Of a stretch of DNA of 42,458 nucleotides, positions 1 to 42,458 are shown in pieces. This DNA comes from Marivita sp. (GTDB taxonomy: Bacteria; Pseudomonadota; Alphaproteobacteria; Rhodobacterales; Rhodobacteraceae). The notes below the pieces were generated by a model, which was not told where the DNA came from, made no database searches, and saw only the letters and a program-made list of their open reading frames with translations. Within the stretch, counting starts at the first letter, position 1. Every line of letters starts with the position of its first letter. The DNA lies in contig NZ_JALEGT010000092.1 in the NCBI RefSeq assembly GCF_022763305.1, positions 1-42,458 on the forward strand, written 5' to 3'. The translations under genes and the position numbers were made by a program.

Positions 1-717
1 ATAATCAAACAGTACCAGCCGCTGCCCTGTTCAACATGTGGCAGAGTGAATCGGCCTAACAAAAAGTCAGGTCAATTCAGGAGGACGGGTATAAAACCGG
101 GGTGCGTCACCGATTGTGGGATTGTGACCACCGCCCGCGCGCACCCCCGCCTTGGTCGGGGGGCGCTGCCCAATCGTGTCCTTGTCTCCGGCGGTGGCGG
201 ACGCGACGCCTTTCCGATGATTTCCGCTGCCATCCTGGCGATGGCGGAACTGCCCCGGCGCAAACGGCCCGAGATGACCGTGATCACCGGACCATTGATG
301 GACCGGGAACTGCAGACCGAGGCGATGCGTCTCGGACATCTGAACGGCGTCGAGGTACTCGAACATGTCCCGGATCTGCCGTCCCGTATGGCGCACTCGG
401 ACCTGCTGATCACCATGGCCGGGTACAATTCGATCAACGAGGCGCTCGCGGTGGGCTGTCCCATCGTGACCGTGCCGCGCCTTGGTCCATCAGCCGAGCA
501 ACGGCTGCGGGCCGAGGCCTTGGAGCGCGCGGGTCTTGCTCATTACCTGCGTCGTGAGGATCTCAGCGCTGCCAGCATTGCGCGGCTGTTGCGCCGAATC
601 CCGCGCTCCGCAAAGCCCAATCCCTTGAACACCAACGGAGTGCAGACCGCAGCCCGCGTTCTGGCATCGCTCTGTACCCAATCCAGACGTGCAGAACCGG
701 AGCGTACCCATGCCTGA
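1..717 (+). CDS. Glycosyltransferase, MurG/GT28-like C-terminal domain (5' partial)
   Basis: This is the C-terminal nucleotide-sugar-binding half of a GT-B glycosyltransferase of the MurG/COG4671 kind. The strand after the linker reads RVLVSGGGGRDAFP. Further on, MAGYNSINEALAVGCPIVTVP followed by EQRLRAEAL matches the donor-binding motif of the family. Family members are about 380-400 residues, so the N-terminal acceptor domain is missing. The frame is open to the left edge, with a possible internal GTG at 46, so the true start may lie outside the window. However, the residues before the GGGG strand do not resemble the family, so an N-terminally truncated gene is also possible. The stop overlaps the next gene's ATG at 710. 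It is the first visible gene of the glycan operon. Family is fairly sure; donor and acceptor are unknown. Confidence 0.7.
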   Translation: MIKQYQPLPCSTCGRVNRPNKKSGQFRRTGIKPGCVTDCGIVTTARAHPRLGRGALPNRVLVSGGGGRDAFPMISAAILAMAELPRRKRPEMTVITGPLMDRELQTEAMRLGHLNGVEVLEHVPDLPSRMAHSDLLITMAGYNSINEALAVGCPIVTVPRLGPSAEQRLRAEALERAGLAHYLRREDLSAASIARLLRRIPRSAKPNPLNTNGVQTAARVLASLCTQSRRAEPERTHA

Positions 718-1912
718 CGCACCCATCGCATACATCCTCAAGCGGTTTCCGCGGTTCAGCGAAACCTTCATCCTGAATGAATTGCTGGCGCACGAGGCCG
801 CAGGAGCGACGACGCAGGTCTATTCGCTTCTGGCACCTCCGGAAGAGCCCCGTCATGCCGGACTGGCGCAGCTGAAGGCAAAGGTGCAGATCCTCAAGGC
901 GCTGGGCAGCGGCCCGGACGGAGTTGCAGCACCCGGAGATGCGGCGCTCTATTCCGGCAAGACCGCGCAGGAGATCGGCGCGCTGCAGCGCAAGGCAAAG
1001 GCAGTGGCACTGGACGCATTGGCCCGTGGCATCACGCATTTTCATGCGCATTTCGGATCGGATACCACGATTGTCGCGTGCCTTGCGGCACGGGAGGTGG
1101 GGGGCAGCTATTCGTTCACCGCTCACGCCAAGGATATCTACCACACCTATGTGACGCCCGAGGCTGACGCTGACATGCGCCGCGCCAAGATGCGGGAGGC
1201 GGCCTTTGTGGCCACCGTCTCCGATTACAATGCGCGCGCTTTGTCCCGTCTGTGCCCTGAGGCCCGGATCATCCGGCTGTACAACGGCATTGATCTTGAC
1301 GCCTTCGCGCCGGTCGATCCCGCAACGCAGATACCCGGGCATCTGATTGCCGTTGGCAGGATGGTCGAAAAGAAGGGCTTTGACGTGCTGCTTAAGGCCG
1401 GTGCGGAGCTCAAGGCCCGAACGGTGCCATTCACGGTGTCGCTGATCGGGTCCGGACCGCTCGAGCCGGCCTTGCGCGCACAGCGCGCGGCATTGGGGCT
1501 CGAGGACTGTGTCGCGATGGATGGCCCGCTTCCGCAAGAGGCGCTGATCAACGCGATGGGTAAAGCGCAGGCGGCTGTGCTGCCCTGCGTGGTGACTGAC
1601 AGCGGTGATCGCGACGGGCTGCCGACGGTGTTGCTCGAAGCCATGGCGCGGGGATTGCCTGTCGTCACGACAACAACGTCCGGTGGTCCGGAAATCGTCG
1701 AGGATGGTATAACCGGGCGGCTCTGTGCGCCAGGGGATGCCACCGCGCTGGCGGATGCGTTGGAAGACGTGCTTGCGCTCCCCGAACGCGCACAGGTGAT
1801 GGGAGCTGCAGGCCGCCGACGTGCCGAACGTCTGTTCGATCTGACCACCAATGCCGGAACCCTGCGCAGGCTCTTGCGCGATCCTGCCCGCGCCGGACAG
1901 GAGGCCGCCTGA
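710..1912 (+). CDS. Glycosyltransferase family 4 (WcaL/AmsK-like)
   Basis: A 400-residue retaining GT-B glycosyltransferase that would add a sugar to a growing surface glycan on the cytoplasmic face. It opens with IAYILKRFPRFSETFILNE, typical of colanic-acid/amylovoran-type GT4 enzymes (WcaL, AmsK). The acceptor-domain motif HFHAHFGSD sits near residue 113. The donor-domain motif DGLPTVLLEAMARGLPVV carries an E-x7-E-type signature, followed by SGGPEIVEDG. ATG 710 is preferred over GTG 689 because the protein homology begins there and it gives the short overlap with the upstream stop that is common in this operon. The stop overlaps the next start as TGATG at 1910-1914. The sugar transferred cannot be deduced. 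Confidence 0.9.
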   Translation: MPDAPIAYILKRFPRFSETFILNELLAHEAAGATTQVYSLLAPPEEPRHAGLAQLKAKVQILKALGSGPDGVAAPGDAALYSGKTAQEIGALQRKAKAVALDALARGITHFHAHFGSDTTIVACLAAREVGGSYSFTAHAKDIYHTYVTPEADADMRRAKMREAAFVATVSDYNARALSRLCPEARIIRLYNGIDLDAFAPVDPATQIPGHLIAVGRMVEKKGFDVLLKAGAELKARTVPFTVSLIGSGPLEPALRAQRAALGLEDCVAMDGPLPQEALINAMGKAQAAVLPCVVTDSGDRDGLPTVLLEAMARGLPVVTTTTSGGPEIVEDGITGRLCAPGDATALADALEDVLALPERAQVMGAAGRRRAERLFDLTTNAGTLRRLLRDPARAGQEAA

Positions 1913-3084
1913 TGCGTATTGCCTATGTTACTGCTGATCGCGGCATCCCCGTGTTCGGAGAGAAGGGGGCGTCGATCCATATCCAGGAAATGATCCGCGC
2001 CTTTGATAAACTGGGTCACGAGGTCCGGGTGGTGGCGGCCCGGCGCGGCGAAGGCGACGATACCGCTCTTGCAGTCGAAGAAGTGAAGTCGCGGGTGGCA
2101 GGCACGGATCGTGCCGAAAAGGAACGCGCCGCCATGGCGCAGGCCGATGCAATCGAGGCGCGTCTTCTGTCGCTCTGGCGCGAATGGCCGTTTGATCTGA
2201 TCTACGAACGCTATTCGCTTTGGTCTGCGGCCGGGTGTCGGGCCGCGCGCCGGCTGGGTGTGTCGGTGGTGACAGAAGTCAATGCGCCGCTCCTGCTGGA
2301 ACAGGCGGCCTTTCGGTCGCTGGTCTGTGAGGCCGAGGCCCGCGCCATGGAAGCCGAGGTATTGGCCCGGTCCGATGCTCTCGCAGCGGTCTCGCGCCAG
2401 ATGGCGGACTATCTCGTCAGCGCGGGCGCGGATGCGTCCCGCGTGCACGTGATCGGGAACGCCGTCGACACGGCGCAGTTCCATCCCGGCATCCCCGCAA
2501 CCGAACTGCCCGGCATTCCGTCCGATGCCTTTGTCGTCGGGTTCACCGGGTCGCTGAAGATGTGGCACGGCGTCGATACGCTGATGCAGGCGTTCCGAGA
2601 TTTTCAGGCCGTCGAGCCGCGTGCCCATCTGCTGATCTGCGGCGATGGCCCGAAACGAGGTTGGATCGACGGTTATGTGGCGGGCGCGCAGCTTGAGGAT
2701 GCCGTGACCATGGCCGGTTGGGTCGATCACGCGGCGTTGCCGGGCCTGATCGCCCGGATGGACGTGGCGACCGCGCCCTATCCAGCGGCCGAGGATCACT
2801 ACTTTTCCCCGCTCAAACTGTTCGAATATCTGGCGATGGGTCGGCCCGTGCTGGCCAGTGACATCGGTCAGACGGCCGAGCTTCTGTCCGGAACAGGGGC
2901 CGCGCGGCTGATCCCGCCGGGGGATGCGACGGCCTTGACGGCTGCGCTTCGCGAGCTTGCTGCCGATCCAGAGCGTCGCGCAAGCATGTCCACCGCCGCC
3001 GCTGCCGAAGGCGCGCGCCACGACTGGACCCGCAACGCGGCCCGTGTGGTCGAGATCGCTCAAAGCCGGAGGGCCGCCGCATGA
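1912..3084 (+). CDS. Glycosyltransferase family 4
   Basis: A 390-residue GT4 enzyme. The N-terminus reads MRIAYVTADRGIPVFGEKGA and continues SIHIQEMIRAF, the usual first Rossmann strand with the glycine-containing loop. The donor domain contains VVGFTGSLKMWHGVDTLMQA and YFSPLKLFEYLAMGRPVLAS; the final part carries the E-x7-E-like motif and is followed by a PPGDATAL segment seen in most GT4 proteins. Start and stop overlap the neighbouring genes by a few bases, so it is translationally coupled to the previous transferase and to the exporter. This implies successive transfer steps in one glycan pathway. No membrane segment is evident; it should act at the inner face of the membrane. Confidence 0.9.
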   Translation: MRIAYVTADRGIPVFGEKGASIHIQEMIRAFDKLGHEVRVVAARRGEGDDTALAVEEVKSRVAGTDRAEKERAAMAQADAIEARLLSLWREWPFDLIYERYSLWSAAGCRAARRLGVSVVTEVNAPLLLEQAAFRSLVCEAEARAMEAEVLARSDALAAVSRQMADYLVSAGADASRVHVIGNAVDTAQFHPGIPATELPGIPSDAFVVGFTGSLKMWHGVDTLMQAFRDFQAVEPRAHLLICGDGPKRGWIDGYVAGAQLEDAVTMAGWVDHAALPGLIARMDVATAPYPAAEDHYFSPLKLFEYLAMGRPVLASDIGQTAELLSGTGAARLIPPGDATALTAALRELAADPERRASMSTAAAAEGARHDWTRNAARVVEIAQSRRAAA

Positions 3085-4850
3085 ACCGCGACCGCAAGAT
3101 CGAGGTTGGCGCACTGCGCCGTCTCTTCCGGCGCATGGGCCCGCATCTCGGCGACCACCGTCGCAAGCTGACCTTCGGGTTTCTGGCAATGATCGGCGTC
3201 GCGCTGGCGGAAATCATGCGGCCCTGGCCGATCAAGGTCGTCTTTGATGGCATTCTCATTCCTCAGGACAACCCCGATGCCGTCACCGGCTGGCTGCTGT
3301 CCGTCTTCGGTACCGGGGACGCGCTTCTGGGGGCGATGGCGGCTGCCATCCTTTGCATCGCGCTTCTTGGAGGCGCGATGGGCTTTGCCCAGGCCTACCT
3401 GATTGCGGCCGTGGGTCAGAAGGTGGTCGCTGCAATCCGGCTGGATCTTTACCGTCACGTCCACCGTCTGTCCCATTCCTTTCACGACACCGCGTCGTCA
3501 GGCGATATCATCGCGCGGCTGACCGGCGACGTGCGGATGATGCGCGATCTGCTGATTGATGCGGTCGTGTTTTTCGCTGCGCGTGGTCTGGTGATCCTGC
3601 TGACCATCGCCGTGATGCTCTGGATGGACTGGCGGCTGACGCTCGTGGCTCTGACGATCCTTCCGGCGCTCTGGCTGGTCTCCCGTCATTTCGGCAAGCG
3701 CATCAAGGGTGCTGCGCGCAAACAGCGCCGCAAGGAAGGCAAGATTGCCGTGGTGATGACCGAAGGCATCTCGGCCATCACTGTCGTCAAGGGCTTTGCC
3801 CGCGAGTCCTACGAAGAGGCGCGCTTCGCCAAGCAGAACAACTCGTCCGCCGAAGCCGGGGTTGTGACCACACGTTTGGCCGCAAACATGGACCGCGTCA
3901 CGCAGGTTCTGCTGGCTTTAGGGACGGCGGTTGTTGTCTGGTTCGGTGTCACGCAGGTGCGCGCGGGCGCGATCAGCCCGGGCGATCTTCTGGTCTTCAC
4001 AGCCTACCTGTCCTCCCTCTACAAACCGATCCGCAAGATGGCTGCGATGACCGCTCGGGTTGCCAAGGCCACGGCCAGCGGGGAACGTCTGCTCGAGATC
4101 TTCGATCTGCAGCCGGACATCGCCGAGAACCCGGATGCGAAACCGCTCAAACACCCGAGCCATGGTTCGATCCGGTTTGACGAGGTCAGCTTTGCCTACG
4201 CCGGCGCGACCGTCCCTGTGCTCGATCGCGTCATGCTCGACCTTCATCCCGGCGAAGTCACGGCGCTGATAGGGCCAAGCGGCGCGGGCAAGTCGACGCT
4301 CGCGCGGCTCTTGATGCGGTTCTATGACCCGACCCATGGCACCGTGCGCATCAACGGGCAGGACATCCGGAACGTGACCCTCGACAGTCTGCGCAGCAGC
4401 ATCGCGGTTGTCTTGCAGGACAGCGTTCTGTTCGGCACCAGCGTGCGGGACAACATTGCCTATGGCCGACTGGACGCGACCGAGGACGAGATCATCGCCG
4501 CTGCCAAGGCCGCCGAGGCCGATGGGTTTGTCCGCAACCTGCCCGAAGGGTATGACACCGTTCTGGGCGAGCGGGGCGAGACAGTGTCAGGCGGGCAGCG
4601 CCAGCGCATCGCCATTGCACGGGCAATCCTGCGGGATGCACCGATCCTCATCCTCGACGAACCACTCACCGGGCTTGATCCGGTCACGGCCCGGGGGTTG
4701 CTGGCCAGTCTGCGCCGCGCCGCCGCCGGACGTACAACCCTTCTTGTCGCTCATGACGACCTGACCCTGTCTCTGGCGGATCGCATCTTGCGGGTCGAAG
4801 GGGGGCAGCTGACCGAGGTCACGCACGCAAGGCGGAGCCTTTCGGCATGA
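3081..4850 (+). CDS. ABC exporter, fused permease and ATPase (ABCB/MsbA type)
   Basis: A 589-residue half-transporter expected to dimerise and move a lipid-linked or amphipathic glycan across the inner membrane. Residues about 25-310 form a six-helix ABC exporter membrane domain (early segments LTFGFLAMIGVALAEIM and MAAAILCIALLGGAMGFA). The ATPase follows. Walker A is GPSGAGKST at 398-406, the Q-loop region is AVVLQDSVLFG, the signature is VSGGQRQR at 502-509, Walker B is ILILDEP at 522-528 with catalytic E527, and the switch histidine is H558. The D-loop reads TGLDP rather than the SALD usual in ABCB exporters. ATG 3081 overlaps the upstream stop (ATGA), and its own stop overlaps the next ATG at 4847. 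Its place among four glycosyltransferases points to glycan or glycolipid export. Confidence 0.93.
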   Translation: MNRDRKIEVGALRRLFRRMGPHLGDHRRKLTFGFLAMIGVALAEIMRPWPIKVVFDGILIPQDNPDAVTGWLLSVFGTGDALLGAMAAAILCIALLGGAMGFAQAYLIAAVGQKVVAAIRLDLYRHVHRLSHSFHDTASSGDIIARLTGDVRMMRDLLIDAVVFFAARGLVILLTIAVMLWMDWRLTLVALTILPALWLVSRHFGKRIKGAARKQRRKEGKIAVVMTEGISAITVVKGFARESYEEARFAKQNNSSAEAGVVTTRLAANMDRVTQVLLALGTAVVVWFGVTQVRAGAISPGDLLVFTAYLSSLYKPIRKMAAMTARVAKATASGERLLEIFDLQPDIAENPDAKPLKHPSHGSIRFDEVSFAYAGATVPVLDRVMLDLHPGEVTALIGPSGAGKSTLARLLMRFYDPTHGTVRINGQDIRNVTLDSLRSSIAVVLQDSVLFGTSVRDNIAYGRLDATEDEIIAAAKAAEADGFVRNLPEGYDTVLGERGETVSGGQRQRIAIARAILRDAPILILDEPLTGLDPVTARGLLASLRRAAAGRTTLLVAHDDLTLSLADRILRVEGGQLTEVTHARRSLSA

Positions 4851-6049
4851 CGCGTGCGCTGGACCTTCTTGAGCGGATCGACTGCCCGCAGCAGGCGCCG
4901 GGCCTCATGGCAGCGATGTGCGAGGTCTTTGGCGAACAGCCTGCGTCGATCACGCTCGAGCGGACGCATTTCCCAGGCAACAAACCGGTTCAGCAGGTTC
5001 TATGCGCTGCGTTTCCGGATGGCCGGCACGAAACCGTGTTCGCGGAAGAGTGTCCGATTGCGCCGGGGGCGCATGTCGAGAGCATCCGGGCAAGTCTCGG
5101 CAAGAGCCGCAACGGCCAGCGCCCGGGCCTCCACGCCACGTCGGTGGTCGCGTCCCAAGCGATGGGGCTGGTCTTGCGCAAGCCTGGGCTGGACGAGCGC
5201 CTTCCCGGGCTGCGTCTGCTGCACGATCCGGTCTTTGCCCGCGCGGCCCTGCGAAACCTTTTTGGCACAGAGGTTGGGCCGGTTGTCGTCGATCTCGTTG
5301 CGCATCGGCTGGGAAAGCGCGCCGTGGTGCGCATCAGAGGGGCGGGTCTCGACGTCTTTGTCCGGCTCCGCGCCATCAAGAGCGAAGATGGAGATATGCG
5401 CCTCAAGCGCCACCATGCGCTGTGGCACAGCCTGTCGCGTCAGACGGACCTCCGCATTCCCGAGCCTTTGGGAGCCTTGCCGGACATCGGTGCTGCGGTT
5501 TTCGGCGTCCTGCCGGGGGATCCCGCAGACCTTCGAGCACGGGACGTCGGATCGGTTGCCCGCGCCGTCTCAGCACTTCAGGGGCTCGAACTGGCTGGAC
5601 TTCCAGTGCATTCGGGCACCGATGAGGCGCGCCTGCTGTCCCTGTGGCTGGAGCGGTGCCGCATCGGGCAGCCCGAGATCGCCCGACGCATCGCGCCGGA
5701 CCTGATCGCGGTGATGGCGGCACTGCAACAGGCTTCGGCCACGCCACGCCCCTGTCACCGGGACCTGCACGAGAAGCAGATACTGGTCTCGGACGGTGTT
5801 GCAGGGCTTTTGGACTTCGACACGCTGTGCCTGTCTGACCCGGCGCTGGATGTGGGCAATCTGCTGGCGCATCTGGTCCTTGCAGGTCAGGACGAAGCAC
5901 CGCTTCGGTCAGCGTTCGATCTGCCCGGGATCGGGCTCTGGCGCCGCGCGGCACTGTTCCGGCTGGCCATGATCTATGCGTTTACCTCAACACCCGAGGC
6001 GGTGCTGGATCGACTGATCGAAGAGGCGCAGGCCGATGCTGAGGATTGA
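4847..6049 (+). CDS. APH-fold phosphotransferase
   Basis: A 400-residue protein with an aminoglycoside-phosphotransferase/choline-kinase fold in its C-terminal half. The catalytic loop is HRDLHEKQIL (H304, D306, with H308 in the loop) and the metal-binding motif is LLDFDTL (D323, D325), followed by the DPALDVGNLLAHLVL helix typical of APH proteins. The N-terminal 180 residues are not recognised. In APH enzymes the first Asp is the catalytic base and the second binds Mg-ATP. Both are present, so it is probably an active kinase of a small molecule or sugar rather than a resistance gene. It sits between the exporter and a second APH-like gene in the glycan operon, which suggests it phosphorylates a glycan precursor or adds a phosphate decoration. 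Confidence 0.85.
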   Translation: MTRALDLLERIDCPQQAPGLMAAMCEVFGEQPASITLERTHFPGNKPVQQVLCAAFPDGRHETVFAEECPIAPGAHVESIRASLGKSRNGQRPGLHATSVVASQAMGLVLRKPGLDERLPGLRLLHDPVFARAALRNLFGTEVGPVVVDLVAHRLGKRAVVRIRGAGLDVFVRLRAIKSEDGDMRLKRHHALWHSLSRQTDLRIPEPLGALPDIGAAVFGVLPGDPADLRARDVGSVARAVSALQGLELAGLPVHSGTDEARLLSLWLERCRIGQPEIARRIAPDLIAVMAALQQASATPRPCHRDLHEKQILVSDGVAGLLDFDTLCLSDPALDVGNLLAHLVLAGQDEAPLRSAFDLPGIGLWRRAALFRLAMIYAFTSTPEAVLDRLIEEAQADAED

Positions 6050-7190
6050 AGATGCGCATCTGCCGGGGCTCGCCGACCTGAGCGGGGATCGCTTGCGCGC
6101 CATCACAGGCGCGGACGAGGTGGACCTGCTGCGCCTGCGCTACCGGCCCGGCAAGCGGGCGATCCTGCATGTGGCTACATGGAAGAATGGGCACAGCGCG
6201 GAAGGGACCCTGTGGTTCTTTGGCGGTGACAAGGGTCGGCGCATCGCCCGCCGCAATCGCATGGCCTCCTCTTTCGACCCGGAGACGGCAGCCCTGTTCG
6301 AGGCGTTTCCGCAGGACCACCGGATGCCGCAGATCCGCAGGTTTCTTGCAGATTACGAGTCGGTTCTGCAAAAAATGACAGGCCGCCGAGCCTGCGGAGT
6401 GCCTGTCCTTCTCCGTTACCGGCCGGGACTGTCCTGTACCTTTCGGTGTGCGATTGATGGACCGGACCCGGTTTATGTGAAGCTGATCAATGACGATGAT
6501 CCGCAGCGTCTGCAGACTGCCAACCGGGCAATGCAGGATGCGCTGGCGTCATCAGGCACCACGGTCGCGCCGGTCCTTGGGATCGACAGGGATCTCGGGG
6601 CCGTCGCATATGGCAGCGCACCGGGCCTGCCGCTCGATCAGGCCGTCTCCGACATCACCAGCCTCGCACCACTTGACCGCACCATCGCGGGGCTGCGCCA
6701 TTTCTGGGCCGCACCGATCCCATGCGGTCGGACGCTGGACCCCGAGATGCTTCTGGCGCGCGCCCGCGAGAGCGTGGATTTCGTGGCCATCACGGCTCCG
6801 GACTGCCTGTCGGATGTCGCCAGCATTCTGCGCAACCTCGAAAAACGCCGTCCCGACGCCCCGTTGCGGCCCATCCACGCGGATATGAAACTCGAACACG
6901 TTGTGCTCGATCCGGACCAGACAACTCTGATCGACACCGAAAGCGTGTCACTTGGCCTGCCGGACTACGATCTGGCACAGCTCTTCGGGCGGATTTGGCA
7001 GGCCGAACAAGAGAGTCGCTTCCCAAGCCAATTCGCCGAGGCCGCTGCGGCGCAGGTGCGGAGCGCGGCTGGCACGTCCTTTGACTGGTGTCTCGGCATT
7101 GTCGCTGTCCGGCTTCCGAAATTCTACGCGCAGCGCCCCGGACCCGACACGGACAGCGCCATCCGCGCCATCCTCGGGCGGCTTGCATGA
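6036..7190 (+). CDS. Second APH-fold phosphotransferase
   Basis: A 384-residue phosphotransferase-family protein that overlaps its upstream neighbour by 14 bases. The C-terminal lobe holds HADMKLEHV (H281, D283, K285) and then LIDTES (D300), the APH catalytic-loop and metal-loop pair, followed by DYDLAQLFGRIW, the helix where APH proteins keep a conserved Asp. The order is right but the loops differ from the neighbouring paralogue: HADMKLEH instead of HRDLHEKQ, and DTES instead of DFDT. Two such divergent kinases side by side are likely to act on different substrates or in sequence. The N-terminal part includes RLRYRPGKRAILHV, compatible with the kinase N-lobe. Substrate unknown. Confidence 0.83.
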   Translation: MLRIEDAHLPGLADLSGDRLRAITGADEVDLLRLRYRPGKRAILHVATWKNGHSAEGTLWFFGGDKGRRIARRNRMASSFDPETAALFEAFPQDHRMPQIRRFLADYESVLQKMTGRRACGVPVLLRYRPGLSCTFRCAIDGPDPVYVKLINDDDPQRLQTANRAMQDALASSGTTVAPVLGIDRDLGAVAYGSAPGLPLDQAVSDITSLAPLDRTIAGLRHFWAAPIPCGRTLDPEMLLARARESVDFVAITAPDCLSDVASILRNLEKRRPDAPLRPIHADMKLEHVVLDPDQTTLIDTESVSLGLPDYDLAQLFGRIWQAEQESRFPSQFAEAAAAQVRSAAGTSFDWCLGIVAVRLPKFYAQRPGPDTDSAIRAILGRLA

Positions 7191-8281
7191 TGTTGCGTGT
7201 GGCGCATGTGCTCAATTCGCCGGGGCATGGGGGTGTGCCACGGGTCGTGGACGCGCTGATCCGGCACAGCGACCCGATGCGCATTGCGCCTCTTGTCTTC
7301 TATCTCAAGCCGGGGCAGGGGACACCCGTCAGCCCGGACATCCCCATCCGGGTCGCGACCACGGCCAGCAAGGCCAGCGCGATGACGGAGTTGGTGGCAT
7401 TCCTCGATCATCACGGGATTGACGTCCTGCATACCCATTCCTACCGACCCAACCTCTTCGGCCGTATGGCAGGCGCGATGCTCCGTCCGGCCGGACTCCG
7501 GATCGTGGCGCATTACCACAACGACTACGACGACAAGTGGGACGCCGAGGCGCTGTGCGTGGAGCGCCGTCTTGCCGCGATCACCGATACCGCATTCGCA
7601 GTATCCGCATCGGTTGCCGCCCATGTGGCCGAACGTGTCGGGCTTGTCTGTGAGGTGGCCGAGAACGGGATTGACCGGGCGCGGGTGATCGGTGGCGACA
7701 AGGCACGCGGGCGCACTGCGCTTGGGCTCGGGGCGTGCGGCCCCGTGATCGGGCTTGTCGGTCGGGTGTGCCGTCAGAAGGGTGTCGATATCTTTGTCGA
7801 TGCAGCCATTGAGCTCGCCTCGACCCTGCCACAGGCGCAGTTCGTGATCATCGGCGACAGGGAGGATGCAAGCCTTGCCGCTGATCTCTGGTCCCGGATC
7901 GACTTGGCCGGTCTGACCGGTCGCTTCCGCTTTCCCGGCCACCGCGAGGACATGGCCGATATGTTTGCCGCACTTGATCTCCTGGCAGCTCCGTCGCGCT
8001 GGGAAGGTTTCGGCCTGATGCTGGCCGAAGCCATGGCGGCGGGTTTGCCTGTGGTCGCAAGCCGCGTCGGTGGCATTCCCGATGTGCTTGGTGAGGCCGG
8101 TATGCTGATATCGCCGGAGGATCCCACCGCCCTTGCCGATGCAATCGGGGCGGTTTTGTCCGACAGTCAACGGCGCGCGGCTATGATCAATCTGGGACAG
8201 ACGCGCGCCGCACGGTTCGACTGGGCGCGCACGGCGGGCCGGATCACGCAGGCCTATGAAGGCGTGCGGATGGCGGCATGA
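7187..8281 (+). CDS. Glycosyltransferase family 4
   Basis: A 364-residue GT4 glycosyltransferase. The start at ATG 7187 forms an ATGA overlap with the upstream stop, and the protein then begins MMLRVAHVLNSPGHGGVPRV, the typical first strand and glycine loop. An upstream in-frame start at 7088 would add 33 arginine-rich residues with no homology. The donor domain has GLVGRVCRQKGVDIFVDAA and RWEGFGLMLAEAMAAGLPVV, the latter with the E-x7-E signature, then the usual GGIPDVLGEAGMLISPEDP. It is the fourth transferase of the operon. The stop overlaps the phosphatase start at 8278. Confidence 0.9.
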   Translation: MMLRVAHVLNSPGHGGVPRVVDALIRHSDPMRIAPLVFYLKPGQGTPVSPDIPIRVATTASKASAMTELVAFLDHHGIDVLHTHSYRPNLFGRMAGAMLRPAGLRIVAHYHNDYDDKWDAEALCVERRLAAITDTAFAVSASVAAHVAERVGLVCEVAENGIDRARVIGGDKARGRTALGLGACGPVIGLVGRVCRQKGVDIFVDAAIELASTLPQAQFVIIGDREDASLAADLWSRIDLAGLTGRFRFPGHREDMADMFAALDLLAAPSRWEGFGLMLAEAMAAGLPVVASRVGGIPDVLGEAGMLISPEDPTALADAIGAVLSDSQRRAAMINLGQTRAARFDWARTAGRITQAYEGVRMAA

Positions 8282-8865
8282 GGGTGATCCTGATCCGGCA
8301 TGGCGAAACCACGACAAGCGGCCACAGCTATGCCGGCCGCAGCAACGTCCCGCTGACGCCGCGCGGCCATGAACAGGCTGCGCGTATCGCGGAAGACCTG
8401 TCTGGGCTGCCTCTCACCCACATCTTCGTCAGTTCCCTGTCCCGGTCCATTGATACGGCCCGGCCTTTGGCCCGTCAGCACGGACTTGACCTGCGGGTGA
8501 CGCCCTCCTTGGTCGAAATCGACTTTGGGGTGCTGGAAGGCCGGGAAAAAGGCGCCCTTGGCGTGAGTCTTCGCAAAGCTCATGCATACCGCCCGATTCC
8601 GGGGGGCGAGGCGCTGTGCGATGTCTGGGACAGGGCTGGTGCAGTCATCCGCGGGTTGCCGCATGCGCCCGACGCGATCAGCGCCGTGGTGGGTCATTTC
8701 TGGATCAACCGCCTGATCTGGGGCCGGCTTCACGGGCTGTCGTTCGAGGCAGCCTGTGCCAGCCGGGCATATCGCCCTGCAACCGGCTTCTGGGTCCACA
8801 TCCAGTGCCCCATTGCGCCGGCACGGCAGGACAGGGATGGCCTTGCGCGTGCCGCGTCTCTGTAA
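8278..8865 (+). CDS. Histidine phosphatase family protein (phosphoglycerate-mutase superfamily)
   Basis: A 195-residue enzyme of the histidine phosphatase superfamily. The N-terminus MRVILIRHGET carries the RHG motif, with H8 as phospho-acceptor. SRSIDTARPLA matches the second arginine region, and VVGHFWINR supplies the second catalytic histidine, H140. The acidic residue region is EIDFGVLEGR. Its ATGA overlap with the preceding glycosyltransferase makes it the last gene of the glycan operon. Such enzymes often dephosphorylate sugar phosphates (for example CobC-like or GmhB-type steps), so it may reverse or finish a step begun by the two APH-like kinases; that link is inference. Confidence 0.87.
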   Translation: MRVILIRHGETTTSGHSYAGRSNVPLTPRGHEQAARIAEDLSGLPLTHIFVSSLSRSIDTARPLARQHGLDLRVTPSLVEIDFGVLEGREKGALGVSLRKAHAYRPIPGGEALCDVWDRAGAVIRGLPHAPDAISAVVGHFWINRLIWGRLHGLSFEAACASRAYRPATGFWVHIQCPIAPARQDRDGLARAASL

Positions 8866-9158
8866 GGGCAGCATCCGGACCGACAACGCGTCGGGCCATG
8901 GCAATGGGCGTTTTGATGCGGGTTTCCTCTGGCTGTCGGCATGATTTTCAGCCGGTCTGCCCGCTCGGAACGGTGACATGAGCGCAGCGATTCAAGGTGC
9001 TTTTCCAACTGGTTGAACCGGGGATTTCCGTCCGGTGCACGACCTTGGCAGCCTTCAAAGAGCGGTCTTTTGCCGATGATCATTTCCGTCGGCCTATGAG
9101 CGAATCACAACCTGTGGTAAAGCTGCCATGATTTTTAATTTTGCCGTGGAGTATTGCC
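8866..9158 (+). promoter_or_regulatory. Intergenic leader upstream of the giant oxidase operon
   Basis: About 290 bases lie between the phosphatase stop and the oxidase start, with no convincing gene and no clear U-tailed terminator. The last 45 bases become AT-rich (around 9125-9142), and a Shine-Dalgarno-like GGAG at 9148-9151 lies 7 bases before ATG 9159. Because every other junction on this side is an overlap, a break of this length suggests the oxidase operon has its own promoter here. No operator was recognised. Confidence 0.4.
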
Positions 9159-12100
9159 ATGGGTCGCTTTTACAATCCCCTTGGGGCACGCGTCTTCTAT
9201 TGCCTGTCGATAATAACGTTTATTTTCATGCCTCTATGGGCATATGCACAAGATCGGAACATCGCGGAACCGATAGCGTGTCAAAACGTTCACGACATCG
9301 TCAACGAGAGCGAGGCTGGAAGTCGGTTCTCCCGTACGTTGTGTGCCGACATTGTCGCGATGGACCAGATGCTGGTGTACAACCGGTTTGGCAGCTTCAA
9401 TCCTTACGGCATGATCTACGCGTTGCGGCGCGACGTAATCAGCGCCTCCGAACCGGTCCGCGCGCTGAGCGCAGATCAATGCGATGACAGCCTTGGCATC
9501 GAAAGCCACGGCACCGATCTGGCGCCCGGAAAGCTGCGCCTGCGCGACTGCAAACGACCCCGTCCTCTCACGCTGCGGGCCAATGTGGGAGATATCCTGC
9601 ATGTGCGGCTGACGAATTTCCTGCGGGAAAAGCCGCCGGGCTATTCCGAGACCTTCTGCAAGACATCCGCAAATGAACCCGGCATGCCCTTCGGCTCGGA
9701 CTTCCACGGCCTGCGGGCCGCCGTGTCGGAAGGCACGGCGTCGCAGGTTCAGCATGGTGAGGCGTCCTGCCGTCCGGCCAACGGGTCGCCGCAAGCCGAT
9801 ATCGACGGCAACTGGCCTCTGACCCGTGGCGCGAACATGGCAATCCAGGGTCTGAGCACCTTCGGCCTGCGCAACGGTCGCGTGGTCGAGGCACATGATG
9901 CCTGCAAGGGGTTGGCGGCGATCCCGCCGGGCACGGGCATCGACTGCTACTACAGGATTGAACGCGAAGGTCCGTTCTTCATGGCCAGCACCGGCGCGCC
10001 GTCTGGGGGGCAAGGCGATGGCGGCAGCCTCGTTCATGGGCTTTTCGGTGCGGTGATGGCCGAACCTGCGCAATCGCGCTGGTATCGCAGCCAGGTTTCG
10101 CAGGCGACCTTCCGGACGGTCTGGCGTGCGGCCGACAATGGCGTTCGGCATGCCATCCGGGCAGCCGATATAGACGATGCCAGCCGCTATGAGGCGGTTG
10201 CGCGGGATCCGGTTTCGGGAAAGTCGCTGCCGCTTTTGAACATGCTGGCACGGGTGGACCGTGTCGACGACGCGCTGCGCGAGGAGCAGCCCAATCTCTA
10301 TTTCGGAGAGGGCGTGTTCGACATCGTGCATGCCGACCTCAACGCCATTGTGCACCGCAACGACCGCGAAGTGGGCACGCCACTCACGTTCCGGGAATTC
10401 TCGGTGTTCTTCCATGACGAACTGAAGACGTTTTACCCCCGCAACTTTGAAGAGCTGGGTGCCTTCGGCGCCGGACAGCTGGCCGGAGTTCGCGACGGGT
10501 TCGCGATCAATTACGGGGCCAGCGGCATGGGCGACATGCTGATCGCCAACCGCAAGGGCATCGGCCCGACTGCGAATTGCCAGGAATGTCTTTACGAGGA
10601 ATTCTTCCTGACATCCTGGGCCAATGGCGATCCGTCCCTGCTGGAGCATTACAGCGACGATCCGTCAAACGTGCATCACTCGTACCTGAACGACGCGGTC
10701 GTCTTCCGGAACTTCCATGCGGGACCAAAGGAAACCCATGTCTTCCACTTGCATGCCCATCAATGGTTCGCGGGCAATGACGGCAATCGCGGGTCCTATC
10801 TCGACAGTCAGACCGTCGCGCCGCAGCAGGGGTTTTCCTACGACATCTATGGCGGCGGGCTCGAGGTCTATCATCGCGGGCTGCCCGGTGAGGAGGGCTG
10901 GTACGAGACCCTGGGCTCGGGCAACCGAAACAGGACCGTTGGGGACTCGATCTTCCACTGTCACCTCTACCCGCATTTCGCTCAAGGCATGTGGGAGCTC
11001 TGGCGCGTGCATGACGTGCTGGAAGACGGTTCCCGCAAACTGCCGGATGGCCAGTGGGAACCGGTTCTGTCGTTGGCCGAGATGGGAGACAAGATCAAGG
11101 CGCGCAAGCGGCCGGGATCGGTCGATCAGGAAACCGGACGCTGGATTGCGCCCGGTGCGGGGCTGAGCGGGCAGAATGTCGGAACACCCGTGCCCGCACT
11201 GGTTCCGCTGCCGGGACAGGCTTGGCCGGTCCTGCCCAGCTATCCCGAAGACGTCGCGACACTCGACGAAGAGGGCACCGTCACGGCGGACCCGGTCGAC
11301 GAGATCGCGACCTTTGCGGGATATCCCTTCTACATCGCCGGACAGCCTGGCCACCGTCCGCCGCAGGCGCCGATGGACATCGCCCGCGCGCTTGATGGGG
11401 ATCAGGTCACCGGCGAATACCTTGACGGCGGCATGCCTCGACATGTTGTGACAGATGACAGCAGCCGTGCCCTGCCGTTCAAACTGCCGCAACAGGTTGC
11501 CGATGACTTGGCCAGGGACACCGGAACACCCGATCTGGCCTCGGCCTTGTCTAGCCCCTCCGCAACCGCACGCGAGGCGTTGCAATCTCAGGTTCTCGCA
11601 ACGGCCCTTGCCCTTGGCGACATGAGCATGAAGCTCAAGGCACTGACCATCGACCTGCTGGAATACGACGGCGAACCCATCGAGCGCGCCGCGATGGCGT
11701 TTCATCACGACGGCGTTCTTCCCGGCGGCACGGCGCTGTCGGTGCTGGCACCGGATGGCAGCGGATCAAGCTTCCAGACGATCGGTGGCGGCTACCAGAC
11801 GCAGGGCGGTGCCAACCTCTTCACCGTCAACGGGGCGCCCGCCAAACCCGGCGCGCCGTTTGCCGATCCCTGTGGCGCGCCGTCTGCCTTCGGCCAGATC
11901 GTCCGTGACGACGCCGACAGCTACAGCTTTGTCTCGGGTGGAACGCAGTTCGAGATCCTTACCGTCGCCGGTGGTCAACCTCTGTCCGGTGGTCTGCCGG
12001 CCGGGGATGCGGAGGTGTCGAACTGGGTGGAACACCAGCGCACCGACAGCGCGCATTTCCCCAACGGTCCGCCCCGTCTGTATTACCTCGACGGCGGCGC

Positions 12101-15100
12101 GGCGCAGGAGATCCAGCGCGGTGCGCATGTCCTTGAAGGTGATCCGTTCCTCAAGGGCCTGAGCAACACGCAATTCACACCGGACCCCGCGGTTGTCGGA
12201 TACCGGCGCTATGAAGGCTCGGCCGTTCAGGTGGATCTCATCACCAATCGCGCGGGCTGGCATGACCCGCAGGCCCGGATCAATGTCCTGACCAACGCGT
12301 CCGGCGATTACGACGGATCGGACGGCTACAAGCAGGGTGGCGGGCGCATTTCGCCAAAGGTCACGGCCAGCGAAGAGCCGTTCTTCTTTCGCGCTCTGTC
12401 CGGCGAATGCATCGAGTTCCGTCACACCAACGAATTGCCGAAGGAACTGGAACTGGACGATTTCCAGGTCAAGACCCCGACCGACACCATCGGCCAGCAC
12501 ATCCATCTCGTGAAATTCGATGTGACCGCATCGGACGGGTCGGGCAATGGCTTCAACTACGAAGACGGCACGTTCGCTCCGGGCGAGATCGCGGCCCGCA
12601 TCTGTGCGGCCAAGAACACCAGCTCGGCCAGCCTTGTCAGCTTCACCCGCAGCCCCGGCGAACTGCTCATGCGCGAATATTCGGAGGCCGACAAAGGTGA
12701 CCTTTGCACCTTCGACACAGAGACCGAGCTGTGGAAGGTGAGCGAGGCCTATGATCACAAGATCTGGACCTTCACCCTGTCCAAGCATCGCGAGCTGTTC
12801 CAGACCACGACGCAACGCTGGTTCGCGGACCCGATCCTCTCGGACACGCGTGCACCGGATGACAGCGGTGGGGTGGGGAAGGCAGACAGGACTCTGCGGA
12901 CGGTGTTCAGCCATGATCATTTCGGCCCGTCCTCGATCCAGCAGCACGGCTTCTACACCGCACTCGTGATCGAGCCGCAATCGGCGCAGATCTGCGATCC
13001 GGACGACGGCACCTGCACGTCGCCACGCACGGATCGGGATCTGGTTCTGGCCAGCCCGGATGACGTGGGTGCGCGGAAGGTCATCGTCGATCTGATGCCG
13101 GTGGATACCGACGAGCTATCCTACCGCGAATTCGCGCTCTCCATCGCCGACTTCGCGGTGCTTTACGATCCGCGCAACAACGTGCCGGTGGATGCGGTCG
13201 AAAAGGCGCTGCTGGGCGGAGACACCCTGGCCATGAAAGGCATGCTGACACTTGCCTGCGAAGCCCGATACGGAGCCGAAGCGGCGCGGCTTGAAAAGGC
13301 CGGGCAACCGGCTTCCGATGTGGATGCCCGGTTGCAACGCATGGCGGATATCTGCGGGTCGGCCCTGACCAAGGACAGTGGCGGATGGAAGATGCTGTTC
13401 CCCGGTCTGTCGCCTGTGCATGGCGAACCGGGCGATCTTCCGCCCGCATGGCTCTCTGCGGGGCGACCGGGCGATCCGGCGCACCAGGCGGGTCTTGCGC
13501 CGGCGCTGCTGGACGAAATCACCATCGAACATCACGGCACCGACATGTCGGCACCGGATTACCTGCAAACCTATCTGACGGAATACCGTGCCAAGGCGGC
13601 AGGCCATCTGCCCGGACCACGGGCGCTTCTGGCAAGCCCGGTTTCGCCGCCGGCGCGGCCCGAAAGCATCTCGGTCGACCATCACGATCCTTATCTGGTG
13701 AATTACAGGGGCGAGCCTTTCCCGCTGCGGCTGGGAGAGGATTCCAGCGCGGGGTCGTCCTGTGACCTGACGGCACGGGTCGAGGATTGGGTGACACCGC
13801 TGCTGACCGGTGTGACCGACCGCTGCGAGATCAGCCGGCAGAAAACCGGCGATGCGGGCGATCCGGCGAACGTGATGCTGTCTTTGCTGCACAAGGATCC
13901 CGCCACGCCGATCTTCCATGCTCTGGACAACGACCCGCTGCAATTCCGCCTGATCCAGGGCGCTCAGGAGGTGCAGCACACTTTCACCGTCGAAGGAATG
14001 ACCTGGCCGCGCAACATCGACCAGATGTTCCCAAGCGCGACAAGCGAACGCGACGCGATCACGCCGCTCGATACGCTGGTGCGGACCTGCGAGACCTGGC
14101 AGGGCGCCGCCAGCAGCGTGCGGATGGCCCGTGCTGGCCGACCGGATGAATACCGCACATGGGCGGCCAGCGGGGCCACCGCTTGGCCTGCCGGTTCCTC
14201 CGAGCGCGCGTTCTGGGAGGACATGGAGGCGCAACTGGCCCAGTGCTTCAACGCGGACGGGCGCATTGCCGCGCAAGAGATCGGGATTTCGGAGCATTTC
14301 GAATTCCGCGCGGCCTTCCTCTATGACAACAACTTTGGAGGGCTTGGCGAAAAGGTGCGCAACAACCGGTTTGCTCCCGGGCGCATCACGACCATTCAGA
14401 GCCTGCTCGACCTTTTGCTGGAACGGCGCGAACTGCTTGTGCTGCGCACGGCCGTGTCGGACACGCCCTACCATTTCGGATCGCAGGATGCGCTTTGGAA
14501 CGGGGCATGGGGCCTGATCCGTGTCGCGGCAGAGAACCGCAAATACTTTGCCTACGTGGCCCTTCTGGAAGAGATCGACCGGACCATCGCGCAGGTCGAA
14601 CCACTGGTGCGCGAAAACCCGGAGGCCGCTCCACCGCGCGACCTGCTCAATGGCGCGACGCGGTTGCTGCGTGCGCCGCTCGATACGATCCTCGACCGGG
14701 TGCCGGAGCTTGCCATCGATCCGCAGATCCGCGCCCTGCCGCGCTCGCTTGGCGTGCCAGAGCAGCCGCAGCAGGAGCCCCTGCAGGAACCGGCACAACG
14801 GGTCTTGCCGCTCGAACGCTTCGAACAGGAAGCGCAGCGCAGCATTCAGGCCCTCCCGGACCTGCGACAGGACCGCATCCTCAAGCGGTTCCAGCTGGAC
14901 GTGCCTGATCGCAGGCTTCCCAACCTGCGCCCGGAGCTGAACCAGTTGGATCGCTTCGTGCGGGGCAAGACCGATGTGCCCGACTATCAGCCGGTGGCCG
15001 AATGCCCTGCAAATGCGCCGAACGTCTACACCTCCATCGTTGCGATCGAAAGCCGCACCGTCTTTCCTCGGCAACCGCAAACGCGGTACTCGGAAACGCT

Positions 15101-17330
15101 CGTCGATCCTGACGGTCTGTTCTTTGCACTGGTCGATCCGCGCGTGCTGATCCGGCCGGAAGACCCAAAGAGCGTGTCTGATCTGGACATCGAGGATCGG
15201 ACCAATTGGGACGCGATACCGCTGTCGCGTGTGGTCGCAGCCGTCCGGCAGTTCTACGACAAGCCCGAGCCTCTGGTGCTGAACGTGAATGCCGGGGATT
15301 GCGTGTTTGTCACGCTCCTGAATGCCCTGCGTTACCAGGACGGGCGGATCGCCGGGCTGGCCGATGGGACGGGCGATGCCATGATGCCGGGCATCACGTC
15401 GCTCAACACCGAACGCCCATGGGACGGCCTGTCCGAACCGGATGACGCGGCGCATCACATGCTGACCAATGCGGACCGGACCAAGGATGTCGTGCCGTCG
15501 GCGCGCCTGTCGGTCACGCTGCCCCTGCCGATCCTGACCAAGCAAAGCAGCTACGGTCGTCCTTACGGGCGCAACCCGATCTGGGCACTCAGCGGCATTC
15601 CCGCCGACCAGCGGGACCCGACGCTCTCTATCCGGGATTTGACGAACCGGCTGGATGCACCGCGCGTGGCCGAGATCGAACAGTTCCAGTTCTATGCTGG
15701 TCTGGCCTTCGCGGACTACCGCTATGCCGTTCCGACACCTCTGGTGGCTGATCTCGCGACACCCACGGGACCCGCGGCACCGGTCCAACCGGCCAGCTTC
15801 ATCGAGGACCTGGGGCAGCGGATCGCCATTCCCGCAGGCATCGCCAACCTGCCGATACGGACAGCCCCCGGGGTGCCTGATGTCATGCTGGGCGACAGCC
15901 TGCTGCAATTGCGCGACCAGCGCAGCGACAGCGTCGATCAGTTGCGCAGGGCGCTTCAGCCGTCGGTCACGGCACCGCCTGCCGACCTCGTGCCTGTTCC
16001 CCCCGGCGTTCAGGGCGGCCTGAGCGGCGTGCTGCGGGACTTGGATCAGAGGCCGCAGATCGCGGCACCGCCGGCTGGAACCATCCGTCTGCCAACCCGT
16101 GATCCGGTCACGCTGCCGAATGTCACAACCAACACCATTGTCATTCCGGGAGACCCGGTAGACGTTGCCAATGGCACCCTGATTGATCGGAGGGATACGG
16201 CGCGCTCTCCGGCGCAGAACCGAGAACTTGCACGCATATTGAACGATTTCAACCAAAGGCTCGACACGGAGATTGGTGGTCAGGACAGTCTCACGATCCT
16301 GCGCAAACAACTGCAGACGCATTTCGTCCCTTACGCGTTCGGTGCGCTGCCGCTCAAGTCCTTTGGCGACGTGATCGGCCATCCCACGCATGGGTTGATC
16401 GGCGCGATCACCGTGGTGCCCCAGAACGCGGCGATTTCGGATGCGCGCGGTCGCAAGGTCCGCTTCGACACCTGCGAGAACCGCCTTGTTGCACCAGGGC
16501 TGACGATCAAGCCCGAGCTGCGCCTATTCGATCTTGGGCCGGCCCAGGCGCAGCGCTGGCAGGAGCTTGGCAACCTGCCGAACCGGACGATCCGTCTGCT
16601 GTGCGAAAGCTATGTCGTCGTGCCGCGCACGGGCGCGCGGGCCGATTGGTCGCCGATGTGGACCTCCTCGCTGACGGCCAAAGGGCCGGGTGGCGAAGGC
16701 GAGCACCGGATCCGCCAGTTCACCCTGTTCTGGCAGGATGGTCTCGGGCAACGGGATCGGAACACCGCAGACCTTTGGGAGCTGGGCGCTTCGAACGAAC
16801 GCCTTGTCAAGGACTGCGCGATCTGCGACGACAGCTATGACTTTGGTGACAAGGGCATCAGCTATCTGAGCGAGCCGTTCCATGTCAGGTTGCGGGACAC
16901 CAACCCGTCACCCATCGAAAGCCATTTCAACCTCAATGAAAAGGATTTCGGGACTGCGTTCTGGCGCCTGTCGCCCAATGAGCTGCCCCCGCGCACCAAA
17001 GCGCCGATGCCGGTGCTGCGTGCGACAGCGGGCGAGGAAGTGGTCGTCCACGTCGTTCACCCCGGAGGCCGGGCGCGGCAGCGCGCCTTTGCCACCATCG
17101 CCCAGGATTACAGCGATCTCTTCCCCGGCTTCGGCTTCCCGCGTGCCGCACTTCTGGCACCGGGCAAGGCGATCACCGCGTCGTTGACCAAGACGGTGGA
17201 ACCGGGCTGCTATCTGTGGTTCGACGGGCCACTGCATCTGCGCGCGGGCGGCGTCTGGGGCCTTCTCGACGTGCTGACCTCGGCACAGGCCCGTGATCCG
17301 GAGGCGACGGCATGCGGACCGCGGCGCTGA
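9159..17330 (+). CDS. Giant exported multicopper oxidase, MnxG/manganese-oxidase-like
   Basis: A 2723-residue secreted multicopper oxidase. ATG 9159 is chosen over TTG 9141 because GGAG lies 7 bases upstream; it gives a Sec signal peptide ending LWAYA-QD near residue 31. Numbering from this start, the copper motifs are HVFHLH (H527, H530, H532; loop L3) and HCH-x3-H-x4-M (H600, C601, H602, H606, M611; loop L4, complete type-1 site). They are followed by QHIH (H1114, H1116; L1) and SHDHFG (H1252, H1254; L2). L3/L4 therefore precede L1/L2, as recalled for MnxG-type Mn(II) oxidases. The motifs GISEHFEF and the QH-TFTVEGM segment (1606-1614) also fit that family. The N-terminal L1/L2 positions look vestigial (DFHG at 183, no HxH near 271-293). 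About 1000 further residues hold a Pro/Gln-rich linker (around 1860-1960) and degenerate cupredoxin-like segments ending in HVVH (2631-2634). Bacillus MnxG is only about 1200 residues. Substrate (Mn, Fe or organic) is inference. Confidence 0.9.
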   Translation: MGRFYNPLGARVFYCLSIITFIFMPLWAYAQDRNIAEPIACQNVHDIVNESEAGSRFSRTLCADIVAMDQMLVYNRFGSFNPYGMIYALRRDVISASEPVRALSADQCDDSLGIESHGTDLAPGKLRLRDCKRPRPLTLRANVGDILHVRLTNFLREKPPGYSETFCKTSANEPGMPFGSDFHGLRAAVSEGTASQVQHGEASCRPANGSPQADIDGNWPLTRGANMAIQGLSTFGLRNGRVVEAHDACKGLAAIPPGTGIDCYYRIEREGPFFMASTGAPSGGQGDGGSLVHGLFGAVMAEPAQSRWYRSQVSQATFRTVWRAADNGVRHAIRAADIDDASRYEAVARDPVSGKSLPLLNMLARVDRVDDALREEQPNLYFGEGVFDIVHADLNAIVHRNDREVGTPLTFREFSVFFHDELKTFYPRNFEELGAFGAGQLAGVRDGFAINYGASGMGDMLIANRKGIGPTANCQECLYEEFFLTSWANGDPSLLEHYSDDPSNVHHSYLNDAVVFRNFHAGPKETHVFHLHAHQWFAGNDGNRGSYLDSQTVAPQQGFSYDIYGGGLEVYHRGLPGEEGWYETLGSGNRNRTVGDSIFHCHLYPHFAQGMWELWRVHDVLEDGSRKLPDGQWEPVLSLAEMGDKIKARKRPGSVDQETGRWIAPGAGLSGQNVGTPVPALVPLPGQAWPVLPSYPEDVATLDEEGTVTADPVDEIATFAGYPFYIAGQPGHRPPQAPMDIARALDGDQVTGEYLDGGMPRHVVTDDSSRALPFKLPQQVADDLARDTGTPDLASALSSPSATAREALQSQVLATALALGDMSMKLKALTIDLLEYDGEPIERAAMAFHHDGVLPGGTALSVLAPDGSGSSFQTIGGGYQTQGGANLFTVNGAPAKPGAPFADPCGAPSAFGQIVRDDADSYSFVSGGTQFEILTVAGGQPLSGGLPAGDAEVSNWVEHQRTDSAHFPNGPPRLYYLDGGAAQEIQRGAHVLEGDPFLKGLSNTQFTPDPAVVGYRRYEGSAVQVDLITNRAGWHDPQARINVLTNASGDYDGSDGYKQGGGRISPKVTASEEPFFFRALSGECIEFRHTNELPKELELDDFQVKTPTDTIGQHIHLVKFDVTASDGSGNGFNYEDGTFAPGEIAARICAAKNTSSASLVSFTRSPGELLMREYSEADKGDLCTFDTETELWKVSEAYDHKIWTFTLSKHRELFQTTTQRWFADPILSDTRAPDDSGGVGKADRTLRTVFSHDHFGPSSIQQHGFYTALVIEPQSAQICDPDDGTCTSPRTDRDLVLASPDDVGARKVIVDLMPVDTDELSYREFALSIADFAVLYDPRNNVPVDAVEKALLGGDTLAMKGMLTLACEARYGAEAARLEKAGQPASDVDARLQRMADICGSALTKDSGGWKMLFPGLSPVHGEPGDLPPAWLSAGRPGDPAHQAGLAPALLDEITIEHHGTDMSAPDYLQTYLTEYRAKAAGHLPGPRALLASPVSPPARPESISVDHHDPYLVNYRGEPFPLRLGEDSSAGSSCDLTARVEDWVTPLLTGVTDRCEISRQKTGDAGDPANVMLSLLHKDPATPIFHALDNDPLQFRLIQGAQEVQHTFTVEGMTWPRNIDQMFPSATSERDAITPLDTLVRTCETWQGAASSVRMARAGRPDEYRTWAASGATAWPAGSSERAFWEDMEAQLAQCFNADGRIAAQEIGISEHFEFRAAFLYDNNFGGLGEKVRNNRFAPGRITTIQSLLDLLLERRELLVLRTAVSDTPYHFGSQDALWNGAWGLIRVAAENRKYFAYVALLEEIDRTIAQVEPLVRENPEAAPPRDLLNGATRLLRAPLDTILDRVPELAIDPQIRALPRSLGVPEQPQQEPLQEPAQRVLPLERFEQEAQRSIQALPDLRQDRILKRFQLDVPDRRLPNLRPELNQLDRFVRGKTDVPDYQPVAECPANAPNVYTSIVAIESRTVFPRQPQTRYSETLVDPDGLFFALVDPRVLIRPEDPKSVSDLDIEDRTNWDAIPLSRVVAAVRQFYDKPEPLVLNVNAGDCVFVTLLNALRYQDGRIAGLADGTGDAMMPGITSLNTERPWDGLSEPDDAAHHMLTNADRTKDVVPSARLSVTLPLPILTKQSSYGRPYGRNPIWALSGIPADQRDPTLSIRDLTNRLDAPRVAEIEQFQFYAGLAFADYRYAVPTPLVADLATPTGPAAPVQPASFIEDLGQRIAIPAGIANLPIRTAPGVPDVMLGDSLLQLRDQRSDSVDQLRRALQPSVTAPPADLVPVPPGVQGGLSGVLRDLDQRPQIAAPPAGTIRLPTRDPVTLPNVTTNTIVIPGDPVDVANGTLIDRRDTARSPAQNRELARILNDFNQRLDTEIGGQDSLTILRKQLQTHFVPYAFGALPLKSFGDVIGHPTHGLIGAITVVPQNAAISDARGRKVRFDTCENRLVAPGLTIKPELRLFDLGPAQAQRWQELGNLPNRTIRLLCESYVVVPRTGARADWSPMWTSSLTAKGPGGEGEHRIRQFTLFWQDGLGQRDRNTADLWELGASNERLVKDCAICDDSYDFGDKGISYLSEPFHVRLRDTNPSPIESHFNLNEKDFGTAFWRLSPNELPPRTKAPMPVLRATAGEEVVVHVVHPGGRARQRAFATIAQDYSDLFPGFGFPRAALLAPGKAITASLTKTVEPGCYLWFDGPLHLRAGGVWGLLDVLTSAQARDPEATACGPRR

Positions 17331-19135
17331 TCGCGGCCTGCCTTGCCGCACTCGCGGGAGGGGAGAGCCGGGCACAGGCCAGCCTGCTGGCCGAACTGTC
17401 CCTGCATGATCCAGTCACCGGCGCGGCCACCGTTGCGGATGATGGCGAGCCGGTGCGCCTTCGGGTGCGCCTGACCGATCCGGTCACGGGTCTGCCCCCT
17501 CGGGGTGTGGAGCTTCTGGGATGGGTGCGCGCTGTCGCGCCGGACAATCCCGGTTGCGAACGCGCCGCACAGAACTACCGCGCGACCCGTCGCACGCCCG
17601 TGGGATCCGTCGATCTGAACGGTATTCTGCTTGCCACCGTCAACCGGGATGCCACGCTGAGCGTGATCGACCCCAAGCTGAACCTCTACTCGTCGAACAT
17701 GGTCGCCGCGCATCGGCTTGATATGGACCCCGGCGTGGTTGCTGTCAGCCCCAGACAGATGAGCGCCTATGTCGCCGATCCGGACAGCGGCACCATCGTC
17801 AAGGCGCGCCTGACCGGGCCGGATCGCACGATCCTGGCCGAGGGTCTTGGTGGCATCGCGTCGATGGTTGCGGTCAGCAGCGGTGATCTCTGGATCGGAG
17901 ATGATGCCGGTCGGCTGTCGCGTCTGGGACCGGATGGGCGTAGGATCGACAAGATCACCGTCGGGGCAGGGCGGGTGGTGGTCCAGACCCCGCTCGACAC
18001 CGAAAATGACCGTGTTGCGGCATATGTGCCCGAAGGCGCGGCCCTGCTGCTCGACGGTGTGACCGGACACCCGGTTCTGAGCACCGCATTTTCCGCTCCG
18101 ATCACGGATGTGACGATTGTGGGCGAAGACGGCTTGCTGGCGGTTCTCAAGGACAGCGCGGTTGCAGAGATGCGCTATGCCGACGCGCCCGATGTCCCGA
18201 TCATGATCCAGCTGGGCACATCCTTTGCGCGTGTCTCAACCGGACCCGATGCCCGTATCGCGCTGGCCTACACACCCGGTGACAGCATTGTGGCGCTCAT
18301 CGACCTTGCACTGGGCCGCGTCGTGCTGTCGCTGGAATTGACCGGGGCGACGATCAGCGAAGTGACCTTCACCGACAATGCAGCTTTCATCCTCAGCCAT
18401 GACGGCGGGTTTCTGGGTGCGGTTGATCTGGCCACGGTGGCACTTGGCAAACCGGCGATCCTGCGCAAGATCGACCTCGGCGCAAAGACCGAACGCCCCG
18501 GTACGGGCGACGGGCTGCTCGTGCCACTGTTCCCTTCACCGCAGGTGATCGCGGTCGAACCGCGCTTCCAGACCGGTTGGCTGGTGGGCGAGGTGGCCTC
18601 GACCGTGGAGATGCCGCCCATGGACTCGATCCGTCTGCGCGGAGGTGTTCCGCAGTCCGTGCATGTCGTCGATCGCAGTTTCCAGGAGATCGAGACCGGT
18701 GTCTTCGAGACGGTCTGGGCATTCGATGCTGGGGAACGGGAACTGATCCTGACCACCTATAGCGGCCAGTTGTCCACCTGCGTGCCGTTCCACGTGCGCG
18801 GCGAAGTGGAGCAACTGGCCCTCACGCCGGTCCGGTTGACGCCGCAGACCACGATGGCCCCGGTGGCGGGGCAGCCCTTTGACCTCGCGTTCCAGGTGAC
18901 CGGGCCGGACGAAACCGAGCTGCCCGTGTCCAGTCTGACCCTTGTCGTGCCGAGCATGATGTCCGGCTGGGTCGGAGAGGCGGTGGCGACGGCGGATGAC
19001 GCAGGCGTGCTGCGCGCCCGGGTGACGTTTCCACATGAAGGCCCGTTTGTCGTTCAGCCCGTGGACCTGCCGGCCGGTCTGGCACTGCGCTCGGCCCTGA
19101 TCCTCCAAGCCGGTTCTGAAAGGAAAGACCCATGA
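17312..19135 (+). CDS. Exported beta-propeller-like protein (YVTN/cytochrome-D1-like)
   Basis: A 607-residue periplasmic protein. The signal peptide is MRTAALIAACLAALAGGESR with likely cleavage after ..SRA. The middle region has repeated blade-like units with small strands and the turn DPDSGTIVKARL (also SVDLNGILLATVNRDATLSV and DLWIGDDAGRLSRLGPDG), resembling YVTN/NHL-type or cytochrome-d1-type propellers. No haem motif is present. The last 130 residues look like an Ig-like beta domain (LTPVRLTPQTTMAPVAGQPF onward). Its start overlaps the end of the oxidase gene by 19 bases and its stop overlaps the SCO gene, so it is co-translated with both. A scaffold or docking role for the oxidase is a reasonable guess; no enzymatic function can be assigned. 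Confidence 0.75.
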   Translation: MRTAALIAACLAALAGGESRAQASLLAELSLHDPVTGAATVADDGEPVRLRVRLTDPVTGLPPRGVELLGWVRAVAPDNPGCERAAQNYRATRRTPVGSVDLNGILLATVNRDATLSVIDPKLNLYSSNMVAAHRLDMDPGVVAVSPRQMSAYVADPDSGTIVKARLTGPDRTILAEGLGGIASMVAVSSGDLWIGDDAGRLSRLGPDGRRIDKITVGAGRVVVQTPLDTENDRVAAYVPEGAALLLDGVTGHPVLSTAFSAPITDVTIVGEDGLLAVLKDSAVAEMRYADAPDVPIMIQLGTSFARVSTGPDARIALAYTPGDSIVALIDLALGRVVLSLELTGATISEVTFTDNAAFILSHDGGFLGAVDLATVALGKPAILRKIDLGAKTERPGTGDGLLVPLFPSPQVIAVEPRFQTGWLVGEVASTVEMPPMDSIRLRGGVPQSVHVVDRSFQEIETGVFETVWAFDAGERELILTTYSGQLSTCVPFHVRGEVEQLALTPVRLTPQTTMAPVAGQPFDLAFQVTGPDETELPVSSLTLVVPSMMSGWVGEAVATADDAGVLRARVTFPHEGPFVVQPVDLPAGLALRSALILQAGSERKDP

Positions 19136-19686
19136 TGCGCTTCAGCCTTCTTCCCCTTGTCGGAGTGATAGCGTCGGCTGCTCTGGCCAGCGACGTGTCG
19201 CACGGAGCCTTTGCGATTGAACGGTTGACGGTGCCACCCGTGACGCTGATCGATCAATACGCGCAGGAGCAGCCTTTTCATGGCCCTCTGACCGAGGGAC
19301 AGGTGCTGGTGATCAACTTCAACTACACCACCTGCGAGTCGATCTGCCCGATCGGCAATGACGTCATGGCCGACCTGGATGACATGCTGTCCAACGAGGC
19401 GCCCGTGCGACTGATGTCGATCACCATCGACCCCGGACGGGACACCCCAGCGCAGATGCGCAAGGCGGCAGACACTTTCGGTGCCAGTGAGCGCTGGGCC
19501 TGGCTGACCGGCAGCCCCGGCGAAGTCTCCCGGCTGCTGGCGGCGTTCGATGCGGATTACGCGAATATCGTCCTGCACGAACCCGTCTTTCTTGTCGGTG
19601 ACCTGGGCACGCAGCAATTCTACCGGTCACAGTCCATGCCCTCGCCCGAAGAACTGGCAGGCCTGGTGGGCACTCTGATCCGGTGA
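19132..19686 (+). CDS. SCO1/SenC/PrrC-family copper chaperone
   Basis: A 184-residue exported thioredoxin-fold protein of the SCO family. The signal peptide is about residues 1-20 (..AALAS). The copper site is complete: CESIC at 68-72 gives the C-x3-C pair, and H149 in NIVLHEP is the third ligand. FNYTTCESICP and SITIDPGRDTPAQM are diagnostic SCO segments. SCO proteins deliver copper to cytochrome oxidase CuA sites or act as periplasmic thiol reductants. Here no cytochrome oxidase is nearby and the gene overlaps both neighbours (ATGA at 19132, GTGA at 19683), so copper loading of the giant oxidase is the likely job. The Bacillus mnx operon also contains an SCO-like gene, which supports the parallel. 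Confidence 0.93.
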   Translation: MMRFSLLPLVGVIASAALASDVSHGAFAIERLTVPPVTLIDQYAQEQPFHGPLTEGQVLVINFNYTTCESICPIGNDVMADLDDMLSNEAPVRLMSITIDPGRDTPAQMRKAADTFGASERWAWLTGSPGEVSRLLAAFDADYANIVLHEPVFLVGDLGTQQFYRSQSMPSPEELAGLVGTLIR

Positions 19687-20909
19687 GTGCCCGCGCCGCG
19701 CTGCTGATGCTCGTTCTTGCTGCCCGGATGGCAGTCGCGGACGAGGGGCATGATCTGTTTACAGGGCAATCCGTTGCGGTGTCCGATCAGAGCGCGGAAC
19801 GAAAGCTCGCGCGCTTTCCGTGCCACAGGTGCCATGGGCGCGACGCTCTGGGAGGGGTCGAGGGCGATGTGCCGCCCATCGACTGGCGGTTTCTGTCGCG
19901 CGCCGCCGCCGGTCGGCCTGCCTATACGGTCGAGCTGTTCCATCGCGCCGTGACAGAGGGGCGGGACGCCGGTGGTCGAGAACTGAGCCGCTTGATGCCA
20001 CGCTACGCCTTGTCGGAAGGGGAAACCGCGCAATTGGCCAATTACCTTGGTCGGCTGTACGATCTGCAGCGGCAGGGTGTATCCCCTGACGAGGTGCGGA
20101 TCGGGGTCGCGGACCTGCCTTTCGGCGACGATCTGTCAGGCATCTATCGCACCACGTTGGCCAAGGCGCTTGAGGATCGGTTGGGCGGCGATCATGTCTA
20201 TGGTCGCCGGATCAATCTGGTGCCGGTCGATCCTGCGAACGGAGAGGCTGACAGCTTGGCCGTTCTCGGTCTCTCGGTCGCTGCCGCGGCGGTGTTCACC
20301 AATCGGGGCATACCGGTTCTGGCCCCGATCGGAGCCCTGACCGGTGATGAAGACAGCAGTATAATGCGGGGCATCGCGCCCAGCCGCGAGGCGCTTCATG
20401 CCGCCTTGGCGACACGCATTGCCGAAGCTGGCACAGGCCCGGTGGCCATACTCGCGTCCGACGACGCGGAGCGGCACGCGCTGGAACTCGCGCTGTCGCT
20501 GGCCGCGCCGGGCCGACCCATCGCATCGCATTCGAATGACGCAGAGGACATCATTGCCTTACCCGGAACGGACCTCAACGTCGCGCCTGACTGGACCGGA
20601 CGGGTTTGGATCACCTGGCAGTCTGTGGCGCAGCGCATGCCGTTGCCCCAAAAGGCAAAGGTCATGGTCGCAATCGAGACACCCCGGATCATCGACACCG
20701 CAATCGCGGCTCAGGTGCACCCGCTTGTCATTCATGCACAGCAGGTGGGGATCATGCTGGCCGAGGCGCTCAAGGCGGCGGGGCGCGATGTGACCCGCGC
20801 GAAGCTGTTGCAGGCGCTGGCCGATACCGTGCTGGACGATATCGGCCTTGATTACACACAGGTGCCCCTCACCGGGACCGACCACATTGCCCTGATCCAA
20901 CTGCGCTAG
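19683..20909 (+). CDS. c-type cytochrome fused to a periplasmic-binding-protein-like domain
   Basis: A 408-residue exported protein starting at GTG 19683, overlapping the SCO stop as GTGA. A short signal peptide ends near AVA-DE (residues 19-20). Residues about 22-120 form a class-I cytochrome c: haem motif CHRCH (C47, C50, H51) and axial Met105 in LMPRYALSEGE. From about residue 137 (VRIGVADLPFGDDLSGIYRT) to the C-terminus the protein resembles a type-1 periplasmic-binding-protein/receptor-ligand fold, ending with an AEALKAAGRDVTRAKLLQAL helix typical of branched-chain amino-acid-binding proteins. The fold is about 270 residues, shorter than the usual 350 or so. As last gene of the oxidase operon it could take electrons from, or present a ligand to, the giant copper oxidase. 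The domain order is unusual. Confidence 0.85.
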   Translation: MSARAALLMLVLAARMAVADEGHDLFTGQSVAVSDQSAERKLARFPCHRCHGRDALGGVEGDVPPIDWRFLSRAAAGRPAYTVELFHRAVTEGRDAGGRELSRLMPRYALSEGETAQLANYLGRLYDLQRQGVSPDEVRIGVADLPFGDDLSGIYRTTLAKALEDRLGGDHVYGRRINLVPVDPANGEADSLAVLGLSVAAAAVFTNRGIPVLAPIGALTGDEDSSIMRGIAPSREALHAALATRIAEAGTGPVAILASDDAERHALELALSLAAPGRPIASHSNDAEDIIALPGTDLNVAPDWTGRVWITWQSVAQRMPLPQKAKVMVAIETPRIIDTAIAAQVHPLVIHAQQVGIMLAEALKAAGRDVTRAKLLQALADTVLDDIGLDYTQVPLTGTDHIALIQLR

Positions 20910-21055
20910 ACCGGCTCGAAGGCGTCGCGACTTGTGCGGCTTGGAGCAGCATGAACGATGCCGCGGAACTGGGTCTGGTTCCTTGCGCCCGATCACGCTG
21001 CTCCGAAAAGATCGCCCACGCCTGCGCCCATGCCTGCGATCGTGTGGCCATGACC

Positions 21056-21886
21056 CTAACGGGCGTGAAAGACGTAGGAGCGCATCGAGATCGAACCGAG
21101 GTCAATAGCATCCGTCATGAAGGTCAGATCGTCCCCCGCATCAGAGGCCCCCGCGATGGTCAGCGCGGGCAGGTAGTGATCAACCGACGGGTGGGCGATG
21201 TCCAGCAACGAACCAAGGCCGTCACGGTTCGCTAGCGCTCCGAAATCGCGGGCGTCCAGCTTGTCGGCGAAGAGGCTGTCGAACTCCAGCGCGAAGTCAT
21301 GCGGGCGGGCACCTGCGCCCCATTGCACGGCGCGCAGGTTGTGCACCACGTTGCCCGATCCGAGGATCAGCACGCCGCGATTGCGCAGCTCCGACAGCGC
21401 CTTCCCGATCTCGAGCTGGTAGTCCAGATCCTTGGACATGTCGATCGAGACCTGGAACACCGGTACGTCGGCGTCGGGATAGAGGAACTTCAGCACCGTC
21501 CAGGCGCCGTGATCGAGACCCCATGTGTCGTCTTCTTCGGCGTGGTGGCTGGCCAGCAGGCTGACCACCTCGCGCGCCAGGCCCGGATTGCCGGGAGCCG
21601 GATATTTCTGGGCGAACAGCGCATCGGGGAAGCCGTAGAAATCGTGGATCGTCTTGGGCATGGCCGAGACATCCACCAGCGTGGTCCCCCGGGTCATCCA
21701 ATGGGCCGAGACAACGAGGATCGCCTTGGGGCTCGGCAGGGTCTGGCCCAGCGTGGTCCAGGCGCGGCTGTAGGCTGTGTCTTCGATGGCGTTCATCGGG
21801 CTGCCGTGGCCAAGAAAGACCAGTGGCATCCGGTCAGAGGGGGAAAGAGTGGCTTTCAGGTCTTCAAGCGTGCGGGTGGCGGACAT
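21056..21886 (-). CDS. DODA-type extradiol aromatic ring-opening dioxygenase (YgiD-like)
   Basis: A 276-residue member of the LigB-like DODA family, non-haem metal enzymes that cleave catechols such as DOPA. Diagnostic segments in order are PLVFLGHGSPMNA (metal-ligand H27), ILVVSAHWMTRG, YPAPGNPGLA, LDHGAWTVLKFLYPDADVPV, LILGSGNVVHNLR and HPSVDHYLPAL; these hold the conserved metal histidines. The start at 21886 begins MSATRTLEDLK; a longer in-frame start would add a basic stretch without homology. It is the distal gene of a minus-strand set with the MBL hydrolase and DoxX, and is probably controlled by the divergent LysR gene. The natural substrate is unknown. Confidence 0.92.
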   Translation of the reverse strand: MSATRTLEDLKATLSPSDRMPLVFLGHGSPMNAIEDTAYSRAWTTLGQTLPSPKAILVVSAHWMTRGTTLVDVSAMPKTIHDFYGFPDALFAQKYPAPGNPGLAREVVSLLASHHAEEDDTWGLDHGAWTVLKFLYPDADVPVFQVSIDMSKDLDYQLEIGKALSELRNRGVLILGSGNVVHNLRAVQWGAGARPHDFALEFDSLFADKLDARDFGALANRDGLGSLLDIAHPSVDHYLPALTIAGASDAGDDLTFMTDAIDLGSISMRSYVFHAR

Positions 21887-21961
21887 GGGTTTGGCCTTTC
21901 TTCGGCAGGATATCCAGCGGAGGAGAAGCACGCCGGGCGCAGAGCCCGACGTGCCACAAAG

Positions 21962-22993
21962 TCAGCGGTAGGAGAACATGTACATCCCGACCAATTCAGC
22001 GTTCTTGGGTGTGGAATACTCGAAACCATAATACTCACCATAGCGCGGACGCAGTCTGTCGGTGGCGTATTTGCCGATTTCCGAGATCCACCCGGAAAGA
22101 TACGCGGTGTGGCCGTTCAGGCTGGCCGGATCGGCAACGCCTGCACCCCAGGGCACATTGCCCAGAGCTTCGCCCACCGCGGCTTCGAGGTCACCCAGGA
22201 ATTGGCGATAGAACGCGATGTCGTCCCGCGAGCCTACATTGCCGTGTCCGCCCGAAAGATACTCCCAGTCCAGCGCGTCGATCTGGTCGATCAGATCGCG
22301 GTAGCCGAGGTAGCCTTCGGCCCCGGCAAAAGACCAGAACGGCGGTTGATCCGGGTTGATCACGTCCGGCACATGCACCACGCCGGTGCCTTCCAGAACA
22401 TAGGCGGCATGGTCATGGGCATGCGCGTCCGATCCAAACGCCGCGACGCGCACGGTGAGCCCTTCGAAGCTAAAGCTCTCGGCATCCTCGGCCAAGACCT
22501 CGGTTGGGCGCGGCAGGCCGGAGCCCAGACGATCCATCAGCTCGACAGTAGCGTGTGTGGCGATCACCCGCACGCCCGGATTGGCCGCGATCAGGTCTGC
22601 CGCGCCGGCGATGTGGTCGGCGTGATTGTGACTGTAGAGGATCGCGGTGATCGGCAGGTCGGTCACCTCGTCGATGGCCGCCTCGAGTGCCGCACTGCGG
22701 CCTTCGAGCGCGTCGAACACCAGCACACCCTCGTCACCGACATAGAACAGGGTGCCGTAGAATTGTCTCTGGAAGAAATACACGCGGTCGGTCAGTTTCT
22801 GCAGGATGTAGTCCTGCGTGAGGTTCTTGGTGAAGAGGGTCTCGATCTTCTCGCCCGGGGCCAGCGCCTGGGTGGCGGATTCGGCGACATAGGTGGCGTT
22901 GACGGTCGAGGGGGCCTCGGCGATGGCCTGCGCGGTGGCTGGGCCGGAGAGGGCGATACCAAGCGCGATGGCGGAGGTCAGGGTCTTGAGCAT
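21962..22993 (-). CDS. Exported MBL-fold metallohydrolase
   Basis: A 343-residue metallo-beta-lactamase-fold hydrolase with a signal peptide (MLKTLTSAIALGIALSGPAT, cleavage near AQA). The zinc motif is complete: SHNHADH with H122, H124, D126 and H127. GVRVIATHATVELM, HVPDVINPDQPPFW and YLSGGHGNVGSRDD follow as the later metal-ligand regions. Start 22993 is chosen for the signal peptide; upstream in-frame sequence lacks homology. The protein resembles alkyl-sulfatase/quinoprotein-relay-type MBL proteins, but the substrate is not evident. It lies 55 bases downstream of DoxX and 75 bases upstream of the dioxygenase on the same strand, so probably the same transcript. Confidence 0.88.
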   Translation of the reverse strand: MLKTLTSAIALGIALSGPATAQAIAEAPSTVNATYVAESATQALAPGEKIETLFTKNLTQDYILQKLTDRVYFFQRQFYGTLFYVGDEGVLVFDALEGRSAALEAAIDEVTDLPITAILYSHNHADHIAGAADLIAANPGVRVIATHATVELMDRLGSGLPRPTEVLAEDAESFSFEGLTVRVAAFGSDAHAHDHAAYVLEGTGVVHVPDVINPDQPPFWSFAGAEGYLGYRDLIDQIDALDWEYLSGGHGNVGSRDDIAFYRQFLGDLEAAVGEALGNVPWGAGVADPASLNGHTAYLSGWISEIGKYATDRLRPRYGEYYGFEYSTPKNAELVGMYMFSYR

Positions 22994-23048
22994 TGGGATG
23001 GTCCTTGTCTGGACGTAACGGGATGTACGTTTTTGCTGAGGGGCAGGT

Positions 23049-23480
23049 TCAGGCGAACTGGCCAAGGGCGCGGTTGAGGACGGGGATACGCAGGGCAAAG
23101 GCTCCGGCGCCCAGAAGCGCGATGGCGATCTGCGCCACGGCCCAGAACAGAGGGAACTCCCAGCCGCCGCCCTCACTCGAGAAGAGCCAGCCGTTTGCGG
23201 TGTGCACCCAGGTCGCGCCCAGCAGGACGGGGATCAGCGCCAGCGAGACCAGCCGCACGGCAACGCCCGCAATCAGCGCCAGCCCGCCGCCGATCTCGGC
23301 CGCGATGGTCAGATAGGCAAGAAAGCCCGGCAGGCCGAGGCTTTCGAAGAAGCCCACCGTGCCGGCAACGGTGAAGACATTCACCTTGAGCAGCCCGTGG
23401 GCGAGGAAGAGCGCGCCGGAAGAGATGCGCAGCAGCGCGGCGGCGTAATCGGCAGAGGAAGTAGTGGCAGTCCGTGTCAT
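23049..23480 (-). CDS. DoxX family membrane protein
   Basis: A 143-residue inner-membrane protein with four predicted helices: residues about 10-32 (ALLRISSGALFLAHGLLKV), 50-72 (LPGFLAYLTIAAEIGGGLAL), 75-95 and 112-133. The LRI..G..F..HG.LK opening and the AEIGGGLALI segment are typical of DoxX/YphA-like proteins. These are often found with oxidoreductases under oxidative or thiol-stress regulators. It is the promoter-proximal gene of the minus-strand set, 147 bases from the divergent LysR gene. A general role in redox or detoxification is known for the family; the specific role here is unknown. Confidence 0.9.
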   Translation of the reverse strand: MTRTATTSSADYAAALLRISSGALFLAHGLLKVNVFTVAGTVGFFESLGLPGFLAYLTIAAEIGGGLALIAGVAVRLVSLALIPVLLGATWVHTANGWLFSSEGGGWEFPLFWAVAQIAIALLGAGAFALRIPVLNRALGQFA

Positions 23481-23627
23481 GTCATCGGTCCTTGGTTTGG
23501 AGAGGCGCGCCGATCCTTCGGTCTTGGCGCGGCCGTGTTGTGTGTGACCGCAATCTAGGACTTGCTAATAATCAACAAAATAGTAGATATGACGTAAGAC
23601 TTACCACAATTCATTCCGAATAATGCC
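23481..23627. promoter_or_regulatory. Divergent promoter region between doxX-like and lysR genes
   Basis: A 147-base region between divergent starts, clearly AT-rich from about 23558 to 23610 against a GC-rich background. It contains a perfect inverted repeat with 5-base arms, GTAAG-A-CTTAC, at 23594-23604, and several T-N11-A spacings of the LysR type. It probably carries both promoters and the site of the LysR regulator that starts at 23628. Confidence 0.55.
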
Positions 23628-24524
23628 ATGGACATCACTGACGAACTGAAGGCTTTTGTCGCCACCGCCCAGACCGGGTCCTTCACTGCTGCCGCGCAAC
23701 AGCTTGGCGTGTCCAATCGGCTCACCTCGAAATACGTTGCCGAGCTTGAGGCGCGGTTGGGGGTGCGTCTGCTGCAGCGCACAACGCGACGCGTGGGCCT
23801 CACACCGGCAGGAGAAGAGCTGCTGTCAAGGGTGCCTGCCGTGCTCGATGAACTCGACGGTCTTCTGGAAGACATTGCCGAGGGGTCAAAGGGCTTGTCC
23901 GGGATGATCCGCATCTCCGCCCCCGTGACCTTTGGCGAAACCTATGTCAGCGGCCTTGTCGCGCGGTTCGGCGCGCTGCACCCGGGCCTGAGTTTCGACC
24001 TGCGTCTGACCGATGGGTTTTCGGACCTCGCACGCGAAGGTGTCGACATGGCATTCCGGATCGGCACGTCGGAGATGCTTTCGCTGAAAGCGCGCAAGCT
24101 GGGTGAAGTCCGGTCGATTGCCGTGGCCAGTCCTGGCTATCTTGCTGAATACGGCACGCCCTCGGACCCTGATGCACTGGAAAGCTTCGACTGCATCATC
24201 GATACCAACCGGAAAGCGCCCCGCCGCTGGGTGTTCGAGATCGGTGCGGAGGAAAAAACCGTCACGGTTCAGGGGCGCTATCAGGTCAATTCCGCACAGG
24301 CCGCCACGGATCTGGCCTGCGCAGGGCTGGGGATCGCCCTTGTGCCCCGCTTTGCGCTTGGACAGGCCCTGGAGACGGGTCAGCTTGTCCGGCTGTTCGG
24401 CGATGTCGGATCGCCCCCAAGTGCGATCAACGCCGTCTATCTCGAAGGCCGGACCCTGCCGCGCAAGCTGCGGGCGTTGATCGACTTCGCGGTAAAGGAC
24501 ATCCGAACTGCCGGAGTGTTGTGA
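23628..24524 (+). CDS. LysR family transcriptional regulator
   Basis: A 298-residue LysR-type regulator. Residues 1-60 form the winged helix-turn-helix (DELKAFVATAQTGSFTAAAQ, then LGVSNRLTSKYVAELEARLG and LLQRTTRRVGLTPAGEELL). The effector domain runs from about residue 90 (GMIRISAPVTFGETYVSGLV) to the end and belongs to the subgroup with LREGVDMAFRIG-like and ALVPRFALGQALETGQL-like segments (AaeR/DmlR-type). It is divergent from the DoxX-MBL-dioxygenase set and probably controls it, as well as itself, from the intervening region. The effector is unknown. Confidence 0.93.
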   Translation: MDITDELKAFVATAQTGSFTAAAQQLGVSNRLTSKYVAELEARLGVRLLQRTTRRVGLTPAGEELLSRVPAVLDELDGLLEDIAEGSKGLSGMIRISAPVTFGETYVSGLVARFGALHPGLSFDLRLTDGFSDLAREGVDMAFRIGTSEMLSLKARKLGEVRSIAVASPGYLAEYGTPSDPDALESFDCIIDTNRKAPRRWVFEIGAEEKTVTVQGRYQVNSAQAATDLACAGLGIALVPRFALGQALETGQLVRLFGDVGSPPSAINAVYLEGRTLPRKLRALIDFAVKDIRTAGVL

Positions 24525-24865
24525 TGCCGGGCGTGGTTGCACCACAAGGCATTGCTCATGAGGCTGTCGTCGGTGACGGTGGATGGGCAACTTGTCCAGC
24601 GATGCCCAACTAAGACCCAAGGCCAGAATCTCTTGCCCAATCGCTGCAGAGAGCTCCGGCAAAAGCCTCGTGAGGGCCAGTGGTCGATATGGGGCAAGTC
24701 CGAGCGACATGGGGCAAGCATGAGCACTGTTTTTTCAGTCGAGCGTGGATGAACACGTTCTGAAACCGAGGCGATAGAGTTATCGGCACCTTACGGAGTT
24801 CAATAAAACAATTTGAGCAAAAATACATTGGACGGCTACAGTCTTCGGGACTGCATCAGTTTCGA
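24525..24865. promoter_or_regulatory. Intergenic region upstream of the XRE regulator with direct repeats and a hairpin
   Basis: About 340 bases without a convincing gene on either strand. Two 14-base direct repeats, CGATATGGGGCAAG (24685-24698) and CGACATGGGGCAAG (24705-24718), differ at one base and are spaced 20 bases apart, two helical turns. The following 100 bases are AT-rich. A hairpin CAGTC-TTCGG-GACTG (24839-24853) ends 12 bases before the XRE start, where no clear Shine-Dalgarno sequence is seen. The repeats could be an autoregulatory operator and the hairpin a translational control element; both are guesses from layout. Confidence 0.35.
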
Positions 24866-25552
24866 ATGGGAAGACGCGTTATCGAAGGCCACAAGATCAG
24901 ATCGATCCGCAGGCGTTTGGGGCTGACCCAAAAGGCACTGGCTGAAGTGATGAAAGTCGATCAAGGCACCATCAGCCGTTGGGAACGCGGGGTCGAGACG
25001 CCTCGCCCGGCGCGGCAGGTCTTACTGGAAGAGCTTCTGATTGCGCAAGATGAGCACGTGGCATTGGCACGGGCCAAAGCCTTTGTTCGGCAAGACCTCC
25101 TTCCGTCCACCCTTCTGGACGCAAGACTGCGGCTGATCGAGATGTCGGCCTCTGCCCGGCGTCACTTTATCGACCGTGGTTACAACCCGGAGTCCTTGCT
25201 TGGTAAGTCCCTTGATCAATTTGTTCTAAGGGAAAATCTGACCCATCTGGAAACAGCATTGCAGGCGTCCGGACTATTGCGCGGAGAGACCATCTTTTTC
25301 CGATTTGTTCGAAACCATAAAGGCAAGGGACACTCGACAGTCTACGAGGCGGTGTTTCAGGCCGGGGAGGTGGTCGCGATCTTGAATTATGTCACCGCCT
25401 ATTTCGATCTTCCAAAGACGGATGGCGATGTCATCGAGTTGATCGAGGCTGTTCCCCGTGATGATCCCGGCTCGGTCAACGTCCTCTTCCGCGGTCCCAA
25501 CGCAGACGACGCAATCCTGGCCGTTCATGGCCCGAGGCAACACGCAGGATAA
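24866..25552 (+). CDS. XRE-family regulator with PAS-like C-terminal region
   Basis: A 228-residue transcription factor. Residues about 8-62 form a Cro/C1 helix-turn-helix (IRSIRRRLGLTQKALAEVMK, VDQGTISRWERGVETPRPAR). From about residue 85 the sequence resembles a PAS-type sensory domain (RLRLIEMSASARRHFIDRGY, PESLLGKSLDQFVLRENL, FRFVRNHKGKGHSTVYEAVF). XRE-PAS fusions of this kind usually sense a small molecule or redox state. The gene precedes two exported SH3-domain proteins and two lipoproteins on the same strand, but about 170 bases separate it from them, so co-regulation is possible rather than shown. Confidence 0.82.
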   Translation: MGRRVIEGHKIRSIRRRLGLTQKALAEVMKVDQGTISRWERGVETPRPARQVLLEELLIAQDEHVALARAKAFVRQDLLPSTLLDARLRLIEMSASARRHFIDRGYNPESLLGKSLDQFVLRENLTHLETALQASGLLRGETIFFRFVRNHKGKGHSTVYEAVFQAGEVVAILNYVTAYFDLPKTDGDVIELIEAVPRDDPGSVNVLFRGPNADDAILAVHGPRQHAG

Positions 25553-25719
25553 GGCGCGCGATCATCAGTCTGAAGCAATCCCTGTCAAACGCATATTTCC
25601 GCCCTTTGTTTTCTTGCAGGGGTTGTGAATAGTCGTGATGTGGTTGTGCCAGCGACATGCCCTCATGCCGCTTTTTCCGAGTGACGCAAACTTGGCTGAC
25701 GCAAACTGGTTTTCGCACG

Positions 25720-26724
25720 ATGTCACTCTCAACGCTGCTCTGCCCCATGGGGCAATGGTTGACGGAACACAGACCGAGAGGCCTTGCTGTTTTTGGTCTT
25801 GCGACACTGCTCTCGACGGTTGCGCATTCGAGCGAATGGCAGGTCACGCGCGTCAATGGAGCGCCGTCCCTCAACGGCCCGACGCTCTCATTTCAAACGG
25901 ATGGACGCTTTAACGGGTCCACGGGCTGCAACCGTTTCAGTGGGGAGGCGCAATTTCAGGACGGCGCATTGCTTGTCAGCAGGCCGGTTGCGTCCACGCG
26001 CATGGCCTGTCCGGGCGACGGATTGAGTCAGCAGGAAGACTCGATGATCGCCTTGTTCGAAGGGTGGATCGAAGCCACCTACGATCCACTGCGTGACATC
26101 CTGCGCCTGAGCAAGGGCGACGCGGTCCTCGATCTTGTCGCACTTGCAGACACCCCCTTGAGCCCCTTGCCCCAGCCCCATGCCGGTCTCGACCGCCCAA
26201 GGGGAGAACCGCCTTACGTGAACCCGTTTGGCCTGTCCGAAGACATGCCAGTGCGCGCCGCACCTGACGCATCCTCTGACGTTCTGGGGGTGGCATTCAT
26301 GGGGCAGGTTCTGCGAAACGAAGGCTGCGACGGTGCATGGTGCCGGGTCGCAACACTTGACGGCACATTAAGCGGCTGGGCAGAGCGCGCCGGTCTTGAA
26401 ACCTCGGGGTCAGCACTCAGGGCGGGGCAGGGTGTGTTCGATGCGACAGGGCAAGTTCCCTGTGCGCAAGGCGTCGGTGCGCCGATGACTCGCTGCGCCA
26501 TGGGGGTTGCCCGTGACGCAGGAGGCTCTGCCACGGTCGTCGTGACGAGGCCTGATGGCATCACCCGCATCCTGTTCTTCACGGAAGGCGCGTTTGTCAG
26601 CGCAGACACAAGTCAGGCGGGGGGTGGCTTTGACAGCAGCGCAACACGTGACGGCGATCTGACCAAGATCACTGTTGATGACGAACGATACGAGATTCCC
26701 GATGCCGTCCTCTTAGGCGGTTAA
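25720..26724 (+). CDS. Exported META-domain and SH3-domain protein
   Basis: About 334 residues if ATG 25720 is used; ATG 25747 and an upstream ATG 25657 are alternatives, and no start has a strong Shine-Dalgarno sequence. A signal peptide (RGLAVFGLATLLSTVAHS) follows. The next 100 residues match the META/HslJ domain: SEWQVTRVNGAP, then LSFQTDGRFNGSTGCNRFSG and a late MACPGDGLSQQEDSMIALFE. A bacterial SH3-like unit follows (MPVRAAPDASSDVLGVAFMG ... GAWCRVATLDGTLSGWAERA). The last 100 residues, with three cysteines, are not recognised. META proteins are envelope stress-related and SH3 units bind peptidoglycan or proteins, so an envelope function is likely. Followed by another SH3 protein. Confidence 0.75.
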   Translation: MSLSTLLCPMGQWLTEHRPRGLAVFGLATLLSTVAHSSEWQVTRVNGAPSLNGPTLSFQTDGRFNGSTGCNRFSGEAQFQDGALLVSRPVASTRMACPGDGLSQQEDSMIALFEGWIEATYDPLRDILRLSKGDAVLDLVALADTPLSPLPQPHAGLDRPRGEPPYVNPFGLSEDMPVRAAPDASSDVLGVAFMGQVLRNEGCDGAWCRVATLDGTLSGWAERAGLETSGSALRAGQGVFDATGQVPCAQGVGAPMTRCAMGVARDAGGSATVVVTRPDGITRILFFTEGAFVSADTSQAGGGFDSSATRDGDLTKITVDDERYEIPDAVLLGG

Positions 26725-26762
26725 CCACAACAGCGCTTCATTTGCACAAGGACATGAGCAAG

Positions 26763-27686
26763 ATGACCCAATCCAGACTGCTTCCATCACTTGCCATTTT
26801 TGCAGCAACATTCGGGTCAGCGGCATATGCCGAGATCCCGCCATTCACCGCGCAATGCCCGACAGGGATCACGGTGACATGGGATCCCGCCGGGAACGTG
26901 CGCGTGAACGGAACCCCTGCGAGCGTGCGCATGTACAACCGCAACTATTTCGAAGCGACGGCAGGGGGCATTGATTTCCCCATCAGCACGGATGAAGACG
27001 GGAGCAACTTGCTCGTGGGATACAATCCGCCGGGCAACGCGGGTGGCTTCTGCACGATTGTGTCTCAGGGGTCTGCCTCGGGTCCGTCCGATACGACGGC
27101 CGGTGCCGACGGGCCGGACTTCTTCTCGATCAGTGTAAACGGCCGTCTCAATGTGCGGTCTTCGCCATCATCCTCAGCCTCGGTTGTCGGGAAATTGCCC
27201 AGTGGCACCGTCGTTCAGAACCTTGGCTGTCGCCAAAGCGAAGGGCGTACATGGTGTCACATCGCGGACGGAGACGCGTCCGGCTGGGCGGCTGCGGACT
27301 TCCTGTCCGAAACGAGCGGCCCGGTCCGTGGCGCCCGCGCGACACCGGTGGTGCAGGGGGGCGGAATGGCCAGTCATACCGTCGAACGGGTCAAATTCCC
27401 TCGTGGAGCCAGCGGTACGGAGTTCACCGACAGCCTCGATCCCGGGACCTCTCGTCGCTACTTGCTCAGGGCGCGCAATGGACAGTTTCTCTATTTCCGC
27501 CTTGCCGCAAACGGGACGGGCATGACCTATGTGATCTACAATCCCGATGGGTCCGTCCTGCTGGACGAGATGAGTTCCAACCAGGAATACCGCGGCCAGC
27601 TTTGGCAGTCCGGCGACCATATCATCGAGGTCTACAACACGTCGAACGGCGCGCAGTCTTACAACGTGATCTTCGGGATCAACTGA
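26763..27686 (+). CDS. Exported SH3-domain protein
   Basis: A 307-residue exported protein. ATG 26763 is preferred because AAGGA (26748-26752) lies 10 bases upstream; ATG 26754 would be too close to it. The signal peptide ends ..GSAAYA-EIPP. Residues about 20-100 form a cysteine-containing N-terminal domain (QCPTGITVTWDPAGNVRVNG). Residues about 122-185 are a bacterial SH3 domain (FFSISVNGRLNVRSSPSSSA, VVGKLPSGTVVQNLGCRQSEG, TWCHIADGDASGWAAADFL). The C-terminal 95 residues resemble a beta-sandwich (YLLRARNGQFLYFRLAANGT, YNVIFGIN), as in pre-peptidase-like domains. The neighbouring META/SH3 protein and lipoproteins suggest an envelope-associated set. Confidence 0.8.
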   Translation: MTQSRLLPSLAIFAATFGSAAYAEIPPFTAQCPTGITVTWDPAGNVRVNGTPASVRMYNRNYFEATAGGIDFPISTDEDGSNLLVGYNPPGNAGGFCTIVSQGSASGPSDTTAGADGPDFFSISVNGRLNVRSSPSSSASVVGKLPSGTVVQNLGCRQSEGRTWCHIADGDASGWAAADFLSETSGPVRGARATPVVQGGGMASHTVERVKFPRGASGTEFTDSLDPGTSRRYLLRARNGQFLYFRLAANGTGMTYVIYNPDGSVLLDEMSSNQEYRGQLWQSGDHIIEVYNTSNGAQSYNVIFGIN

Positions 27687-27731
27687 CGCGCGGTCATTCA
27701 AAAACCCAAAACAGCAAAGGAGAGGGATACC

Positions 27732-28079
27732 ATGCTGAACCCTATGAAACTCATCGGAGGCTTGAGCGCGCTGGCAGCTTTGACCGCATGCGTGGAAACA
27801 TCAGGGGGCTCCTCAAGTGCCCAGATGGCCCCGGCGGCTGGCGGTCTGCCCTTCATCGAAGGTAGTTTCGGAGCGAGCGATGCTGCAACCAATGCGTGCC
27901 TCACTCTGCTGACGTCGCAGACAACCGGCGGTGTGCGCGTGGTCGGCTCAGAGTTTTCGCAGGCCAACAGTGTGGTCTACATGCGCGTCGGGGCAAACGG
28001 TGCGCCGTGGCGCTGTCTGGTCGGGGATGACGGAAGCAACCCGTCGACGATGTTCATGGGAAGCGAAGGGTCGCTTTGA
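27732..28079 (+). CDS. Small lipoprotein (paralogue A)
   Basis: A 115-residue predicted lipoprotein with a strong AAAGGAGAGGG ribosome site a few bases upstream. The signal sequence MLNPMKLIGGLSALAALTAC ends in the lipobox LTAC; mature Cys is residue 20, followed by VETSGGSSS. The mature part has two further cysteines, in NACLTLL and RCLVGDDGS. The lipobox surroundings and the C-terminal C-x-(V/I)-x-DDGS segment are shared with the lipoprotein at 28249. Function unknown. It probably sits in the outer or inner membrane leaflet facing the periplasm. Confidence 0.8.
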   Translation: MLNPMKLIGGLSALAALTACVETSGGSSSAQMAPAAGGLPFIEGSFGASDAATNACLTLLTSQTTGGVRVVGSEFSQANSVVYMRVGANGAPWRCLVGDDGSNPSTMFMGSEGSL

Positions 28080-28098
28080 TCTTGTCGGTTTGAGCAAT

Positions 28099-28127
28099 CC
28101 CCCGCGCCGCACTGCTGTGCGCGGGGG
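28099..28127 (+). terminator. GC-rich hairpin after lipoprotein A
   Basis: A perfect 9-base inverted repeat, CCCCCGCGC (28099-28107) and GCGCGGGGG (28119-28127), with an 11-base loop, begins about 20 bases after the lipoprotein stop. There is no T-tract after it, so it may be an attenuating or RNA-stabilising stem rather than a classical terminator. Confidence 0.5.
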
Positions 28128-28248
28128 CAATGCAGACTGCTGACCCAAGAGGGTCGATACCGCCGCGCAAGCAGCGGCGTTTGATGTGAGCGCCTTCGGC
28201 CAAGGGACGGGGTTTCATCAAAGGGTCTAAAGAAAAGAAAGGGACAGA

Positions 28249-28548
28249 ATGAAGACGATGTTCCAAGCTACGATCGGCGTTGTGGCGCTGGGCGGTCTCG
28301 TTGGGTGTGTCGAAACAACCGGGTCCGGCAGTACTCCGAGCGGGGTCGTCGCTCCGCCGGGTATGGTTGACGAATGCATCCGGCAAATCCGCGTTGGCCA
28401 ACCCGATGCCAGCATCAACACACGCGCGCCGATCACCGCCGGGCCGGACAATCGGGTTTTTGTGGGCATGAGTGTCAACGAGGCGAGCTATGGTTGCCGG
28501 ATCGAAGATGACGGCAGCTATACCGCCTTTCCGCAGTTCGCCAACTGA
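28249..28548 (+). CDS. Small lipoprotein (paralogue B)
   Basis: A 99-residue predicted lipoprotein. The signal sequence MKTMFQATIGVVALGGLVGC ends in lipobox LVGC with mature Cys20, followed by VETTGSGS. This matches paralogue A (CVETSGGSS) in position and sequence. The mature region again has two cysteines (DECIRQI and YGCRIEDDGSYTAF), the second in the same C-x-x-x-DDGS context. The pair probably arose by duplication. A run of AAGAAAGGGAC before the ATG supplies the ribosome site. Function unknown. Confidence 0.78.
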   Translation: MKTMFQATIGVVALGGLVGCVETTGSGSTPSGVVAPPGMVDECIRQIRVGQPDASINTRAPITAGPDNRVFVGMSVNEASYGCRIEDDGSYTAFPQFAN

Positions 28549-28555
28549 GCCTTGA

Positions 28556-28822
28556 ATGGCGTCCGCGTGCAGATGGATCGTTCGGATCGCCTGGGCCTAT
28601 TACCTCGGGGCGCTGGCGTTGCTCCTGATCGGAACCTTCGGGCTTTTCGGTCAGGAGCGTGACCCCTTGTCAGCCGTTTTCCTGATCCCGATTGGCGTGC
28701 CATGGATATTCTGGCTCGATGGGCTGAGCGAGACTTTGAAACCGTGGGCCGCAGCTTTTGCACCTGTGCTGAATCTGATCATCCTCGGAACTCTATGCCG
28801 ACTGATCGGCAGGAAGTCATGA
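28556..28822 (+). CDS. Small hydrophobic membrane protein
   Basis: An 88-residue protein with probably three hydrophobic segments: about residues 8-30 (VRIAWAYYLGALALLLIGTF), 38-55 (LSAVFLIPIGVPWIFWL) and 63-82 (WAAAFAPVLNLIILGTLC). It starts 7 bases after lipoprotein B's stop, with only a weak ribosome site. It is not recognised as a known family and could be an accessory of the neighbouring membrane gene. Codon use is consistent with coding, but the support is modest. Confidence 0.6.
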   Translation: MASACRWIVRIAWAYYLGALALLLIGTFGLFGQERDPLSAVFLIPIGVPWIFWLDGLSETLKPWAAAFAPVLNLIILGTLCRLIGRKS

Positions 28823-28867
28823 CAAGCCCGTGCCGATCACCATCGAGATCTTCAAGGCACGTATGAC

Positions 28868-29629
28868 ATGACGATCTCCGTCAAGGCGCAGCGTTCCGGT
28901 CCCGAGGCCTTGGCGTATCCCCGAGCACGCTTGGTCTGGCTGGATTTGGCCCGCACGATTGCGCTTCTGGCCATGATCGTCTTTCACTTCGCGCGCGACC
29001 TGGAAATCTTCGGGTATATCGACGCCGGGACCACCTTGCGCGGTGGCTGGGCTTTGTCCGCACGATGGATCGCGGGCACGTTCATAGTCCTTTCGGGGAT
29101 CAGTTTTGTGTTGGCGCATGGCGCGGACATGCGTTGGCAAGCTTGGGCGCGGCGCGTTTTTCAAATCACGTTGGCTGCGGCATTGGTCAGTGTCGCGACA
29201 TATATCGCGTTTCCGGACCGGTTTGTTTATTTCGGTATTCTCCACCTGATCGCCGTATCCAGTATCCTCGGCGTCGTGCTGCTGCATTTACCGGGTCTGG
29301 TTCTGCTGGTTTTGGCAGGACTGATCCTGCTCATGCAAAGCACCGTCCCGGACCTTTTTCATACGCCCTGGCTGGCATGGACCGGACTGAGCACATCTAT
29401 CCGGCCCTCGCTTGATTTTCTGCCGCTGGTCCCCTGGTTTTCCGGTTTTGTCGCAGGCATGGCCGCTGCGAAACTGATCCCGCTGGCCAAGCTTGATGTT
29501 CGCGGGGCGCCTCGAACCTTGATCGCATCAATGTCTTGGCCCGGACGACACAGTCTGGCGGTGTATCTTCTCCATCAGCCGCTCTTGCTGGGAAGCATAT
29601 GGCTCTTCACGAAGCTCCCGGCATGGTAG
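28868..29629 (+). CDS. DUF1624 (heparan-alpha-glucosaminide acetyltransferase-like) membrane protein
   Basis: A 253-residue polytopic membrane protein with about seven helices. The opening RLVWLDLARTIALLAMIVFH with FARDLEIFG is characteristic of DUF1624/HGSNAT-like acyltransferases, where the histidine after the first helix is functionally important. FGILHLIAVSSILGVVLLHL and a C-terminal SWPGRHSLAVYLLHQPLLLG are further family marks. Members are thought to transfer acyl groups to sugars across membranes, but the substrate is unknown. Length is normal for the bacterial family. It is the last plus-strand gene before the convergent catabolic operon. Confidence 0.88.
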   Translation: MTISVKAQRSGPEALAYPRARLVWLDLARTIALLAMIVFHFARDLEIFGYIDAGTTLRGGWALSARWIAGTFIVLSGISFVLAHGADMRWQAWARRVFQITLAAALVSVATYIAFPDRFVYFGILHLIAVSSILGVVLLHLPGLVLLVLAGLILLMQSTVPDLFHTPWLAWTGLSTSIRPSLDFLPLVPWFSGFVAGMAAAKLIPLAKLDVRGAPRTLIASMSWPGRHSLAVYLLHQPLLLGSIWLFTKLPAW

Positions 29630-29753
29630 TGTGTACCCGCCTCAAACATGGTCCGCCGCGCAAGGCGGCTCCGATCCTGAACGGACGTGTCCGAAAAATG
29701 GAGAACACCAAAGTCCGCCTGTCCTTTGCCGCCTGAGCGTGGCGCATCGGTGT

Positions 29754-30635
29754 TCAGCCCAAGCGCGCCTGATAGTGGTCGAAAGTTCTGCGGACACCCT
29801 CGGCAAGGCTGACCCCGGGCCAGGTCCCGATCAGCCGCAGCAGTGGTCCGTTGTCCAGTTCGGGTGGGGACGGGCGCAGGGTCTTCGATGGGGTGATCCT
29901 CGCGTCCGGCGCAAGGGCGAGGATCGCGGCGATCACGTCATCGGTGCTTTCTACCTGCGTTGTCAGGTCGCTGACGACTGGGCCATCCGGCGTGGCGTGC
30001 AGGCAACGCATCATGATCTCCGTCACTTCGTCCACATGCTGAAAACACATGCGGCTGGCAAATGGCATCGTGTAGGGATGACCTTCTGCAGCGGCCTTGA
30101 TCGCAAGGGTGATGGCTGCTGTCTCTCCGACCTCGCGACCGGGGCCATAGACGACATTCGGGCGCAGGCCGACCGATGGCAGACCGTGGTCGAGGAAATA
30201 AACCTTGGACGCCTCCTCGCAGGCGCGTTTCCAGACGCCGTAGAGATTGTGCGGACCGTCATGCGGCGGGCGGGGGCGGGCGGCGATGGAACTTGTGTAA
30301 AGGAACCTGCCGATGCCCAGCCGCCGCGCAACGTCGAGCATGTTGAGATGACCGATCACGTTGACCTCCGCCCCCAGGGCCGGAGTGTCGCGGCAGGCGG
30401 GGATCACCAAAGCCGCCAGATGGACGATGGCGCGGATCGCGTGGGTCTCGGCGATGGTGGTCACGGCGGCGGAGTCGCGAATGTCCCCCGCAAGATGTGT
30501 GGCGCGGGCGTCGCCTTGGGCCGCTTTCAAGTCAAGTGTGACGACGGTTTCCCCGGCATCAAGCAGCCGGGCCGTCAGCGCACGACCAAGAAAGCCGCCG
30601 CCGCCGGTAACAAGGACTGGGCCGATCCCGCTCAT
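29754..30635 (-). CDS. NAD-dependent epimerase/dehydratase (extended SDR)
   Basis: A 293-residue extended SDR with the NAD-binding motif VLVTGGGGFLGRAL at the N-terminus, the segment IVHLAALVIPACRD, and the catalytic triad region YTSSIAARP ... NLYGVWK (Y-x3-K). RPNVVYGPGR is typical of sugar-nucleotide or uronate-type dehydrogenase/epimerases. Start 30635 gives an ATGA overlap with the preceding SDR; an ATG two codons upstream is also possible. It is the last gene of the minus-strand TRAP/catabolic operon, so oxidation or epimerisation of a sugar acid is likely (for example uronate-dehydrogenase-type chemistry); the substrate is not proven. Confidence 0.88.
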   Translation of the reverse strand: MSGIGPVLVTGGGGFLGRALTARLLDAGETVVTLDLKAAQGDARATHLAGDIRDSAAVTTIAETHAIRAIVHLAALVIPACRDTPALGAEVNVIGHLNMLDVARRLGIGRFLYTSSIAARPRPPHDGPHNLYGVWKRACEEASKVYFLDHGLPSVGLRPNVVYGPGREVGETAAITLAIKAAAEGHPYTMPFASRMCFQHVDEVTEIMMRCLHATPDGPVVSDLTTQVESTDDVIAAILALAPDARITPSKTLRPSPPELDNGPLLRLIGTWPGVSLAEGVRRTFDHYQARLG

Positions 30636-31399
30636 GAACACATCCCCTGACCGCCGTTCACGTCGAGCAATTGGCCGGTGATGAAACCCGCTTCCTCGGA
30701 TGCGAGAAAGGCCACCGCCGCCGCGACATCCTCGACTCGGCCATTACGGCGCATCGGGATCTGCGCCAGCGCCGCGTCGCGTTCTGCCTGTGTCATGCGT
30801 TCCGACAGCAGCCGGTCCACCCGGGGCGTCAGGATCGCGCCGGGGCAGACGGCGTTGCAGGTGATGCCATGCGGGCCGAATTCCTGTGCCAGTTGCAGCG
30901 TCATGGATTGCACCGCGCCCTTGGCCGCGACGTAGTTCGCGCCGGTGAACAGACTTCCTTAGCGTCCCGCCTTGGACCCGAGGTTGATGATCCGGCCAAA
31001 CCCCCGTTCCAGCATGTGCGGCAGCACGGCCCGTGTCAGGCGCACGGCGGCGGTCACGTTGAGCGCCATGACCGTCTCCCAGTGCGTGTCTGTTTCTTCG
31101 AGGAATGGCCGGGGCGTGTGCAGCGACCCGCCTGCGTTGTTGACCAGCGTGTCGAAGCGCAGACCGTCGTCCGACAGGTGTGCCACAACGGCGCGGATCT
31201 CGTCTGCGTCCATCAGGTCGACACCTTCGAACCGGATGCCGGCCGCTCCGGGCCTGTCTTGCGCTATGGCGATGGCCTCGGCGTTCTTGTCGAGCACTAC
31301 GACCGTGGCGCCTTCGGCCGAAAGGCGCTCGGCCATGGCAAGGCCCAGCCCGTCCGCAGCGGCAGAGATCAGGGCGGTGCGGTTTTCGAAACGGCGCAT
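30632..31399 (-). pseudogene. SDR oxidoreductase interrupted by an in-frame stop
   Basis: A classical short-chain dehydrogenase of about 255 codons, broken by a single TAA at 30959-30961. The N-terminal part has the cofactor loop ALISAAADGLGLAMAERL and the NNAGG motif. After the stop the same frame continues without any shift: GSLFTGANYVAAKGAVQSMT, with the catalytic Y-x3-K, then GPHGITCNAVCPGAILTPRV and the usual C-terminus FITGQLLDVNGGQGM. The stop lies between SKAGR and GSLFTG, just before the catalytic tyrosine, so the truncated product cannot be active. Start ATG 31399 has AGGGA upstream; GTG 31411 overlaps the ThDP gene's stop. It could be a sequencing error or a recent nonsense mutation. 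Confidence 0.85.
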
Positions 31400-31407
31400 C
31401 TGGTCCC

Positions 31408-33099
31408 TCACAACGTTGCGTAGTCCGAACAGTCCCGGTGACTGGCCGCCGGATCGACCTTGGCGTCGATCACAACCGGGCCACCCATCGCATGCGCCTC
31501 GCGCAGCGCATCGCCCATCTGATCACCCTCCGTGATCGTCAGGCCCTTGCCGCCCAGCCCCTCGGCCACCTTGGCGAAATCGTGGTCGAGGAAATCCACC
31601 GCGATCTTCTGGTTGCCCAGATTGTCGCGCACCATGCCGAGGCCTGCATTGTTTGCCACCACATAGACCACATCCAGCCCGCGTTCGGCTGCGGTGGCGA
31701 TGGCATCCATCGTCATGACGAAACCGCCGTCGCCGATAACGCCTGTCACGCGCTTGTCGGGGGCAACGACCTTGGCACCCGTTGCCGCCGGTGTCGACCA
31801 GCCCATGCCGCCGATGCCGCCCGGTGCAATGAGCTGGTTGGGGTGGCGCAAGGGCAGGCGCGTGGTGGCCCAGATCCGGTTTGTGCCCGCGTCGAGTGTC
31901 AGAAGGTCATTCCCGGTCAGGAAGCCCTGCAATCCGCGCATGATGTCGGCGTAATGCATGGTGCCGGGGCGGGTGGGGAACACCGGCAGCACGCCATAAT
32001 CGTTCTCGGTCTTGATGCGTGCAATGGCCTCTTTGCGTTTCGCGACCAGCGCCGCGTCATGGGGCCGCGTGTTGTTCAGAAGGGTCGCGACCTCGCCCAC
32101 ATCGCCCGTCACGGCCTGATCGACGGGCACGACCCAACCGGCATTGAGCGGATCGTGATCGACCTGGATGATGGTCTGCTCGCCCGGCCGGATCATCTTT
32201 TCGTCGCGGAAACGCGTGTATTCCGGTCCAAGCGAACATCCCAGCACAAGGATCACATCAGCCGCCTGCACCGCACGGTTGGCTGCAGCAGACCCCCAGG
32301 TGCCCATCATGCCGGTGGCGACGTCGCAGGTCTCGTCAATCGTGCCCTTGCCATGATAGCTCGACGCGATGGCGATCCCGTTTCTTTCGGCATAGGCTTG
32401 GAGCGTGGGCCCGCAACGCGTCGCATAGACGCCGTTGCCGACGATGATCACGGGGTGCTCTGCGTTTTCCAGCGTGTCGGCGATCCGGCCCACCGCCTCG
32501 CGATCCGGGCGCGGCGGCGTGTAGCGCAGGTGGCCCTCCACATCGTACAGCCGTGCGCGGGGATGCTCGGGCATTTCCTGCTTGATGACATTCGTGCGCA
32601 TCACCACCGCCGCCGGACCCTGCCGGGGCGTCATTGCGTGTTTGACCGCCAATTGCGTGCCATAGACGGCCTCGGTCGGGGTGGTCGCGTAGGTGGCGTA
32701 TTTCGTCATGGTCTTGAGAACGGCAAAGGCGTCGGCGGCACCGTAATCACCGGTCATCGTCTGGTAGACGCCATGCTGAGCAAACCCGTCATAACACGAT
32801 GTGTCGGTCAGAACGACCATCGGCGAGGACGAGAAATAGCCCTCGAGGATGCCGAAGGCTCCGGTCGAGGTGGCAAACGGGCCTTGTGCCATCAAGAGCC
32901 CCGGCTTGCCGGTCATCTTGCCCGCGACCTGTGCCATGACGCTTGCGCTTTGTTCACTGCGGGCGAGCACCACATCGAATTCGTCCCGACGGGCGTGAAA
33001 CGCGGGAAGCGACCAGGTGATACCAAGGCCGGGAAGCGTGAATCCGCGCGTGATGCCCGCGTCGAGAAAGGTGGCGATGACGCCTTCGTTGGTCAGCAT
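31408..33099 (-). CDS. Thiamine-diphosphate-dependent enzyme (acetolactate-synthase-like)
   Basis: A 563-residue ThDP enzyme of the acetolactate synthase/glyoxylate carboligase superfamily. The catalytic Glu is E49 in ARSEQSASVMAQ. The central domain runs about residues 190-325 (VIIVGNGVYAT, DVILVLGCSLGPEYTRFRDE). The ThDP-Mg motif is GDGGF at 456-460, with the NN pair about 24 residues later in VVANNAGLGM. All parts for C-C lyase or carboligase chemistry are present, but substrate residues are not diagnostic. It is encoded 12 bases after DctM and just before the broken SDR, so it probably processes the compound imported by the TRAP system. Confidence 0.9.
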   Translation of the reverse strand: MLTNEGVIATFLDAGITRGFTLPGLGITWSLPAFHARRDEFDVVLARSEQSASVMAQVAGKMTGKPGLLMAQGPFATSTGAFGILEGYFSSSPMVVLTDTSCYDGFAQHGVYQTMTGDYGAADAFAVLKTMTKYATYATTPTEAVYGTQLAVKHAMTPRQGPAAVVMRTNVIKQEMPEHPRARLYDVEGHLRYTPPRPDREAVGRIADTLENAEHPVIIVGNGVYATRCGPTLQAYAERNGIAIASSYHGKGTIDETCDVATGMMGTWGSAAANRAVQAADVILVLGCSLGPEYTRFRDEKMIRPGEQTIIQVDHDPLNAGWVVPVDQAVTGDVGEVATLLNNTRPHDAALVAKRKEAIARIKTENDYGVLPVFPTRPGTMHYADIMRGLQGFLTGNDLLTLDAGTNRIWATTRLPLRHPNQLIAPGGIGGMGWSTPAATGAKVVAPDKRVTGVIGDGGFVMTMDAIATAAERGLDVVYVVANNAGLGMVRDNLGNQKIAVDFLDHDFAKVAEGLGGKGLTITEGDQMGDALREAHAMGGPVVIDAKVDPAASHRDCSDYATL

Positions 33100-33111
33100 G
33101 AGGGATGGTCC

Positions 33112-34377
33112 TTACTTGAACGACAGCAGGAACAGGCTGATCTGTGGGAAAAACAGGATCAGCAGCAGTCCTACGACAATGGTGGCGATGAAGGGCAGAA
33201 CCCGTTTCGAAACCTGTTCGATGGTCAGTCCCGATATGCCGCAGGCGACGAATAGGTTCACGCCCAGCGGTGGTGTGAGAAACCCGATCTCGGAGGTGAC
33301 GACGAGGATGATGCCGAAATGAACCGGGTCGATGCCCAACTGCTTGATCAGCGGCAACAGGATCGGGGTCAGGATGATGACCGTCGACAGGGTCTCCATA
33401 AAGGTGCCGAGAACGATCAGGATGGCCGCGATCAGCAGCAGCATCAGGATCGGGTCGCTGGTGATGTCCAGAAGGGCCGCCGCGATTTTCTGCGGGATCA
33501 GGTTCAGCGCCAGGAACTCGCCAAAGAAGATGGCCGTGCCCATAATGACGATCAGCCCGCCGCAGACCGTGCTGGCCTCCGACAGCGATGCCCAGATGTC
33601 GGTCAGTCCGATGCTGCGCTTGATCACGACCCCGACCAGCAGCGCATAGGCCACGGCAACGACCGACGCCTCGACCGGCGTGAAGATGCCGCCATAGATC
33701 CCGCCGAGAATGACGAAAGGTGTGGCCAGCGAGAACTTGGCGTTCCACAGCGCAGTCAGGAACTCGCGCCGGTCGAATTGCCGGACCGACCCGCGGTACC
33801 CGTTCCGGCGCGACAGAAACCATGTTGTCGCCACCAGCAAGGCACCCATCAGGATGCCGGGCAACAGCCCCGCGAGGAAAAGATCGCCGATCGAAACCGA
33901 TGCTAGCACGCCGTAGACGATCATCGGATTGGAGGGCGGCAGAAGAATGCCAAGCGTTCCGCCTGACGAGGCGACGGCTGCCGCGAAATCCTTGGGGTAT
34001 CCGTCGTCCTTCATGGCCGGGATCAGCAGCGTGCCGATGGCCGCGACCGTGCCCGGACCCGACCCCGAGATGGCCGCGAAGAACATGCAACTCAGGATTG
34101 TCACGATGGCCAGCCCGCCATAGGCCTGCCCGACGATGGCGCGCATCACGTCGATGATGTCTCGGGTGATCCCGGCGCGGCTCATGATGGCGCCGGCCAG
34201 CACGAAATTCGGAATGGCGAGCAGGGGGAACTTGTCGACCCCATCGAAAAGGCTGTGCGCCAGCGACTCCAGCGGAATGGGCGAGGTCAGAAGCTCGATC
34301 AGGGAAGGCACGCCCAGCGTGGCAAAGATTGGCACACCGAGCATCAGGCAGCCGAGGAAGACAAGGATGAAGATCAT
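33112..34377 (-). CDS. dctM: TRAP transporter large permease (DctM)
   Basis: A 421-residue integral membrane protein with about twelve helices, the usual size of DctM. Characteristic segments are FPLLAIPNFVLAGAIMSRAG near the N-terminus, SGSGPGTVAAIGTLLIPAMK, GTLGILLPPSNPMIVYGVLA and the C-terminal GFLTPPLGVNLFVACGISGL. It forms the sodium-coupled translocation unit together with DctQ, whose stop overlaps its ATG by four bases (34374-34377). The ligand is set by the DctP protein encoded upstream. Confidence 0.95.
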   Translation of the reverse strand: MIFILVFLGCLMLGVPIFATLGVPSLIELLTSPIPLESLAHSLFDGVDKFPLLAIPNFVLAGAIMSRAGITRDIIDVMRAIVGQAYGGLAIVTILSCMFFAAISGSGPGTVAAIGTLLIPAMKDDGYPKDFAAAVASSGGTLGILLPPSNPMIVYGVLASVSIGDLFLAGLLPGILMGALLVATTWFLSRRNGYRGSVRQFDRREFLTALWNAKFSLATPFVILGGIYGGIFTPVEASVVAVAYALLVGVVIKRSIGLTDIWASLSEASTVCGGLIVIMGTAIFFGEFLALNLIPQKIAAALLDITSDPILMLLLIAAILIVLGTFMETLSTVIILTPILLPLIKQLGIDPVHFGIILVVTSEIGFLTPPLGVNLFVACGISGLTIEQVSKRVLPFIATIVVGLLLILFFPQISLFLLSFK

Positions 34378-34901
34378 GCCCCGTCCTCCGCGCTTGAGAC
34401 GGCATCACCGGCCTCGTCCGCAACGATCGGCGTTCCGTACCGCCAATGCATCCATTGACGCTGGACGATGCGCAGGATCATCAGCGCATGGGCCACCGGG
34501 ATGATCAGGTAAAGCCACGAAAGCGGCAGGAAGAGCGCGGTCGAATAGACCGGGAATTTCAGCATCCGCAGAAACAGCAGGATACCGGCCCAGACGACAA
34601 ACGCATTGAAGACGATCCAGATCGCGTCCGCCAGCAGCAGCGCGACCGAGCGCCCGCCCGGGAACCAGCGGATGAACAGCGTCACCCTGATATGGGTGCC
34701 CCGTTGCGCGGCAAGACTGGCCGAGATGTAGACGAAGATGACAAAGGCGAAGCGCGAGATTTCCTCGCTCCAGGTCAGACCGGTTTGCAGCGCGTATCGG
34801 AAAAAGACCTGCAGCCCGAGCACGACCACAAGCAGCGCGAGGGACAGGTTCGCAAAAACCAGTTCGAAACGGTCGAGATAGCGTGACAGGCGGCCGGTCA
34901 T
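34374..34901 (-). CDS. dctQ: TRAP transporter small permease (DctQ)
   Basis: A 175-residue membrane protein with four helices, the expected size of DctQ. VFANLSLALLVVVLGLQVFF is followed by RYALQTGLTWSEEISRFAFV, the family signature (R-Y...W-x-E-E-x-x-R), and then QRGTHIRVTLFIRW. The C-terminal tail of about 25 residues is hydrophilic. It is encoded between DctP (111 bases upstream) and DctM (overlapping). DctQ associates with DctM in the membrane. Confidence 0.93.
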   Translation of the reverse strand: MTGRLSRYLDRFELVFANLSLALLVVVLGLQVFFRYALQTGLTWSEEISRFAFVIFVYISASLAAQRGTHIRVTLFIRWFPGGRSVALLLADAIWIVFNAFVVWAGILLFLRMLKFPVYSTALFLPLSWLYLIIPVAHALMILRIVQRQWMHWRYGTPIVADEAGDAVSSAEDGA

Positions 34902-35012
34902 CGGCGCACTCCTCGGGGTCGGGTCTGAGTGGCGTTTGCAGGTCCCGCGCCCGGACCATGCGATCCGGATGCGGGAGCGTCAGGCGTGAGTGGTGGTCGC
35001 GAAGGCCGGCAA

Positions 35013-36056
35013 TCAGAAGCTGCCGGTGTCCTTGTACTTCATGGTCATGTCGACCCAGTCCTTGCCGCCTCCGACCAGATCGTAAAGCTGCGGCCATGCA
35101 CCTTGTGCCTTTTCGGCCCAGACCTCGGGGTCCTGCAATTCGCAGAAGGTGACGCCGTGGTTCTCGGTCAGCGCCTTGTGGACGCGGGCCTTGTTCTCGG
35201 CCACATATGCAGCATGTGAGACATCCACCTCATCGGCGGATTTCAGAATGATCGCGCGGTCCTCCTCGGACAGCCCCGCAAAGAACGGCTCGTTGATGAT
35301 GACCACTGCGGCCAGCGGCAGATAAGTGGCTTCGGTGACGTATTTGATGTGCTCGTGGAAACCCATGTCGAGGATCACGTCCGTCGGACTGTCGAAGCTG
35401 TCCACAACTCCGGTCGCGATGGCGCCAAAGGTCTCGCCCCAGGCGATGGGGTAGGTCGAGACACCCCAGCTTTCCCACATGGCGGTCATGACCGGGTTCT
35501 TCGGAGCACGGATCTTGAGGCCTTGAAGATCGTCGATGCTGTCGATGCACTGGTCCTTTGCAAACAGGCTGCGGAACGAATTGGTGAATCCGCCGACAAC
35601 ACGCAGGCTGCCGCTTTCAGCGAGCACGCGTGTGTTCAGCTCATCGCGAAACGGTCCCGCCCGCAGCAATCCGCCATCTCCGGTCAGATCGTCCGGGCTC
35701 GAATTGAGATAGGGCAGAACAAGCACGTTGAGCGACGGGGCCAGTTGGGCCACGTTGTTCGAGGTGATGCCGCCCATCTGCACGGTGCCCAACTGCACCT
35801 TCTGGGCAATGGCCTGTTCGGTGCCCATGACACCGCCATCCAGAACCTCGATCTTGATTGCGCCGTTCGAATTGGCCGCGACGCGCTCCGCCAATTGATG
35901 GGCGTAGACCCCGTAGGTGTGTTCTGCCGGGCAGCAATGGGCAAAGGTCAGTGTGACGCGCGGCTCTGCACTTGCCGATGACGCGGCAAGAACGCCGAAA
36001 AGGGACAGCACGCCCAGACAGGCGAGGCTGAGCAATCCGTATGCAAGTCGTTTCAT
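35013..36056 (-). CDS. dctP: TRAP transporter substrate-binding protein (DctP)
   Basis: A 347-residue periplasmic solute-binding protein. The signal peptide ends near SASA-EP, about residue 31; start 36056 is chosen because GGAGGAGACC lies directly upstream. VTLTFAHCCPAEHTYGVYAH and the segment LKIRAPKNPVMTAMWESWG contain the family's conserved ligand-binding arginine, which binds the carboxylate of the ligand. GAIATGVVDSFDSPTDVILD fits DctP as well. The ligand should be an organic or sugar acid. Placement between an SMP-30 lactonase and the permeases, within a ThDP/SDR/epimerase operon, supports an aldonate- or uronate-like ligand. Confidence 0.93.
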   Translation of the reverse strand: MKRLAYGLLSLACLGVLSLFGVLAASSASAEPRVTLTFAHCCPAEHTYGVYAHQLAERVAANSNGAIKIEVLDGGVMGTEQAIAQKVQLGTVQMGGITSNNVAQLAPSLNVLVLPYLNSSPDDLTGDGGLLRAGPFRDELNTRVLAESGSLRVVGGFTNSFRSLFAKDQCIDSIDDLQGLKIRAPKNPVMTAMWESWGVSTYPIAWGETFGAIATGVVDSFDSPTDVILDMGFHEHIKYVTEATYLPLAAVVIINEPFFAGLSEEDRAIILKSADEVDVSHAAYVAENKARVHKALTENHGVTFCELQDPEVWAEKAQGAWPQLYDLVGGGKDWVDMTMKYKDTGSF

Positions 36057-36078
36057 GGTCTCCTCCTTGGACATTGTG

Positions 36079-37056
36079 TCAGTCTGGTTTCCGGCCGGGT
36101 TCGTCCCGGCGCATGTGTGGGGCGGGTGTCTTGAAGCGCGGTTCTTCCAAACCGCGGACGCCCAGCCCTTCTATGGCAAACAATCCTCCGGCCATTCTGT
36201 CCTGCGCCCGGTCGGCATCGGACAACAGGAACGTGGCCGAGGTCACGAACAGCACGTCCAACTCCGGTCCACCGAAGCTGCACATGGTCGGGCAGCGCGT
36301 CGGCACCGGGATCCTGCGCAATAGCGCGCCCTCCGGCGAAAACTGTGCCACCGCGTTGCCTTCGAACAAGGCACCCCAATAGTGCCCCTGCGAATCCACC
36401 GTTGCTCCGTCGATCCGCCCATCATAAACGCTTGTGTCGATGAAGGGCCTGCGCGCCGAGATCGCGCCGGTGATTGGGTCTAGGTCGTAGCGATAGGATC
36501 GGTCCTTGCGGCTGTCCGAGAAATACAGCGTGCGGTCATCGGGCGAAAAAGCGATCCCGTTCGAGACCGTGAAACCGTCGTCGATCTTGCTCCAGCCGAG
36601 ATCCGATTCCAGCCGGTAGAGTGCGGCATTCGGTGCCGAGAAATCCTGATTCATGCTGCCACACCAGAACCGCCCCTGCCGGTCTACCTTGCCGTCATTC
36701 AGGCGGGTGTCCTGCTGGTCCGGGTCCGGGTCACCGATCCAGTCAACCTCGGCCACGCCGTCCGGCCCCAGATCCACCAGTCCGAACCCGCGACGAAACC
36801 CTGCGATCAACCGCGCATCGTCGCAAAGTCCGATAGAGCCGATCACATCCGGGACCGTCCAGAACCGCGCGTCCCGGCCATCGGCGCGGGCGGACCAGAT
36901 CCTCCGCGCAAGGCTGTCGATCCAGAACAGCCGGTCTTGGCGTGCATCCCAGAGAGGGCATTCGCCAAGCCGCGCCGGTCCTTGCCAGATGCAGGTGATG
37001 ATCGGCTCCGGTGCCGCAGCGATGCTGCTGGCGTCATGTCGGGCGATGCCGGCCAT
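36079..37056 (-). CDS. SMP-30/gluconolactonase family lactonase
   Basis: A 325-residue six-bladed beta-propeller of the SMP-30/gluconolaconase/LRE family. The metal ligands are in place: E32 in RLGECPLWD, the Asn in RLNDGKVDRQGRFWCG, the Asn in VSNGIAFSPDDRTLYFSD and the Asp of the latter segment. DGATVDSQGHYWGALFEG is also characteristic. These cytoplasmic enzymes hydrolyse aldonolactones to sugar acids with a divalent metal. Start 37056 has GGAGGAG upstream; longer in-frame starts would run into the divergent promoter. It is the first gene of the minus-strand catabolic operon, 22 bases before dctP. Confidence 0.92.
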   Translation of the reverse strand: MAGIARHDASSIAAAPEPIITCIWQGPARLGECPLWDARQDRLFWIDSLARRIWSARADGRDARFWTVPDVIGSIGLCDDARLIAGFRRGFGLVDLGPDGVAEVDWIGDPDPDQQDTRLNDGKVDRQGRFWCGSMNQDFSAPNAALYRLESDLGWSKIDDGFTVSNGIAFSPDDRTLYFSDSRKDRSYRYDLDPITGAISARRPFIDTSVYDGRIDGATVDSQGHYWGALFEGNAVAQFSPEGALLRRIPVPTRCPTMCSFGGPELDVLFVTSATFLLSDADRAQDRMAGGLFAIEGLGVRGLEEPRFKTPAPHMRRDEPGRKPD

Positions 37057-37151
37057 GGCTCCTCCTCCGCGGCGGCGTTGCTGATGCAAGGAGGCTAGCG
37101 GGAATCGATAACCCGAGATAATGTATTTATTGATAGAGTTAAATTTACAAA
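37057..37151. promoter_or_regulatory. Divergent promoter region between SMP-30 operon and lysR
   Basis: A 95-base region between divergent starts. The part from 37108 to 37151 is very AT-rich compared with the surroundings and holds T-N11-A spacings suitable for a LysR protein. It probably contains the promoters of both the catabolic operon and its regulator. Confidence 0.5.
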
Positions 37152-38078
37152 ATGAAGACCTCACTTCGACAACTCGGCTACGTGGTCTCTGCTGCGCGAC
37201 ATGGGTCGATCAGTGGCGCGGCGCAGGCCGAGAACATCTCCACCTCGTCGATCCTCGCTGCGATCGACGCCTTCGAAGAGGAATTCGGCATCCAGGTCTT
37301 CGTGCGGCAGCGCTCGAAAGGTCTGTCCACCACGGCCGCCGGCCACCGGGCGATGGCCCGGACGATCAGGTTGCTGGATGAAACGGCGGCGTTTTCGGAA
37401 GAATTGCGCGGCAGCGACACCCGCCTCGAGCGAGAACTGCATGTCGGTGCCTTCACGTCGATCTCGCCCAGCATTGCGCCACAGGTCATCCGGGACCTGC
37501 GCGTCGCGCATCCGGGGCTTACGGTGCATCTGAACGAGGGCGACATCATGTCGATCCAGAACCGGCTGCGCGATGGCCGGGTCGATGTCCTGCTGACCTA
37601 TGATGCCGGTCTGTACGAAGACTTCGTTGCAGAGCCATTGGTCAAGGCACCCCCGCATGTCGTTCTTGCCGCGACGGACCCCCTCGCGGCAAAGGACGTG
37701 ATCTCTTTGCGGGATCTCACCAATCATCCTCTGCTGCTGCTGAACTTGCCCCAATCACGAAACTACGTGCTGTCGCTTTTCGAACGGCACGCGGTGTCTC
37801 CGGGTCCGATCCAGCGCCTTGAATCCTTCGAAATGGTCCGCAGCGCCGCAGCCGCCGGTCTGGGTGTCGCACTGCTCAACATCCGTCCGCCCAGCGACGT
37901 CACCTATAGCGGGCTGAAGGTCGTCTGCCGTCCTCTCGCCGAAAGCGATCCCAGCCCCAGCATCGTGCTTGCCACGCGGTCCGGTGGCCGCATCAGCCGC
38001 AGATCACAGGCCTTCGTGGAATCCTGCAGAGCCTTTTTTGCAACGCCTGCCGCGCAGGCGCTCTTTGTCGGTTCCTGA
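37152..38078 (+). CDS. LysR family transcriptional regulator of the catabolic operon
   Basis: A 308-residue LysR-type regulator. The helix-turn-helix is in residues 1-60 (LRQLGYVVSAARHGSISGAA, ENISTSSILAAIDAFEEEFG, QVFVRQRSKGLSTTAAG). The effector-binding domain starts near residue 92 (ELHVGAFTSISPSIAPQVIR) and includes GRVDVLLTYDAGLYEDFVAE, as in the CynR/CbbR-like group. Divergent orientation and a short AT-rich spacer from the SMP-30/TRAP operon make that operon its likely target. The effector is probably the imported acid or a derivative. Confidence 0.93.
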   Translation: MKTSLRQLGYVVSAARHGSISGAAQAENISTSSILAAIDAFEEEFGIQVFVRQRSKGLSTTAAGHRAMARTIRLLDETAAFSEELRGSDTRLERELHVGAFTSISPSIAPQVIRDLRVAHPGLTVHLNEGDIMSIQNRLRDGRVDVLLTYDAGLYEDFVAEPLVKAPPHVVLAATDPLAAKDVISLRDLTNHPLLLLNLPQSRNYVLSLFERHAVSPGPIQRLESFEMVRSAAAAGLGVALLNIRPPSDVTYSGLKVVCRPLAESDPSPSIVLATRSGGRISRRSQAFVESCRAFFATPAAQALFVGS

Positions 38079-38172
38079 CGCAGCGAACACGAGGGATGGA
38101 TTGGTAGTCTGCAGGCGATGCGCCAGCGGGGCAGGGTGGGGTCGACCGACAGGGGGCGGGTCGTGTGTGCGC

Positions 38173-38547
38173 TCATCCGGTCATCAGCGGGAAGACATCC
38201 CGAAGTCGCGGTGACCGAAGCCAGAGACCGACCCACAGGGTGACCCCAAGATAGAGCCCGAACAGCGTATGGCTGAACAGAAGGGCTTCGACGCGCAGTT
38301 GGCTCGCGATCGCGCCACCGAGCAGACCCGTCATCAGGACCGCGCCCAAAAGGCTGGTAGCGGGGTAGAGATAGAGCAGGGTGAGCCCGATCTCGAGAAG
38401 GCCGATCATCAGGACATAGCGTTGCGGCCAACCAAGAGCGTCAAATGAGCTGGTCGCGGCGTCCAGGCCCAGAAGCTTCGGGGCCGCGGACGCGCCGACC
38501 ATGAACAGGGCAAAAAGGCCCGAGAGAATCCAACCCGTCTTCGCCAT
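38173..38547 (-). CDS. DoxX-like membrane protein
   Basis: A 124-residue protein with four hydrophobic helices: residues 5-22 (GWILSGLFALFMVGASA), 43-62 (YVLMIGLLEIGLTLLYLY), 66-85 and 92-110. It fits the DoxX-like (DoxX_2) family. Start ATG 38547 is a natural choice; TTG 38583 would overlap the DUF1428 stop and give 12 extra residues. It follows the DUF1428 gene on the same strand and is probably in the same transcript. The specific function is unknown. Confidence 0.82.
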   Translation of the reverse strand: MAKTGWILSGLFALFMVGASAAPKLLGLDAATSSFDALGWPQRYVLMIGLLEIGLTLLYLYPATSLLGAVLMTGLLGGAIASQLRVEALLFSHTLFGLYLGVTLWVGLWLRSPRLRDVFPLMTG

Positions 38548-38579
38548 TGCTTCAACCTTGTCCCAAGCCAGATCACCGC

Positions 38580-38948
38580 TCAACCGGAAGTGCTTTCCAA
38601 CGTCAGAACCGGGTCGAACCCGCCGAAGATCATGCGCTGTCCGTCCATGGGCATCTCGGCCATGGCGTCCATGCCCTCACCGGCTTCCATCGCGGCCATG
38701 CAGGCATCGCGGGTCGGTTTGTCGGGCCATTCGATCCAGGAGAACACCACTGTCTCACCAGGCTTGCATTGGACCGCCATTGGAAAGGACGTGACTTTTC
38801 CATCGGGCACGTCATCGCCCCAGGCCTCGGTGCAGCGCAGCGCACCGGCTGGAGCAAAGATACGGTCCCACGCCTCTCTGGCGTGCGCGATGTAGTCGGC
38901 TTTGCGATCGGTCGGTACAGCAGCGACGAATCCGTCGATATAGGGCAT
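38580..38948 (-). CDS. DUF1428 family protein (YbaA-like)
   Basis: A 122-residue cytoplasmic protein of the DUF1428 family with a ferredoxin-like dimeric alpha/beta-barrel fold. It opens MPYIDGFVAAVPTDRKADYI and contains AFGDDVPDG-like ALRCTEAWGDDVPDGKVTSF, then VFSWIEWPDKPTRDACMAAM and the family's C-terminal MPMDGQRMIFGGFDPVLTL. No catalytic function is established for the family. It is divergent from a MarR gene, with a palindrome between them, so it is a likely target of that repressor. Confidence 0.92.
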   Translation of the reverse strand: MPYIDGFVAAVPTDRKADYIAHAREAWDRIFAPAGALRCTEAWGDDVPDGKVTSFPMAVQCKPGETVVFSWIEWPDKPTRDACMAAMEAGEGMDAMAEMPMDGQRMIFGGFDPVLTLESTSG

Positions 38949-38993
38949 GGGGACCTCCTATCCGTTACGACTCGCAGGTTGACACGAATATAA

Positions 38994-39005
38994 GTTGATA
39001 TCAAC
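38994..39005. promoter_or_regulatory. Palindrome, candidate MarR operator
   Basis: A perfect 12-base palindrome, GTTGATATCAAC, lies in the 66-base AT-rich spacer between the divergent DUF1428 and MarR genes, ending 9 bases before the MarR start. A half-site-like GGTTGAC lies upstream at 38978-38984. Size, symmetry and position fit a MarR-family dimer site with autoregulation. Confidence 0.6.
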
Positions 39006-39014
39006 ATAAAGGTC

Positions 39015-39518
39015 ATGAACACCGTTTTGCCCTTCGCCGCCACGCTCGAGGTTCGCGACCGTTGCCTGTGCTTCCGGGCGCAGCGGGCGGCGCGTGCGCT
39101 CGCCCGTCGGTTCGACGCCGCGTTCCGGCCTTTCGGCATCACCAACGGCCAGTTCTCGCTGATGATGTCGCTGAACCGGCCCGAGCCGCCTACGATCGGC
39201 GAGGTCGCGCCGTTCCTCGCGATGGACCGAACGACCCTGACCGCGGCGCTCAAGCCTCTGACTCGACAAGGTCTCGTGGAAATCGTTCCGGACAAGACCG
39301 ACGCGCGGGCGCGCCGGCTCGCTCTGACCGAGAAGGGGCATGCGCTGCTGACTCAGGCGCTGCCGGTCTGGCGTGCTGAACATGACGCGGTCGACCGTCT
39401 TCTTCTCGCGCTCGAAGGCGCACTGGATCTCGACCACCTGCGCGACGGCCTCGGGCGGCTCGGTGAAGCCAACCGCGCCGCGCCTCACGCCTCCGACCCG
39501 AAAGGAGAGACGCCATGA
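39015..39518 (+). CDS. MarR family transcriptional regulator
   Basis: A 167-residue winged-helix regulator. AARALARRFDAAFRPFGITN and QFSLMMSLNRPEPPTIGEVA lead into the recognition helix LAMDRTTLTAALKPLTRQGL. The wing is VEIVPDKTDARARRLALTEK, ending GHALL, the usual MarR D-x-R-x-R pattern. It probably represses itself and the divergent DUF1428/DoxX genes through the palindrome at 38994, and leads an operon with the overlapping VOC gene. The inducer is unknown. Confidence 0.93.
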   Translation: MNTVLPFAATLEVRDRCLCFRAQRAARALARRFDAAFRPFGITNGQFSLMMSLNRPEPPTIGEVAPFLAMDRTTLTAALKPLTRQGLVEIVPDKTDARARRLALTEKGHALLTQALPVWRAEHDAVDRLLLALEGALDLDHLRDGLGRLGEANRAAPHASDPKGETP

Positions 39519-39982
39519 CCGACCGACCCAACTCCCGCTGCTGCATATTCCTCAGGACCGGGGCCGAGGAGGCTGCCCGCTTCTATGCCGAGACGCTTCC
39601 GGACACCCATATGGAGAATGTCCAGCCCATCGGCCCCGGCATGGCGATTGTCCTCTGGCGCTGCCTCGGCACACCCTACATGCTGATGGACGGCAACGAG
39701 ACTTTCGAGCCGCGGCACGATCATTCGATCTCGGTCACGACACTGGATCAGGACGAGACGGATCGCCTTTGGGCTGCGCTGACCGAGGGCGGAACGGAAG
39801 GGCGCTGCGGCTGGTTGCAGGACCGTTTCGGGCTCCACTGGCAGATCGTTCCCGCCGCACTTTCGCATATGCTGTCCGATCCCGACCGGGAGGCTGCGGG
39901 CCGGGCACAGGCGGCGATGTTGGGGATGACAAGGATCGACATCTCAGCGATGCAAGCGGCTTTCGACGGGCAGGGCGGATGA
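39515..39982 (+). CDS. VOC family protein (PhnB-like)
   Basis: A 155-residue vicinal-oxygen-chelate-fold protein of the PhnB/3-demethylubiquinone-9 methyltransferase-like group. CCIFLRTGAEEAARFYAETL, LGTPYMLMDGNETFEPRHDH, SISVTTLDQDETDRLWAALT and CGWLQDRFGLHWQIVPAAL are the usual order. The start overlaps the MarR stop (ATGA), so it is co-translated. Its stop overlaps an ATG of a broken downstream frame at 39979. No catalytic activity can be assigned. Confidence 0.9.
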   Translation: MTDRPNSRCCIFLRTGAEEAARFYAETLPDTHMENVQPIGPGMAIVLWRCLGTPYMLMDGNETFEPRHDHSISVTTLDQDETDRLWAALTEGGTEGRCGWLQDRFGLHWQIVPAALSHMLSDPDREAAGRAQAAMLGMTRIDISAMQAAFDGQGG

Positions 39983-40102
39983 CCGGTGTTCTGACCACCT
40001 GCGACTAGGTGCGCGGCTTGGTCCGAGACCTGTGGATCCCGTGGATGCAGATGGGCTTCCGCAACCCGCCCGCCGCCGATGTGAGGAGGACCCATGATTC
40101 CT
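39979..40102 (+). pseudogene. Remnant resembling a glutathione S-transferase N-terminus
   Basis: An ATG at 39979 overlaps the VOC stop and reads MTGVLTTCD, then a TAG at 40006-40008, then VRGLVRDLWIPWMQMGF in the same frame up to a stop at 40102. Many alphaproteobacterial GSTs start with a TTFDWVP..RG.VRDLR.RW pattern, so this looks like the decayed first 30 codons of such a gene, with the rest lost. The match is short and made by eye. Confidence 0.35.
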
Positions 40103-40192
40103 GACGACAAGATCGACGTGGAAAACGTGAAAGCGTCGGGCCGAACCGAGCGGGTTTTCGCCTTGCCGTATCGTCGAAAGGACCGAGCATGA
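40094..40192 (+). pseudogene. Short ORF with strong ribosome site, possible gene remnant
   Basis: GAGGAGG just upstream of ATG 40094 starts a 32-codon frame (begins MIPDDKIDVENVKASGRTER) whose TGA overlaps the next ATG at 40189. The KI-VENV...GRT-RV opening resembles the start of a small uncharacterised family of about 90-100 residues, so this may be a 5' remnant joined to the next gene by a deletion. It could also be an expressed leader peptide that couples translation to the YdeI-like gene. Confidence 0.35.
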
Positions 40193-40809
40193 TCACAGAT
40201 GTCGAGGATTTCTTTGCCAAAGGGTGCGGTCGCTGCGACAGGTTCGGCACGTCAGCATGTTCTGCGCAACTCTGGGCCACAGGTCTGGCCAGGCTTCGCG
40301 ACATCTGCCTGTCGGCCGATCTCGAAGAGGTCGTGCGGTGGGGCCAAGCCTGCTATCGCCATGCAGGTCGCAACATCGCCATCCTTGGGGCATATCAGGA
40401 CAGGTTCGTTTTGGGGTTCTTCAACGCGGCGCTGATGAAGGACCCGGAGGGCATCCTGAAGAAGCCGGGACCAAACACGCAACACGCCAATTCAATCTAC
40501 TTTACGGATAATGCGCAGGTAGCGGCTCTGGAAAAGACGATCCTCGCGTATCTTGAGGAGGCGAAGCGCTATGCCGAGGAGGGGAAAAAGCCGCCAAGAG
40601 CCGAGCACGATCTGGAATTGCCCCAAGAGCTGGTGGAGGCGATGGATGCCGATTTCGAACTTGCAGAGGCCTTCCACGCGCTGACGCCTGGCCGCCAGCG
40701 CAGCTACGTCATCAACCTTAACGCTGCGAAAAAAACAGAAACGCGGATCCACCGGATCGAGAAATTTCGCGACAAGATCATCGACGGCAAGGGCGCGAAC
40801 GAGCGTTGA
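40189..40809 (+). CDS. YdeI/DUF1801-type protein (OmpD-associated family)
   Basis: A 206-residue protein. The N-terminal 130 residues resemble DUF1801 (ADLEEVVRWGQACYRHAGRN, YQDRFVLGFFNAALMKDPEG). The C-terminal 60 residues match the YdeI/OmdA tail (LPQELVEAMDADFELAEAFH, ALTPGRQRSYVINLNAAKK, RIHRIEKFRDKIIDGKG). YdeI-like proteins have been linked to peptide resistance in Salmonella, but a general biochemical function is not known. It follows the MarR/VOC pair and two gene remnants on the same strand. Confidence 0.88.
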   Translation: MITDVEDFFAKGCGRCDRFGTSACSAQLWATGLARLRDICLSADLEEVVRWGQACYRHAGRNIAILGAYQDRFVLGFFNAALMKDPEGILKKPGPNTQHANSIYFTDNAQVAALEKTILAYLEEAKRYAEEGKKPPRAEHDLELPQELVEAMDADFELAEAFHALTPGRQRSYVINLNAAKKTETRIHRIEKFRDKIIDGKGANER

Positions 40810-40951
40810 TCCTGAGGTGCGCAGATCAGTGCGTCCGCCGATGCCGCGCAGAAGAATAGGATATGCCAATTCTACGCAAGGCTGCGTCCTCCGCCATTCT
40901 TTGCTAAGATCGAATGGGACTGTCTTACTTGTCGCTTTGGAGGATGCCCGC

Positions 40952-41335
40952 GTGACGTGGAAGCCCGAAAAATACTCCTCCGCCAGCCCCTATCTGATGG
41001 TTCGGGACGCAGAGCTGACTTTGACGTTTGTCGAAGCCGTCTTCGGCGCAACCCGACTGCGTGTTCATCAACGAAAAGACGGGCCCGGGATCGCCCACGC
41101 CGAGGCGCGGATAGATGACACGATCATCATGATGGGTGAGGTGCCGGAGGCAGCCGAAGCTCATATCCATGTATACGTGCCTGACGTTGAGACGACTTTC
41201 GCGAAGGCCATCGCCGCGGGCGGGAAACTCGTGCAGGAGCTGAAACGCTCTGGCGACGGCGATCATCGCGGGGGCGTCGCGGACGGCAATGGCATCGTCT
41301 GGTGGATTTCCACCCAAGACGACGACCGGGACTAG
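40952..41335 (+). CDS. VOC family protein (glyoxalase-like)
   Basis: A 127-residue VOC-fold protein. GTG 40952 is preferred: GGAGG at 40939-40943 is 8 bases upstream, and homology starts at about the fifth codon (KPEKYSSASPYLMVRDAELT). An upstream start at 40817 would add 45 unrelated residues. ALTFVEAVFGA-like LTLTFVEAVFGATRLRVHQR, AHAEARIDDTIIMMGEVPEA, HIHVYVPDVETTFAKAIAAG and GGVADGNGIVWWIST are typical of PhnB-like VOC proteins. It is followed 4 bases later by the MmcQ/YjbR gene. Confidence 0.87.
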   Translation: MTWKPEKYSSASPYLMVRDAELTLTFVEAVFGATRLRVHQRKDGPGIAHAEARIDDTIIMMGEVPEAAEAHIHVYVPDVETTFAKAIAAGGKLVQELKRSGDGDHRGGVADGNGIVWWISTQDDDRD

Positions 41336-41339
41336 GACC

Positions 41340-41690
41340 ATGCGTTGGGAGGATATCGTCCAACTCGCAACCCAATGGCCCGAGGTCGAACAGGCCGTCT
41401 CCTACGGCGAGCCGTCGCTGAAAGTCCGCAAGAGCCTGCTGACCCGGCACCGTGTCGATGACGACAGCCTCGTGCTGATCGATGTGCCTGTCGATGAGCG
41501 CGACCATCTGATCGAGATGATGCCAGAAGCTTTTTTCGTCGAACCGCACTATCACGGCCATGACATCGTCCTGGCACGTCTGAGCCATCTGCCGCCTGAC
41601 ATCGCCAAGCGACTGCTGGAGCGCCGCTGGCGGAACACCGCGACCAAGCGGGCCATCGCGCAATACGACAGAGCTTCACCGCGAGCATAA
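41340..41690 (+). CDS. MmcQ/YjbR family protein
   Basis: A 116-residue protein of the MmcQ/YjbR (CyaY-like fold) family. It opens MRWEDIVQLATQWPEVEQAV and contains SYGEPSLKVRKSLLTRHRVD, ERDHLIEMMPEAFFVEPHYH and the C-terminal AKRLLERRWRNTATKRAIA, the usual family ending. ATG 41340 begins 4 bases after the VOC stop, so the two are probably co-transcribed. Members are called DNA-binding by fold similarity; the actual role is uncertain. Confidence 0.9.
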   Translation: MRWEDIVQLATQWPEVEQAVSYGEPSLKVRKSLLTRHRVDDDSLVLIDVPVDERDHLIEMMPEAFFVEPHYHGHDIVLARLSHLPPDIAKRLLERRWRNTATKRAIAQYDRASPRA

Positions 41691-42252
41691 TATTCCCCCC
41701 AGGCAACAAGCGGCCTTGTCAGCGTAGATCGACCTCCGAAGGCAAACGGTCATGCACTGTCCGGGAAGGCCGCCGTTATTCGCGTCCGGAGCCTTGTTGC
41801 CGGTCGCAGCGAAGGTCCAATTCGGGGTGGTTGTCCATATGGGGTAGGCCGCAGAATCCTTCCGGTCGCCCGTATCTCTCGGCGATCATGCTTCACGCCG
41901 CGATCGGGCGACACCATCTGGCGGGTTGCACGTGTGGCAGGTGCCGGCGGACATGAACGCCCCGAACACAATCCTGCGCAGAAGGGATGATCGGTCCAAG
42001 CACAAAGAAACGGTGTCTTGAGCACTGCCCTGCATCTTGGCGACCCGTGCGAAGCCTCGCGTTCGAGCGTGACTGTGGAGGATCGCACAGACCTGCCAAG
42101 TGGTCGGCTGTCTATGCTCCACTTGAGATCACGCGCAACCACCGCCGTTCACATGTCTTCGCGCGGCATAGGGTGGCGGATCATCGTTCGCGTGCATATG
42201 GTGTGCACAGCGGGTGCGTTCCAAATGTCGGCGGCCCCGAGGAGAACACTGA
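41691..42252. other. Stretch without a recognised gene
   Basis: About 560 bases where neither strand gives a protein I recognise. Open frames on the minus strand (41750-42142 and 41886-42122) overlap one another, have no clear ribosome sites and show an arginine/proline/serine-rich composition typical of non-coding GC-rich DNA. It may be decayed sequence between the MmcQ/YjbR gene and whatever starts near the right edge. Confidence 0.5.
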
Positions 42253-42384
42253 ATGACTTTGAACGCAGCCACCGCGGTCGCGCGCCTATCCTGTGCCCCG
42301 ATGATGGATGGTGGAGATTCATGCTCTATTTCAATGGGTTGCATAGCGTCGTGTGCAGCTCATGTTCGTGTTTCGATCGCGTGA
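42253..42384 (+). pseudogene. Possible degenerate 5' end of a dusA-like gene
   Basis: GAGGAG at 42239-42244 is 8 bases upstream of ATG 42253. The frame reads MTLNAATAVARLSCAPMMDG, close to the start of tRNA-dihydrouridine synthase A (R-x-S-V-A-P-M-M-D-W-T-D), but the following residues do not continue the match and a TGA ends the frame at 42384. A frameshift after APMMD gives W and YF in roughly the expected places. Base composition also turns more AT-rich here. A truncated or decayed gene is likely; the identification rests on about eight residues. Confidence 0.3.
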
Positions 42385-42458
42385 ATTCGTACTTCGTCGT
42401 ATGCATTTCGGTTTGCGAAGCCGATTGGAACGAGATTGTATTCGGTATTACCGCATCG

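Follow-up and report, generated by a model that had tools for sequence, protein, structure and literature searches.

A single reading frame of 8172 bases, located in the 42,458-nucleotide stretch of DNA analyzed here (the window), raises the question of what kind of enzyme a 2723-residue multicopper oxidase is, what its long C-terminal part contains, and which substrate it may oxidize. The reading we favor, at a probability of roughly two in three, is that of an exported, six-domain MnxG-family oxidase that heads a four-gene metal-oxidation operon, the metal most probably being Mn(II). The gene, poorly annotated and in some clade members carried on plasmids, encodes an enlarged variant of an enzyme type that is already known. 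The oxidase and its export signal are located as follows.

9159..17330, + strand: giant MnxG-family multicopper oxidase, 2723 aa (open reading frame, NCBIfam and PDB matches, homologue alignment)
9159..9251, + strand: probable Sec signal peptide, residues 1–31 (...AYAQ/DRN; from the sequence, by eye)

The initial annotation had described one uninterrupted frame with a signal peptide and four copper motifs, and each of these points stands. The frame starts with ATG at 9159, which is preceded by GGAG at a seven-base spacer, and contains zero internal stops; the N-terminus resembles a Sec signal peptide. In the translation, every motif position is exact: L3 is H527-x2-H530-x-H532, L4 is H600-C-H602-x3-H606-x4-M611, L1 is H1114-x-H1116, and L2 is H1252-x-H1254. 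All four loops of a multicopper oxidase are therefore present, with ten His and one Cys, plus Met611. These 12 residues (H527, H530, H532, H600, C601, H602, H606, M611, H1114, H1116, H1252, and H1254) are identical in 67 of 67 rows of a first alignment, comprising the window and 66 homologues (81 family frames from 80 loci, minus 14 frames cut by contig ends and one duplicate). They stay invariant in 77 of 77 rows after the addition of 10 further sequences, one a Priestia MnxG-like protein, and His534 is conserved in 76 of the 77. The motifs are not a product of chance, as relatives are encoded by 135 of the 139 stretches that a pattern search of genome contigs picked out, with best-segment identities of 59 to 32% among the best 80 of the 135. 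The oxidase gene also contains a 1091-aa open frame in antisense (13116–16391, − strand), most likely a by-product of high GC.

Pfam returned no family for the oxidase at E ≤ 1. The NCBIfam MnxG model NF041487 (1894 positions) matches it with E = 1.8e-144 and 482.8 bits, the five matching stretches lying within residues 58–2646. Bacillus MnxG (PDB 9bxa) is the sole PDB sequence match at E ≤ 1 (phmmer, E = 2.1e-59). These two matches agree with the MnxG-type assignment and the comparison with Bacillus MnxG that had been proposed for this gene. Strong stretches of the 9bxa alignment hold L3/L4 (77.5 bits) and L1 (58.3 bits), while L2 lies within a weak stretch of 7.5 bits. Homology thus extends across the catalytic pair, the L2 stretch alone being weak, and L3–L4 precede L1–L2 in both proteins. 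The motif order noted earlier holds, but its description as permuted does not, since MnxG proteins normally have their loops in this order. We also considered loss of the type-1 His in Bacillus MnxG, where Ala occupies the His606 column; this was rejected, since the Ala of 9bxa is the engineered H340A substitution and His is found in the Priestia homologue.

Two observations on kinship weigh against the favored reading. The score of 482.8 bits falls far short of the NF041487 equivalog cut-off of 3100 bits. No sequence above this cut-off was found in any of the 398 or of the 369 genomes searched, and the relatives that we label MnxG-type (L122, L123, and L124), on account of their NF041487 scores of 2414, 2183, and 1156 bits (best piece), are all below it as well. 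In a tree of the catalytic pair (76 rows, 571 columns, SH-aLRT support, midpoint root, Priestia row left out), the MnxG types lie in a separate 12-row clade (support 100) that excludes the oxidase. The latter falls in a 24-row alphaproteobacterial clade (100) nested in a 35-row clade (99). Frames in the 24-row clade span 2177–2966 codons from stop to stop, so the true proteins are somewhat shorter. Judged by sequence, the protein is an MnxG-family multicopper oxidase in an enlarged alphaproteobacterial form, and it is very probably an active one.

Profile comparison suggests that the oxidase consists of six cupredoxin-like domains, arranged as a threefold repeat of an odd–even pair. The domain limits below were set by hand from the alignment.

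9321..10094, + strand: D1 (aa 55–312), cupredoxin-like, odd, without a copper ligand set (hhalign with D3 96.1% and with D5 99.3%; aligned residues)
10371..11078, + strand: D2 (aa 405–640), even, carrying L3 and L4 (alignment, profiles; 9bxa 180–367)
12171..13034, + strand: D3 (aa 1005–1292), odd, carrying L1 and L2 (9bxa 408–557, 58.3 bits, and weakly 565–607, 7.5 bits)
13791..14543, + strand: D4 (aa 1545–1795), even, without a full ligand set (profiles, alignment, model; 9bxa 659–733)
14991..16493, + strand: D5 (aa 1945–2445), odd, interrupted by a probably disordered insert at aa ~2188–2384 (profiles, model, blastp)
16656..17294, + strand: D6 (aa 2500–2712), even, without a copper ligand set (profiles, NF041487 stretch, aligned residues)

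Using hhalign with segment profiles all cut from one row set, the odd domains resemble one another (D1/D3 96.1%, D1/D5 99.3%, D3/D5 97.7%), as do the even ones (D2/D4 95.7%, D2/D6 96.3%, D4/D6 98.5%), while all nine odd–even pairs reach 7.1% or less; the underlying alignments are partial, covering 51 to 178 columns. Residues 2513–2646 of D6 additionally match NF041487 positions 1678–1803 (E = 2.0e-4). Structure models were made for residues 88–1287 (mean pLDDT 79.1, pTM 0.88) and 1524–2723 (pLDDT 72.8, pTM 0.77). In fold searches, 9bxa was the best PDB match of both, with E = 4.5e-25 and a TM-score of only 0.36 for the first and E = 1.5e-18 and 0.32 for the second. The odd/even profiles and the two fold matches agree with a count of six, and the low TM-scores count against the favored reading. 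The copper loops are modeled with block pLDDT values of 73 and 61 (L3), 55 and 62 (L4), 64 with 38 beside it (L1), and 58 (L2), so that the four-loop geometry is built from low-confidence loops (pLDDT 55–73) despite the pTM of 0.88.

A copper ligand set is kept only at D2/D3. The loop-aligned residues of D1, D4, and D6 form none; for D5, the loop comparison is confined to the part covered by the printed alignment. His1607 of D4, at the place of His527, is invariant in 63 of 63 rows. The vestigial loops ascribed to the N-terminus in the initial annotation correspond to the ligand-free D1, its degenerate C-terminal segments correspond to D4–D6 from residue 1545, and the number of cupredoxin domains, which it had left to be counted, comes to six in odd/even pairs. 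Ceruloplasmin provides a parallel for this plan. Its six cupredoxin domains alternate between odd, with L1/L2, and even, with L3/L4, and its trinuclear cluster lies between D6 and D1, whereas the cluster of the giant oxidase would lie at D2/D3. A threefold odd–even plan makes D2/D3, D4/D5, and D6/D1 equivalent interfaces, and the difference in motif order from ceruloplasmin would therefore require no circular permutation. Ceruloplasmin gave no PDB sequence match to the oxidase at E ≤ 1.

What, then, is the extension of about 1000 residues that the initial annotation had singled out? Residues from 1545 onward are D4, D5, and D6, which are also present in the alignment of shorter relatives, including L039 (frame of 1561) and L125 (2058). 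The extra residues are scattered. Counting stretches of 25 or more residues, we found 14 that are unique to the query in comparison with L122 and L123 (frames of 1980 and 2059), summing to 835 and 838 residues, and nine totaling 758 residues in comparison with L125; relative to the close relative L012 there are zero. The largest lie near residues 1347–1479, 1624–1675, 1799–1881, and 2190–2385. Two of the added or flexible regions are delimited here.

13197..13598, + strand: insert between D3 and D4 (aa 1347–1480), absent from L122, L123, and L125 (alignment, blastp)
14724..14978, + strand: probably disordered Pro/Gln/Arg-rich linker (aa ~1856–1940; pLDDT < 50 over most of it, composition)

The inserts in D4 at residues 1624–1698 and 1724–1762 are largely helical in the model, with mixed confidence, and the insert at residues 2188–2384 is modeled mostly below pLDDT 50. 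On this evidence, the supposed extension consists mostly of D4–D6, which look like the regular C-terminal half of an MnxG protein, together with about 758–838 residues in inserts dispersed along the sequence in comparison with the three shorter relatives. A unique functional extension of 1000 residues was accordingly rejected. The proposal that this part might house a substrate channel or mineral-binding surface is not supported: nine stretches examined for composition contain at most 4% His, at most 2% Cys, and 10–20% acidic residues, against whole-protein values of 2, 1, and 13%, and so lend no support to a mineral-binding surface. One result runs against the favored reading: the blastp matches of L122, L123, and L124 to the oxidase stop at about residue 1619, while those of L125, L127, and the giant plasmid proteins reach into D6. 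The kinship of D5–D6 is based on the multiple alignment, the model stretch with E = 2.0e-4, the profiles, and the fold matches.

Three genes follow the oxidase on the same strand.

17312..19135, + strand: 607-aa exported β-propeller-like partner (19-base overlap with the oxidase gene)
19132..19686, + strand: SCO1/SenC copper chaperone with CxxxC (4-base overlap; family match)
19683..20909, + strand: c-type cytochrome (CHRCH) fused to a periplasmic-binding-protein-like domain (4-base overlap; Peripla_BP_6 match)

Given the overlaps of 19, 4, and 4 bases, the four genes look like one coupled operon headed by the oxidase. For the 607-aa protein itself no family match was significant; it is named propeller-like because distant homologues match propeller repeat models. 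The Peripla_BP_6 match of the cytochrome fusion (E = 1.9e-5, 24.9 bits) is below the cut-off of 31.7. We counted partners on the same strand and within 6 kb at the 58 loci with at least 5 kb of downstream sequence. The propeller was found at 51, SCO at 42, the cytochrome at 39, and all three at 39. At the 16 testable loci of the giant group (L008–L029), which include two copies from a single organism (L027 and L029), the corresponding numbers are 16, 16, 15, and 15. At least one partner is missing at 19 of the 58 loci, which counts against the favored reading, and all three are missing at seven (L034, L035, L036, L038, L057, L077, and L086, the last with homologues upstream). CxxxC occurs somewhere in all 49 SCO-matching frames. 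The three-gene set spans Alphaproteobacteria to Acidobacteria and is complete at L123, L124, and L125; at L122 the contig ends after the propeller. The fusion of a single-heme cytochrome c to a periplasmic-binding-like domain (19683–20909) is itself kept across phyla together with the oxidase family. GC3 shows no foreign composition, with 0.74–0.77 for the operon genes and 0.69–0.79 for nine neighbors.

Directly upstream, window positions 689–8281 hold glycosyltransferases, an MsbA-like ABC exporter, and two phosphotransferase-like (APH fold) genes, a probable surface-polysaccharide cluster. Farther downstream (31408–38078), the presence of a TPP enzyme, TRAP transporter parts, an SMP-30/gluconolactonase, and a LysR regulator points to a cluster for the uptake of sugar acids. 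Outside the window, seven Cu-oxidase_2 matches on contigs C9, C11, C64, and C74 of this genome indicate several ordinary multicopper oxidases.

The distribution of the giant oxidase is patchy, and in some clade members the gene is plasmid-borne. Within the genus of the window, one of 17 genomes, that of the window itself, carries it (by the whole protein and by a highly conserved 140-residue piece), and a whole-protein search of 41 relatives likewise matched only this genome. Thirty plasmid records match the oxidase, and 14 of them cover 44% or more of the query. All 14 belong to alphaproteobacterial genera (by record taxonomy for five of them), and one of these five, Methylobacterium plasmid pLVM1, is typed as conjugative. 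Of the proteins of the five, L120, L121, L128, and L129 fall in the 24-row clade, and the Sphingobium plasmid protein L127 falls in the 35-row clade only, on a long branch. None of the 14 records names an oxidase (12 read "hypothetical protein," one is unannotated, and one has no feature there), so a candidate metal-oxidase gene of this kind is easily missed. Literature searches of open-license papers returned no earlier report of the clade. On the Shinella, Paracoccus yeei, and Roseivivax plasmids (L120, L121, and L128), a trypsin-like/serine protease gene lies divergently upstream of the oxidase and might process it; none is present among the window neighbors scanned. Jiella avicenniae has two copies (L027 and L029) on two contigs, with equal match length and identity and an identical frame, and Sorangium cellulosum So0157-2 (L075:9692–19070) has family members in tandem, with frames of 1633 and 1424 codons.

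In the mechanism we propose, a metal ion, most probably Mn(II), would donate single electrons to the type-1 copper of D2 (His527, Cys601, His606, and Met611). From there the electrons would reach a trinuclear cluster to which D2 contributes L3/L4 and D3 contributes L1/L2, and at this cluster O2 would be reduced to water. The D4/D5 and D6/D1 interfaces, having presumably lost copper, may act as a scaffold. The SCO protein would load the copper of the oxidase, and the propeller and the cytochrome c/binding-protein fusion may aid assembly or carry off part of the electrons. With respect to export, type II secretion is the Pseudomonas route. A T2SSG profile found no match in the genome of the window (the control matched in 2 of 14 genomes), so that the Pseudomonas-type route is not evident, which counts against the favored reading; one secretin match is present, in a 481-codon frame. 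A search for a MopA-type heme peroxidase was uninformative, as neither the genome nor the control gave a match.

Metal oxidation, and that of manganese in particular, is deduced from homology and operon context, with Mn(II) as the likeliest substrate; that it is the main one is probable. The same fold and chemistry could instead serve Fe(II), iodide, a phenolic, or another reductant in a general extracellular or periplasmic oxidase operon, a possible reading that we consider rather unlikely. The family is also represented in Nitrospira, methanotrophs, Acidobacteria, and Sorangium, which speaks for a substrate other than Mn(II). OmpB, a Geobacter homologue of MofA, is described as necessary for Fe(III) oxide reduction (PMC5566968), and the iodide oxidase IoxA, likewise from Alphaproteobacteria, is a multicopper oxidase whose gene is accompanied by three SCO homologues (PMC9415286). 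However, IoxA has a reported mass of 62 kDa (PMC9415286), far below that of a 2723-residue protein, and an identity with IoxA was set aside on size. The nearest characterized relative by both PDB sequence and NCBIfam is MnxG, and the propeller–SCO context resembles the P. putida mnxG operon as given in PMC8218464, both of which speak against another substrate.

The cytochrome c of the operon might feed the respiratory chain with electrons drawn from the metal or the type-1 copper, so that metal oxidation would conserve energy, a proposal that is compatible with the Mn(II) oxidase reading and that we regard as unlikely. MofC of the mof operon has been put forward as an electron carrier (PMC5566968), CxxCH is found in 39 of 39 downstream cytochrome-fusion frames, and the gene shares a 4-base overlap with the SCO gene. 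Yet all 77 rows keep the full set of trinuclear ligands, and an oxidase equipped in this way is expected to reduce O2 itself. The Mn(III/II) potential is also high for a c-type cytochrome to accept the electrons. A bolder version strikes us as quite improbable. In it, a metal-oxidation cassette concealed under "hypothetical protein" entries of plasmid records moves horizontally among Rhodobacterales and Hyphomicrobiales, a helical module (made of the D4 inserts and perhaps the one between D3 and D4) replaces the separate MnxE/MnxF subunits, and some of the manganese electrons pass to a dedicated cytochrome c and feed respiration. We give very little credence to a copper-handling or copper-resistance oxidase like CueO/CopA that was enlarged by insertions. 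The adjoining SCO gene and the multicopper oxidase motifs would fit such an enzyme, but Pfam Cu-oxidase is absent from the protein at E ≤ 1 despite seven matches elsewhere in the genome, copper efflux families are absent among the neighbors scanned (some small frames left out), and the MnxG kinship and six domains point elsewhere.

The clade is a source of candidate metal-oxidase genes in culturable Alphaproteobacteria. Type strains found to carry the gene include Rubrimonas cliftonensis DSM 15345, Defluviimonas denitrificans DSM 18921, and Roseovarius pacificus DSM 29589. Should manganese prove to be the substrate, sequence could be used to predict Mn-oxide formation and its spread on plasmids, and the shared propeller–SCO–cytochrome set makes a role for helper genes in bacterial manganese oxidation directly testable.

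Among known systems, IoxA shares an alphaproteobacterial origin and SCO neighbors with the giant oxidase and differs in its size of about 62 kDa and its ioxA–F cluster, a comparison made by description (PMC9415286). MofA of Leptothrix and OmpB of Geobacter, also compared by description only, are large oxidases whose operons, like that of the giant oxidase, hold a cytochrome c gene (mofC) and, in some, SCO (PMC5566968, PMC8218464); no mofB-type isomerase is present among the oxidase neighbors scanned. The MnxG of Bacillus sp. PL-12 (9bxa, the H340A mutant) has the same L3–L4–L1–L2 order and is the best fold match of both oxidase halves. It differs in length (1217–1227 residues versus 2723) and in the partner genes found, as Bacillus MnxG is described as working with MnxE and MnxF (PMC5622069), whereas the giant oxidase has propeller-like, SCO, and cytochrome genes; the neighbors scanned comprise glycosyltransferases, an ABC exporter, a His phosphatase, and these three. 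From the Pseudomonas-type MnxG, the giant oxidase is set apart by its score (482.8 versus 3100 bits with the equivalog NF041487), its position outside the 12-row clade of the MnxG-type rows, themselves also under the cut-off, and the 835–838 extra residues in 14 stretches relative to L122 and L123. For P. putida GB-1, the legend to the mnxG operon lists an ABC transporter, a β-propeller "lactonase family" protein, a SCO protein, and a SurA-like protein (PMC8218464), of which the propeller and SCO genes are found at the oxidase locus as well. Of the MnxG-type loci fetched, L123 and L124 also have the propeller–SCO–cytochrome set downstream, and L122 runs into a contig end.
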